Made by a program: the position numbers and the translations under genes. From Bremia lactucae (lineage: Eukaryota > Oomycota > Peronosporomycetes > Peronosporales > Peronosporaceae): a stretch of 64,000 nucleotides of DNA. Location: NCBI RefSeq assembly GCF_004359215.1, contig NW_027152062.1, positions 583,620-647,619 on the forward strand, given 5' to 3'. Below are positions 1 through 64,000 of the stretch, in pieces; the stretch's first letter is position 1, and the number at the start of each line of letters is the position of its first letter. The notes below the pieces were generated by a model. The model did not search any database. It had not been told where the DNA came from and was given only the letters and a program-made list of their open reading frames with translations.

Positions 1-220
1 AGGACAACCACCTTTACATAGGTGTGGTCTGCTTACGGCCGAGGTAAGGACGCATGGTCCTTGTAAGAAATGAACGGTCTATCTCCTGATAGATAGACTC
101 GAAACTTAGCATGTTCAAATTTCATAGCAAGGGGTTCCTTGTCATGCATTTAGTAATTGTGCTCGGGTAATTGAAGCTGACGCGTCTGATAGCAGACGAC
201 GCGCTCTGCGCCATCTGTGT
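1..220 (-). pseudogene. Ty3/Gypsy RNase H fragment (element A, family 2-like)
   Basis: Read on the minus strand this matches, with many substitutions, the better preserved Gypsy RNase H at 63497-63988; the shared stretch covers the region around the DASDFAIG and VYTDHAS motifs. RNase H removes the RNA strand during reverse transcription. It is the most downstream part of the decayed element A visible here, and the element runs off the left edge of the window. It is not functional, because the upstream reverse transcriptase is interrupted. Confidence 0.7.
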
Positions 221-861
221 CATACTGCATTAGAGTATAGTAGACCAAAAGAAGTTATCTGCCTTGGTCTACAATTGCCAAGATGTGTGATTGCATCAAG
301 CTTTTCTTGGTTCCTTTGAAGAAAGGCTGACCATGACCAGATCGCATTTTTCTTGATTAAAAAAGAAAGATGCATTGTCATTTCGGCATAGTTGCGCGAG
401 TACTTATACAAGTACACCGGTAGGCGGAAAAATTTAAGAACCCTTTTTGCATCGATCGGCAACAGCCAGTCGGTGATCGCGTTGATCTTTTCCGGGTCAG
501 GGCGTGCACCGTGTTTACCTTCGATGCAATCAAGAAGTGGTATTTCGCTTTCAGCGAATATACATATTTTAAGATTTTTATACAACTTATGCTTCCGCAT
601 AAGTGTAAGAAACTTTTGAACGTGGAAAGGATGTACTTCAACGTCCAACTTTCCGTTGATAGCTCTGCTATTAACGCACAATCCTCGAAATGGAACGGTG
701 CGATCTCGCTTCAATAACAATAGATGGTAATATTTCTGTTGAATGTTGCAGGAGCGTTTCTGAGCCGCTGTTGCATTAGTAGCCATTCCTAAAGCATCCC
801 GCTTGAGGTGCTTACTGCTGTAAACAGGATATCCTGTTAAACTATAAGGATCTGACTGCAC
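220..861 (-). pseudogene. Ty3/Gypsy reverse transcriptase, thumb and connection part (element A)
   Basis: A 213-codon open frame contains the post-catalytic part of a Gypsy reverse transcriptase: HKLYKNLK, RPDPEKINAITDW and YLYKYSRNYAEMT, which are typical of the region joining polymerase and RNase H. The usual catalytic YxDD box is not recognisable; the corresponding place reads FRGLCVNSRAING. Fingers and palm upstream are decayed. The frame stays open by chance or recent decay; no active enzyme is expected. It continues into the RNase H fragment at the left edge. Confidence 0.8.
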
Positions 862-2300
862 CCGTCCTTCAGATACATGAACGATAAGATTGTTATTTTT
901 GACATACCATCAATAATTACGTCTTTTCGTGGTATCGGCGTTTGAGCCGGTACCGTTGCAGAGTTCATTTTTTAAATGCATGCACAATCCGCCACCCTCC
1001 TGTTGCTTAACGCACACAGAAGGCCGAAGCGCTACGTGATAAGATTGACTCCTCACAATTATTCGCAGCTAAGCAATCGGTAAAGAGCTGTCGATCGCTA
1101 ATACTTGTCCACGAGGCAGTGGCCACTGCATCTTGTCACAGTATTTCGAACCTGGTATCAGGTCGATTAAGTGTCGAGTGTCATTCTCCTTAGGCAACTC
1201 GCACGATACCGAATCAGGGAATACATCCTTGAATTCAAAGAAACATTTATATAAACATGTGTCTTTAATGCCTTTCAGGATTGAGATTTAAAACGTTTGG
1301 GATACGTTCGTCCATCGATGAGCTGCTGAGAGCCCGTTCATTCTCAGGGAATACTATTACCGACCAGATATCGGCCACGCACTTGTCATATATGCCAAGT
1401 ACGCAAATCTGCTTGACTTTACCACTACGCAGATCACTTAAGAACCGTTTCGGTTCGAGCATTGGCAATGGAGTTATCTCCGAAGTTAACTTCGGAGGCG
1501 CTATCAGATCAAGTGTATAAGCGCCTACACTTCATCCGTTGTTTACTAGGACATTCAATGTCTCAGTTTTCTTTGTAGAAGGTTATTTCCAAATGTACCT
1601 GCATCAAGTTTTGTGGGACTTATTCCCTTATTTATTTCTGGAGTTACATTCCCAACTGCCTATAGCTGTGGTTACATAACCACAACGAATCCCCTGCGAT
1701 CGGCTCTCCAGTCGATTTAGGACTTTCGCACTGTCTCTTGTAGAAAAGCGTTGGATATTCTCTTGGATATTGCTTTCCAAACAAGCACCCTTGTTTCGTT
1801 CCACTTACGTTATTCGAGTGGTCGAACATCGAGGCTCCATCACACTTACTTGTGGAACATTCCCACGCTTATGGACGCTCCAAGACGTTCATCATATGGT
1901 CATCTGATGAACGGGTAGACAGGCATCGTCACGGCTTGATGTTGCCAACAAATGTATGGTTCGTACTTTCTGAGCCATAGTAATCTCATGATGATATCAA
2001 ACTTGCCATTCAAATACAATACAATATAGTCATTATTGAACGGTTAATCTTATATTATATTTGTAAATTGGATGCCAACTACACGCTTCTTAACTGTTAC
2101 AGATGCGCCTGCGCAAGGCGCACTGTCATCCTCGTAAGAGGCATATCGCACTTAACAAGCTTGAGCCTTCAAAATTCTAGCGACTGGCGCCCAAAAACCT
2201 CTTCGACGCCCCATAATCGACTAGGGACCGAAGCAACAATTTATCTGCTACTTTGATTTGCAACGTTATGAGGGTACTTTCATCACCAGGGGCAGTAACA
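862..2300 (-). pseudogene. Decayed Gypsy protease and pol linker (element A)
   Basis: Minus-strand translation at 1265-1468 contains MLEPKRFLSDLRSGKVKQIC, matching the LEPKRFLRDLHSGRIKQICI segment of the family 2 element at 41310-41510, which lies between protease and reverse transcriptase. Around 2150-2300 the protease region reads like SLVDYGASK, where a catalytic D-S/T-G or DCGAS motif is expected. The stretch 862-1260 shows no frame I can assign and is probably the decayed fingers/palm of reverse transcriptase. Confidence 0.6.
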
Positions 2301-3446
2301 CACAATGATTGTGAGTTTTAAGCAGCTTTCGTTAAGAGGCCTGCAAATACCCTTGACGTTGCTAGATCAGTAGGGCGCTTCGCACCTACTGACCTCGACC
2401 GTTCTTGACGGCACGCCTCGATGTTGCGACTTCGCAACGGTGTCGGACCCGCTTCTTCCGTTATTCCATACGGGAGGTCGATAGCTTCGCTCGGTGTTTC
2501 TTGGCACTGTACGTGGGGCACTACACGCATAGGCGTAGTGCCCTGTCTTTAGACAGCGATTGCATCTTTGCAATCGTTTGTAATTTTTATTGCGAGGTTT
2601 CTCGCTCTCAAAAAGTCCGAGGCCATAATCAATGAAAAGAGGTCCATTGGATCTGGACCTCCGATGTGTTGTCGTCTCGTTGGACTATAGAATCCAAAGC
2701 GGAAGAAAGCCTGTCTTAGGCTAAATGTCCTTTTGTACCGCTAATGATCTAGCATCTTTAAATTGAGGTAGAATTGGTGAAATTTTAACGGACCATCCGC
2801 AAGACCCTTGATGAACACGGTAACCTGTGTTTGTTCATCAATATAATGACATATTATACAACCCAATAGGTATCGTATATGTTAGGTGTAAGCGATAATG
2901 ACATGTCCTGCTTCAAATTTCAGGAGCTCTGCTCAAGCTCTGAATCCGCCACGTGGCAATTCATAGTTTTTCTGAGCCGGTTCTTAAAAATCCATACGAC
3001 GCAGACACACATGAGTCGTCAAGGCTCAACGTAACGCCCAAAAGATTAGGGACGTCCGGCCAAACTGGACATACCAATTTTTACTTTCGTCGCATCGTCA
3101 TCGATGCAGCGAGCTTTTAAAGCAACGTATAATTTTTAACGAACCATCTAACAGGGAGTGCCTTCAACTTGGAGATTCCTATTTTTAAATTTTCGGGTGC
3201 ATTGGCCTGTCAGGAGCATGTACATGCTGCTGTCTCAGCAGTTCCAACTGTTGAGCACCTTGTACTCTCAACGACTCGCCTTGTTACGAGCCTTGCTGGT
3301 ATAGCAAAGTTACCTTTTTCCACGCCGCGTCGACTATATATTTTTCAAATTCGGCTATAGCTGCACGTTGATCGTCTCTGCAGAACGAGCAACATGGCTG
3401 TAACGGCCGGCCCGGCTACTGTCGAATTTATTCGTTCAACCGCTCT
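2300..3446 (-). pseudogene. Gypsy gag with CCHC zinc knuckle (element A)
   Basis: At 2367-2573 the minus strand encodes CNRCLKTGHYAYACSAPR, an intact C-X2-C-X4-H-X4-C nucleic-acid binding knuckle followed by a proline- and glycine-rich tail, closely resembling the family 2 gag at 42301-43041. Upstream, toward 3440, the gag N-terminus can be followed only with stops. It ends abruptly at 3446, where a family 1 LTR begins; the missing beginning reappears at 10384, so gag was split by an insertion. Confidence 0.75.
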
Positions 3447-3931
3447 TGTAGCGGAGCTACCTCGCTCCTAAAGTCAGAGAAAGACTTCCAGACTCAGAGA
3501 GTCGCTTAGTTCTATTCAACTAATGGGTTTAAAAAACTCAGGAGTCGTACAAGCTATTAAAGCTTTAGGAATCCTAGTTCAAGGGATTCAGTGGTTTTAG
3601 AACCAAGTGGCAACTAGTGCCCAAGAGATTATACCTTAGAAAGGTTTCTAACTCTTACAGATCAATGCGCAAGCCTTAGGAAGGCACTTAACGCTTTAAG
3701 ATCAAAAGGGGAACTGCACTTTATTTAATTATTTAAATCTAAAAACCTTACCCTAGCTAATTCAAAATAGATTTTGGCCGCCAGTTTTATATCTGGCAGC
3801 GACCACATTTGTTACCCGTAATAAATGGGATTTAAGTTACCAACTATTTTAAAATTAGATAAAAGAGTATTTTACCCATAAAGTTAATGTACCACAACAA
3901 CGGTTCTCCAACCGATGTGTGCCCCATTACA
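3447..3931 (-). repeat. Family 1 LTR, inverted copy
   Basis: The 485-bp segment starts TGTAGCGGAGC and ends GCCCCATTACA, so on the minus strand it is a complete TG...CA LTR. It is the reverse complement, with scattered differences, of the LTRs at 4069-4555 and 9894-10378. It contains the GCCGCCAGAT-type hairpin sequence seen in the other family 1 LTRs. A polypurine tract copy lies on its upstream side (minus strand) at 3932-3958. Confidence 0.92.
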
Positions 3932-4068
3932 CCCTCCCCCATCAGACTGTTGACACGATGTAATAGGGCACACATCGGTTGGAGAACCCCCCCCCATCAG
4001 ACTGTTGACACGATGTAATGGGGCACACATCGGTTGGAGAACCCTCCCCCATCAGACTGTTGACACCG
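3932..4068. repeat. 55-bp tandem repeats made of LTR end plus inverted polypurine tract
   Basis: Copies of the family 1 LTR start (TGTAATRGGGCACACATCGG) begin at 3959, 4014 and 4069, exactly 55 bp apart. Each of the first two is followed by the reverse complement of the polypurine tract region (CCCCCCATCAGACTGTTGAC), which also occurs at 3932-3958. The unit therefore joins two fragments in opposite orientations and is duplicated head to tail between two inverted LTRs. Confidence 0.9.
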
Positions 4069-4555
4069 TGTAATGGGGCACACATCGATTGGAGAACCGT
4101 TGTTGTGGTACATTTACTTTATAGGTAAAATACCCTTTTATCTTATTTTAAAATAATTAGTTACTTAAATCCCATTTTATTATGGGTAACAAATGTGGTC
4201 GCCGCCAGATATAAATCTGGCGGCCAAAATATATTTTGAATTAGCTAGGGTAAGGTTCCCGGATTTAAATAATTGAAAAAAGCGCAGTCTCCTATTTGAT
4301 CGTAAAACGTTAAGTGCCTCTCTAAGGCTTGCGCATTGATCTGTAAGAGTTAGAAACCTTTCTAAGGTATAATCTCTTGGGCACTAGTTGCCACTTGGTT
4401 CAACGAATCCCTGAATCCCTTAAACTAGGATTCCTTAAGCTCTAATAGCTTGTACGACTCCCTGAGTTGTTAAACCCATTAGTTCAATAGAGCTAAGCAA
4501 CTCTCTGAGTCTGGAAGTCTTCCTGTGAATTTAGGAGCGAGGTAGCCCCGCTACA
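4069..4555 (+). repeat. Family 1 LTR, 5' LTR of element B
   Basis: The segment starts TGTAATGGGGCACAC and ends GTAGCCCCGCTACA (487 bp). A primer-binding-site-like sequence follows two bases after the end. It pairs with the 3' LTR at 9894-10378 and with the inverted LTR at 3447-3931, forming a large palindrome with about 485-bp arms. Confidence 0.92.
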
Positions 4556-4580
4556 CCTGGTAGCACTCGTAGTCAATCTA
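4556..4580 (+). other. Putative primer binding site
   Basis: CC followed by TGGTAGCACTCGTAGTC lies directly after the 5' LTR. The leading TGG is what a site complementary to a tRNA CCA end should have. The same TGGTAGCACT core follows the family 2 LTR at 49691, so two families share it. I cannot name the tRNA from this sequence. Confidence 0.6.
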
Positions 4581-4615
4581 CGCCTGGGTCTTTATAAGAC
4601 TAAACCCTTACGAGA

Positions 4616-5654
4616 ATGGAAGAGGTTCCAGAACTGTCAGAAGCGCAACGCGCCGCTTATGAAACGCTCAAAACCTTATTTGGGCTTGAACACGTGGATT
4701 TTTTTATCTCCCAGGGACCAGAGGTCCTGCATGCAAGGCTTGAAACCATTATGCGATACGAAGCCTCCCTGATCGGTCAGATACAGGACCACTTAGCGGC
4801 ATCTATGCCAACCCGGTACATCTCTGTACCTGACTCAGAGCCGAGGGTTCGCCATTTATTTTAATGTGAAGACATTTGAGGAAAAAGAGGAAGAAAATCT
4901 CCCTTTTTGAGTTAAGCAGATGGAAATGTCCATTGATTCCGCCTTGTTCTTAACAGAACGGCAAAAGGTGGCTATGGCCATTTTCAAAGTTGGAGGTAGA
5001 ACCATGCAGTGGGCACTATCGTGCAGCACGTCCTTAAACGACGCTTATTCGCCAAAACAGCAAATGACAAGCATGTTTGCACCGCCTGATCAGGCTTTTT
5101 GCATGCGAGCACGGCTCCTAGCGACTCGACAGAGCAAAAAAAACTTGTGGACTTTGTCCAGGAGTTGAGAACTCCCATTGCATCTATACTAATGACCCGG
5201 TGCAAGAAGCAAATGTAGTAACAGTCTCTATAGGTAGTCTCAATGAGGGCGTTGCCGGACGGAATTATTCCGATCTCATCCTGCTACTTTCGAAGAGGCA
5301 GTTGCCATAGCGCTAGCGCTGAGTTCGAATTTAAGTCTGCTCGCGTTAGCACGCCTGTTTACCGAACAAGCTCTTCGATTACATGGGTTCCGTCTAATAG
5401 AGCGGAACCCATGGATACAAACCTCGTTGAGGGAGGAGAAGAGGCTCTACAAGCTGTGGAACAGCATAAGACCATCCGTAGATGTTATATGTGCGGAAGC
5501 ACGATACATTTACGTCCGGCCTACCCCCTACGAAATTCGCGTAAAGCTTGAAAGGGCTCCAACTCCGACCTATACCCGAGATCTGGTACGGTGCGGGAAA
5601 ACGTCACCTAGTAAGTGCGGGGCGCCCAACTGGGGAAGATCTAGGCTCTGTTGA
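4616..5654 (+). pseudogene. Element B gag, broken, with damaged zinc knuckle
   Basis: ATG at 4616 starts an 82-codon acidic gag N-terminus (MEEVPELSEAQRAAYETLKT) that ends in a stop at 4862. Gag continues in pieces at 4920-5168 and 5243-5654. At 5482-5530 the zinc knuckle reads CYMCGSTIHLRPAYP: the first three ligands (C, C, H) are present but the last cysteine is tyrosine. At least two frameshifts separate the pieces. The protein would normally coat the genomic RNA in virus-like particles; this copy cannot make it. Confidence 0.75.
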
Positions 5655-6101
5655 ACCTCTAGGAGGTGAGAATAAACAGAACCTAGCCCCAATTAGCTTG
5701 ATGCTTAATGGCACGAGGCGAGAATACAAGTCTGGCTTGCTAGTCGCTCAAGCGACTGTAAAGGGCTTTGATAAGCCGTGGTACATTTTAATTGACTCAG
5801 AGACGTCTTGCAATTAAGCTCGACGCCTTCCCTTGAAGGAAGTCAACAATACTTTGAGGCGCTTAAAGCGTATAAAGGTGATACAATCACTGTTCGCTCA
5901 GCGACTGGGACTCGTGTCACTGTTCTTAAAGTTCCATTGAACTTACGTCCAAAGTTTCTGGAATTTGACAGTATGGAACACTGCCTCGTCCTTGGTTTGG
6001 ATTTGAGATATGATCTCATCCTTGGTATGGCCTGGTTAGAACACCATGAGCCATGTATCGATTGGAGGTCTAAGACCTTAGGCCACGCGCAATGTTCCTA
6101 G
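5655..6101 (+). pseudogene. Element B aspartic protease remnant
   Basis: The frame ends in WYILIDSETSCN followed by a stop at 5815. The catalytic triplet expected here is D-S/T-G, so glycine is replaced by glutamate. The C-terminal half continues in another frame (5808-6101), with the second hydrophobic flap region (CLVLGLDLRYDLILGMAWLEHHEPCIDW). Family knowledge says this enzyme cleaves Gag-Pol; the lost glycine, stop and frameshift all argue against activity. Confidence 0.75.
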
Positions 6102-7250
6102 CAAAGTTTTGGAGAGTCATGAACCCACCTTTGCTAGGCAACAAAAGCGCTATTGGCCCGGATCATTGAATGAGTCTGTCAGTGTTTTAGACACTGGCAT
6201 GTCTGAGTTAATAAACTCTCAAAGTTAAAAACATTAGTTCTGAGCCCGACTCAGCAGAAATAAGTGGAACGGCACGTACTCCGTCGAGTGACACTCGTTG
6301 TAATAACGATTCACTGAATGCTGAAAGCATTGTTGGCCTAAGGCCGAATCGTCGACGGTGCGATATCCCTGAGATACGTGAGTGGCACGCCTAAGTCCAC
6401 CGAGTGTGGTCGGTCGAGGTGGCACCACGCTGAGTGTCAATAGTGACACTATTGGCGGTTCGCCAGGGCAGTTTAAGTCAAACCCTTCTAATGCACGTGA
6501 AGCGACAAGTAAACGTTCGCTGGATAAGGAATTTGAGTTACTTAACTCCTTGTCGGATGTCAAATTAGACACCAAGTCTTGTATAGAACCAATACATGCT
6601 GGAAAATTGGGGACGTGAATGGCCCGCCACTCCAAGACAGGATGGACACGAAGCGTGTATACCCTCACAAAGTGATACGAGTGAGCAATTACAAACGCTT
6701 GTAATTGGTGTAACCGGTAACATTCAGGGGGAAGGTAGCCTTGCGGCAATCCCTTCGTTACATGCTCTTTTAGAGCTAGACGAAATGTCTATTGATGAGT
6801 GCGGTCGAGCAGTTAAGGATAGTCTTATCCATGCCCCGATTCTGGCACTGCCAAACCCAAATTGGCCTTTGAGTGTCGTCTTAACGCATCGGATTTTGCC
6901 ATTGGCAGTGCTTTGTTACAAATAGATATTGATGGGCATACATGTGTTATTGCGTTCGAGTCTAGACAACTTAAAGCTTCGGAAAAGAACTACCCAGTTC
7001 ATGACAAAGTGTTACTTGCTATGAAGTACGCTCTCGTCAAATTCATAGTTCATCTGCTCGGCTCTAAGCCGTTTATGATATATACAGATCGCGCGTCATT
7101 ACGCTCGGCAACTTAGTCGCCCCATCTTTCACAGAGAATTGCCCGATGGCTATCCTTTTTCGCGGAATACAACTTTGAGGCGAAGTATAAGCCCGGCAAG
7201 CAGAATGCTTTGGCCGATGCGTTATCACGCAGGCCGGATTATGAGCTCTC
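6102..7250 (+). pseudogene. Element B pol linker and RNase H; reverse transcriptase deleted
   Basis: The stretch 6102-6760 carries linker sequence after protease. At about 6770-6925 it passes straight into the Gypsy connection sequence (DECGRAVKDSLIHAPILALP) and, after a frameshift near 6890, into RNase H (NASDFAIGSALL, YPVHDKVLLAMKYALVKF, YTDRASL). Fingers, palm and the YxDD box are absent, a loss of roughly 1 kb judged from normal element layout. RNase H ends at NALADALSRRPD, the usual boundary to integrase. Confidence 0.8.
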
Positions 7251-8600
7251 TCATTTAATGACTATCATGTCGCCCCTTTCTAAATTAATCCGTTCGGCTT
7301 ACACCAAGGATGAACAGTGTGTAGCTCTGCTACGAGCTCTAAAGAACTCTGGTTCAGGTAATAAATTGTCGGCACGTTTGCGTGCAAGGTTACATCGATT
7401 TTCTACCGATAACGACCTGTTGCTTTATTGCACAGACACCGCGGACCCTCCGCGTGTCGTTGTTCCTCATGATTAGGATTTAAAAAACCCGAATCCTCTA
7501 TGAGGCACTAGATACTGTCCTTGGTGGTCATCTAGGTAGAGAAAAGACCTACGGCTCTGTAAGCCAGAGTTATTGGTGGCCCAAACTTTATAAATGGGTC
7601 AGCACATATGTTCGCACATGCGAAACTTGCCAACGGATTAAGCCCTCTGCGCATGCTGCTGCGCCACTGGCGAGCCTTCCCGTCCCCATAGGTTGCTGGG
7701 AGTCCATTAGTATGGATTTTGTTTTCGGTCTACCGAAAATTTCAGCCGGTAACTCCGGCATAGTGGTCTTTGTTGACCGATTGAGCAGAATGGCTCACTT
7801 AGCGGCCGTGCCGGATTCCGCTGATGGTGAAGGTACAGCTAGGCTGTTTATTGATCGCGTGTATCGACAACAGGGTTTGCCAGTGGCAATTGTCTCTGAT
7901 CGGGACCCCCATTTCACGGGTAAATTCTAGAAATCAATTTTTTGAGTGCTTGGCACCAGATTGAAAATGTCCACTGCGGACCATCCGCAGACCGATGGTC
8001 AAACTGAACGTGTCAATCGCGTCATTGAAGACGTTCTACGCAGCGGGTGTGCTCAGACACCAAAGCGCTGGAGATTAATGCTCCGTTAGGAAATAAGTAA
8101 GCGAGTTTCTCGCGACGCGATTTAGTGTCTTAAGACATGTAAGGGATACGATGGATGATAGCCAAGACAACAAAAGGAACAAAGCAGATGCCAAAGGCAG
8201 AAGCTGTATAAACTCTCATATGATCGGAGACCGAGTCTTACTAAACGCTTCAAATCTACCTACCATCTTGGTTTCCGCGGTCTTCAAGACCAAATTGCGC
8301 CCACGCTTTATTGGACCATTTACGGTCGTGGCCAAGAAGGGCCGAGCTTATACGCTTAGCCTTCCTAGCAAGCTGCGTACACCCAGTGTTCTACGTTGGC
8401 TTGCTTAAGCCATATTCGGACCCTTCCCACGTGGACTTAAAGGCGATTGCGTCGAGACAGGCGGTCGTGCCACAGATTACTGCATCCTCGTCAGGTTGTC
8501 CAGCTCGCCCTCTAAACGAGGCTGCTGACGCACCAGCGTTGAAAGACGGTCCCGTACCGTCTCAAAAGAGCTCTCAACCCGAGCAAGGGGCAGGTTGAGA
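7210..8600 (+). pseudogene. Element B integrase, broken
   Basis: From MADALSRRPD the sequence runs through an HHCC zinc domain (frameshift at 7474; TCETCQRIKPS at 7616-7650), the catalytic core (MDFVFGLPK, VSDRDPHFTGKF then a stop at 7928, and DHPQTDGQTERVNRVIED around 7980-8035) and, after a deletion near 8085, the C-terminal SH3-like part (LRPRFIGPFTVV at 8305-8340). The last bit shifts frame to HPVFYVGLLKPYSDP. All three acidic catalytic residues can be found but lie in separate frames. No chromodomain is recognisable after it. Confidence 0.85.
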
Positions 8601-8677
8601 GCTCTTTTGAGACGGTACGGGACCGTCTTTCAACGGCACGAGGTGCAACTTCGTAAGAATTGCACCTCGTGCCGTTG
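8538..8677. repeat. Two nested perfect inverted repeats (42-bp and 18-bp arms)
   Basis: Positions 8538-8579 are the exact reverse complement of 8593-8634 with a 13-bp loop. Positions 8631-8648 are the exact reverse complement of 8660-8677 with an 11-bp loop. The two hairpins share the bases CAAC at 8631-8634. The structure lies just after the integrase end and before the antisense reading frame. Confidence 0.97.
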
Positions 8678-9790
8678 AGCGTCAAATGCTTCCGCCGAAA
8701 TTTCGGCCCCCTCCCGCGCTGCTTGATGCGCGGGGGAACCTTCAGTTTCATGTGGAGAATCTTTTAAAGCGACGTCGTCGTAAGGGTCAATACCAGTTAT
8801 GGTGAAGTGGCTAGGGTACCCCTCTTCTGAAAATCTTGGGAGTTCGAGGTACCTCTTTGGCAAGATTGCCATTACGCCGTTGACGATTTTGAGCGCTAAG
8901 CTCACGGTCAACTCGCGTCAAACGACGCTTCCCACCACTAAACTTGGGATAAGGTGAATCTATAGCCTCAGTGCGTCTTCGATCCATGGTTGTACGGTCA
9001 ACCGAAGCACTGAAATATCGGCTAGGCCTTTCTTCGTTTTGTGGCATAAATGCCGAACGTAACTGGCATTTGGCCTTAAGCTTAGCGAAATCGAAGCGAA
9101 GCTTCCGTTCCAAATGAACATCACCTTTATCCGCAGACTCTGATATTCCAGATATTACGAAGTCGGCGGGCCCGGTGGACCCAATTCTCAAATGAGACTT
9201 CGTTTGCACTACTTGTTTCGTTTGGAAACAAAACGATCGGAATTTCCCTCATGGAGGTCACCGAAGCCCCACGGGCTTGATCACGTAAGCGCGTCAGATA
9301 CTGGCTTCGTGTCATTACCTTTCGCGTAAGGTATTGCTCATGAAGAGCGTCGCGGGCAGCGATCTCCTCCGGCGTCCTCGCCGGGTCACCAGAGATCCAG
9401 ATAGCCAAGCTATGACCCGCTATCTCTTCGAGACGCTCGTCCGCACTAAGCAAAGTGAATCTATATTCACTATGTTCTTTAGCTTTCGCTATCTCGGCAG
9501 CTCGACGACGAGCTCTTTCATCTATGAGGATTATCTGCTCTTGCTCTTCATCGAGCGGATTCGTAATGATGTTGGACTCAGGGTCCCGTGTCCTGCTCAA
9601 TGCAGTTAACATCAGCGGCACCACGTTCTGGGAACGGATTCGCTGCCCGCCGACGTTCATCCGGAGGAGAAGGCGTGAAAAAACGACGCTCTTTCTCCTC
9701 CTCCTCTGATGGAAAGTGACTTTCAAAGTCCACCATTCCCTCATCGTCGAGGAAGGTACTAAGAGTCTGTGACTCACGCTTGATTGTCAT
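8640..9790 (-). pseudogene. Antisense accessory reading frame of family 1 (element B)
   Basis: On the strand opposite to gag-pol, between integrase and the 3' LTR, about 1.15 kb is almost all open but spread over frames: ATG at 9790 (MTIKRESQTL, then an acidic FPSEEEEKERR), a 216-codon frame (9127-9777) with EIAKAKEHSEYRF, a 132-codon frame (8811-9209), and a last frame to 8640. The diverged copy at 17530-17942 keeps the same amino acids (SSFLGDDG against STFLDDEG; CAEECFEEVADRKF against SADERLEEIAGHSL), which favours a real protein. No known domain was recognised. Confidence 0.6.
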
Positions 9791-9875
9791 GAGACAAAGG
9801 AATGATAAAAACAACCGAGCGGTTAAGTTCCATCCTCAATGAGGAAATGAAGCGAATATTGTCACTCGGTGTCAA

Positions 9876-9893
9876 CAGTCTGATGGAGGAGGG
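9876..9893 (+). other. Polypurine tract of element B
   Basis: The purine-rich run GATGGAGGAGGG directly precedes the TG of the 3' LTR at 9894, the standard position for plus-strand DNA priming. Inverted copies of the same region occur at 3932-3958, 3988-4013 and 4043-4068. Confidence 0.8.
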
Positions 9894-10383
9894 TGTAATG
9901 GGGCACACATCGGTTGGAGAACCGTTGTTGTGGTATATTTACTTTATGGGTAAAATACCCTTTTATCTAATATTAAAATAGTTAGTTACTTAAATCCCAT
10001 TTATTATGGGTAACAAATGTGGTCGCCGCCAGATAAAATCTGGCGGCCAAAATATATTTGAAATTAGCTAGGGTAAGGTTTTTAGATTTAAATAATTAAA
10101 TAAAGTGCAGTTCCCCTTTTGATCTTAAAGCGTTAAGTGCCTTCCTAAGGCTTGCGCATTGATCTGTAAGAGTTAGAAACCTTTCTAAGGTATAATCTCT
10201 TGGGCACTAGTTGCCACTTGGTTCAACGAATCCCTGAATCCCTTAAACTAGGATTCCTTAAGCTCTAATAGCTTGTACGACTCCCTGAGCTGTTAAACCC
10301 ATTAGTTGAATAGAACTTAGTGACTCGCTGAGTCTGAAAGACTTCCTCTGACTTTAGGAGCGAGGTAGTTCCGCTACATTACA
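9894..10383 (+). repeat. Family 1 LTR, 3' LTR of element B
   Basis: The LTR starts TGTAATGGGGCACAC and ends TTCCGCTACA at 10378, followed by five further bases TTACA and then the GCTCT that also flanks 3447. It is 485 bp and very similar to 4069-4555. The TTACA may be a small terminal duplication. Confidence 0.9.
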
Positions 10384-10720
10384 GCTCTCCATTCGAGGTC
10401 ATGAACCTCTCAGGCTTAGCGTGGAACCCTTTATTAGGGCGCCCATTCGCGCGTCTAGCGCGTTGCCGCTACAGTATTGTGTGTGTAATGTTTAAGTGAA
10501 ATTTTAATGATCTCCATTATTATTCCTGTTATAGGTAATAATATTCATTTGACGGTGCGCGTTACATGTTGATACTTGTTTACGAAATGTGTTTAAATGT
10601 ATTTCTTGCAGCATCAACATAAATTGACTTTAATTCGTGAAATCGCTCGCATCCATGGTTGCAATAGTACTCTGCTGGAGTCGAGAATTCTTTATTACGA
10701 TGTATTTTTTACGAGGCTAA
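10384..10720 (-). pseudogene. Resumed gag start of element A, then unassigned sequence
   Basis: The minus strand of 10384-10440 continues the gag N-terminus interrupted at 3446 (see the composite insertion). Beyond about 10450 I see no LTR or frame I can assign before the stop codon of the Miro gene at 10721. The stretch is AT-rich and should hold the 3' untranslated region of that gene. Confidence 0.55.
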
Positions 10721-13113
<2,393 letters not shown>

Positions 13114-13239
13114 CTTCACTACTTTGTCTAATTTGATAATTTGTATGGTGGTATTTTTTAATTTTGTTGGAGAGGTCGCAAGATCGTCGTCACATAGATG
13201 AAACTTAGTTTCTTTTAACAAATACAAGCAAAGAGCGGA
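13114..13239. promoter_or_regulatory. Shared intergenic region between two divergent genes
   Basis: Only 126 bp separate the start codons of the Miro gene (minus strand, 13113) and the methyltransferase (plus strand, 13240). The two genes must share this region for promoters and 5' untranslated sequence. I found no clear oomycete initiator (YCAYTYY) in it, so the transcription starts are unknown. Confidence 0.6.
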
Positions 13240-14178
13240 ATGGCCGACGCTGAAAATAAAAGGAAGTTTATGCAACTTCTGCGACTGGGCGTGCAGGATA
13301 AAATTCGAGCACTTCAATTGATTAAAATATTATTTACCGAAGATGAAGTGAACACAGACATAGGCCTTAAAGCTCAATTGGCCGATGGAGATCGACAAAC
13401 ATTGCTGCCGTCATGCGGTACAAAATTGGCTGAAGTAGCGGCATGGCAAACACTGGCGTGGCGTGATGCCTTTTCTATGGCGCCGTATTTTCTCGAGGTT
13501 ATCAATAACAAGCCGCTGCGTATCAAGCAGGTGCTACAGGGAGAACTAAATGGATTTGGCACGGGCCTCACAGTTTGGCCTGCCGCCTGTGTGCTAATAA
13601 AGTACTTGGAATACCAATCGGCTCATACCGTAAAAGAGCTAGTGAATTCCGATAATCCTTTCTTGCTAGAACTAGGAAGCGGAACGGGTGCTGTTGGTAT
13701 CTCGGCGGCGATGCTTCTCCAAGCTGGTAGGGTCGTGCTAACAGATTTGGACAACGTCCGATTTATCATGGAGGCAAACGTAGCCTTGGCGCAGCAAGAT
13801 GAAGCAGTTAACAAGCACGTGACACTTCAAGTTGATACATACGAATGGGGGCTGCTTCCATCCGAGAATCTCATCCTTCCATCTGAAAATGTTTACCCAG
13901 ATCTTATTCTGGTATCAGACTGCATCCTACCACGATTGTACCCGATTGAACCGCTCGTGGAGGCGCTAACAAAACTTAGCAGGTCACACACTCGTATCAT
14001 CATTTCCTATGAATGTCGCCACTTCCAGCATTTCGATCCTAAGCAGAGATTCTGGGAGCTTATGGAGGCGAAAAACTTTTTGCTGCGAGAGATTGACACA
14101 AATGAGTACCATCCTCAATTTATTGCAGCAGACATTGAAGTGTGGGAAATTATAAATTCTAGTGAGCGCAATTTGTAA
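13240..14178 (+). CDS. METTL21/EEF2KMT-type protein lysine methyltransferase
   Basis: A single exon of 312 residues from ATG 13240. The S-adenosylmethionine site is visible: LLELGSGTGAVG (residues 142-152), an acidic loop VLTDLDN about 25 residues later, and LILVSDCIL, the place where this seven-beta-strand family usually has a D-x-x-Y motif. The order and the N-terminal helical part (TGLTVWPAACVLIKYLE) fit the METTL21/FAM86 group, which methylates lysines on elongation factors or chaperones. Which substrate is used cannot be read from sequence. It is divergent from the Miro gene and shows no frame damage. Confidence 0.85.
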   Translation: MADAENKRKFMQLLRLGVQDKIRALQLIKILFTEDEVNTDIGLKAQLADGDRQTLLPSCGTKLAEVAAWQTLAWRDAFSMAPYFLEVINNKPLRIKQVLQGELNGFGTGLTVWPAACVLIKYLEYQSAHTVKELVNSDNPFLLELGSGTGAVGISAAMLLQAGRVVLTDLDNVRFIMEANVALAQQDEAVNKHVTLQVDTYEWGLLPSENLILPSENVYPDLILVSDCILPRLYPIEPLVEALTKLSRSHTRIIISYECRHFQHFDPKQRFWELMEAKNFLLREIDTNEYHPQFIAADIEVWEIINSSERNL

Positions 14179-14619
14179 TACTTCTTGCTCTTTGCTTAGC
14201 ATATTTCTGGAAAATGTTAACTGCACCCATTTCCACCATTAAATAATTATAATTAAATGTTCATCTGCCGCCATCTTTGACAACTACTTTTCTAACTTGA
14301 TATTAAAGGGCATAATTTGCGATCTCGCAAGGCTACGAAGAAAGCACAATTAATCGATAAATTTCTGCTTTTTATTTACAGATAGGCTAGTTAACCATAA
14401 AATAGAATCGATAATTTATCCTCAATTTTTTGTTAAATTTTGACGCGGCCACTGCAACCCGACGAAAGGGAGAAGATATCAGGAAGCAGTGAGGCCCAAA
14501 TATAACGCTGTTAAAGCGGTAGCAATAAAGGATTACCCGCGGCACGCGGATGATTCGTTACGGCCGATGACGGTAAAGTATAACAAGCTTACGTAGAGCG
14601 CAGATTAGACTCGCAGGCT
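14179..14619. other. Gene-free stretch downstream of the methyltransferase
   Basis: AT-rich sequence with the 3' untranslated region of the methyltransferase. I see no coding frame, repeat or RNA gene here. Confidence 0.5.
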
Positions 14620-15155
14620 CTCCGCCTTTCTGGTAAGCACGCCCTAATGTTACACAGTCCCCGTTAAGTACAGTTGGTGTACTTATGGGGATGGTCAATT
14701 ACTTAAATGAAGTAATTAGACGCACCACTCGGGTGTAATTCACATTTGTGACCAACCCTTGTGTATGTGATGCACATAGGTGCATTCACATTAGGAGGGA
14801 TGACGCCTAGCGTCATCCGTTACGCGAGGTATCTAGAAAGATATGATCGCAATACATATTGGTGTTATTGATAGAGATGACATTCTGATTGGTAAAAATA
14901 GGTAATTATTTTTAGTGCGATTAATCATAAATCAGTCTGAAAACAACTTTCTACTTAGTAAGTGCGCACGAGGAGCAGGATTTCCGCTCCCGTGAAGACA
15001 CTTTACTAGAGTACTTAGTGCGTTAGGTGAGGTCGCTAACGCGCCCACCACAACTAACATGCTGCACGCAAGAGAAGACGGTCTAACCGCTTCCTCGCTG
15101 TGCAAGGGTGTGTGTCTAAGTAGAGCGTGGCCGCATTACGACGTGCCCGCCTACA
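14620..15155 (+). repeat. Family 3 LTR, diverged
   Basis: The segment aligns along its length with the reverse complement of 54193-54710: shared CCCTTGTGTATGtGATGCAC, GGTGCATTCACATTA, AGTGCGC, ACTTAGTGCGTTAGGTGAGG and the end GTGCCCGCCTACA at 15155. The first 30 bp are too diverged to place the start exactly. Flanking primer-site and polypurine signals are unclear, so it could be a solo LTR. Confidence 0.8.
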
Positions 15156-17529
15156 ACACTGACATGGGTGGTGTTCTAGATGAGCTGCGAGAACAAGACG
15201 ATTGCGCCAGACTAATCTCCTATTAATTGCACCAGCCTAGCCTAACACGTTTAAAACTCCTATTCAATATATTCATTCCCCATTTCACTCCATAAGACTG
15301 AGCTCCAGGGCCAGCCACGGGCCGGGTCTGTCAACACCATGGGGACAACGCTATAATGACTTATCATCAAACTTATGTTGAAAAATCACTAATAGCGGAT
15401 GTACCGGCACGGGTCGGGCTCCGCAAAACGCTAACACGGAAATAGGTGCTACAGGAATTTGCATAAGCCAACGACCATAGAAAAGAAGTGGTTAATGAAG
15501 CATTTTGCGTCGGTGGTACAGCGAATGGTTTCGATGTGCAGCATACGCTATCCCTTGCCTTCATATCCAAGAGCGAGGCAGCCTATTGTCAGAATTTCAA
15601 AATGCGGGGATGCATAATAAGACTCTGCAGTGCGACCAGCAACATTCTTGGGGCGAAATTAGGACCACAAGTGGCGCGTCATTATGCTAAAAGGTTATTA
15701 GGAACTGAAGAGCTTGATATAAAGATGCTCCACTTGGCTTTTAGTAGACTCTCGGGGGAGCAGATCTCCGATATCAGGGGCGCTAGTGCACGTGGGCTCG
15801 CCGAGAACGATAATGTTTATTGGACCTTTATTTTCAGTCAATTCGAGTGTCCGAGATCGATTCGTAACGTGACATCGATTCTTATCGGATCCCCTAAAGT
15901 GATACTTCTCCACTATCAGAGGATGGTCTCTGCCCCATTCTAGCAGATTCGGCAGGTCATAGTACTACAGATGCAGCATGGTTGGAGTACCGGTACCAGA
16001 AGACACAGCCACGGGAAGGTCAAGACGACACCGTGAGCAGGGTACGACAGACCAGACGAGCTGGACGGTAGTCCGGACGCAGTGCGACGACCAGAATGAA
16101 AGAACTCAAAATGGGCGTCGTGGCCCATCTGATAGGAGATTAACGCGAACATCGGGGGAAATTTCTCTTCCCATCATGGAGAGCAACGATACGGAGGGTA
16201 CGTTCACGCAGACGACACACCCGGTACTGCCACAGGTCCGCGACGAACAAATGACGAGAAGTTAAGTGCTTCCAGTTTAAGTGCGGATCTGGCAACGCTT
16301 AAGCAGCAGCAGAGGAGGGACGTCACAGAACCCTTAACATCAAGTGGTGGCTACGAGAATGCGGAGGATCGATCAACACAACAGGTGTTGACTGTACTGC
16401 CACTTTCATACGGTACCGCTACAATTGTTTTGCTGATAGCTCAGAAGACCAGGAAGCACTCCCAGACGAAGTGGACATCCACATGAAATTATTAGAAGAG
16501 AATGCTCCTTCTCAAGACGTTAACTTGAGCAATGAAATCGACGGGGTAAAGTTGATAGCAGGAATTAATCTTCAGGCTATTTCGCATCCCCAACAAGGTC
16601 AGGTCTTAGCACGGATGTACCTGGATATGAACCACTGTCAACGATCCCAGCGGCTACAGTGGCACTATATGCCCATTATATTGCCACGCGAATGCAATAT
16701 GTGAGGATACCGGAACCTAGTTCCTTCTGAGCTGAAATCACTACACATCGGGCACTGCAGTTTATGTAAGAGAGCCATTTGTACGATTGAACCGTGCAGG
16801 ACGATGGAAGTGTGCATGTTTAACACGTACTTCACGACTTACTACCTGGCAAACGGTGGTTCACACATAACCGGGATTGTCCTAGCGTTGCAAGGTGACG
16901 ATATCAGAAACGTTCTCGAATAATGTTGTTCCAACCGAGTCATCCCTATCATGTTGGTTTTACAGCTGAATCAAGGTCCCTTTACGTTGTCCAGCATGGA
17001 CATGCTTACCTGGAATGAATGGCACTAAAAGGAGAAGACATGCGTACTCGTATGGACAAAGTACATTGAGAACTGGGGCTTTCAATACTTGATTCCTACC
17101 ATTACGATGCTGACTCGCTAGGGGCAACTGCTTGATCGGAGGAGGCAGCTCAACTGGAGGAACTTGGTTAGACATTTACGCCAGTGAGTGTCAGGACACT
17201 GAGGTCGCGGATAAAGACTAGGACCATTTTCGGGATAAGAAACAGCCATGATATATCTCGAAATTTATATTCGTGTATTGGCTTCCACGGATATGGATAT
17301 GCTCTCGCTACCAGACAGACGTGTAGCAAAGCGGTTGCACCTAGGCAATCAGCACGAATTCAGCAGCAGGATACGGAGATATGGAGTGGAACGCGGCTTA
17401 CCATCGCAGGAACGGGGCAATGGGGTCTGGTCTGATCACATGGGCTGTCTTGCAGTGCGACTAGCAGCGCTGCACAATGTATTCAAGACTTCCGACGTAT
17501 TAATAATATGGTGAGCGGTGCGTGAAGCA
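15156..17529. other. Unassigned repeat-like region
   Basis: Short frames occur (for example 15488-15943 plus, 151 codons; 15978-16265; 16471-16704) but none shows a domain I recognise and all are interrupted. Position between a family 3 LTR and a family 1 remnant suggests decayed transposon sequence. I cannot assign it to a class. Confidence 0.4.
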
Positions 17530-17942
17530 AGCTTCATCAGGGGAAGTCCCTTAAAAATCGAGATCTAGCCAGGACGAATTTACGGTCCGCAACCTCTTCA
17601 AAGCACTCTTCTGCACAAAGTGGTTTGAGTCTAGTTTCACAACGAGCTTTTGCTTTCCAAGGGTCCCGCCTCGAGCTTGCTCCTCCCTAAGGATAGCTTG
17701 TTCAAGCTATAGATCGAGCGGATTCGTTGTTTGTTGGCCCGAAGGCCCGCTATCCAGCGTAATACGGTCAAAGCATCCGCGAAGCCACGTTTTGGGAACG
17801 GATTCGAAGACGACGAATTTCGTCTTCACGCCAATTCAAGTTGAATTGGGCTCTTCATTATCTTCCTCAGACGGACTGTGACTATTACAGTCCACGTATC
17901 CATCATCTCCGAGGAAGGAGCTACGAGTCGCTTAAATGTCAT
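17530..17942 (-). pseudogene. Second copy of the family 1 antisense accessory frame
   Basis: On the minus strand from ATG 17942 (MTFKR) this matches the element B antisense frame with stops and frameshifts: an acidic block HSPSEEDNEEP, then NPFPKRGFAD (NPFPERGAAD in element B), TNPLD, and CETRLKPLCAEECFEEVADRKF (SEYRFTLLSADERLEEIAGHSL in element B). It lies just upstream of a family 1 LTR, in the same relative place and orientation. Confidence 0.6.
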
Positions 17943-18054
17943 AAAACAAATGGGATGCAAAGCACAAATGAAACTTTAGCTGTTCAATATCCAACCTCAA
18001 AGAGGAACGATAGCGAATGTCGACTATTGATGTCGACAATATGATGGACGAGTG

Positions 18055-18609
18055 TGTAATGGGGCACTCTCGGTTGGTAAACCATTAATGTGGTGTAATT
18101 CATACTATGCGTAAATACCCTTGTTCTTTTTTAAATAGAAAATATCATCAAAAGTTCATTTACAATGGGTAATACAAGTGACATAGATCTGGTGGCCGAA
18201 ATCTATTTTAAATGTAACTAGGAAAAGGTTTTATATTTTAAACATTAAATAAAGTTCAGTTCCCCGTTTGATCTTATAGTTTCAAGTGCCTCATAATCAA
18301 AAGGGGGACTAAACTTTATCTATTGTTAATATATCATACAGATCACTGCGCAAGCCATAGTAAAGCGTCAAGTGCCTTCCTAAACCTTGCGCAATGATCT
18401 GTGATAATTCAAAGCCTTCCCAAGGTATAAACTCTCGGTCATTAGTTGTCACTTGATTCTACAAACTACCGAGTCCCTTGTACTAGGATTTATTAAGTTC
18501 TACGAGCTTGTACGACTCACTGAGTTGTGTACTTATTATTTCTATAGAACTACGTGACTCTTTGAGTCTAAGTCTTCCTCTGACTTAAGGAGCGAGGTTG
18601 CTCCGCTAC
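18055..18609 (+). repeat. Family 1 LTR with internal inverted duplication
   Basis: Starts TGTAATGGGGCACTC after a polypurine-like GATGGACGAGTG and ends TTGCTCCGCTAC. It is about 70 bp longer than the other family 1 LTRs, because 18298-18365 holds a reverse-complement copy of its own middle part (AATCAAAAGGGGGACTAAAC and CAGATCACTGCGCAAGCC). Diverged from the other copies, so it is an old insertion. Confidence 0.85.
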
Positions 18610-19138
18610 GCATGGTAAGGAATTGGCCGCCGTTATTTCGTTGGATGACCAAATCTTGTATTGTGTAAGTGACGATATGTCTGTATTCCGATTGGTGCTC
18701 ATACGCTTTACGTCTTGAGCCGGTAAAATTAATGAGATACTCCGGAGTACAATTAAATGTCATAATTTTTATTTCCCAACATTGTCCGTTTCTTTTGAGA
18801 ATTCCACTTAAGAATAAAATTTTTTTTTAATAAAATGTTAATAAGTGAGAAAAGTTGTAATATACTCAATCCGTTAATGGCATCTAAATGTTCATAAAAT
18901 GAATTATAAATAATCCGATTAAGCCTTTACTGAGAAAGTTGTTCTTAGATATCGAACAATATAATTTTGTGGGGGAACCCGTCAACAAAATTTATCATAA
19001 AAATTTGTTTTTACATTAGCATTCGGTTTTGTCCTCTACTTCTGTTTCTGTACATGTTTTAGCAGAGTCAGCTACGAGTTGCGACGTTTACGCGTATTCA
19101 TTCGCGATTACGCCTATCATAAGGCAGAACTTGAACCG
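18610..19138. other. Gene-free stretch upstream of the DGAT2 gene
   Basis: AT-rich. The reading frame of the acyltransferase is open back to 19001 but has no ATG before 19139, so either translation starts at 19139 or an upstream exon exists that I cannot define. No repeat was recognised. Confidence 0.5.
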
Positions 19139-21556
19139 ATGGATGCTTCACAGCTAAACCGTCGCACAATACAGTCGTCACCAAAGTCCATCGTAGAATT
19201 GGACGACGAAGACAAGGCCATTGCTGCCGTCCCGGTAGAACATATGAGTGCGCGTGGAGTATTCCTGCTCGCGATGACTATTGCTTCTTTTGGTGCCTTC
19301 ACATTATTTGTGTTAGCGGAGCTTATGCACCACCATCCAAGATTTCTGCTGACATGTGTCCTGCAGAGTAACACGCATGCTGCTGCTCAATGGGCTTTAC
19401 ATCTGATTGTGCCCTCCACTAGCGCTGCGGCGTGGTTCCCAATCTCTATCTCACACGCTCCCACGGAAATGTTTCAAATTGTGTCAGCTGCGCCACCACT
19501 GACGCCCACCTTGTCGTTTATCAAAAAGATCGCGAGGGGCATTCGTTACAATTACATGTTCGCTATTTATCAGAGCATTGGTTGGACATTGTACATACTG
19601 TTCGTGGGGCAGCAATTTTTCTGCTCCAATTTCAGTAAAATCAGCAACTTTCAGTTCTGCTTACCTGGAAGTCGTTCTGGGCAGGCCGTCGCAGCCTTCA
19701 TATCCGAGGTGCTCATAATTTCGTCTGTTCTAACGCTGGACAAGCGTCGGGATCGCAATCTCCAGCGTCGGAGAGATCGATTCGTCGTGCAACTTAACAA
19801 CTTTAATAATATGTTGTTGTTGGTTGGTGCGACAATGCTGGCGCTAGCATCTGAGTACATGCGCTTGCACCCTAGTCCATCTGGAAGTAGCGTTGGTTAT
19901 CCGCTGGCAACGGGAATAGGCTCTTTTGCGCTCTTTGTCACGGCTTTATTCAACACTTACGGTCTTGGTGGAGTGCTGTCGACGAAAGATGGCTGGAAAT
20001 TTTATCAGCCTTTTATGGGTGGGGCGCGCTTTGTTTTAATTCAAATTATGTCGTGGACGTGTTTCGGTGCTGGTGCTGCGCTGCAGGTGGTATATCTACT
20101 TTCACTGACCGTAGTTGAGCTGGAACTGTTTGTTGGTGCGATGGCTGTGGCTGGCTCCTTATATATAATGGCGGAGATTGGAATGATGATATCGCTGCTG
20201 GTATTCAAAAAGTCAACCCAATCACTGGAACGTCTTGATAAGATTGCTCAAGCGGACAATCTAATTTCCGAAGAGACGGCAAAGGAGATGAAACGAACGG
20301 CAACAAAGAAGACTTTTGATTTGGCGTCAATTGATTCGTCCTCAATGCAATATTTCTTGCTGACGTTGCACAAGCGTCTGCGCGACTTTGCGGATGAGTG
20401 TCTCGGTGTGATTGTTGTCGGAGGATTGGCTAACGTACAGTACGCCCCAAATGCGTTGGTTTGCGTTGTCTTTGCCGCCACCACAAACTTGAGCCCTGCA
20501 GGTGTCGCCTTTTACGGCATTCTTACGACTTGTGTGGAGTTTGGTATCGTGGTTTCTCGCTCTATCGCGACCCATTTGTATATAAAAGATTCGAAAAATG
20601 GCCTTTTGGAGGAAGTCAATCGATACAATGTGAAGTATGTGTTACCCCAGATTATTACTGGCTGCATCCCTGCCGTAGCCACATACAATCATTACATCAA
20701 TGAAAGGGCCGCATTTGTGCCTGTGTTGCTGATTACGATTTTTATCTATATCTACGAGCTTACGTACCGCGGAAATCCCCAACAAACAGGATGTCGAGAG
20801 CGTGCAAGCTGGGTGAAAGGTCGTAGCATTCTTTTTGAGACGGTAAAACGATATTTTAGCGGAACGATTATTCGCATGGCTCCACTTGATCCAAAGAAGC
20901 GATACGTTCTATGTTTCCACCCTCATGGAATCATGCCAATCTCCATTATGTGGCTTCAATTCACTGCGCAATGGCGACAATTATTTCCAAACTTCTACGC
21001 GCACATCTTGACGGCAAGTATTTTACATCAAATTCCGCTTGCCCGAGACTTGCTTCACTTTTATGGGTCGCGTGAAGTTTCCCGAACGGTGTTTGCTAAT
21101 ACGCTACGCCAGAACGAAAGTGTGTTGGTTGTACCTGGAGGCCAAGCTGAAATGCTTCATCAGCAGTCAGCAAAAAATGAGGTGCGCGTATATACCCATC
21201 ACAAAGGTTTTATTCGGCTTGCTATTGAGCATGGCGTACCGCTTGTGCCTGTGCTGAGTTTTAAGGAGGGTGAATTGATGGATAACGTCCAAGCCCCAAT
21301 ACTGCAGCGCTGGTTTATAGAAAAGCTTGCATTCCCGTTTCCACACTTTCCGTATGGCCGCGGATTGTTGCCAATTCCACGCAAGATAGACATCCCTATT
21401 GTGGTGGGAGAACCCCTTATTGTTCCACACATCAAAAAGCCCACTCAAGACGACATTGACAAGGTTCACTCAAAATATTTTGCTGTGCTACAAGAAATGT
21501 TTGACAAGTACAAGGATGAAGTTGGATGTAGCAATTTCAAGCTCGTTTATATTTGA
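19139..21556 (+). CDS. DGAT2-family acyltransferase with long polytopic N-terminal region
   Basis: From ATG 19139 (MDASQLNRR) the frame encodes 805 residues in one exon. The C-terminal third is a DGAT2/monoacylglycerol acyltransferase domain: FHPHGIMPIS with the catalytic HPHG at residues 594-597, VVPGGQAEML (PGG 666-668) and THHKGFIRLAIEHGVPLVPV. These enzymes make triacylglycerol from diacylglycerol and acyl-CoA in the endoplasmic reticulum. The preceding roughly 560 residues are not part of an ordinary DGAT2 (about 350 residues) and contain many hydrophobic segments (for example GVFLLAMTIASFGAFTLFVL and MLLLVGATMLALA) separated by short charged loops. I could not name that region. The gene is flanked by transposon remnants but shows no frame damage. 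Confidence 0.9.
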   Translation: MDASQLNRRTIQSSPKSIVELDDEDKAIAAVPVEHMSARGVFLLAMTIASFGAFTLFVLAELMHHHPRFLLTCVLQSNTHAAAQWALHLIVPSTSAAAWFPISISHAPTEMFQIVSAAPPLTPTLSFIKKIARGIRYNYMFAIYQSIGWTLYILFVGQQFFCSNFSKISNFQFCLPGSRSGQAVAAFISEVLIISSVLTLDKRRDRNLQRRRDRFVVQLNNFNNMLLLVGATMLALASEYMRLHPSPSGSSVGYPLATGIGSFALFVTALFNTYGLGGVLSTKDGWKFYQPFMGGARFVLIQIMSWTCFGAGAALQVVYLLSLTVVELELFVGAMAVAGSLYIMAEIGMMISLLVFKKSTQSLERLDKIAQADNLISEETAKEMKRTATKKTFDLASIDSSSMQYFLLTLHKRLRDFADECLGVIVVGGLANVQYAPNALVCVVFAATTNLSPAGVAFYGILTTCVEFGIVVSRSIATHLYIKDSKNGLLEEVNRYNVKYVLPQIITGCIPAVATYNHYINERAAFVPVLLITIFIYIYELTYRGNPQQTGCRERASWVKGRSILFETVKRYFSGTIIRMAPLDPKKRYVLCFHPHGIMPISIMWLQFTAQWRQLFPNFYAHILTASILHQIPLARDLLHFYGSREVSRTVFANTLRQNESVLVVPGGQAEMLHQQSAKNEVRVYTHHKGFIRLAIEHGVPLVPVLSFKEGELMDNVQAPILQRWFIEKLAFPFPHFPYGRGLLPIPRKIDIPIVVGEPLIVPHIKKPTQDDIDKVHSKYFAVLQEMFDKYKDEVGCSNFKLVYI

Positions 21557-22129
21557 GCCGCATTAAATTGAACTCATACACTAACAATTTGAGCTATGTT
21601 CCTTATTTAATTAGTCGGAGATCTATTATCCTATACTACATCGGAACAAAAACACAACGTACCTATATTATTTGAAGGCATAGACATGCGAATAAGTAGA
21701 AAAAATAAGCGGATTTATTTGGCACGTTTAAGTTCAGATTAACGGTTGTTAATATTATTAATACTAGACAGCATGAATTTTCAAAATATATGCGCTCAAA
21801 CAGTGCATGACACTTGAAACCAGCAGCTGTAGTGGCCCCGCAAGAATCGCTAAGGTTTGAACTGAGTACAAATTACACAGGAACGAAAGCCTTAAAAGAA
21901 CAAAAAGTATGCCTTAAGTTCCCTCCACAAGTCTCGAAATTTTATAATTTCAGCTTTTCATGGAGCAGTAGCATCGCAAAAGTCTTCTGAATGTTGGCAT
22001 TTTGCCTAGGCCGGAGAAAATTTGGCCGCCTACCGATAGGGATTTTTATCCTGACAGATATGAATTTTTGCAGATTATGTCAATAAACTGTCAATAAAAA
22101 TGCTCAGAAAAGCAGCAGGTTGACACTCA
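21557..22129. other. Gene-free stretch downstream of DGAT2
   Basis: AT-rich sequence without a recognisable frame or repeat. It should hold the DGAT2 3' untranslated region and the outer end of the transposon that follows. I did not find terminal inverted repeats. Confidence 0.45.
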
Positions 22130-24129
22130 CTATTTATCTTGTATAACAGCCACATCCATCAAAATAGAATTGAGTACACGTCGGTGGAATTTGTACCTTT
22201 TCACCGCATACTGACTTGCTGTTCCGGTAAAACTTTCCGTTAAACGTCCATGTATCGTAAAACTTTTCGGGAGTGCCGACGTATTTCGTCTAGTGAAACA
22301 GAGGCCAAGGCAGCTGAAACTGTTACCAGTTAATTTTCCAACTATAATCACAGTGTTTCTGGCATATCGCTTGGCGGCTCTCCAAAAGTTTTCGATGAAG
22401 TCGAGCTCGCAGTGGAACTTTGAGTAATATATCACCTGATCGCCAGCGGCAACAATTCGCTCCTCTTATCATTCCAATTTGCACTTTGAAGTCTGATTGA
22501 CTGCCCATATTTTCTTGCGCAGCAGGTTGTGCAATCCACAGGGCATATTTTGCATTGCGCCTTCAGGCCAGCTTCCCACAGCCCGCGTTCCTTCAACACA
22601 ACTTTCAATCCCGTTGCCTGACCACGGAGCGTGTCATCAAAATGATCAGCAGCTAAATCATTTCCTGCGAGATTCCGTTTCTCCACGTCGTTGCACGCAT
22701 CTCTGGCTGCTTGCCTTCACTTGACGGAGTCATTTTACTGGCGCGAAGGGCATCGGGGGCAATTGCACTGTGGCTAGTTGCATTGTCGAAACTTGAAAGT
22801 CGGAAAATTGAGCCTCGAAGATAGGAATAGCACCATCCGTCATGCTGCGTGCCAGGATGCATGATGATGCAGGCCGCTGCTGGCAGGTCAGGATGCTGAG
22901 CAGCCTTTTCTTCATCAAGTGCTAACCGGCCGATGACATTGCAGAGGATTTCGCTGAAGTGAATGGATCTGCCCTACATTTTTTTCGCAATGGTTGTTCA
23001 CCGTCTGGTAATCAATGACGCTTGAGTCCATCATGAGCTGCAAAAGTACTCTCATCTTAGTTACCAAGATGAGTGGAGGAGTGCTATTATTATGTTGTTT
23101 GTAGTGAAATTTGCATTGTTATCCTCAACTTCCTCCTTCCCAGCAACAAACGGCATTCGTGCCTCAAGGTCAGCCGTTCGCTCCAAGAAGTGCTGACGGT
23201 ACGCAATGACATCTTCTCGCCATGGCCATCAATGTATATTCCTTTAGTCACTGTGCGGTCCTGATGTCAAGTGAATGGAGTCAGCATGTCGCAGTCCTTT
23301 CAGAAATTGTGGGAGATGAGGCGTATCCAAGTTGAGAAGGGATGTTTTGGTTGAAATGTGCTGTCAGAGCTGATACTTCTACGTTGAACTTATTTCTTCG
23401 AAGATACTCTTGCAGGAATAATATGCAATCTTCATCCTGCAGATAGCTTCTCCATTTTGCCTGTTTTCCCATCTGTGGCAAAAGCAATTCTCCGTCCTCT
23501 AGGCAGAGTGTGGCCCAAGCACGCAGAGAGGGTGCATAATACACACCCCTTCCAGCACCTTCCGCTATCAGTGTGCTAGCTGCTATTCGGACATATCCAG
23601 AACTTACCAGCCGAAGATAAGAAAGAACTGCAAGCCGCCGGTTTTTGCTCGGCTTTGTCAGTTTTTGATGGGGTGGCAAGTGTGTAAATGTTTGTTGTCA
23701 GTCTCTCCCTAATCCAAACTGCCCATCCTCATCGTCGTCCTCTCCCTCGTCATCACCTTCATCTGTAACATCAGCTTCTTGTGAAACTGCTCCTGCAACA
23801 ACAAAGATTTAAGTCAAAAGATTACAGCCAACAGCAGCTTTCCTTAGTTCGGCTCTTTTCCGCCTTTGAGCTCGAGGTGCATCACCTGTACACTGGATTG
23901 GTCTGTTATGGTTTGGTTGTGGTAATGGTAGAACTTTAACAGCTGCTTGATAGGCTCTTTTAATATTTGCTTCAAAAGATGCAAAGTCCAGATTATCGTC
24001 ATCACTGCCCTTCGAAACTCCAGAACTACTGTCAGTAGATTCATGAATACCTGAGCTGTTATCGGCCTCGGCGCGCTCGACCTCTCTCATTTCCTGCATC
24101 CGTCTTTTTGACTTTGTTATGCGAGGCAT
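22130..24129 (-). pseudogene. Decayed DDE-type DNA transposon, transposase gene
   Basis: The minus strand reads in order: a basic-acidic N-terminus starting MPRITKSKRRMQEMREVER (24129-23809); a middle segment with GRGVYYAPSLRAWATLCLEDGE and DEDCILFLQEYL (23679-23281); a cysteine-rich stretch ERGLWEAGLKAQCKIC and DCTTCCARK (22686-22432); and a C-terminus with KFHCELDFIENFWRAAKRYA (22435-22380). The last resembles the FHCELNFIE.FW.AKR.. end of the DDE endonuclease domain of a transposase group common in fungi and oomycetes. Frames are separated by shifts and perhaps one intron near 23800. No terminal repeats were found. Confidence 0.75.
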
Positions 24130-24559
24130 AATCGTTCAAGTTTTTTTAGAAGGCAGTTAGTGGTAATATCTGAGCGTGGGACAGGGCAGGGACGCATGTC
24201 ATACAATGTACTCTGAGCCAATCATCAGGGGCAAAGTAGTAAGGTTAAATGATCCGAAAACTGGCCACTCAAAAATCTGAATTTGCTAATTTTAAGTGAC
24301 TTGCGCGGTTATACGTAAATATTTATGTACACACAAGTATATACCTGTGTACACACAAGTATTTACACACAAGTATTTACGTGTTGCATATGAAATACAC
24401 AGAAAGCACGAATTGTACTTTGAACAGCTGACTATTTTGAATCCACAATTATACTCTGTGCGTTAAATTTTGGCAGCGGCTTGCCGTTATCATCGTCATC
24501 ACTGTCCTCACATGGCTGGTGGAATTGCTCGATAATTACATAATGCCATGAGGCTTAAA
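24130..24559. other. Gene-free stretch before element D1
   Basis: Contains the short direct repeats above and otherwise AT-rich sequence. No coding frame was recognised. Confidence 0.45.
24325..24392. repeat. Short direct repeats ACACACAAGTAT
   Basis: ACACACAAGTAT occurs three times in 60 bp, twice followed by TTAC. Upstream of the transposase start codon at 24129 (minus strand), so it could be part of the transposon end, but no matching copy was found beyond 22130. Confidence 0.7.
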
Positions 24560-25546
24560 TTATCGCCAGGGTGCTTTAGCATTCTTCGCGGAGTATAATT
24601 CTCCGTGGATATAAACCAGGACGGCTTAATGTCGTCGCTGATGCGCTATCACGCCGACCCGATTTCGAGCCGGCTGCGCATTCCAACACTGGAAATAATC
24701 CCACTGCTGCAACACTCATTTCAAGTGTTCCGTCATCAACCTTGTTTGATGACATAAAGAAAGCCTACGCGGAAGATAAGAACCTTCTGCGTTTTATAGA
24801 TCATCTGATGAAGCCATCCGATTATTTTTTTAAAGATTTACCGGCTTTATATCGATCGTCATCCGATCGATACACAACACGCAACGGCTTATTGTATTAC
24901 ACAGCCGTTGCCGGCGACACTCCACGTGTCGTCGTCCCAATTCACAATGATTTGCGCTTGCGAATCATGTATGAGTGTCACGATGCACCAACAAGTGGCA
25001 TCGAGGACGTGAGAAAACTTACCTCACAGTAAGTCGAGACTTTTACTGGCCCCGCCAGTATCAGTTCGTGCGCAAGTACATTCGTGCTTGCGAGGTATGT
25101 CAACGGGTGAAGCCTAGCCCTTCATCCCGTGCACCTCTTCAACCTCTACCACTTCCGGCAGAGTGTTGGCAGTCCGTATCTATGGACTTCGTCTTCGGAT
25201 TTCCCGAAGACGAACACAAAAACAATGGAATCCTTGTTTTTGTAGACAGATTCAGCAAGATGGTACACCTTGCTGCGGTACCAGAGTCGATTACGGCTCC
25301 GGGTTGTGCCCGTGTCTTTATCGACACGGTATTCAAACTCCATGGGTTACCCCGTGAATTAGTCTCGGATAGAGATCCGAGATTCACGGCGGCGTTCTGG
25401 CAATCCGTGTTCCGATCTCTCGGAACACGGCTGACTATGTCAACATCTGATCACCCGGAAACGGATGGTCAAACAGAACGCGTAAATCGCGTCCTCGAAG
25501 AGATACTTCGAGGTTACGTCCAATCGTATCCGAATTGGAGCGAGTT
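24560..25546 (+). pseudogene. Family 2 Gypsy RNase H end and integrase, first copy (element D1)
   Basis: Starts inside the RNase H C-terminus (FAEYNSPWI.. then RLNVVADALSRRPD at 24620-24665). Integrase follows in two frames: 24742-25032 (ALYRSSSDRYTTRNGLLYYT) and, after a one-base shift near 25003, 24975-25546 with CEVCQRVKPS, the core MDFVFGFPED, LVSDRDPRFTAAFW and DHPETDGQTERVNRVLEE. The three catalytic acidic positions are present. It is cut by the assembly gap at 25547. Everything 5' of RNase H is missing. Confidence 0.85.
25191..25539. other. Array of nine short perfect hairpins inside integrase
   Basis: Stems (left arm / right arm): 25191-25198/25204-25211, 25218-25225/25234-25241, 25254-25259/25269-25274, 25310-25316/25323-25329, 25364-25370/25375-25381, 25405-25415/25420-25430, 25478-25482/25488-25492, 25493-25500/25506-25513 and 25519-25524/25534-25539. 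All arms are exact reverse complements of 5-11 bp with loops of 4-9 bases. They follow one another almost without overlap through protein-coding sequence. Confidence 0.95.
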
Positions 25547-25691
25547 NNNNNNNNNNNNNNNNNNNNNNNNNNNNNNNNNNNNNNNNNNNNNNNNNNNNNN
25601 NNNNNNNNNNNNNNNNNNNNNNNNNNNNNNNNNNNNNNNNNNNNNNNNNNNNNNNNNNNNNNNNNNNNNNNNNNNNNNNNNNNNNNNNNNN
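25547..25691. other. Assembly gap
   Basis: 145 undetermined bases. The sequence after the gap (25692 onward) restarts at the same point in integrase as about 24800 and is nearly identical to 24800-25546 for some 745 bp. Gap size and the tandem order are therefore uncertain. Confidence 0.99.
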
Positions 25692-27123
25692 TGATGGATC
25701 ATTTAATGAATCCATCCGATAAATCTTTTAAAGATCTACCGGCTTTATATCGATCGTCATCCGATCGATACACAACACGTAACGGCTTATTGTATTACAC
25801 AGCCGTTACCGGCGACACCCCACGTGTCGTCGTCCCAACTCACAATGATTTGCGCTTGCGCATCATGTATGAGTGTCACGATGCTCCAACAAGTGGACAT
25901 CGTGGACGTGAGAAGACTTACCTCACAGTAAGTCGCGACTTTTACTGGCCCCGCCAGTATCAGTTCGTGCGCAAGTACATTCGTGCTTGCGAGGTATGTC
26001 AACGGGTGAAGCCTAGCCCTTCATCCCGTGCACCTCTTCAACCTCTACCACTTCCGGCAGAGTGTTGGCAGTCCGTATCTATGGACTTCGCCTTCGGATT
26101 TCCCGAAGACGATCACAAAAACAATGGAATCCTTGTTTTTGTAGACAGATTTAGCAAGATGGTACGTCTTGCTGCAGTACCAGAGTCGATCACGGCTACG
26201 GGCTGCGCCCCTTTCTTTATCGCCATGGTATTCAAACTCCACGGTTTACCCCGCGAACTGGTCTCCGATGAAGACCCACCGTTCACGGCGGAGTTTTGGC
26301 AATCCGTATTTCGATCTCACGGAACACGGCTGACTATAACAACTTCTGATCATCCAGAGAGAGATGGTATGACGGAACGCGTAAATCGCGTTCTCGAAGA
26401 GATATCTCGAGGTTACGTCCACTCGTATCCGAATTGGAGCGATTTTTTACCGATGGTCGAATTCGCCATCAATAATTCGGTGCATGCGTCTACAACGCAT
26501 ACACCGTTCTTCATGAATGGCTTACGCCATCCACGCATACCCACCCAATTAGATAAATTCTCTAGTGTAAGAGGGGGGGGGGGTGACTCGCACGAGTAAA
26601 GCCATTTTTGGCTCATGCTCATCACGCGTCGAAGTTAACAACAACGCGAGTGATGTCGAAGTCAAAAAAAATCGACATCGAAGATGAGAAAGATCTCATG
26701 GCAGTGCGCACAAAGCGTACTGTAAAAGACAAAACAAATGAGTCAGCAGAGAAATTTCTGCTGACTCGAGAATCAGTAATCCGTTTCGTGCAGGATTCCA
26801 TTGCTAACGCAGTGGACCGTCAGAAATGGAACGCAGACAAACATGGAAGAGCAAACGCTTTTTCATTAAAAGTTAATGACCTAGTACTACTCTCTACGGT
26901 AAACTTACCTAAGCGTGTAGTCACTAATGTCGGTAGCAGTAAACTACTACCAAAGTTCATTGGGCCTTTCCGTGTACTGCATCGCAGAGGCAATGCGTAC
27001 AGAATAGAATTGCGACGTAGGATGCGAACGCATCCATCGTTTTACGTTGGTCGGCTCCGCCCGTACCATCAGTACGCTGTTTCTTCCGAGGACGGATCCG
27101 ACACCCTTTTCAAGAATTCCTAA
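25692..27123 (+). pseudogene. Family 2 Gypsy integrase, second copy, with SH3-like C-terminus
   Basis: Repeats the integrase of 24800-25546 and continues: zinc domain (HRGREKTYLTVSRDFYW), core (MDFAFGFPEDDHKNNG, LVSDEDPPFTAEFW, DHPERDGMTERVNRVLEE) and, after a shift near 26590, the C-terminal domain (26608-27123) with LLPKFIGPFRVLHRRGNAYR and HPSFYVGRLRPYHQY. Compared with the first copy, RD in SDRDP became ED and TDGQTE became RDGMTE, so key surroundings are mutated. It leads into a linker and chromodomain. Confidence 0.85.
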
Positions 27124-27707
27124 AAGATTCTTGTGGTCACGAACCAGGTTCTCATACTGAGTCTGATGATTCTCATGTCGGGTCCGAAGATCCTCGAAAC
27201 TGCGATGAGCTGACGACAGCTTATCACGAAGAGCGTGATAATTCCGTTCGTACTCCAACATGGAGTACGCACTCTTCGAACGGCCTCTTAACCGTTCGAT
27301 ATGATGAGCCTGCACCGTCTGCTCTAACGAGCGACGCTTACCGCGCTCGTGATCAAGTCCTCCCTCCAAATCATGGATGAAGTGATCGAGTTTGTCGATT
27401 TTCGACTCTAGATCCGACATGGGTCGGATCTAATTTTCCTTCCTCCGCCACAACCATTGGTGGATTCCCACGGTGATCAACGTTCCTTGTGGAACGCTTT
27501 GAAAATCATTGTGACGTGAAGGGGCAGCGAACGAGTTATCTTGTTCGCTGGCGCGGTTATCCACCTTCACATGACAGCTGGGAGTCTCGTTCCCAGCTGA
27601 TTCTTGACGTTGAGGGCCTCGTCCGTCAGTATGACGAGACCCATCCGATGGATCAGAAGGTCCATCGGAAAACACGCGCCCCTGGCGCGTGTAAATCGAT
27701 TGCATAA
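27124..27707 (+). pseudogene. Integrase linker and chromodomain (element D1)
   Basis: At 27485-27650 the plus strand encodes VERFENHCDVKGQRTSYLVR, then WRGYPPSHDSWESRSQLILD and VEGLVRQYDETHP: the chromodomain fold with its aromatic cage region, found at the integrase C-terminus of chromoviruses and thought to direct insertion to heterochromatin. The linker before it (27124-27480) carries stops. Equivalent remains lie at 40135-40260 and 62100-62230, both on the minus strand. Confidence 0.88.
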
Positions 27708-27860
27708 CGTCAATCGCATCGCGCATCTCGATAGAGATGCGAGCCTTTCCCCAGGGCGAAGAAAGAGAATAGACATCCTCTTTTACTCGCTTCGTGTTGT
27801 CAATACAACACGGACAGGGATCACCCCACGTGAGGCACGCAAGTCCTGCCTCACCTGACA
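27520..27860. other. Array of perfect hairpins through chromodomain and 3' region
   Basis: Exact stems at 27575-27583/27591-27599, 27645-27652/27661-27668, 27672-27680/27684-27692, 27697-27702/27711-27716, 27723-27729/27734-27740, 27793-27800/27805-27812 and 27830-27837/27847-27854. Stem length is 6-9 bp and loops are 3-9 bases. The array crosses the end of the chromodomain into sequence that is antisense coding. Confidence 0.95.
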
Positions 27861-27959
27861 ATTAATGCAATTTAAACCTTCAACCGGTTGGAGTTCGTTT
27901 CTCAAACTTAACGCGACTCGCGTTAAGTCTTTGAAGCCAGGCTTCGAGTCCAATGTCTT

Positions 27960-28700
27960 TTGACATTACGAATGAACGCCCTCCAGGCTTGCATCAACGA
28001 AATTTATCTCGTTTGTTGTTGCCACTTCACTATCGATGCTTGAAAAAAGCATCGAGATATGTCTCTTCCTCAGCGCGAAAGTTCTTCGCGCGGGATCAAG
28101 GCCATGTAGCCATGTCGCAATTACTAAGGGATATTTATTGTAAGGAGTAGTCTCTCCAGACAAGCTATTGATTAGCCGTTCTGGCAAAAGCCATGGCTTC
28201 TTCTCAGGGGCGAGAAGAAACATTTTTTTGTCTTCACTCCCCTGAGTGGTACCCACTGAAGCAGGGGTAACACAAGAACTTTTCTTACGATGGCTTACGC
28301 CATTGTCATCTCCACGCATTGAAATATGTGCGGTTCATGGCACGGGAGATGGTGCTGGCGATGAGAAATCATCCTCATGGTCGGAAACGAAAATGCTGTA
28401 GCGAATGCTACCAGCACGTCTACTCGAATGAGCTCCCTCATTCGAAGGCTCATAGTCAGCCGCCTGACGATGATCAGGCGACTGTTCTGTTCTCCCCGAG
28501 TCGGCCATTTCGTCAAACTCACATTCGTAGTCGTCGCATTCACGTAGTGTATCACCACATGCACCCGCAACATTTAGAGTGCGGGAGAAGATGACACTAC
28601 GGCAGACGGAACGTCTGCCGCAAGAGACAATAATACGTCGCCCGCGGCTACATGAACCGCAGCCGAAGGCGCCGCACTATTTGCATACCGCATGGACTTG
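27960..28700 (-). pseudogene. Antisense accessory frame of family 2 (element D1 copy)
   Basis: Minus-strand frame from 28319 (MRGDDNGVSHRKKSS, then APEKKPWLLPERLINSLSGE and ATWLHGLDP) corresponds to the better copy at 60994-61954, then shifts frame and hits a stop after AFFKHR. The first half, about 28690-28325, contains the shared DEMADSGRTEQSPD and ADYEPSNE. It lies between chromodomain and 3' LTR and is antisense to pol. Broken, but colinear with its relatives. Confidence 0.6.
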
Positions 28701-28799
28701 TTTACCATGCGATTGAATAAAAATGATGAATCTGTATCGATTTTAAAGTGGTCTTATAGTGACCACTGTACCCAATAACAGTCAGAGTAATTGTCGTTT

Positions 28800-28812
28800 A
28801 AGGGAGGGGTGG
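28800..28812 (+). other. Polypurine tract of element D1
   Basis: AAGGGAGGGGTGG immediately precedes the LTR start TGTAACGGGG at 28813, the usual position for second-strand priming. Confidence 0.8.
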
Positions 28813-29251
28813 TGTAACGGGGTGTATCGTTACATGAAATTAACACTTAGAGGTTGTTAATTAATATATTATCGAAAAGGTAGATAATATTTGGAGACTA
28901 TTACTTTACATGGTAATATTCTAAAAGCTTATCCATTGGTAGATATAGACAATTTTATCTACTTTCTCCGCGGTCTAGTCAGCGCTGGACGCGCGCAAAG
29001 AGAATGACAGTTAAGCCTTTTAGTACATGTTTTGTATTAATTTATAATAAGTTAGTATTAAGTAGATAGACAAGAAGAACTTAATTATATTAATACAGTT
29101 TTCATTTAGCTCTCTTTAAAGGAAGTGTTTTAAAGAGAAGACTTCCTCTGCACGTACTAGTGTACGTGTAGTGACGTGAGGGTACTCGCACTGAGGCAGT
29201 GCGAAGTGGACTTGTACTGAAGCAGTAACAAGTTGGCAGTGCCATGTTACA
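28813..29251 (+). repeat. Family 2 LTR, 3' LTR of element D1
   Basis: Starts TGTAACGGGGTGTATCGTTA and ends GCAGTGCCATGTTACA (439 bp). Similar to 49251-49690 and, inverted, to 43475-43940, 51294-51735 and 60474-60917. Confidence 0.92.
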
Positions 29252-29471
29252 GCTAGAATATATATTGATAAAGCTTTATGCAGGCCAGCTTGAATAGTCT
29301 GCAAAAGACTTCGCAATATATGCATGCTTTCATGATTTCCCTCAATCAGGCGCTCTTGGCTTTTTCTCACCTGTTAAAAACATTACATCTAACCTCGCCA
29401 AACGAAAACACGGTTTCTGATGTATTCAGGGGTACACACCCATTACAATGCCCTCATGTAGATAATTAAGG

Positions 29472-29690
29472 TGCGTGGCAAAAGCGATTCCCTTATGTAA
29501 TTTAGGGGGTGTGATGTTTCAAAGGCCAAATGGGCGATCTAAAGACGATTGTAAAGGAACAACTGTTAATTTTTGGATGCAGTCGTATGACCCATACAGT
29601 GAAAAAATATTTATGGGAGGGGGTGTGGCTATACCATTAGGGGGATGTGCCTATACCGGTTCCCTAGTTTATTATTATTACGCTAATTCG
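29472..29690 (+). repeat. Dispersed repeat, copy 1
   Basis: About 200 bp are similar to 51796-51970, sharing ATCTAAAGAC, GGGTGTGGCTATACCA, and TACCGGTTCCC in the same order. Both copies lie shortly downstream of a family 2 LTR. No coding sense is apparent. The class is unknown; a short non-autonomous element is possible. Confidence 0.6.
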
Positions 29691-30866
29691 TGAGCGGAGC
29701 AAATTATGATTGCCAAAAATGACAGTTTGAGTATACAAAATGGTAGCATTTCTTCTGCCACCTGCTTCGTCTTGAGCTAGCACGCAGTTAGATGCATTGG
29801 ATCCGTCGGGAAGTTGATTGTACACTGATCGGAACTTGTCTCCCCCATATGGCAAAACACACCGAGTGAATAGACTATTGGACACATTTAGATCGCAGCC
29901 TTGATGAGAATATAAATTGACAAAGTCGAAAACTTTAGCACCATTTTTGTACCATGTAAGCCTATAGCTCAAGATTCACGTGGTGCATGCAGATTTGTCC
30001 AACGCGTAAGAGCTCGTTGCCACAGTTGAAAGTTGGTCGTATATTTATCGCTAACACAACCTATACCTACTCGGCTTTGGCTAAGATATTCTACCACTCA
30101 TCATTCAAATCTGTTTTTTCTTTCAGTTTTTTTATTCTGATTTTTACTCTAGCCTTATCTGTGCTGGGCCCCAGGGGTATCCGAAAGTCTGTTCTATTTG
30201 CTCATATTGGTTGGAGCGGAGTTTTAACCCGTGACCTATATCGGTACTTGTGCAGTTTTGTTGCTACAGCTCAATGAAGGCTTTAGAAAAAGGAAAAAGA
30301 AGGAACATTAGTTTGGAAAACTAAATTTACCTACACGACAAAAAGTCAATTCGATACATTTGGTGGCAATGGCGTCTAGCTTTTATTCAATTCGGAAGCT
30401 ATGTCGAAAATTACGGTCTAAATTAATACTGCCCAAGACGTCAAATTTAACTAAGCGACTAAGATAATTTTTAAAATTTTGCTCCAACTTCTTATTATTA
30501 TTGCTTCTGATTGTGATTACATTGTAGCACGCGTATTGTTTAGGCTTTTCTTAAAGTGCCTTTGACACGCTTGCAAATGAAGAAAAAAACATTGTGGATA
30601 TTTGCCTTATCTTAATGCGTGCATCCGACACAGTAGCAAATCGTTATTTGTTTGTGTGTACTATACCTGCGCTATGTCTACGTTTCAAAAGGAATACAGC
30701 TTTTGGAATTCGTTTATATCGCGTTTAACAAATCTGCTCCATTGAAAATTGACTTGAAACAACACTCGTCGCAGCAGCGCTTAATATTTGTCTCGTATGA
30801 GCTAAGTTGCCGTAATTTATGGGAGACCAATGCAAATTTCTCAAACTGCGAGTTGCTAGCATTCCA
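29691..30866. other. Unassigned stretch
   Basis: Frames of up to about 100 codons exist on both strands (29664-29972 minus, 29987-30277 plus) but none shows a recognisable domain or a good start context. I cannot say whether any is a gene. Confidence 0.35.
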
Positions 30867-31120
30867 ATGAAGTCAGGTGGTGCGAAGCGCCCTACTGATC
30901 CAGCAACGTCAAAAGAATTTGCGGGCCTTTTGACGAAAATTTCTCCTCGTACACAAACATTGTGTGTAACTGCTTCAGGGATGAGATAAACTCATCATCC
31001 TGAAAATAAAGTGTCAAATAAATTGCCACTAAAGTCCATAGTCGATTGTGGGCATACAACCGACTGTATTGTGCATGACGAAGTAGCTAAGAGATTAAAA
31101 AATTTCACTCTGACTTTATA
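30867..31120 (+). pseudogene. Isolated Gypsy gag-protease junction fragment
   Basis: Reads GAKRPTDPATSKEFAGLLTK on the plus strand, matching element A on the minus strand at 2300-2400 (GAKRPTDLATSRVFAGLLTK), and then TLCVTASG and a weak protease start (IVDCGHTTDC). It is about 250 bp without LTRs nearby, so it is a relic. Confidence 0.75.
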
Positions 31121-31642
31121 TTATGGGTAGCTGATCAGGGAAAAGTCGTCGTCTGAGGCATTGTTGTTCTTGCTAGACAACAAGCCCTGTATGGTGCACG
31201 CCAAACTATAAATAAGTTGTTTTGGCGGATGCCGTTTCTTATTAAAAATATGCAAAAATAAGCAAGTTTTTTTCTTACTAAAAATATCATAGCGAGTAAA
31301 AGCACTAGGAAAACCTAACCCCAACGAAGTTCTCGAATTTGTTTTCAATATTTGTGCTTCTGATCGCATCGCCGCTGTTCAAAGCGAAATTGCCGAGCGA
31401 TTACAAGTAGTTAGTTACCATCGCAAGGCTACATCAAATATCTGATGTATGACTGCACTTTCTTAATTTCACTCGCGCAATATTATTTGCTGTCCTTTTG
31501 GCGCAAGCAAATTATTTTTCTATAAGTTTCTTTACCAAGCTAGAGATATCTCTAAATTTTGTTTTATTCAGATTTACTTCAGTGAGGTTTTAGCGCAAAT
31601 TGTTACAAATTGTGTGAATATATTTAAATTAAAAAGTTCCTG
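31121..31642. other. Upstream region of the RAD17-like gene
   Basis: AT-rich, no coding frame recognised. It should contain the promoter and 5' untranslated sequence of the gene starting at 31643. I found no convincing initiator match. Confidence 0.45.
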
Positions 31643-33858
31643 ATGAAGCGCGGACGGCGGCGACTCCGACAGAAGTAAGTTTGCGCATCCAGCCAATACG
31701 AGATCCACGCAGACTATTATACTTGAATCGCATTGTCTATAGTGCGAGGATTTTAATAACATGTATCTTATTATTATTATTTTTGTACAGCACAGCGCTA
31801 CTGAAGGATTCGGTGGACAGCGGCAGTAACTCCGACGTCGTGGTTGTAACAAGTTCAAACCAGAAAATGGTGGATAACACGTTTGGACTTGCCTGGAGTT
31901 GCCCACTTTGCACTTATCTTAATGCCGATACCACCAGGAAGCGGTGCGAAATGTGCGATAGCGCGCGTCCCGAATTGCCAAAAAGGGTGCGGAACTTCCC
32001 CCAGTGGCTCCCACAGCCAATGAAGTATGTTAAGCATGAATCTAATATGAAAGGGGTGCCATTAAAGCCTTGGCTGGATCCTCAAGACGAAATTGACAAC
32101 AGCGAAAATGAAGACATCGCTAGTGTCAATTCGTCAGCGCTTTGTATATTCAAAACGAATCAATTCAATAAAAGCAATAGTAATGCTAGTAAGACCGCTG
32201 CTGCAAAATCACGTAAGGGACTGTGGATAGACTTTTACGCTCCAGAAACGGCAGGTGACCTCTGTGTGAGCAAAAAGAAGGTGCAAGAAATGTATCAGTG
32301 GTTCGAACAGAATGCATTGGCACGCTCTGGAGTTATTCAGAAGCGGCTGTTATTCGTGTGTGGTCCGCCAGGGTCAGGTAAGTCAACAGCAGTGCGATGT
32401 ATTGCTCGAAAGCTAAATGTGCTCATAAAAGAGTGGGAAGACAATTCGGCTGCTGGGAAACTTAAATTTGAACGAATGCCGCATGTGCCTGTCGAAGATA
32501 ATTTCTCTGAGTTTATGTATCGCTCGTCAGCTTATGCCGCCTTGCCGATTTCTACGTCCCGACCTCCATATTTTGCTGACAGCGACCGCCGGCTGGCTTG
32601 CAGTCAGCGCGAATCTGATTATATACGGGTTTCATCGGTCAGCTCAAGGCAAATAGTTCTAGTTGAAAGTTTTTCCTTGGCGTGGTCAAACGATTCGCTG
32701 CTGTATGAGGAAAAGCTAAAGCGAATTTATCAGCGTGTGATAGCATCAGCAGGTGGTAGTCAGTATCCAATTGTTTGTATCTACAGTGCTAGCCGAGGTC
32801 GCAAGGTTGATCTAGATTATTTGAGCAAGAAATTTTCTCACGAGGTGATGAATTCGCCGCTGACCTCGGTCATTTACATCAATGGAGTGACATCTGCACA
32901 GCTGAAAAAGCAATTAGTTTGTGTTGCTGAACAAGAGAACTTTAAATGTAAACCCTCGGTTATTCATAATATTATCGACAGGTGCAATGGCGATATGCGG
33001 TACGCGCTAAACATGCTGCAATTTTTGCAAAATTTAAACTTGAAAACATGTCAAATTGAACCTGCGAACGCATCCATGCAAAGAGCCCAAGGCGCTAATG
33101 CCTTGAAAGTATCAATGAATTCATCGGAGCTACAATGTCACACCCGTGATTTTTTTCTGTCGGACTTCCATGTAGTTGGAAAGTTGCTGCACGGTAAAGT
33201 GGCAAGAGACAAGTTCGCTCAACTCAGTTCTTCAAAACGTGACGCAAGCAACTTTGATTACGACCAGATATTCGACAGATGTGCAATGCCACTTAATCGA
33301 GTTCTTGAACTCGTTCATGAGAACAGCATCGCATACTTTTTAGAAGTGGAAGATCTTGCAGAAGCACTGGAGCTAATGAGCTTGTGTGAAGTGATAATTG
33401 CTAAATCATATAATGGTGCTAATTGCTTAAAGGTCTGCTGGCGCATTCAAGCATTCTCATTAATTGAAGTTGATTTAATGTTGTCTTGCATACGTTAGGT
33501 TTCTAAGCGCTCGCGGGATGTAGCTCAAGCAGTTCTTATGCACACTGTCGCAGTCGCAAACAACAATCCAGCGCCAAAGGCATTTCGGCCTATATTGCGG
33601 CCGCGGACTTATTCTGCAACACAGCGTATTGTAACACGTCGTAAAGATATGTTACACGCCACACGGGGGGAACAGAGCGGTCTTCAATTTGCATTCACGG
33701 GTGATGTATTTGCATTTGAAGTTGAGCCCTTTTTGTCAATAATGGATCGAGTATCTAATTCCTCCACTATACCAAATGCGGGTGGAGGCACAAATGGCAC
33801 TGAATCACTGCTGAAAGAAAATTTAGATGAAATTGAGAATAGCGCTGACGAGTGGTAA
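31643..33858 (+). CDS. RAD17: RAD17-like checkpoint clamp loader with N-terminal RanBP2-type zinc finger
   Basis: Exons 31643-31674, 31791-33432 and 33499-33858; GT-AG introns of 116 and 66 bp. The spliced frame is 2034 nt, 677 residues. The second intron is 66 bp (a multiple of three) and ends in the TAG that otherwise looks like a stop at 33498; the frame resumes as VSKRSRDVAQAVLMH. Residues 46-66 (WSCPLC...CEMC) form a RanBP2-type zinc finger. The AAA+ part has WIDFYAPETAGDL, Walker A GPPGSGKST (202-210) and a Walker B-like IVLVESFSLAW, then GDMRYALNMLQF (sensor 2 region). Family role: loads the 9-1-1 clamp at damaged DNA for checkpoint signalling. The exact donor of intron 2 (33433 against an earlier site) is my choice. 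Confidence 0.88.
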
Positions 33859-34049
33859 AATAATTTATATTGCAGTGGCTTCGAATATTTAGAAGCGTAA
33901 TCAATGGAAGTAGGTTTCGAAATTATTTGTTATGTCAGCATAGAATAAAAATTATGTAACGCGCTACCCCGTTACACAAGGTCTATTTCGGTTGTTAAAA
34001 TTCCACTTGTGAAGACAGAAACTATTTTTTTGTTGATATATGCTGCTCG
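33859..34049. other. Short gap between RAD17 and a Copia relic
   Basis: Contains the gene's 3' end and, at 33955-33982, a TGTAACGCGCTACCCCGTTA sequence reminiscent of a Gypsy LTR start. No full LTR follows. Confidence 0.4.
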
Positions 34050-37000
34050 TTTGACGAGGTCGGACACTTGAAGGCAGCGCGTCCGAAACGCAAGCGCTTA
34101 CAAGGAACCAGCAAAATTTGTCATTGGTCGTGAATGAAGTTTCAACAATTCGGGTTGGCGTCTGGATTTTGGATAGCGGGTCCAGCAGACATCTTGCTAG
34201 CGACGAGAGATGGCTTAAAAACGTTAAATCGTGTGTTGAGACTTGTCATCAACCCGACGGCAAGCCGCTCCATATAAGCAAAAGGGCACAGTGACAATTA
34301 CCGTTCTGGCGTGTGGAATTGAACGTGATGATGTGCTGACTCTTACGGATGTTTAGTTTGCTGAAGGAGTTCAGCACAATTTGATTTTGTATGGAATTTT
34401 GGATTTGAAGGGTTACATATTAGGACTCAATGGTGCACAACGTGCAAAAAATATATTTTTTGAATTCGCGGTTTAATGCTTAATTGGCTGGAAATGTTCT
34501 GGTAGTTTGTGTCGAGTGATTGAAAGTATAAAGGCGCCTATTTAGGTTATTATGATAATTTTGAGTGAAGGGGTAGGCATTCAAGTGTCCACTGATGTTT
34601 AAAAGGCAGTTTAATGAGTTCTTACAAACGTTTGGGACATTTAAATTACGACACTATTAAGAAATTGGCTCGGTACCTTCCTCTAATATATTGCTCACGG
34701 ACAAACGTCGTAAGATTTGTCACACGTGTTCTCAAGGTAAACAGACCAAAACAGACAGTCAAGGCAAGACTCTGGACAACACTCACCCATCGATCAGGTC
34801 GGGAACGTTAATTGTTCGGACATCAAGGGCCCAATGACTCCTAGAGATCGCCTGAATAACCGCTACATGATCAATTTCGCCGATCATAAAAGCATTTATT
34901 GCCGTGTTTTTCATGCGCGTACAAAAGACGCTGCAGCCAAGAAGTTTGAAGATTTTCTGACATTTTTCGAGAAATAGTTCGACTGCCGTGTGCACGTTCT
35001 TCGCATGGCTCAGGAGGAGAGTATCAGAATGTGGATTTATTCTGCAAGAAATTGGGCGTTGACAGACAGCGAAGTGAAGCTCGAAATCAAGCCAGCAATG
35101 GAAAAGCATCATGAATATGGCTCGCTGTATGATTTTTGCTTCTGGCTTCCCGCTGAATTTCTGGGATGATGCGGTGGAGTATGCTCCTGACATATTAAAT
35201 TGGGCTCCAATAAATTCTAATTTTGAAAAATTATTACCGATGAAAGTGCTGGCGAATCAGGGAGAAATCGTCGATTTTAGGTCACCATGTTTAGTGTACA
35301 GAGATTTTAGGAAGTGAAATTTTGCTCCGAGAGGGCAAAAAGGGACTATCGTTGGCCTTAGTGAAGAGACCAATGAGTATCGTGTTTACCTGCCGAAGGA
35401 TAATGTAGTTGTTCTCTCCCAGCATTTGCAAAACATCGAAACACTAAACAAGAACTAAAACCACCAAGTCCAAAATTTGTATTTGCAGAATAATCCTAGC
35501 CTGAAAAGTTACGATTCCGTGCGAGATTAAGTCCAGGAAGGACAATATTCAAGACTTACACAAGTGAGGGAGAAGATTATTCGTCCGACAACCAATCATA
35601 TAAAAAAGAAAGAATCTGTGGACACGAAAACAGAAGGTTGTGGCAAGGTCGGCGAGCAAGAATAAAAGTTCTGGCCACGATCAAGGAATTGAACATTTAA
35701 ACGCTCAAAAGTGCATTGTTAACGCTGTCTTAATTTCTGACCCAAAAAACTTTGGTGAGGCTTTGCGTAGCAGTCACAAGGTAGGGTAGATGGAAGCGAT
35801 TTCCGAGGCTCTGAAATACAATGGGGTGTGGGATATTTTGAAGGCTCCGAAAAGTGATCGAGCATTAAACTCGAAGTGGGCTTTCAAGACGAAACGTGAC
35901 ACCGAAGGTAAAATCGAGCGTCTAAAGGCGAGATTGGTCGCATGCGGAAATGAACAAGTTTTTGGAGGGAATTTTGGAGTTACATTTGCAGCTGTTATTG
36001 TCATGTCCAGCATCAATTAGTTTTTGCTTTGGCAAGAAAATGGAGAGTGCCTGTGAGGCACTAAATGCTTACGTGAAAGCGGACAAGGAAGAAAACCTCG
36101 ATATACATATCCGAGTTCTGCTGGGAATCCAGGTTGACGAAGTCACGAAGAAACTTTAGGTGTGTCAAGAATAATGAGGCCGCATTGGAGCTGAAAAAAG
36201 CACTGTTGGACTCAAACAGACAGGAAGATTGTGGAGTAAATTACTACTAAAAAAATTGGTCGAAATTGGTTTTATTCAGTATATCACTGACATGTGTGTC
36301 TATTATAGATGGACAAGTGATCACATTTTAATTATTGGAATTTACGTCGATGGCCTACTGGTCACGGAAACTGATCAGAAATTCATGGATTGTTTTTTCA
36401 AGAGTTAATTTCGCTGGCGATAAAGGACCTAGGACAAAGCGCGCAAGCTTTTGGGCATGCGCATCCAATATGATGAAGAAAATGGGTAAAGATTCGATCC
36501 AAAAAGTGGGTATAGTGGATATGCTTAAGGAACATAGTCTTAAATTGGGGCGATATCGACAATTCAGTTACCACACCTCTACTGGTATGTGGGGGAGATG
36601 GAGTGTAAAAGATGATAGTAAAGTTTTTCAATCGCTTGTTGGGAGTTTATTGTAGATTTCACGATGCACTAGGCCGGACATTGCATTTGCGGTACACAAA
36701 GCGTCAAGAAGGACACATCAGCCAACAATGGGTGATTACCAGTTGGCAAAGAAAATAGCCAGGTACCATTTTGAACGAGAACATTGTGTTTTTGCATGAC
36801 CGGAAAAGAGAACAATTCCGATGTTTGGTGCAGATTTTGATGCTGACAAAGGTGACAGAAAGTCAGTCACGGGTACCATAATTACGATTAACGTTATGCC
36901 AGTGAGCTGGGTAAGCAAGAAACAAGGTGGAGTTTCACTTTCAACTATGGAAGCTGGATTTACTGCTGCGTCTATCATGGCTCGAGATTTGTTAGGCATT

Positions 37001-37246
37001 CGAGAACTTTTACGTGAGTCAGATTTGAAGTTTGAGGAACCGATGCCACTGCGGGTGGATAATCAAGCTGCTTTGAAGCAACTTGACGAGGCAAGTACAT
37101 CTGCTAAGGCAAATAATATTGATGTGCGAATCAAGTTTGTCGGAGATTTCAAGAAGCGTGGTATTATAAGACCCGAGTATCGAGAGACGGCAAGTATGCC
37201 CGCGGACATACTTACGAAGGCATTGGCTGCACCAAGACTGGCTTAA
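34050..37246 (+). pseudogene. Decayed Ty1/Copia element (Copia 2)
   Basis: In plus-strand order: a knuckle remnant EVGHLKAARPK (34055-34090, last cysteine lost); protease WILDSGSSRHLAS (34162-34200); GAG-pre-integrase YKRLGHLNYDTIKKLA (34620-34670); integrase core KGPMTPRDRLNNRY to AMEKHHEYG (34820-35120); reverse transcriptase KWAFKTKRDTEGKIERLKAR (35875-35935) and IIGIYVDGLLV (36330-36362), where the catalytic YVDD reads YVDG; and RNase H WVSKKQGGVSLSTMEA (36910-36957) with a long final frame to 37246. Many stops, shifts and deletions. No LTRs were identified. Confidence 0.85.
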
Positions 37247-38469
37247 TTGCGCCAGGTGATCGGTTTAAAGTGAATCGACTACTATGAGCTAGATTGTGCA
37301 CTGACCATCAGTTTGACCTTTATGTCGATTAGCCACATCTGTTGGAGCTCGTGTTCGGTGCACATCAACCACTCTCGTCAATAAACTGAAATAAAATTCT
37401 AGATTTATTTACGCAGTTTAGTAGGATCACTTTGAGCAGCTGGTCGAATAAACGACTGCCGAACCTAGAAGCAATTGGTCTGCCTTTACGCGTATCCTGC
37501 TTTATAAAGCGCATCTATATACACCATTTCCCTCGTCCTTTTTTTCTATTTCACACGTAACAATTTACAATACAACATCAAAAAGGCCAGCGAGGTTGAT
37601 GCATCCTACGCTTATTGGTTACAAACACATGGTCATTCGGCTACTTCGCGCAGATCGAGGTCAACGCGGGGCGAATCAAGAGCCCAAGCAGATTTGACTG
37701 TTAAAAATGAGAAGTAGTGAGCTCTCTGGACAAAACATCTTGCCTGCATAAAGAAAGAATCTATTAATAATCAATACGAATTGCATAGACAGAGAGCACA
37801 TATCTAGACGCAAAAGAGAGAGTGTTATTAGTTTCGTTATCCTCTGCGCTATTAGCAAATATCATCCGCAAAAGTAATTAGGAAATCAAACTCCCACAGT
37901 CATCACCGCAATAATAACAATCCACCTCGTCGACACTGTCCTTGATAAAACACTTGATCCTGTCAATGTCGCGGGCGACACAGTTCGATTTTTTATTGCC
38001 GAGCACCAAAATGGAGTACAAGCCCTTTCTTGTAGTCTTTTAGCAGTCATCCATTATAAAGTTCCACTAAGACGTAGAGCACATATCGTGCATGTGCAGC
38101 GATGAATGTACAACACATATGTAGACGTTGCCAGAACAGACAGCAATTCGCTCAATACAAGACGATAAGCCGAAAGCTTTACGCGAGCAGACTTTTTTTA
38201 AAAGAATCTTCTTTTAATGTAATTAGGTGTTCCAGCTTACTAGTCTGCGAAGCTGCAAAGGGGTGCACTTCGATTTATATCCGAGCCAGCTTGCTATCCT
38301 TCGACGTCAACTACTTTTTGCTCAATTTGCAATCATTCCGTCCATTTTGCGTTGGCTCGACTATTAAGGTTCAAAGTTCGTTCATTATACAAAAAAATCT
38401 ATTATGTAAAATAAATCCTACTAATTTACTATTTACGGGCCATTCAATGGGAATATATTAAAACAGAGA
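37247..38469. other. Unassigned stretch
   Basis: Short frames only (for example 38102-38461, 119 codons), none with a recognisable domain. May include the lost LTR of the preceding Copia relic. Confidence 0.4.
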
Positions 38470-38778
38470 GATTAGCGATTCCCATTTAAAGTATCAGTAA
38501 TACAAGATCTGGATCTGATGGCAAATATTTTGTTAGGTAATTAAAGTAAGGTATTTAAGTATATAAACATAAATAGATTTTAATTTCCCCCTTTGATCCA
38601 AAAGCGTCAGGCTTGCGCTGTGAACTGGAAGAGTCAGAGACCTTAATAAGGTATTAACACTAAAACTAGTTGCCACTTGAATCTACGAACCACTCAGTCC
38701 CTCGATCCAGGACTTAGTTATTAGTTAGTTAGTTCAATAGAGCTTAATGGCTCTTTGGATGATAAGTCTTCCGCTACA
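38470..38778 (+). repeat. Decayed family 1 LTR, 3' two thirds
   Basis: Shares with other family 1 LTRs the order ATTTCCCCCTTTGATC, GCGTCAGGCTTGCGC, ACTAGTTGCCACTTGA, TTCAATAGAGCTTA and the end CTTCCGCTACA at 38778. The 5' third is unrecognisable. Confidence 0.75.
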
Positions 38779-38871
38779 TAAGCTGTTAAGATGTAAACGT
38801 TAGAACATAGGAACACACTCATAACGATACAAGGCGACGCACATAGAAACTGCGGGACCAGATGCGTCGTG

Positions 38872-39355
38872 TGTTACGGTGTACCTTTCGCTAGTACTGC
38901 TTCCGTACCGGCCAACCCGTACTAATAGCGATGCCTCCGAATACTTCACGTACACGACGTGCAGAGGAAAAATTTAAGTTGCTAATTAGTTTAAGCCACT
39001 AAATGTTGAATCTAAGAAGGCGTATTATAGGAAAAATTAACACTATATATATTAATTTCATACGTAACGATCTTCGTATCTGCTGACTATCGTGAAACGA
39101 TGTAAAGCGACTCCTTGCGCACCGCTCATTCATGCGTCTAGCAGCGAATGGCGGGGTTGATTTTAACGTGAACCAATCAATCAACAAAACTGTTGTCCTG
39201 TTGCTACAATATTATCCTATACGGTGATACTGGAATTGTAAATTAAAATTATTAAATGATGATAGTTTTACCCCTCGTTATCTTTTTTATAGGAAATAAT
39301 TCCTATTATTCCCCTTAAAGGAAATAATGCTTGTGTAACGGGACGCCCCGCTACA
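38872..39355 (-). repeat. Family 4 LTR
   Basis: On the minus strand it starts TGTAGCGGGGCGTCCCGTTA and ends CACCGTAACA, 484 bp. It is preceded (minus strand) by the purine run GGGGGAAGGGGAAGGGA at 39356-39373, so it is the 3' LTR of a minus-strand element. No second copy of this LTR is in the window. Confidence 0.75.
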
Positions 39356-39559
39356 TCCCTTCCCCTTCCCCCATTAGCCAACAGTCACTATATCGAGTGA
39401 TGTAAAATGATAGCATGACAGATAAATACTAATATGTCCGTCTGTGTAAGGAACCACTTGTTGGTTATATTTCGATTCCAAATTTTGAGTAAGAATAGGC
39501 ACTAAGCCCGTGCGCGTCACCTCTAAGGCAGTAAACCTGATAGATATGTCGAAAGGAAA

Positions 39560-39850
39560 ATCTAATTGTCCTCTAAAGGCAGCATAATTAGTTGGTCTGG
39601 AATGACCAACGATCGATACATGATTCCGTTGTACGACTCATCCAGGCTTCAAGAGCCTGGTGAGACGAAAATAAATGCTTCATCGATATCTTTTTCCGGC
39701 ATCGATGGTTCACTGGCAAGAGTGCCAAGGATATGAGACTCGCTGTTCCAGGCTTGGGAAACTTTCAAACAGAAAGCACAAAACGAAAGCCTCGAGGCCT
39801 GGCTTGACAGACTGTTTGTGGCACGTGACCCGGTCGAAAAGTGTTCCATA
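39560..39850 (+). pseudogene. Antisense accessory frame of family 4
   Basis: Plus strand, antisense to the minus-strand chromovirus remains around it. At 39664-39711 it reads DENKCFIDIFFRHRWF and, after a shift, at 39737-39800 DSLFQAWETFKQKAQNESLE and AWLDRL. The family 2 antisense frame reads EEETYLDAFFKHRWY and then SLMQAW, EAWLQKL at the same spacing (61674-61815). The match at protein level in a different LTR family is the best evidence that this is a real conserved protein. Its function is unknown. Confidence 0.6.
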
Positions 39851-40134
39851 GTAAGTGCATGCTATAAGTCTCAGCGTTTGTCTAGAGGCACGTTAACCTT
39901 GCGTAGCGTAGGAGGACTTGTCTCCCTGCTGCGTTAAGGGTGCAGTTCATGCCCTAGGGAGGAATACTCTTTTAATGTCCTCATTTGAGGGCGCACCTCT
40001 CTAATAAATGTGCAAAAGATTGATAATCTGCATTTTTTTACGAAATGAAAAGGCGCTCTTTATCGAATGATCCTTGTAGATCAAAGATGGGTACTCGACG
40101 AGACCCGGAACATCTATCAGCCGGTAGTGAGGCT

Positions 40135-40455
40135 TCAAACTATCATGCGAGGTTGGATACCCTCGCCATCGAACGAGATAACTCGCTCGACCCCCCCCCC
40201 CATGTCACGGTGGTTCAAGTAGATCTCCACTAGAAAGCATTTCTGTCCATTCGAGTCCACCAATAGATGAGGAGGAGGAGGATAAACCAGGGCCAACATA
40301 TTTGTTGGGCCCAACTGTCCGTTAACATCATCACAGTCACGTCCTTCGGCGTTGCGGAATCTTTTACCTCTAATCAATACGTGGCTCATGGCGTTCAAGC
40401 CAGGCCATACAAAGGAAACGATCATTTTCAATTCCAATAAAGAACAAGACAACAT
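40135..40455 (-). pseudogene. Integrase linker and chromodomain start of a minus-strand chromovirus
   Basis: Contains YPPPPHLLVDSNGQKCFLVE followed by IYLNHRDM, the sequence that joins integrase to a chromodomain in this element group. The chromodomain is cut short. Orientation and place fit the element that owns the family 4 LTR at 38872-39355. Confidence 0.75.
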
Positions 40456-41300
40456 TCAAGGTTGTCAAAGCTTGAAACTTCCCTGTCTAAGCTCACGGAG
40501 CTTTTGTCACAGTGACACGATTTCCAGCCGCTTCGCAAACAACGATCGAATCACCATCATGCTCTTAAAGCGTCTCAGCATATCGCTGGCTCCCATCAAG
40601 GGAACGAGGATGAGCATAAATTTGGCCTTGGCTAATTAAAGCCTTCACAGTCGCCCTCTGCGACTAATTAAGCCTGACATGTTTTTGCGGTCTGCGCTAT
40701 TAGCATAGAGCTCATTGAGGCTAAGCCCTATTTTTTGCATCATAAAGGTTACACAGAGCCCAATTTCTACCAAGTAGGGTGCCCCACGCCTGTCAGTAGT
40801 CGGCATTCCCCCCTGCACCAGAATTATGGAGTGAGTTGAAAATATTGTATGTCCGAGCCTTGCGCTAGTTGCACGTGGGACACGCCAAATGCAAGCGTCT
40901 CGAGCTATCGAACATAAATCAGCTACGAATGTTTATCTGATGTTCAACCACTTGAAGCTCTGCTTTTCATTCCTCAGCGTGGGTGAGGTCCAATGGTTCT
41001 GCTCTGTTAGACGTACGAGGCGTGCTCAAGGAGCTTACATGATGTCCCCGTGTACCGTAATGGGCTGCTTTAAAGTGTACTTAGCATTCAATGCAAGATA
41101 CACAGCTGCTTGAATCATAGTGGGGTCACTCGGAAAACTCTTGTTCTTGCCACGCCCGTATAATGATTATCAAGTAATGGTTATCAGAACTCAGTCTAGT
41201 GATGCGTCAAGCTGCATAGCAGCAATACTAGTTTACGACGCTTGGACATAGTCCATTACGCATTGCCTACCCTGTCGAATAAGTAAGAAGCGTGAACACA
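40456..41300. other. Unassigned stretch between two minus-strand Gypsy remnants
   Basis: No frame with a recognisable domain. If the flanking pieces are one element, reverse transcriptase, RNase H and most of integrase have been lost here. Confidence 0.4.
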
Positions 41301-41309
41301 CGCGGTAAG

Positions 41310-42250
41310 TCAATATCGATGAGCTGCTGAGAACCTGTTCGTCTCTGCAAAAATTACCGCTGACCGTATGTCGGTTACGTAATCGTCCTTTGTGACGAGT
41401 ATGCAGATCTGCTTGATTCTACCACTATGCAGATCTCTTAAGAACCGCTTGGGTTCTAGGGTTGGTAATTGAGTAATCTCCGAAATTAACTTCGGGCGCA
41501 TACAGATCAAAAGTATAAGCGCCTACTATTGATCCGTCATTAACCAAGACATTTAATGTTTTGGACAACCGGTATCTTCCTTGAATGTCGCCCGCTAGGC
41601 GTACATTCATGATTCAATCCACTCGATTTCTTCGAGTGGTGGACCTTCGGCGCTGCCTGTGCATTCGCACAGCCGCCGGCAGCTGACTCCACAGGGTGAT
41701 TAGTAATCACACTGTGATCTTGTGCAGTCGTACTAACGACCGTACCACAAGTGAGGCCATCGTACTCACTCGTAGTACATCCACACGCTTGCGGACGCTC
41801 CAAGACGTTCATCAGATGGCCATCTGATGAACAAGTGGCAGGCATCTCCACGGATCGATGCTGCCAGCTGATTCTTGGCTCATATTTTCTGAGCCAAGGT
41901 AAATCTTGGATGACATCAAATTTGTCATCCAAATCCAGTACGAAGAAATCATCGTCATGCTGTAATTCTTTTAACGTTTAGTGAAATTTCACTACGCGTT
42001 TCATTACTGTTATCGATGCGCCTGTCGCTAGACGCACCGTCATCCTCGTTGGAGGGATGTCGCGCTCAACATATTTGAGCCTACGACCCTCTAGTGACTG
42101 GCGACGAATAAAGTTATTCGACGCTCCGCAGTCCACTAGGGCTCTGAGTGACAAATCATTTGTCCCTTTTAACTTCAAGGTGATGAGGGATACCTCATCA
42201 CCAGGTGCAGAGACACATAATGATTGTGTGTCTGGAGCAACTTTAGTCAA
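41310..42250 (-). pseudogene. Family 2 Gypsy protease and pol linker
   Basis: Protease starts at 42250 side with LRALVDCGASNNFIRRQSLE, where DCGAS takes the place of the usual DTGA/DSGA triplet, and after an interruption near 41978 continues as IQDLPWLRKYEPRISWQHRS (41932-41850). The linker with CGTVVSTTAQDHSV and the downstream LEPKRFLRDLHSGRIKQICI (41310-41470) follow. Same order as element A. Confidence 0.8.
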
Positions 42251-42300
42251 GAGATTTGCAAATTCTCTTGAGGTTGCTGGATCCGTAGGGCGTTGCGCCC

Positions 42301-43424
42301 CTACTGACCCCGTCTATTTTTTGGCGGTCCGCTTCGCTTTTGCGATTTCGCAACAACGTCGGACCCGCGACCGTTGCCCTTTTTGGCATACGGTTCCAAA
42401 TTACGTTCAGTACCTTTCGGTGCTGGGCGTGGGGCACTACACTCATGAGCATAGTGTCCTAATTTTTGGCAGCGCTGGCATTTCTGCGATCGCTGATTGC
42501 TCGAAAAGCGAGGCCTCTCGCTTTCGACGTAAGAAAGGTCCATGGGGTCTGGACCTCCGAACTCGTGTCGTCTTGGAGGACGATATGATGACGAACTAGC
42601 TTGAGCCTGTCTCAAGCTAAAGTCCTCCTGTTCCGCAACGGATATTGCTTCTTCAAGCGTATCCAGTTCCAAGCGGAACAGGTGGGTCTTTACGGGACCA
42701 TCCGTAAGACCTTGCATGAACACCGTAATCAACGTGTTTTTATGAACTGTGTAGTTTGTGATACAACTCGCTAAGAGTCGTATGTGCCGGGCATAAGCGT
42801 GAACATCACGCTTGCCTTGCTTGAGTTTCAGAAGCTCTGATCGAGCTCTGAACTCAGCCCTAGGCGGTTCAAACGTCTGTTTGAGCCGGGCTTTAAAAGC
42901 ATCTAGCGACCCAAAGACATATGGGTCGCGCAACTTAAGACCCAATGCCCAAGTTTTGGCATGACCTGTTAAATTTGACTGATCAAATACGACTTGCATT
43001 TGCTCGTCGACGATGTGACGAGCCCTTATGGCATCGTCCAACTAGACAAACCATCTTAAGAGGGAGTCTTCTTCGACTCCCCGATGCTTAGAGATGTCAA
43101 TCTTTAAGGTTTCGGGACGACGCGTGTGCGTCATCCCAGGTACAGGGGTATGTACCTGTTATAACCTCAACTTCTGCCTGTTGAGAGCCTTGCTGATTAA
43201 GCAAGGCTACCTTCTCCTTCGCATCGTCAAGTTCATGTTGTATGAGCCTGGCGATGGCTGAATGGAGGGCATCTCTGTCCGAAATCGGACAGCATGGCCA
43301 AGATGGCATCGTTCCCTACGCTCGAACTCATTCGTTCGACCGCACTCCTTTCTATGTCACTTAGAAAGGAGTAGCTATCACGCGAAACGTGATGCGTATT
43401 TCCATTATCATCTAACATGTCCAT
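42301..43424 (-). pseudogene. Family 2 Gypsy gag
   Basis: From ATG 43424 (MDMLDDNGNTHHVSRDSYSF) gag runs with one shift near 43250 and a stop near 43040 into a 246-codon frame (43041-42301) containing the retrotransposon gag core (TGHAKTWALGLKL, FEPPRAEFRARSELLKLKQG) and an intact zinc knuckle CQRCQKLGHYAHEC. This is the best preserved gag in the window. Its 5' LTR is 43475-43940. Confidence 0.85.
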
Positions 43425-43474
43425 GTTAGATGATGAAACTGTGGTCCTTGGACGAACTTCAAAGTGCTACCAGG

Positions 43475-43940
43475 TGTAACGGGGCACTACTGACTTGTAC
43501 TGCTTCAGTGCAAGTCCACTCCGCACTGCCTCAGTCGTCGAACGTGACATCTCGACTGATCACCTGCGAGTGGTGCCTCACTTCTCGTACAGTAGTACGT
43601 GCAGAAGAAGACTCTCTTTTAAAACACTTGCTTTAAAGAGGGTTAATTAAAAACAGTATTTAATATAATTAAGTTCTTTTGTTTCTATCTATTTAATACT
43701 ACTTAATTTTAAACTAATACAAAACATGTAATAAAGTCTAATCTGTCTCTCTCTTTGCGCGCTTCCAACTCTGACTGGACAGCGGAGAAAGTAGATATAA
43801 TGGTCTATATCTGCCAATGGATAAGCTTTTAGAATATTACCATGTAAAGTTATATTCTCCAAACATTATCTACCTTTTAGATAATATATTAACTAACAAC
43901 CTTTCAGTGTTAATTTCATGTAACGATACACCCAGTTACA
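43475..43940 (-). repeat. Family 2 LTR, 5' LTR of a minus-strand element
   Basis: Plus-strand sequence starts TGTAACGGGGCACTACTGAC and ends ATACACCCAGTTACA, 466 bp. On the minus strand it is followed by the CTGGTAGCACT primer-site-like sequence and gag. Confidence 0.9.
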
Positions 43941-44104
43941 ATATTAATACAATTTTCATTTTACCCTCTTAAGTTAACTTGTCTTAAGGGAAGTCTTCCT
44001 CTGCACGTACAGTGTACGTCACCTAACGAAAGGCACCACTCACAACTGAAGCAGTGTGAAGTGGACTTGTACTGGAACAGTACAAGTCGTAGTGCCCCGT
44101 TACA
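43941..44104 (+). repeat. Truncated family 2 LTR in opposite orientation
   Basis: Only the last 164 bp of a direct family 2 LTR (TTAATACAATTTTCATTTTA to TAGTGCCCCGTTACA) abut, without spacer, the U3 end of the inverted LTR at 43940. Confidence 0.85.
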
Positions 44105-44386
44105 CATATATAACAATAGATTGATCTTCGACCTGGACAATACGTTTCTTAAATTTTATAGTTCGATATTATTAACTATCGTATTATTCTAATATAATTT
44201 TAAGCTCCGATGTTTTTTCACTGATTAAAAAGAGCCCAAACGTTTCTAGCTTTTATGTTATCAATCATCAACCTGCGCCATCACGTTTCCCACAGTCATC
44301 CAAATCCGGACGAAGCTTGTAAAAAGGAAATCATTTATAACGAGTTCAACAAATCGCACGAATTCGGCCAATTGCAAAACTAGCAT
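44105..44386. other. Downstream region of the histidine phosphatase gene
   Basis: AT-rich, no frame or repeat recognised; expected to hold the 3' untranslated region of the gene at 44387-45235. Confidence 0.45.
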
Positions 44387-45235
44387 TTAGTTTGCTGGTG
44401 GGAAGGCCTCAATAAGCAGAGGTAGGAACTCAGCTGTTGCAATTTTGTACACGGGATGATTAACTACACCTAGAAGCGCAGCGGCAAATATGCTGTGGGA
44501 GACAACACCAACACTCTGTGATGACGTGTTCGAAAAGATAAAATTTAAGAACTTTGTTGCACGAATTTTTATCTCAGCGTCAGTCTCACGATGATCAGAG
44601 GTCCACCATGGGTCCGCATCAGATTTAATTTTGCTGAAGTCCAAGTGAGGGTACTCGAGTCGCTTTTCAGAGATGCTGCGACGCTGGTCGCAAGTGCTCA
44701 CACCCAGTATCTCCCGTGCTAACTCTACCACTGTGCTTTTGATGTTTTGTTGATTTTGGTACGCAACGGAGTAAGTATGAAGTGTACGCTCTAGCGGAGA
44801 CACCAGCACATTGTCGAGATGTAAGCCCATAGAAATCTCACCGTCGAGCATTTTCGACGCTTTTCCTGCTTGTATGACCCCGGTTTTTGTCAAGGGCGAA
44901 TCCAAATACTCTGGCAGCTTAGAGTAGTAGCCGTCCCACGCGAACATGCCATACTTGTTAGTAGCGACGTTGTGGATACCTTCACCATGACGCAGAAATA
45001 CCAGAAGCTTCACATTTCTGCCTTCAAGTCGTCCCGCGGCAACTTCAGCATGCACATCATGCCACGTGTATCCATCCTGCAGCCCCATGTGAGGAGGGTA
45101 AGACGCTGGGGGAGACTGGCTAGGATCCCGTTGACTAAAATATTTAGGAATGTAGCGATACCGAGATGACGTAGGATGCTGGCCACTAGCTTTGCATATC
45201 ACGAAAAGAAGCGCACCGAGGATTACCGCCAACAT
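44387..45235 (-). CDS. Secreted histidine phosphatase (phosphoglycerate mutase family)
   Basis: A single exon of 282 residues from ATG 45235. Residues 1-18 (MLAVILGALLFVICKASG) look like a signal peptide. The histidine phosphatase signature LRHGEGIHN is at 81-89 (catalytic H83), a second LVSPLERTLHT motif follows, and the second histidine is in VVSHSIF (H247). Members remove phosphate from small molecules or phosphosugars; the closest layout is the PMU1-like/phosphoglycerate mutase group rather than glycolytic mutase. No transmembrane segment follows the signal, so export or vacuolar location is likely. No RXLR-type motif was seen. The gene is intact although enclosed by retrotransposons. Confidence 0.88.
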   Translation of the reverse strand: MLAVILGALLFVICKASGQHPTSSRYRYIPKYFSQRDPSQSPPASYPPHMGLQDGYTWHDVHAEVAAGRLEGRNVKLLVFLRHGEGIHNVATNKYGMFAWDGYYSKLPEYLDSPLTKTGVIQAGKASKMLDGEISMGLHLDNVLVSPLERTLHTYSVAYQNQQNIKSTVVELAREILGVSTCDQRRSISEKRLEYPHLDFSKIKSDADPWWTSDHRETDAEIKIRATKFLNFIFSNTSSQSVGVVSHSIFAAALLGVVNHPVYKIATAEFLPLLIEAFPPAN

Positions 45236-46085
45236 TTTAGCGTTACGAGTTAAGCGAGATCCGAGAGACTGACGGAAAATTCAGATGTGAGGAGGAAAGG
45301 CTTCCAAACAGCAGAAATTTGTAGGACCTGGTACTGCGCTGATAGATGGGTTGTGGCAAATCAATCGCCGTTTTTATCACTTACTAACCATATCGAATTG
45401 TCGCGGATTTGCCGTTTTGCAATGTTAGGGTACCGCTCTTTGAAGCGAGCAATTACTGCTACTTCAATGTTCTTCTGCATCTGCGGGAAGCCAGCCTTAA
45501 AGTTATCATTGCGACATGTCTGTGAGTAGTATTATGTGTGGCAGACTAGCCGGGAAAAATCCTTCTCCGAAAGATATGCACTTGCTCTGATCTGCATCAG
45601 CGAAAAGCAAAAGCACCACAAAGTGTGTACGAGGCGTTTTTCTAAGAATCTTTGCAATCTACTCGAAATTGAGCAAATCAAGTCTCAAAAACAACATTTT
45701 GCAATCACTTTTTCCATCTTTTTCATGTACTTGATGATCGTATGAGCAATGCAAGGCTACAAAAAGGGTATGCGTTCGCAGGCAATCCTTGTGCAAGGGG
45801 CTTCAGTAACCAAGTCTTTACTTGTTCATAAAAATTAATCAAGTACACTCGAACAATTTTCTTGGTAGGAACAAATACGTAGCAACGGTCAAGATATATT
45901 CTGTACACCTGAGCGAAACTGACCACTGCATTTTAGCACCACCCACTCTTAAGAAATTGATCTTAAGAAATTGAGGTCTTACGGAATTTATTGAAATATT
46001 CTGCGTTGTCACTTTTATCAAACAAAATATTGCACTGTAGGTTAGAGCAGCTAAAATTATTAAAAAATGATCCGTAGCATAGAGC
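45236..46085. other. Upstream region of the phosphatase gene and left flank of Copia 1
   Basis: Short frames only, none recognisable. The first 100 bp should contain the phosphatase promoter. Confidence 0.45.
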
Positions 46086-46114
46086 GGTATTGTTGAAGGT
46101 GGAGCATCAGGCGA

Positions 46115-48622
46115 CGCCCCAGCAAAATGGAATGGCTGAACGAATGAATAGGACACTGACGGAACGTGCAAGGTCGATGCTAAATCACATGCAAGTGGAA
46201 AAGAAGTGGTGGGCTGAAGCTATAAATACAGCTGTATATGTGACCAACCGGGTCACGTGCGCTTCATCCCCGACGAAGACTCCAATTGAGATGTGTTTTG
46301 GCTTGAAGCCAGACATGTCACACATGCGCGTTTTTGGTGCTCAAGGTTACGCACACATTGACAAAGCAAAACGTGCTTAATTGGACAAGAAGGCATTTCG
46401 GTGCATGTTTCTTGGTTATTCACACGAAGTGAAGGGTTATCGTGTCTGGAATTATAATTCAGAAAAACTTGAAGTCACAAGGTCAGTGACATTTCAAGAA
46501 CAGCCACGGACGAAGTATGTACAAGTTGTTGATGACGCACCAGTATCAACTCGTCAGCACGCAAAAATAAATGGCGAAGGAGACGATGATATCAGGGTTC
46601 AATCACCAATTTCTTCGAATCACGATGAAATTGAACCTATGGAGGTTGATCAGACTAACGGTGATCAAATAGTCTCGCCTCCTCAAGAATTAACGTCGTT
46701 GGGTACACGTCTAGAGAATGGACATGAAGATGATATTGCTTTCGATATCGATGACGTGTACATGGAGCCAGCTAATTGAGGATGATATTCAGGCCATTGT
46801 GCCCAGGGAGGGATGGACTAATCTCGATGACAGTCTAGAGACACATTCATCTCGTGTTAGTGGACACAATAACCCTCTCGCAATATCTCCTCCAAGTACA
46901 GACTCACAAGCTTTGGTTCCGGTCGGGATGTCAGATGCTATTGTTTCGTCACGAGGAGATGAACCTGTAGAACGTGCCTCAAAACGATATCGTATTGAAT
47001 ATGATCAAGCTAATGCGGCATTTGAAACCCCATCAACGTACCAAGATGCTGTGAAGTCTCCACAAAGTATGATGTGGAAAGAAGCGATAGAAGCCGAACT
47101 GAAGGCACTAGATAGCAAAAAGACGTGGAGTCCCGTGGACAATTTGTTAAACAAGAAGGTAATTGGAACTAAGTGGGTGTTCGCCATCAAGCGAAATGAA
47201 AATGGTGATGTTGAGCGATATAAGGCTCGGCTTGTGGCATTAGGTTATCGTCAGACCTATGGAATTGATTACTGGCAACATACCGCGAAACACACGAATT
47301 GAATTCATGTTCGCAACCGGAGAATACGTGTCGTGATGGCTATATTCCAATATGATGTCGATACAGCATTTATCAATGGTGTTCTCGAAGAAGAGGTGTT
47401 TCTTAATACACCCGAGGGCGTTAAAATGAAATCGAGTCAAGTGCTGAAGCTAAATCGAAGCCTGTATGGACTTAAACAAGCTGCTGCAACATGGTTTAAG
47501 ACTATTTCAGGCGTTTTCAAGAGCATGGGATTTGTGGCGTGCGTTTCGGATCCGTGTGTATTTGTTCGTCGATTTGACAATTTTTCATGGACTTACGTGA
47601 CGTTATATGTCGATGACATGCTCATTGGTGGCATTTCGTACGACTCAATTAAGCAAGTTGCTGATGAATTGTCTACTAAATTTCAGCTCAAGAGACTGGG
47701 TAAAGTGCGATTTGTTCTGGGCATCGAAGTTGACTACAAGATGGAGGAGAAACGACTCAAGATCTGTCAAAGCGCGTGGATAGCAAGAATGGTTGAAAAA
47801 TTCAATCAAGATAATGCTAGGCCGGTGTATAATCCGGGTATGGAAGACCAGAACATGATAAGTGTGAAGTGATGGACCCAAAAATGAAAAATCGTCCGTA
47901 TCGTTCATTGGTGGGTTCACTTCTCTACGTGGCAACCGGCACAAGACCCGATATTGCATTCGCGGTGTGTCAATTGAGTCGACACTTAGAAAAACCAAGT
48001 GAAGAACATTGGAATGCAGCTATCCGAGTGCTGCGTTATTTAAAGTCAACCGCTATGGATGGAATCTGCTATCGGAGCAAGTCACGCGAACTGCAGTTGA
48101 GTGCATTTAGTGACGCTGATTGGGGCAGTAACAAGGACAAATGACGCTCAACATCAGGTGTGATGGTGATGGTCAACGGATCACCCGTGATTTTTTTTCA
48201 AGTCAAAAATGCAAAACAGTGTGTCGCTAAGCACTGCCGAAGCCGAATATGTGGCTTTATCATTGTGTATACAAGAAGTATTGTGGACTAAATCGCTATT
48301 GCTGGAGATGAAGGTCAAGATTAATGGTCCAGTAATGGTGTACGAGGACAATCAAAGTGTGATTGCTATCGCGAAAAATGAAGGATATCAAAGTCGTGCG
48401 AAGCACATTGATATACGCTATCATTTTGTCCGTGATCAAGTCAAAAACAAGGTAATACAGCTGGAGTATATTAAAACCAAGTTACAGCTCGCTGATTTCC
48501 TGACCAAGACAATTTCGACAACGAAGTTTCAATTTCTCGTGGCCAAGACCAATATTAGAAACTTCTCGTCGAGGAGGAGTGTTGAAGGTGGAACATCAGG
48601 CGACGGTTCGTTGTCGTGCTGA
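46115..48622 (+). pseudogene. Copia 1 pol: integrase end, reverse transcriptase, RNase H
   Basis: Integrase part 46115-46380 (AERMNRTLTERARSMLNHMQ, stop at 46378), integrase C-terminus 46381-46779 (FLGYSHEVKGYRVWNY), reverse transcriptase 46718-47302 (WKEAIEAELKAL, GTKWVFAIKRNENGDVERYK) and 47333-47872 (FQYDVDTAFINGVLEEEV, LYGLKQAAATWF, catalytic LYVDDMLIG), RNase H 47869-48144 (SLVGSLLYVATGTRPDIAFA) and 48209-48622 (SLSTAEAEYVALSLC, YEDNQSVIAIAKN). The catalytic YVDD is intact, but several stops and a small inversion at about 47276-47335 break the frame. Confidence 0.88.
47276..47335 (-). other. Micro-inversion inside Copia 1 reverse transcriptase
   Basis: The minus strand of 47288-47329 encodes TYSPVANMNSIRVF, the conserved Copia reverse transcriptase motif that should appear on the plus strand exactly here, between GIDYW (47270) and IFQYDVDTAF (47342). 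The segment has been flipped in place. Confidence 0.88.
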
Positions 48623-48779
48623 TGTGGCGGTTACTGTCGTGAATGACACAAGAAGAAGAGCAAGCGAAGCTGTTACATTTAAGTACGTAACATGTATGAG
48701 GGTTTTATAAGAACGAATTTACTTTTCCATTTTCCCTACACGAAGACATTCTTACGCAGTGTGTTGTCATACCCCAACA
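48580..48779 (+). repeat. Copia 1 3' LTR
   Basis: A 200-bp LTR with TGTTG...CAACA termini, preceded by the purine-rich GTCGAGGAGGAG and followed by the GGTAT target duplication. Confidence 0.92.
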
Positions 48780-48784
48780 GGTAT

Positions 48785-49250
48785 CACATGACAGTAAAAC
48801 ATTATACAAATCTACCCAGATTGAGCACCGTGCCTTCCTCAATTGTAGCCACTATCACTGCATAAAGCAAGGGCTAAGTTTAGCTTTCAACATAATCTTT
48901 GATATGCGGGATAGTTCCTGACAATCCGCAAGTTTTTTAAGAAGTTCAGCAAACATTAAATTTGTTAGGATTTAGCCAGGGCACAAGCTTAAAGACGAAC
49001 ATTGTGACATAATAAATTATGAAAATTGCTAAATTCACACCCTTTTTCGTTAAATTGACACCTTTTTTTATTTTGAGTTTGAAGTGCGAGGGAGGCGGCT
49101 GGGGCTAATTATAGCGTAATACGTTGTCTTAATGTATGCAGGAGTTATTGGTCGCATGATTATTCTTAAGGGTGACATGGGGGGTAACAACACCATTGCT
49201 GAGGTAAAGTCGGATAGCCATCATACCAATACTAATCACTTTGCGCTTAC
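48785..49250. other. Unassigned stretch
   Basis: No coding frame or RNA gene recognised between the Copia element and the family 2 LTR. Confidence 0.4.
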
Positions 49251-49690
49251 TGTAACGGGTGTATCGTTACATGAAATTAACACTTAAAGGTTGTTAATTA
49301 ATATATAATCTAAGAGGTAGATAATATTTGGAGAATATTACTATACATGGTAATATTCTAAAGGCTTATCCAATGGTAGATATAGACCATTATATCTACT
49401 TTCTTCGCGGTTCAGTCAGCGCTGGACGCGCGCAAAGAGAAAGACAGATAAGACTTTTAGTACATATTTTGTAAAAGTTTATAATTAAGTTAGTTTTAAG
49501 TAGGTAGACAAGAAGAACTTAATTATATTGATACAGTTTTTAATTAACCCTCTTTAAAGCAAGTGTTTTAAAGAAAAGACTTCTTCTGCACGTACTAGTG
49601 TACGTGAAGTGACGTGAGGCACCACTCGCACTGAGGCAGTGCGAAGTGGACTTGTACTAGAGCAGTACAGGTCTGCAGTAGCCCGTTACA
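49251..49690 (+). repeat. Family 2 LTR, left arm of the palindromic element
   Basis: Starts TGTAACGGGTGTATCGTTAC and ends GTAGCCCGTTACA (440 bp), followed by CCTGGTAGCACTTTGTAGTC, the primer-site-like leader. Confidence 0.92.
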
Positions 49691-49733
49691 CCTGGTAGCA
49701 CTTTGTAGTCCGTCCAAGGACCACAGTTCCAAT

Positions 49734-49890
49734 CATCTAACATGAACATGTTAGATGAAATGAAAATACGCATCACGTTTCGCGTGATAGCTACTCCTTT
49801 CTAAGTGACATAGAAAGGAGTGCGGTCGAACGAATGAGTTCGAGCGTAGGGAACGATGCCATCTTGGCCATGCTGTCCGATTTCGGACAG
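49734..49890. other. Five perfect hairpins at the gag 5' end
   Basis: Exact stems: 49734-49744/49747-49757 (11 bp), 49772-49777/49783-49788, 49793-49802/49812-49821 (10 bp), 49826-49831/49838-49843 and 49873-49880/49883-49890 (8 bp, 2-base loop). The same series is present in the gag copies at 43233-43440 and 51100-51260. They overlap the gag start codons. Confidence 0.95.
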
Positions 49891-49999
49891 AGATGCCCTC
49901 CATTCAGCCATCGCCAAGTCCATACAACATGAACTTGACGAGGCGAAGGAGAAGGTAGCCTTGCTTAATCAGCAAGACTCTCAACACGCAGAAGTTGAG

Positions 50000-51243
50000 G
50001 TGATGAGGGATACCTCATCACCAGGTGCAGAGACACATAATGATTGTGTGTCTGGAGCAACTTTAGTCAAGAGATTTGCAAACTCTCTTGAGGTTGCTGG
50101 ATCAGTAGAGCGTTGCGCCCCTACCGACCCCGACCGTTTTTTGGCAATCCGCCTCTCTGTTGCTATTTCGGAACAACGTCGGATCCGCGACCGTTGCCTT
50201 TTTTTGCATACGGTCCAAAATTACGTTCAGTACCATTCGGTGCTGGGCGTGGGGCACTACACTCATGAGCGTAGTGTCCTAATTTTTGGCAGCGATGGCA
50301 TTTCTGCAATCGCTTATTGCTCCAAAAGCGAGGTTTCTCGCTTTCGACGTAAGAGAGGTCCATGGGTTCTGGATCTCCTAGCTCCTGTCGTCTTGGAGGA
50401 CGATACGATGACGAACTAGCTTGAGCCTGTCTCAAGCTAAAGTCCTCCTGTTCCGCAACGGATATTGCTCCTTCAAGCGTATCCAGTTCCAAGCGCAACA
50501 GGTGGGTCTTTATGGGACTATCCGTAAGACCTTGGATGAACACCGTTATTAACGTGTGTTCATGGACTGGGTTATTTGTAATACAACTCGCTAAGAGTCG
50601 TATGTGCTGGGCATATGCGTGAACATCACGCTTGCCTCGCTTGAGTTTCAGAAGCTCTGAACGAGCTCTGAACTCAGCTCTAGGCGGTTCAAACGTCTGT
50701 TTGAGCCGGGCTTTAGCGACCCAAAGGCATACAAGTCGCGCAACTTAAGGCCCAATGCCCAAGTTTTGGCACGACCTGCCAAATTTGAATGAGCAAATGC
50801 GACTTGCATTTGCTCGTCGATGATGTGACGAGCCCTTATGGCATCGTCCAACTCGACAAACTATCTTCTGAGGGAGTCTTCTTCGACTCCCCTATACTTA
50901 GAGATGTCAATCTTTAAGGTTCCGGGACGACGCGTGTGCGTCATCCTAGGTACAGGGAGGGAGGGGTCTGTACCTGCTCTAACCTCAACAGTTCTGCATG
51001 TTGAGAGCCTTGCTGATTAAGCAAGGCTACCTTCTCCTTCGCCTCGTCAAGTTCATGTTGTATGAACTTGGCGATGGCTGAATGGAGGGCATCTCTGTCC
51101 AAACCGGACAGCATGGCCAAGATGGCACCAATCCCTACGGTCGAACTCATTCGTTTGACCGCACTCCTTTCTATGTCACTTAGAAAGGCGTAGCTATCAC
51201 GCGAAACGTGATGCGTATTTCCATTATCATCTAACATGTTCAT
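50000..51243 (-). pseudogene. Gag of the right arm of the palindromic element
   Basis: From ATG 51243 (MNMLDDNGNTHHVSRDSYAF) through MDDAIRARHIIDEQMQV (50851) and TLEGAISVAEQEDF to the zinc knuckle CHRCQKLGHYAHEC (about 50290). A deletion near 50713 removes about 12 bp (GSLDAFKARL reduced). Ends at the palindrome centre in the gag-protease junction. Confidence 0.85.
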
Positions 51244-51293
51244 GTTAGATGATGGAACTGTGGTCCTTGGACGGACTACAAAGTGCTAACAGA

Positions 51294-51735
51294 TGTAACG
51301 GGGCACTGCCGACTTGTACTGCTTCAGTACAAGTCCACTTCGCATTGCTGCAGTTGTGAGTGGTTCCTCACGTTACTTCACGTATAATAGTACGTTAAGA
51401 GGAAGTCTACTCTTTTAAACACTTCCTTTAAAGAGGGTTAAATGAAAACTGTATTAATATAATTAAGTTCTTCTTGTCTATCTACTTAATACTAACTTAA
51501 TTATAAACTAGTACAAAACATGTACCAAAAGTCTCATCTGTCATTCCCTCTGCGCACGTCCAGCGCTAACTGGACCGCGGAGATAGTAGATATAATGGTC
51601 TATATCTACCAATGGATAAGCTTTTAGAATATTACCATGTAAAGTAATAGTCTCCAGATATTATCTACCTTTTAGATAATATATTAATTAACAACCCTTA
51701 AGTGTTAATTTCATGTAACGATACACCCCGTTACA
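51294..51735 (-). repeat. Family 2 LTR, right arm of the palindromic element
   Basis: Plus-strand sequence TGTAACGGGGCACTGCCGAC to ACACCCCGTTACA (442 bp); reverse complement of 49251-49690 with scattered differences. Confidence 0.92.
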
Positions 51736-51795
51736 CTAGTTATTAACAAGTCGCTCCCATCACGCTACTCTCATAAATACAGAGGTAGATAATCA

Positions 51796-51970
51796 AGGGG
51801 TGTGGCAACATCAGTTCCCAAATGTTATTTATTGGGGGTGTACCAAAGTCCAAAAAGGATCTAAAGACTACTCCAAAGGAAAAATTGTCAATTTTGTGGT
51901 AGACGGGAAGGGTGTGGCTATACCAAAAGGGTGGGTGTGCTTTTACCGGTTCCCAAAAATACTGAAATTA
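51796..51970 (+). repeat. Dispersed repeat, copy 2
   Basis: Similar to 29472-29690 (see there). This copy ends just 8 bp before the start codon of the ankyrin gene, so it forms most of that gene's immediate upstream region. Confidence 0.6.
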
Positions 51971-51977
51971 AATTTAA

Positions 51978-53698
51978 ATGAGCTTAAAGCACGCGGCGTT
52001 GTGGGACGAGGTACAGGGCTCCTGTGAGGCGTCAAAGCTGAAGGCGATTTTAAGTACAGACTTAGATCCTTCTTCGCTATTAGATGGTTGGACACCGCTG
52101 CATTTCATCTGCGAGAATTACTCAGTGAAGCCGACAGCGCGTGCTGAGGGACTTCGGCTGCTGCTACACGCAGGCTTCGACGCAAATGCCGTGGATGAGG
52201 TGGGCCAACCTCAGCGACATTTTTTATAATAGCTGATTTCTTATTTTGTGACAGAATGGGTGGAGTGCACTACATTTGCTCTGTAAGAATAAGAGCGGGA
52301 GCGGCGAAGACTTTTTTCTGAGTATTCACCAGCTCTTGTCTGCAGGAGCCAATGTGGACCTTCAAACTTTAGTGCGTAGGCTACTTATTCTCTTTTATAT
52401 GGTCGACATTAATTGATGGTATTTGGGAAATATTTTTAAGGACAACAAAAAATGTGCTCTGCATAATTTGTGCGAAAACGAGATGCTTAAGGAAGATACA
52501 CTGGAAGCTTTGCTCAAGGCTAAGCCTGACATTAATTGTGTTGATAATGTACGGCCATATTGCTCCTCTGGGCGCATAGTGGCTCAAAGAAATTATTGAT
52601 ACAATGGTTATAGCACGGCAACGTTCCGCTGCACTATTTGTCTGAAAATCCAAGCGTTTCGGATCGTCTATTTAGCCTTATGCTGGCAGCAAAAGCTAAT
52701 ATAAATATCCAGAATCATGTACGCAAAATATGCGATTCTTATTATGTATTATTTACAGTGATTTTGCATCATTGTGACGTCATTAGTTTCTATCCACACC
52801 AGCTCACTACATCTGCCAGAACAGTCACGTGACGCAGCTTGTAATCCGCGAGCTGTTAAACCATCGAGCTAATTTTAACTTGAAGAACAATGTAAGTGCT
52901 AAGAAATCGAACGAAATTAAGGGAATTAAAAAAGATGAACTTTTTCTAAGCAGATTGGCAATACACCTGTCCACTACTTGTGTGAAAATAATGTTCTTAC
53001 GGTGGATATGCTGAAGGAACTCATGAGGGACAAACATGTAAACGTCACTATCATTAATTCGGTCGGTGGTATTACAAATTGTGTACCTTATCGGTTTCTA
53101 CTTAAATTTATCTTACTCAGCCATGTTGCTTGTTGAATATTGCTATATCAAGTTGGGGAAACTAGCAAGCGACTACATTCCGTCGCCAAAACACGAATGT
53201 CTTGAGTTCCTTCAAAAGTTTGCAGCGCCTAATCTGGATTCTTCAATATGGAATTCGAACGCACCAGCCCTAATCGGTGGTGAAGACGCCAGCAATTTGC
53301 CAGAGCCTTTGAAAGAGACGCTTAATGCCTGGAATGCATCACTGCCCCCATTTGATGCGGCATTTTACAATGCAATTTCCTGTGAAGCAGCTTTTCAATC
53401 CATCTATGACGAAGTCCAGAATGCCTCAGGGCTTGTGTGTGACTCTCCGCGCAATGTTGCAGCCTTTGATGCATGGAAAAAGAGCTTAATTAAGTGGCGA
53501 GCTTGCATTATGTTGGCATATGCAGCGCTGGTGCCTCATAACGCCTGGCACCAATATGCTGAGCAATTCCAGCGGCCCGTGCCATCTGACTTGACGAAAT
53601 TGCTAATTAAAGTGGAGGCAGTATGGAAGCAGTTTCCAGAGCAGACACAGAGGCGTGGTCGCTTTGAAGCGCTAACTGGTCTGTTTATTAAACCATAA
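51978..53698 (+). CDS. Ankyrin-repeat protein, seven exons
   Basis: Exons: 51978-52199, 52255-52371, 52441-52548, 52614-52718, 52787-52891, 52954-53037 and 53153-53698. Introns are GT-AG, 55-115 bp, all phase 0; the sum is 1287 nt, 428 residues. Each of exons 1-6 ends or carries an ankyrin unit: GWTPLHFICENY, GWSALHLLCKNK, KKCALHNLCENE, NVPLHYLSENP, STPAHYICQNS and NTPVHYLCENN. The C-terminal 182 residues (KHECLEFLQKFAAP, EAWKQF-like helices) have no repeat and no domain I know. Ankyrin repeats bind other proteins; partner unknown. The last acceptor (53152) is uncertain because the nearer CAG at 53120 does not keep the frame; intron 5 has a tandem AAGCAG acceptor. Confidence 0.82.
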
Positions 53699-54192
53699 AA
53701 AGCGCTGCTCATGAAACCGCATTAATTTTTTTAGGAACGTGCTTTTGTGGATATGCAGTAACTATGTATTTCTCATTGCTGAGCATTTTCTACTCATTGA
53801 GATATGTATTTTTTATTATGTAAAAAAATCTATCGGCTCTCATTCCTGTACAATACAAACACGTGATTCGGAGCAAAAAAATTCTACAAGAAATCATTGG
53901 TAGAATGTAAAGGACAATGAAAAAGTCTGCATAAAAGCTTAAACTTCGTCGTTTTTCAAATATGTAACGTGTTGGATGCTGAATAACCTCGTCACAGTTG
54001 CTTAAAAGTTCGAACAATTGTGTTCTATTACACATGTATTGACTGCTGCAGATCATGAGATTTCGCGCCCAATGTTACGATCAGACATTTACTTGATCAA
54101 GCTACATTCTAAAAAGCGGTAAAATACATGTTGCACTAGGATCTTTTTATTGTGAAATACGAAAACGATCATTTTTATTGAGGAACTTCAAT
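53699..54192. other. Gene-free stretch downstream of the ankyrin gene
   Basis: AT-rich, no frame with recognisable content. Ends at the family 3 LTR. Confidence 0.45.
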
Positions 54193-54710
54193 TGTAGGCG
54201 GGCGCTTCTATAACAGCCACGCTATACTTAAGCACACACCTTCAAGCACAGTGATGAAGCGTTTGAGCGTCTTTTCTCACGTGCAGTGAGGTAGTTGGTG
54301 GTCGTCTTAGCGACCTCACCCAACAAATTAAGTACCTTAGTACAAGTGTCGTCACGGAAGCGGTAATCCAGATTCACAGGCGCACTTATTAACTATGAAA
54401 TAGTTTTTAAACTGATTTGTATTTAATATGATTAGATATAAAGCCCTTTTATCCCATCAATAGATGTCATCTTTGTAGATGTGCATCTCTAACTTGCGGG
54501 TGTATTTATTCTAAATTCGTCGTCTCGCAGATGACGTCAGTCTCAAATGTCATCCTATTTAATGTGAATGCACCTGTGCATCCCATACACAAGGGTGGAT
54601 CAATATGTCAACTCACCCGAGTCACGTGTAAATTACCGATACAAGAGTTGATTGACCTCCCGTTAAGTGTACTTAACGGGCGCGTAACATGAGGCAGTTA
54701 CCCCGTTACA
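54193..54710 (-). repeat. Family 3 LTR, 3' LTR of a minus-strand Gypsy element
   Basis: On the minus strand it starts TGTAACGGGGTAACTGCCTC and ends GCCCGCCTACA (518 bp). The purine tract AAAGAGGAGGGGCGG precedes it at 54711-54725, giving the orientation. Matches the diverged copy at 14620-15155. Confidence 0.88.
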
Positions 54711-54869
54711 CCGCCCCTCCTCTTTAAGAACGATTTGCATTTTTTAAACATCGTCAAAGAAGGAACGTGGGACAGCGAGCCGTCTACGACGCGCTGCTCA
54801 AGTCTTATTATGCACTCCTTCAGCGACCAGTGTGTGCACCAAGTAGGGTGTCATCACACGGCGCTCCTC

Positions 54870-55920
54870 ATGCCACCTAAAAGAGGGGGGGCAAAGCTGT
54901 TAGGTCGTCTGCAAAGACACCCCCACAACCCAAAACAGAACAAACAAATCGTACGCGCCGCGATAATACGCCCCAGTCGCCTACTGCCATGGTTGCAATA
55001 CTGACAGCTACTGCTGCTGTCGCGCTGTCAACTGACACAATGATCCATCCCACTTGCACAGTAAGGATGTAGATCTGTCACTCATTGTTAACTACAATGA
55101 GTCGACACCGCTGCCATCACGACAAAGTTATGATGAAGTCAGCGAGCTAATGGGGAAGGCTGATAGCGCTATAATGTCAATCCACAATTCACCCATTGCT
55201 TTTTACATGGAGACGCCTAATGTTGCGAAGGCAAACTTGCCTCACGTCAACAAGGCAACTTTCTCGTCGTCTGCGCTAGCTAGTGTAGCGACCATCCATT
55301 AGAGCACTGCCCATAAAGGTGCAACTGCTTCTCAGTTGAGTAAAATCCCAACGTTTGTCGTTCAGACCATCAACAATGAGGAGTCTGACGCCAAAGAACC
55401 TGAAAGTAGAGCTCAACCGCGGCACGTGATCGTGTCCAGTAGGTGTCTCAATTTAGCCGTATTAAACCCGGCTATGCGACTGGTGGCACCACTTCCATCC
55501 GAATGACCTCGTTCGGATGAATTAAGTGCGTCACACCTAGAGCGCGCCACTATAGACGCTCATACTCATAACTATGATGGTGTCTTTTATTCGTGGAAGG
55601 ATCAAGGGAAATCACTCGGTCGTTTTCCCCCGATCACGGTCGTGTTGCGTCTAAACAAAACAACCGACCAATATGAAGCAGAATTTCTGCGCCACTTTCA
55701 GCCAGGCAACAACGGTCACAGCGAATTAACTTCGCATGCTGCGTGTGAGAGAAATAGTGGGCGGTACTGCACCCCCTGTTTCTTCTCATCATGCTATTTA
55801 TTTGAAACTAGCGGAGTGACAACTGGTGCTCCTTCTCATAGGCAAACACCAGGCCCGGCGTCGACCGGTTCCCAAGAGTCGAAACTCTTCGAGTATCCTT
55901 TCCATTTGACGAGGGTCTGA
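54870..55920 (+). pseudogene. Antisense accessory frame of family 3
   Basis: Plus strand, antisense to the minus-strand gag-pol, between integrase (ends about 56080) and 3' LTR. One single frame runs from 55054 to 55920 (289 codons) with only two stops (55300 and 55504): HSKDVDLSLIVNYNESTPLP, then HTHNYDGVFYSWKDQGKSLG and VVLRLNKTTDQYEAEFLRHF. A likely start lies at 54870 (MPPKRGG) in a neighbouring frame, followed by a proline- and threonine-rich stretch. No known domain was recognised. Confidence 0.55.
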
Positions 55921-56079
55921 AGCTTATGTTTCACGGAGCGGTGGGCAAGCAGCATTCCAACAAGGAAGCGTTGTTTCCAAGCAGCATCCACGCATTGAGA
56001 CGGTGCTCGATAGGAGTGGCAATTGCGCCCACCTACTCGCGGCAGCTTGATTCAGGTTCAGGGCACTACTGAATGACGC

Positions 56080-57529
56080 TCGACTCACGGTCGGCGTCAT
56101 CATCGGGCCCTTAAGACGGATGGGGATATGTGATCTCTTCTGGATCAACATACCGTTTCAGACGACCCACGTAAAAGACGGGGTGCTTCTTCATAAACAG
56201 CAGGAGTGCGAGCCTATAATCAAGGTCACTAACCCCTCGACCACCGTAAACGGTTCGATGAAACACGACAATAATCTCGTAGTACTTCCAGGTAGTGCAG
56301 AAACTGCATTTTTAAGGTAGGGTAGCCGTGCTTAATAGTACTTTGTCTCGGACTCATTGTTTTTGCGACCATTTTGGTCCGCATCTTGTTCTTGCTTACC
56401 CTTTGCGACTGCCATTGCGTCACGGACTTTTCGTGTGATGGCCAATCGCTAAGCGCTGAGCCTCGCTCACGCTTTCAGAATCAAACTCGCCTATGACACC
56501 GCCGAGAGGTCGGTCATAGGACGTAATTTATTGAACGCTGCTAACTGGCAGGGTCACTAGGGAAGTTTCCGTCGTTGACCGTATACCCCCACGGGTCATC
56601 GTCATTTTGACAAAACTATGCCCCTATTTCGCCGCGGGCGTAGTGAGGGGCCCTTCCCCACTAAGACTCGGGCTGCTTACAAACGAGACTGGCGTCCGAG
56701 GATGGCGCAGTCCGTATATATATATCGGTGTCTCAGCCGTACTGGCGTGGACAGTATTATTAATAGCGAATCTCGCGAAGGGTAAATGCTCGATACTTCC
56801 CTTAAGAGACGCTTCCGTGCGCAGTACATCCGCCACGACCCGAATGGCTCGTTCCGTTTGGCCATTTGGTCGGGGTATGATCGGCTGTTGACATGTGGAG
56901 CTTGCCACTTAGCAGCTCAAACACATGACGCCAAAAACCCGACGTAAAACGTGGACTCCGATCCGATACTATGGATTCGGGCATCCCATGCAGACTGTGC
57001 ACATGATCCAGGAAAAAAAGTGCTGCCTCCTTGCCTGTGATCGTGGTGCTACATGGTGCTAAATGCAGCATTTTGCCTAGTCTATCTACAAAGACGACGA
57101 GCCCCGTCCGACTCTTATGGTCAGGCGGCATGCCAAATATAAAGTCCAGACTGACCGACCCGTCGGAACCGGCAGCGACTTCAATGGCGCACTGCTGGAC
57201 AGTGCAGGCATTATGCGCTGACACTGTTCGCAGGAGCGAATGAAGTTGGCCACCCCTCGATATAAGTGTGGCCACTAAAATTCCTCTGACACTCGTAAGA
57301 ATGTCTTTGTACGGCCCAAATGCCCACTCGATGGTGCATCATGGAGCACGTGATGTATCTTCAGTTTGAGATCTGTACATAAATTCTCAAGTGGATCATG
57401 AGGTGACAGCTGATGCCATAATAGGCCATCGCTGTAGCTAAACTGACTTAGCTTAACATTCAGGTGCAACGTAAGGTCTCTCTTGCGTTGCACCTGAAGG
57501 CTAAGCTTTCGTTCACCGAAGTGATCCAA
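56080..57529 (-). pseudogene. Family 3 Gypsy integrase
   Basis: Minus strand from 57529: zinc domain with HHVLHDAPSSGHLGRTKTFL, core SLDFIFGMPPDHKSRTGLVV, SIVSDRSPRFTSGFWRHVF (the SDRSP aspartate is kept), TADHTPTKWPNGT.. (shifted) and the glutamate region NGQTERAIRVVADVLRTEA (56870-56810), then C-terminus PRFIGPFTVV-like at 56270-56240. Frameshifts near 56860 and 56300 and several stops make it non-functional. No chromodomain seen. Confidence 0.82.
57459..57498. other. Perfect hairpin with 13-bp arms in integrase zinc domain
   Basis: 57459-57471 and 57486-57498 are exact reverse complements (TTCAGGTGCAACG) with a 14-base loop. Longest single stem found inside the family 3 coding region. Confidence 0.95.
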
Positions 57530-58150
57530 CAGCAGGCGACAATGCCGTCCTGACTATAGCTTTTTTATTTCGGAGGCTAACAAGCTCGTCACGCGGTAGA
57601 CGACTTTCACGACTGCCAACGTTGACGACTCAACTTTTGCAAGACTCACTTTCCTGGTGTCTTGCCTCGAAGTCTCGTCTGCGCGCGATAACGTGTCAGT
57701 CACGATATTCGTCTTTCCAGCTTGTATTCGTTTTTGAAATTTCTTCAAGAGAAAAATGTAAATTATCGTGCCAATCTAGGCGAGAGGTGTGGTGATTTGT
57801 AGCGGTCCGCATCCGTCTAAACCACAAATGGTTCGGTGCCCGATAGGTGCGCGCGAAACTTTACAATAGCATACTTTGTTGAAAGTTGCTCCTTTTGATG
57901 CACCGGGTAATTCAGTTCTGCGACTTCAAAAGCCGGGACTGATAAAAAATGACACTATCGACGCCGTCGTCATCCTTCTGCATGAGCGTTCTGCCGATTG
58001 CAATATTGCTTGCATCACAGACGATGCTAAAAGGCTTATCCGCGTCAGAAAACGCCAAGCCCGGTGCCCCTACAAGAGATTGCTTCACTTATGTGAACGC
58101 ATCTTCTTGTTCTTTTCACCAAACCCATTCTGCATCCTTTGAAGGAGGTC
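57530..58150 (-). pseudogene. Family 3 RNase H
   Basis: The C-terminal boundary is clear: QAGKTNIVTDTLSRADETSR on the minus strand at 57715-57655, the usual RNase H to integrase transition. The preceding part (57750-58150) keeps short blocks such as the complement of the DASNIAIG region but is full of stops. Confidence 0.65.
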
Positions 58151-58900
58151 AGACAAAGGCTTAGTCCGCTCTGCATAATTCATGCTGTACTTATGCAAGT
58201 AATTAGCGAGCCCTATGAATCGGCGCAAATCCTTCACGTGTCGTGGTATTGGCCATTACTTTACAGATTTTACCTTGTCTCGGTCTGCTCGTACACCATG
58301 TTTACCTACCATGCAACCCATCATAGGTATCTTGGGGACCCTAAGAGCACTTTTGCAAATTGGCATGCAGTTGAGCGTCACCCAGAGTCTGCAACACAGC
58401 GTCCAAATGACGCTTGTGCGACTATTTCGCTCAGCCCGTCTCCGGCCCTACTATGAACGAATACTCGTCAAAGTAATGGGCGCGTAGGAACGGTGCTGAC
58501 GCATCACGTCTGTCGATGTCACTGGTGCCCTTGGGTATCACAAATAACTCCCAAAGCATACCACCTGAAGTGCTTACTGCCGTTTTGGCTTTATCGAACT
58601 CTCTCATGAGTACCTGATAGTAGCCATCTTTTGAATCCAACGCGGAAAAGATAGTTGACTTTTTCGTAGACTACAACAAGGCATCTTTCAGCGGGATTGG
58701 TGTGTACGCCGGAATAGTGGCTGTGTTGAGCTTATTGTAAGCGTAAGCAACGCGCCATCCACCTTTAGCTTTACACACACAAAAGATCGGGCTGTATTGA
58801 GGCGACTTGCTCTCACGTACATGTCCCGCCTTGGCTCGCTCGTCGAAAAACTCATCGATATAATCGACTTGGTCTTTCTGCAACGGCTATTTGCCTAGTC
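58151..58900 (-). pseudogene. Family 3 reverse transcriptase
   Basis: Fingers and palm are visible: IDEFFDERAKAGHVRESKSP and FCVCKAKGGWRVAYAYNKLN (58883-58671), then MDSKDGYYQVLMREFDKAKT and APFLRAHYFDEYSFI (58640-58431). The catalytic box reads YFDE where YFDD/YLDD is expected, so the second aspartate is changed. A shift near 58660 separates the two parts. Confidence 0.8.
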
Positions 58901-59830
58901 GCACAATACTTGGTGCCAGATTCCAGATCAATTTCGTGCTTGATGCTCCTATCGGCAGGTTTGGCGGCTCGGCACTTCTTCTGGGGAACACATCACGATG
59001 TTCCGCAGAATATAAAAAACGGGGCTGTCTCTCAAGGCATCATAGCCTTGAGCAGCGAATCTGTTTTTGTCCGTTTCATGGACGCTCTCGTCCACTATGG
59101 ACGATGATTAACAGTCCACCAAGTTCTCATCTAGAACTAGTGTGACTACTTCGTGGATCTTTCCTTCCTTAAGTTCGGACAGGAACAGATTCCACGAAAT
59201 CTCCGGGAGATTCATTACATCCTCGGAAGATTTCAAGACGTGGTGGAGTGCATCAACAGAGGATGCCTCCGCTATCTCGTCTTCGACGGCCTCGAAAACC
59301 TCGTTCGATGGCCCGTCCTCTTTTGTCAGGACCGATCCAGAGATGCCTTGTTTTGACGTTCCTTTGATCGTCCTTATCTGTCGGATACTCGTTTTTCGAG
59401 TCACCACGACCTTTGACTGGCAAGCGAGCTGTTTTTCTCTCGGCTAACGCACTCCTTCCAACCGCATCAGAGTTTGGGCTCCATGTCAATTCTTACGACG
59501 CTTGACTTCTTGTCAGCTCGCTATCTAGTGCCACAGGCTCTCAGCTCTTTGCAGGACCATTATTCGTGTGACTACTTGTCATCGTCGTTTTCACTACACC
59601 AGTCTCTCCGACCTGGGTTGGACTTGGCGACGTTTGATATCCCGTCAACGCACCCTCAAATGTTGTACACGACATCAGTTGCATAAGCCTCAGGAGCACA
59701 TCCTTTTCGGTGTCCTGCGTAGTGGTCCTGGACCTGTCCATAAGAGAGAATTCGTATTGCATAAACGCTTCAAACCTTGCATCCAGACCTCTGGTTCCTG
59801 AGAAATGATGAACTCAATGTGTTCTAGCCC
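58901..59830 (-). pseudogene. Family 3 gag end, protease and linker
   Basis: Minus-strand frames at 59407-59108 (EVFEAVEDEIAEASSVDALH, WNLFLSELKEGKIHEVVTLV) match the acidic linker before reverse transcriptase; 59762-59541 (MDRSRTTTQDTEKDVLLRLM) is gag-like. Around 59800-59955 the sequence changes to the leader of a family 1 element (reverse complement of the CCTGGTAGCACTCGTAGTCA type). The minus-strand element therefore looks chimeric: family 1 5' end, family 3 body and 3' LTR. Confidence 0.6.
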
Positions 59831-59955
59831 AAACAAGGTTCTGATGTTCTCAAACGCAAAGCGTTTTGCCTCAGAATGTTCTCGAAAGAGTCAATTTCAG
59901 CAGAGACTTAGTCTTATGAAGACTCAGGCGTACATTGACTACGAGTGCTAACAGG

Positions 59956-60434
59956 TGCCGCGGAGCCACCACGCTCCTTAAGTCAGAGAAAGACTTATGA
60001 CTTAGAGAGTCACTTAGTTCTATAGAACTAACAGGTTAAACAACTCAGTGAGTTGTACAAGCTCGTAAAGCTTAGTAAATCCTAGTACAAAGGATTCAGA
60101 GGTTCGTAGAACCAAGTGGCAACTAGTGCCCAAGAGTATATACCTTAAAAAAAGCTTCTATCTCTCACAGATCAATGCGCAACCTTAGAAAGGCACTAGC
60201 ACTTTAAGATCAAAAGAGGGGAACTGAACTTTACTCAACAATTTAAATCTAAAAATCTTACCCTAGCTAAATTAAAATGGGTTTCTGCCGCCAGATTTAT
60301 ATCAGGCGGCTACCACATATGCTACCCATAATATGGAATTTATTGATTAACTTCTTAAAATAAAATAAAAATATTTACCCCACAAAGTAAATGTACCACA
60401 ACAACGGTTCACCAGCCGTAGTTGCCCCATTACA
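59956..60434 (-). repeat. Family 1 LTR, inverted
   Basis: Starts TGCCGCGGAGCCACC and ends TTGCCCCATTACA (479 bp); followed on the minus strand by family 1 leader sequence with a CTGTTAGCACTCGTAGTCAA primer-site-like stretch. Confidence 0.88.
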
Positions 60435-60473
60435 TTGAGCTTATAAGTCGTTCTCTGACTTAAGGAGCTAGGT
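60435..60473 (+). repeat. Short direct family 1 LTR fragment
   Basis: TTGAGCTTATAAGTCGTTCT followed by CTGACTTAAGGAGCTAGG matches the 3' part of direct family 1 LTRs (for example 18561-18600). It is squeezed between the U3 end of the inverted family 1 LTR and the family 2 LTR. Confidence 0.75.
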
Positions 60474-60917
60474 TGTAACGGGGCACGACTTCTTGTACTG
60501 CTTCAGTAAAAGTCCACTTCGCACTGCTTCAGTTGCGAGTGGTGCCTTACGTCATTTCACGTACACTAGTACGTGCAGAGGAAGGCTTCTCTTTAAGACA
60601 ATTTACTTACAGAGGGTTAAATGAAACTGTATTAATATAATTAAGTATATCTTCTTTCTATCTGTTAATGCTAACTTAATTATAAACTAATACTAAACAT
60701 GCAATTAAAATCTTATCTGTCTCTCTCTTTGTTTACGTTTACAGCTGATTAGTCTGCGGGATAAATAGATATAATGGCCTATACCTATTTATGGATAAGA
60801 TTTCTGAACATTACTATATAAAGAAATATTCTCCGAATAAAATCTACCTTTTAGATATTATATTTTTACCTAACAACCTTTAAGTATTAATTGCATGTAA
60901 CGATACACCCCGTTACA
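60474..60917 (-). repeat. Family 2 LTR, 3' LTR of element E
   Basis: TGTAACGGGGCACGACTTCT to ACACCCCGTTACA (444 bp). A purine tract (minus strand AAGGGGGGGGTGA, 60918-60930) precedes it, so it is the 3' LTR of the minus-strand element that runs off the right edge. Confidence 0.92.
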
Positions 60918-60993
60918 TCACCCCCCCCTTAAACGACAATCACTCTGACTGTCATTGGATGGAGTGGTCACTATGTGACCACCTAATTCTAAA

Positions 60994-61954
60994 ATGATGT
61001 TGATTGGTCAGAACCATCATTTTAAGTTTCATCGCATGAAGAACAAATTCATGCGGGGTGCTGATAGTGCGGCGCCTTCGGCTGCGATTCGTGCAGCTGC
61101 GGGTGACACACTGTTATCTCTTGCGGCAGACGGAACGTCTGCCGTAGTATCTTTTACTCGCGCAACACTAGATGTTGCGGATGCTTTTGGTGATTCACCA
61201 CGTGGATACGACCCCTCTTTGGAGATCGACTACGAATGCGAGTCGGACGAAATGGCCGACTCGGGGAGAATAGAACAGTCGCCTGATAGACGTCAGGCGG
61301 CTGACTATGAACCTTCGAATGAGAGGGCTCATTCTGATAGACCATTTAATAGTCGATTTGGTTCTGACGATGAGGATGATCCCGCATTGCCCTTTCCGTC
61401 TACCGTACGGTCACCTGCATCTGTTTCTGTAAGGTGATGACGATGGCGTAAGCCATCGTAATAAAAATTCTTGTGGTACCCCTGCTTCAGTGGGTACCAC
61501 TCAGGGGAGTGAAGACAATAAAATGTTTCATCTCGCCCCTGAGAAGAAGCCGTGGCTTTTGCCAGAACGGCTTATCAATAGCTTGTATGGAGAGACTACT
61601 CCTTACAATAAATATCCCTTATTAATTGCGACATGGCTACATGGCCTTGATCCCAGCGCAAAGAACTTTCGCGCTGAGGAAGAGACTTATCTCGATGCTT
61701 TTTTCAAGCATCGATGGTATAGTAGCAACAACAAGCGAGGTAAAGTCTCGCTTATGCAAGCCTGGAGCGCGTTCATTCGCGACATTGGACGCGAAGCCTG
61801 GCTTCAAAAACTTAACGCGAATCGCGTTAAGTTTGAGAAACGAACTCCAACCGGTGCAAAGATAAATTGCATCGGTTGTCACGTGAGGCTGGGCTTCCAT
61901 GCTTCACGTGGGGTGATCCCTGACCGTGTTGCGGTGACAACACGGAGCGAGTGA
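60994..61954 (+). pseudogene. Antisense accessory frame of family 2 (element E copy, best preserved)
   Basis: Plus strand, antisense to element E pol, starting 77 bp from the 3' LTR. ATG 60994 opens 147 codons (RGADSAAPSAAIRAAAGDTL, DEMADSGRIEQSPDRRQAAD, GSDDEDDPALPFPST). After a one-base shift a second 154-codon frame (about 61440-61954) contains APEKKPWLLPERLINSLYGE, ATWLHGLDPSAKNFRAEEET, YLDAFFKHRWYSSNN, SLMQAWSAFIRDIG, EAWLQKLNANRVKFEK and INCIGCHVRLGF. Short, acidic and low-complexity first half, conserved basic-aromatic second half. No known domain recognised; unlike gag, pol or an envelope protein. Confidence 0.65.
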
Positions 61955-62099
61955 AAGAGGATGCCTATTCCCTTTTTTCGCCCTGGGGAAGGGCTTGCAT
62001 CTCTATTGAGATGCGGGATGCGACATTTTGCAATCGATTTGCAGGTGCCAGGGGCGCGTGTTTTTCGATGGGCCTTCTGAACCATCGAATGGGTCTCGT

Positions 62100-62240
62100 C
62101 ATACTGACGGACGATGCCCTCAACGTCAGCAGCCAGCTGGGACGAGGCTCCCAGCTGTCATGTGAAGGTGGATAACCACACCAGCGAACAAATTAACTCG
62201 TTCGCTGCCCCTTCACATCACGGTGATTCTGAATACGTTA
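62100..62240 (-). pseudogene. Chromodomain remnant of element E
   Basis: The minus strand reads RDVKGQRTS, stop, FVRWCGYPPSHDSWEPR and then a shift, the same domain as at 27489-27707. Damaged by one stop and one shift. Confidence 0.75.
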
Positions 62241-63496
62241 GGTAGGTTTACCGTAGAGAGAAGCACTAGATCATTAACTTTAAATGAATGAACATTTGCT
62301 CTTCCATGTTTGTCTGCATTCCGTTTCTGACGGTCCACTGCGTTAGCAATGGAATCCTGTACGAAATGGATTACTGATTCTCGAGTTCAGCAGAAATTCC
62401 TCTGCTGACTCATTTGTTTTGTCTTTTTCAGTACGCTTTGTGCGCACTGCCATGAGATCTTTCTCATCTTCGAATTCGATGTCAAAGAAATCGACATCAC
62501 TCGCGTCGTTGTTAACTTCGACGCGTGATGAGCATGAGCCAGAAACGGTTTTGGTAGTGCGAGTCCACCCCCCCTTAAACTAGAGGATCCCTCTCATTGG
62601 GTGGGAATGCGAGGATGGCGTTAGCCATTCACGAAGAACGGTGTATGCGTTGTTGACGCATGCACCGAAATATTGATGGCGAATTCGACCATCGGTAAAA
62701 ACTCGCTCCAATTCGGACGTAACCTCGAAGTATCTCTTCGAGGAGGCGATTTACGCGTTCTGTTTGACCATCCGTTTCTGGGTGATCGGATGTTGCGATA
62801 GTGAGCCTTGGTCCGAGAGATCGGAACACGGATTGCCAAAACTCCGCCGTGAATCGTGGATCTCTATCCGAGACCAATTTACGGGGTAAACTGTGGAGTT
62901 TGAATACCGTGTTGATAAAGACACGGGCACAACCGAAGCCGTAATCGACTCTGGTACTGCAGCAAGATGTACCATCTTGCAGAATCTGTCAACAAAAACA
63001 AATATTCCATTGATTTTGTGATTGTCTTCGGGAAATCCGAAGACGAAGTCCATAAATACGGACTGCCAATACTCTGTCGGTAGTTGTAGAGGTTGTAGAG
63101 GCGCACGGGACGAAGGGCTAGGCTTCACCCGTTGACAAACCTCGCAAGCACAAATGTACTTGCGCGCGAGCTGATACTGGCGGAGCCAGTAAAAGTCGCG
63201 ACTTACTGTGAGTTAAGTCTTTTCACGTCCACGATGCCCAGTTGGTGGTGCATCGTAACACTCATGCATGATGCGCAAGCGCGAATGATTGGGAGTTGGG
63301 ACGACGACACGTAGAGTGTCGCCGGTAACGGCCGTGTAATTCAATAAGTCGTTGCGTATTGTGTATCGATCGGATGACTATCGATATAAAGCCAGTAAAT
63401 CTTTAAAGGATTTATTGGATGGATTCATTAGATAATTTATTGAACATAGAAGGTCCTTATCTTCTGTATAGGCTTTCTTTATGTCATCAACAAGGT
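62241..63496 (-). pseudogene. Element E integrase
   Basis: Reading from 63496 down: SSDRYTIRNDLLNYTAVTGD, zinc domain HRGREKT and CEVCQRVKPSPSSRAPLQ, core MDFVFGFPEDNHKINGIFVF (63060), a shift near 62880, MVSDRDPRFTAEFWQSVFRS, SDHPETDGQTERVNRLLEE (62877-62720) and a shift near 62715 into the SH3-like region. D-D-E residues are visible. A few shifts and stops only, so this is the youngest-looking integrase in the window. Confidence 0.85.
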
Positions 63497-63988
63497 TTAT
63501 GACGGAACACTCGTAGTGAGTGTTGCAAGAGTGGGATTAATTTCACTGTTAAAGTGCACTGCCGACTCGAAATCGGGTCGGCGTGATAACGCATTAGCGA
63601 CGACATTAAGTCGTCCTGGTTTATATTTGACGGAGAAATTATATTCCACGAAGAAGGATAGCCACCTCGCCATTCTTCGCGAGAGGTGTGGGCTATTTAC
63701 GGCCTTGCGTAATGACGCATGGTCCGTATATACGATGAACGGTCTATCTCCGAGGAGATAGACCCTAAATTTAGCCAATGCGTATTTCATGGCAAGGAGT
63801 TCCTTTTCATGCACTGGGTAATTGCGTTCAGCTGGTTGCAGCTGACGCGATTGGTAACAGACGACGCGCTCCGCGCCATCTGTATCGTATTGCATTAACG
63901 CACAGCCGATTGCGAAATCGCTGGCGTCACAGACCACATGGAATGGTCTGTCTTGATCTGCAATCGCCAAGATGGGCGATTGCATCAA
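63497..63988 (-). pseudogene. Element E RNase H
   Basis: Intact 163-codon frame: QSPILAIADQDRPFHVVCDA, ASDFAIGCALMQYD, YPVHEKELLAMKYALAKFRV, YTDHASLRKAV, ALSRRPDFES. Upstream reverse transcriptase begins at the right edge (63989-64000) and is outside the window. Best preserved RNase H here. Confidence 0.88.
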
Positions 63989-64000
63989 GCTTTGCTTGAT

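What the first reader, a model, noticed from the sequence alone, without database searches (positions are those of the whole stretch)
25191..27860. Gypsy coding sequence is a near-continuous string of short perfect hairpins
In 349 bp of integrase (25191-25539) I count nine consecutive perfect stem-loops (arms 5-11 bp, loops 4-9 bases), almost end to end, and seven more in 280 bp at 27575-27854. With random sequence a perfect 6-bp stem with about ten loop sizes starts at roughly 10 in 4096 positions, so about one would be expected in 350 bp, and an 11-bp stem almost never. Similar runs occur in gag (49734-49890), in family 1 (6433-6450, 6686-6707, 8538-8677) and family 3 (57459-57498), in both translated and antisense-coding DNA. 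I did not notice this density in the DGAT2, RAD17 or Miro exons. Possible causes, all inference: selection for ordered RNA structure along the genomic RNA (as in viruses with genome-scale ordered RNA structure), avoidance of long double-stranded RNA, or quasipalindrome-templated mutation by reverse transcriptase.
Basis: partly seen in the sequence, partly recalled or inferred. Interest (0 to 1): 0.92.

Follow-up and report, generated by a model that had tools for sequence, protein, structure and literature searches.

The report
Jumping genes packed with perfect hairpins
Certain retrotransposon families in what looks like a downy-mildew genome carry short, perfectly matched hairpins along much of their DNA, protein-coding parts included, far beyond chance, and the pattern fits self-templated copying during the element's own replication better than ordinary RNA folding, though the cause is not proven.

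Summary
Perfect stems (arm at least 6, loop 3-12) number 442 in the window against 141 in shuffles; with arms of at least 8, 118 against 9.8. In the sampled loci the excess sits in two Ty3/gypsy lineages; it is absent from host exons and weak or absent in copia, RVT_1 and sister gypsy loci. It survives codon shuffling, is Watson-Crick specific and peaks sharply at loops 3-10: real single-strand hairpins.

It does not look like ordinary RNA-structure selection: G-U is used no more than A-C and both strands are equally over-stable. Private changes erode stems and make none beyond chance; gains among shared changes are modestly raised. Rare template-switch footprints occur: a two-part inverted insertion, a spacer inversion, a hairpin at a deletion junction.

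Best explanation: fold-back templated correction while the element replicates (0.45); main rival, selection for hairpins (0.33). Against templating: arm changes are not one-sided per locus. No report in print found.

The parts
24582..27120 (+). gypsy family A pol remnants (integrase zinc-binding, integrase core, Tf2-1-like SH3) carrying dense perfect hairpins
   Evidence: Pfam; 14, 16 and 5 stems in three frames against 1.6, 3.1 and 1.0 codon-shuffled; list of hairpins
25363..25382 (+). 8-bp stem present in 3 of 15 aligned copies; compared with the 63-kb copy it is completed by an adjacent two-base change, silent by my translation, in the DPRF stretch (some other copies differ at a third base)
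   Evidence: alignments
27433..28676 (-). 3' part of family A with antisense open frames; 27575-27854 holds 9 hairpins, and bin 27001-28000 has the highest arm coverage of the 64 bins (0.31)
   Evidence: the two antisense frames submitted (27433-27861, 27969-28334) had no Pfam match
28812..29254 (+). family A LTR, also hairpin-rich (9 stems in 443 bp); one LTR stem shows paired changes (including T-A to A-T) between the window copy at 49251-49693 and the LTR in L064
41560..43944 (-). related element: gag domain (42304-43041) and LTR, hairpin-rich
   Evidence: Pfam; 10 stems against 1.9 in the gag frame
49248..51738 (.). related element pieces in both orientations: LTR copies 49251-49693 (+) and 51291-51736 (-), gag domain 50166-50744 (-), hairpin-rich
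60474..64000 (-). second family A copy (RNase H domain 63500-64000; integrase and LTR by alignment), hairpin-rich, 82-88% identical to the first
8537..8678 (+). insertion of about 57 nt net: inverted copy of 43 upstream bp followed by inverted copy of 19 downstream bp (arms 43 and 19, loops 13 and 11), absent from the other copies examined: template-switch footprint
   Evidence: three related copies lack it; no other listed place in the genome search matches across it
46715..47869 (+). copia reverse transcriptase, internal control: no hairpin excess
   Evidence: Pfam RVT_2; 1 and 0 stems against about 1

Best explanation
Two lineages of Ty3/gypsy retrotransposons accumulate perfect hairpins while they are active. 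Most likely, when their genome is copied, single-stranded nucleic acid (probably the minus-strand cDNA) folds back on itself at a chance imperfect inverted repeat. One arm is then copied from the other, so the stem becomes perfect and longer; the loop is mostly 3-12 nt. Repeated over many cycles, and filtered by selection on the encoded proteins, this turns coding and non-coding DNA into a chain of short hairpins. After insertion, ordinary mutation erodes them. Shown: the excess, its loop and Watson-Crick specificity, its restriction to some of the element lineages sampled, lack of wobble preference, equal strands, erosion of stems by private changes at the chance rate, and a few template-switch footprints. 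Inferred: that fold-back templating is the general cause, and that it acts on cDNA.
For: Watson-Crick only: 234 stems against 30.5 shuffled (arms of at least 8: 90 against 1.5), while mirror and two wrong-pairing rules are near chance. Enrichment 6-11-fold for loops 3-10, 3.5- and 3.3-fold at loops 11 and 12, lower below 3 (1.8-, 3.6- and 1.9-fold at loops 0, 1 and 2), mixed at 13-16 and 0.9-1.8-fold beyond: the steric signature of a hairpin. Same host, different load: stems of at least 8 bp per kb in stop-free frames of at least 150 codons are 6.42 against 0.36 codon-shuffled in family A (18 frames) and 4.24 against 0.15 in L006/L008 (3 frames), but 0.22 against 0.13 in other gypsy (13), 0.27 against 0.11 in copia (64) and 0.12 against 0.15 in RVT_1 loci (45); rich and poor clades are interleaved and strongly supported branches force at least 2 changes. 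No wobble preference and equal strands. Outgroup-polarised singletons: 0 stem gains against 7.6 expected, 35 losses against 36.3 (arm at least 7); shared derived changes: 7.9 gains against 4.0, 16.5 losses against 20.4. Paired changes: 45 of 59 both-changed pairs still Watson-Crick at 72-82% identity against 39% of null pairs. Footprints: two-part inverted insertion; one 27-nt spacer inversion between L016 and L020, none in copia or RVT_1 alignments; a 19-bp hairpin at a roughly 630-nt deletion junction in L016; adjacent two-base change completing a stem.
Against: If one arm templates the other, multi-base differences should lie in one arm. Raw pairs suggested this, but after collapsing to independent loci it was not significant: arm at least 8, two differences, 25 of 46 against 48 of 122, p = 0.058; arm at least 7, 32 of 75 against 75 of 172, p = 0.61; three differences below null. 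The excess of gains among shared changes depends on the cut-off: 7.9 against 4.0 at arm 7, 5.7 against 3.6 at arm 8, but only 9.0 against 7.3 at arm 6. Only one inverted templated insertion was found among 85 distinct gypsy insertions/deletions, listed as two alignment rows; with a looser cut-off (9 bases) copia had more (23 of 55 against 4 of 85), though its reverse-only control was also high (13), and RVT_1 gave no such indels to compare. The two-part insertion lies in a hairpin-poor family and, like the spacer inversion, appears confined to one copy, so host DNA repair could have made them. Sister gypsy families lack the trait, which a general enzyme property does not explain. Some stems were completed by changes in both arms.
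Confidence: 0.45

Rival explanations
1. Selection keeps local hairpins along the element's RNA or single-stranded cDNA, for packaging, compaction, copying, or protection from the host's small-RNA silencing, much as in RNA viruses with genome-wide ordered structure.
For: Both-changed stem pairs are Watson-Crick more often than null pairs in every identity class: 45 of 59 against 39% (72-82%), 90 of 173 against 37% (62-72%), 38 of 70 against 43% (82-90%), 43 of 63 against 45% (90-97%). They include a T-A to A-T swap in an LTR stem that no wobble intermediate can explain. Folding excess is strong throughout, z -3.9 to -10.4 in 300-nt pieces. Phytophthora makes small RNAs, some matching transposons (PMC3804510, PMC3522703; search listing only).
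Against: No G-U preference on the sense strand (GT 44 against AC 63 at stem ends; for arms of at least 8, 15 against 32, p = 0.019; shared in-stem changes GU 6.5, AC 14.5). Sense is no more stable than antisense. Stem-breaking shared changes are hardly depleted (16.5 against 20.4). Stems are not kept over long divergence: of 20 stems of at least 7 bp in L006 only one has unchanged arms in L008, and at 62-72% identity stem pairs differ as much as null pairs.
Confidence: 0.33
2. A host process acting on chromosomal DNA (template switching at forks, cruciform repair, end joining with fold-back) makes the hairpins after insertion.
For: The insertion at 8537-8678 and the spacer inversion look confined to single copies, and template switching in coding inverted repeats is documented in yeast (PMC8604942, abstract and passages).
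Against: Host exons, copia and RVT_1 elements in the same genome show little or no excess. Private changes in inserted copies destroy stems and do not make them beyond chance: 6 single-change gains against 10.05 expected, 6 against 15.0, 0 against 7.6 in the polarised subset.
Confidence: 0.08
3. Chance, base composition, codon usage or simple repetitiveness produces the stems.
For: None found.
Against: Dinucleotide, codon and codon-plus-dinucleotide shuffles, and mirror and wrong-pair rules, all fall far short.
Confidence: 0.01

Closest known systems
Coding palindromes in mitochondrial genes of Nematomorpha (PMC6649704; abstract and Discussion read)
   Same: Perfect inverted repeats inside conserved protein-coding sequence, scattered and turned over between species; the authors raise a conversion or template-switch origin because nearly all long repeats are perfect.
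   Different: Those are long (up to 284 bp) and in mitochondrial DNA; here they are short (mostly 6-12 bp arms), about 8-23 per kb in family A copies, in nuclear LTR retrotransposons, with eroded versions in old copies.
Template-switch mutations that make and maintain RNA hairpins (PMC8794818, abstract and Discussion read; yeast coding genes PMC8604942, abstract and passages read)
   Same: Arm homogenisation, spacer inversion and inverted insertions are their footprints; one spacer inversion and one inverted insertion were found here.
   Different: Those reports concern individual events in cellular genes; here element families are dense with hairpins and the host genes are not.
Genome-scale ordered RNA structure in RNA viruses (recalled, no paper read; only a search listing)
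   Same: Excess folding energy spread along most of the element.
   Different: Here the pairing is mostly perfect Watson-Crick, both strands are equal and wobble pairs are not preferred.
Yeast Ty3 RNA structure map (PMC11381356, passages read)
   Same: A Ty3/gypsy element with structured stretches spread along its RNA.
   Different: The passages read describe ordinary RNA structure; I saw no report there of dense perfect hairpins.

Membership tests
Ty3/gypsy LTR retrotransposon | Integrase zinc-binding and core domains, RNase H of gypsy type, gag with zinc knuckle | tested here: met
   Pfam Integrase_H2C2, rve, SH3_Tf2-1, Retrotrans_gag, RT_RNaseH
Ty3/gypsy LTR retrotransposon | Long terminal repeats | tested here: met
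   About 443-bp repeats with TGTAAC at or one base from the start, in several copies and both orientations; no complete LTR-to-LTR element was delimited
Genome-scale ordered RNA structure | Folding excess over dinucleotide shuffles along the sequence | tested here: met
Genome-scale ordered RNA structure | Use of G-U pairs on the RNA strand (expected from RNA thermodynamics) | tested here: not met
   GT not above AC: (private in-stem changes alone are even, GU 38 and AC 34)
Template-switch hairpins | Spacer inversion between inverted-repeat arms | tested here: met
   One event, L016/L020, in 452,160 aligned gypsy columns (at least 80% identity, at least 4 differences); none in 879,610 copia or 521,420 RVT_1 columns; reverse-only control 0 in each
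Template-switch hairpins | Multi-base changes confined to one arm | tested here: inconclusive
   Not significant after collapsing to loci
Template-switch hairpins | Insertion of an inverted copy of adjacent sequence | tested here: met
   Window 8537-8678; one event, in a hairpin-poor family
Nematomorph-type coding palindromes | Perfect inverted repeats inside coding sequence with no excess of imperfect ones | tested here: inconclusive
   Perfect stems predominate (268 unique perfect against 139 unique one-mismatch, total at least 7), but imperfect ones are also above shuffles, as expected from erosion
Known structured RNA families | Match to Rfam | tested here: not met
   No match in the window at gathering score

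The most novel reading that the evidence does not exclude
Some retrotransposon lineages carry a hairpin drive: their own copying machinery, folding nascent cDNA back on itself, converts their genome step by step, coding sequence included, into chains of perfect hairpins, so that the proteins evolve under a mutational pressure imposed by single-strand folding.
Probability: 0.38. Interest if true: 0.92.

Novelty: new variant of a known kind. Interest (0 to 1): 0.8.

Why it matters
A protein-coding mobile element with 39-49% of its bases in perfect stems in the densest roughly 300-base stretches, and 20-30% over whole kilobases, shows that single-strand folding can reshape coding DNA on a scale I have not seen reported. 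If templated mutation is the cause, these elements are a natural recorder of fold-back copying by a retroelement polymerase and a source of multi-base and compensatory change that would be misread as RNA-structure conservation. If selection is the cause, they are an unusually structured retrotransposon genome and a good model for why structure pays. Either way, covariation in such sequences must not be taken alone as proof of a functional RNA.

Tried and rejected
One-sided arm changes: raw pairs looked supportive, but after one vote per locus they were not significant; not used as support.

Codon phase of the pairing: 36, 22 and 24 stems in the three phases. A generic simulation on random artificial coding sequences gave near-equal phases under synonymous-only building, p = 0.10; it does not separate the hypotheses.

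Pairwise G-T against A-C counts mix element orientations and were discarded for the wobble test; only oriented sets were used. The A-C excess at stem ends (p = 0.08 for arms of at least 6, 0.019 for at least 8) hints at folding of the minus strand but is weak and was one of several looks.

Conservation of stems: lower one-sided divergence in stems than null (0.176 against 0.324) is about what is expected when one copy is required to keep a perfect stem, so it is not claimed as conservation.

Viral contigs gave no relative. Rfam gave nothing in the window. Other oomycete genomes could not be reached with these tools. A first attempt at the tree failed through a script error and was repeated.

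Dropped before counts: clusters near gaps, stems whose partner region had gaps, near-duplicate alignments, locus L009 in comparisons between copies (same place as the window; it is counted), stretches reading N, and L064 or L045 from some sets because they carry pieces of family A LTR.
Full report
WHAT WAS CLAIMED AND WHETHER IT IS THERE. I counted maximal perfect stems with arms of at least 6 bases and loops of 3-12. The 64-kb window has 442, against 141 in dinucleotide-preserving shuffles done per kilobase (mean of 5); for arms of at least 8 it is 118 against 9.8, and for at least 10 it is 29 against 1.2. They cluster at about 24-29, 41-44, 49-52 and 59-64 kb. Pfam places gypsy integrase, RNase H and gag domains in these stretches. 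The proposed control, shuffling synonymous codons with or without dinucleotides kept, leaves the excess untouched: integrase 14 against 1.6 and 2.0. Five host exons (DGAT2, RAD17, Miro, a methyltransferase, a phosphatase) and two copia frames scatter around control, some above and some below, with no stem of 8 or more.

WHAT KIND OF SIGNAL IT IS. In the four rich stretches (15.4 kb) Watson-Crick stems number 234 against 30.5 shuffled, while mirror repeats (32 against 28) and two false pairing rules (22 against 29, 34 against 26) are near chance. Enrichment is 6- to 11-fold for loops of 3-10, 3.5- and 3.3-fold at 11 and 12, 1.8-, 3.6- and 1.9-fold at 0, 1 and 2 (few sites), mixed at 13-16 (1.2-, 4.3- and 2.4-fold), and 0.9- to 1.8-fold beyond. 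The rise at a loop of three is the physical limit of a hairpin, so folding of one strand is the agent, not repetitiveness. Folding energies of 300-nt pieces lie 3.9 to 10.4 standard deviations below shuffles on the two strands, against -2.4 to +1.6 for host and copia pieces.

WHICH ELEMENTS HAVE IT. In 80 loci from the same genome (L001-L081 without L009), stems of at least 8 bp per kb in stop-free frames of at least 150 codons, observed against codon-shuffled, are: family A 6.42 against 0.36 (18 frames); the L006/L008 lineage 4.24 against 0.15 (3 frames); other gypsy 0.22 against 0.13 (13); copia 0.27 against 0.11 (64); RVT_1 loci, mostly LINE-like by their long domain span (an inference), 0.12 against 0.15 (45) (whole loci). 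Other gypsy and copia thus have a slight excess. A tree of the RNase H region (16 rows) puts each rich lineage next to a poor one; strongly supported branches force at least two changes of state, though the rich/poor threshold is mine, one window row sits at it, and the root is the midpoint. Only the best-scoring places per search were examined (150 of 6202, 2508 and 5625 candidates; 40 of 3441), and of those only the loci cut out, so this is a sample. The host is a peronosporalean oomycete: the nine best DGAT2 hits after the window's own are 72-75% identical, eight of them named Phytophthora, Peronospora or Plasmopara. Size and gypsy content fit the published Bremia lactucae assembly (115 Mb with 24 Mb of gaps, gypsy 58.6% of contig sequence; PMC6570648, passages), but the genome carries no name here.

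WHEN STEMS ARISE AND ARE LOST. In family A, site by site and polarised by the 63-kb copy, singletons (by inference mostly after insertion) made no stem of at least 7 bp (7.6 expected by relocation) and broke 35 (36.3 expected). Changes shared by several copies made 7.9 (4.0 expected) and broke 16.5 (20.4 expected) (242 and 128 sites, fractions because effects are averaged over copies). The gain excess depends on the cut-off: 9.0 against 7.3 at arm 6, 5.7 against 3.6 at arm 8; singletons gave 4.0 against 13.5 and 0 against 4.0. Unpolarised versions agree for private changes: 6 gains against 10.05 expected among single changes (0 against 0.4 for two-base clusters), and 6 against 15.0; shared changes there had the stem in the rarer state 13.2 times against 5.5. 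Thus inserted copies decay, and what gains there are belong to the active phase. Losses are not clearly depleted in the active phase, which weakens purifying selection as the explanation.

PAIRED CHANGES. Comparing copies 72-82% identical, 45 of 59 stem pairs changed on both sides are still Watson-Crick, against 39% of null pairs; the other identity classes show a smaller excess in the same direction (52, 54 and 68% against 37, 43 and 45%) (copies are related, so the events are fewer). An LTR stem differs between the window copy at 49251 and L064 by A-T to G-C and T-A to A-T swaps. Such covariation is usual evidence for a selected structure, but template switching predicts it too (PMC8794818, abstract and Discussion).

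WHICH STRAND. If RNA folding were selected, G-U should be tolerated more than A-C on the sense strand. It is not: inside one-mismatch stems GT 29 against AC 38 independent families; next pair beyond stem ends or inside loops GT 44 against AC 63 (p = 0.08), and for arms of at least 8, 15 against 32 (p = 0.019); shared in-stem changes GU 6.5 against AC 14.5, private ones GU 38 against AC 34. Excess stability is -8.8 kcal per 120 nt in sense and -9.2 in antisense over 181 windows, p = 0.35. The A-C tilt would mean G-T on the minus strand, a hint of folding in first-strand cDNA, no more.

FOOTPRINTS OF FOLD-BACK COPYING. Window 8537-8678 contains an insert, absent from three related copies, made of an inverted copy of 43 upstream bases followed by an inverted copy of 19 downstream bases. 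In the genome search (40 of 966 candidates scored) 39 other places match query bases 1-89, and by my count 32 of these match again from about base 156 after a gap of about 8 bases; none matches across the insert. This family is hairpin-poor, so it shows that the process occurs, not that it built the rich families. L016 and L020 differ by a perfect inversion of the spacer between 9-bp arms, the signature described in yeast genes (PMC8604942, abstract and passages). L016 also has a 19-bp hairpin at the junction of a deletion of about 630 nt. In three of 15 aligned copies an adjacent two-base change, silent by my translation, completes an 8-bp stem in the DPRF stretch. Against this, only one inverted insertion occurs among 85 distinct gypsy insertions/deletions, and multi-base differences are not one-sided once each locus counts once.

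JUDGEMENT. The finding is real and strong. Fold-back templated correction during the element's own replication explains perfection, loop limits, strand equality, indifference to wobble, lack of gains after insertion, and presence in non-coding and coding DNA alike. It does not by itself explain why sister families lack it, and its multi-base signature was not established. Selection for hairpins explains covariation but not the missing wobble preference or the weak depletion of breaking changes. I put 0.45 and 0.33 on these. Full-text searches for a report of dense perfect hairpins in retrotransposons showed none in the rows listed; subscription journals are mostly not in that library.

Noticed in passing
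24582-25546 and 25694-26445: Two integrase segments 91% identical lie one after the other in the same orientation; L018 also shows two such segments (3-1204 and 1206-2716). A tandem or nested partial duplication of pol.
   Followed up: partly
27433-27861, 27969-28334, 28338-28676 (-): Open frames antisense to pol in the 3' part of the gypsy element; the two submitted to Pfam (27433-27861, 27969-28334) had no match.
   Followed up: partly
57459-57498: Isolated perfect hairpin with 13-bp arms and a 14-base loop, outside the dense runs.
   Followed up: no
3931-4098: Three copies of a 55-bp tandem repeat, next to LTR-like repeats at 3447-4555.
   Followed up: no
L013:3485-3527: A 17-bp-arm, 9-base-loop perfect hairpin just past the point where L013 stops matching the related copies.
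   Followed up: partly
L008:1-101 and 314-414: A 101-bp direct repeat (99% identical) inside a hairpin-rich gypsy copy.
   Followed up: no
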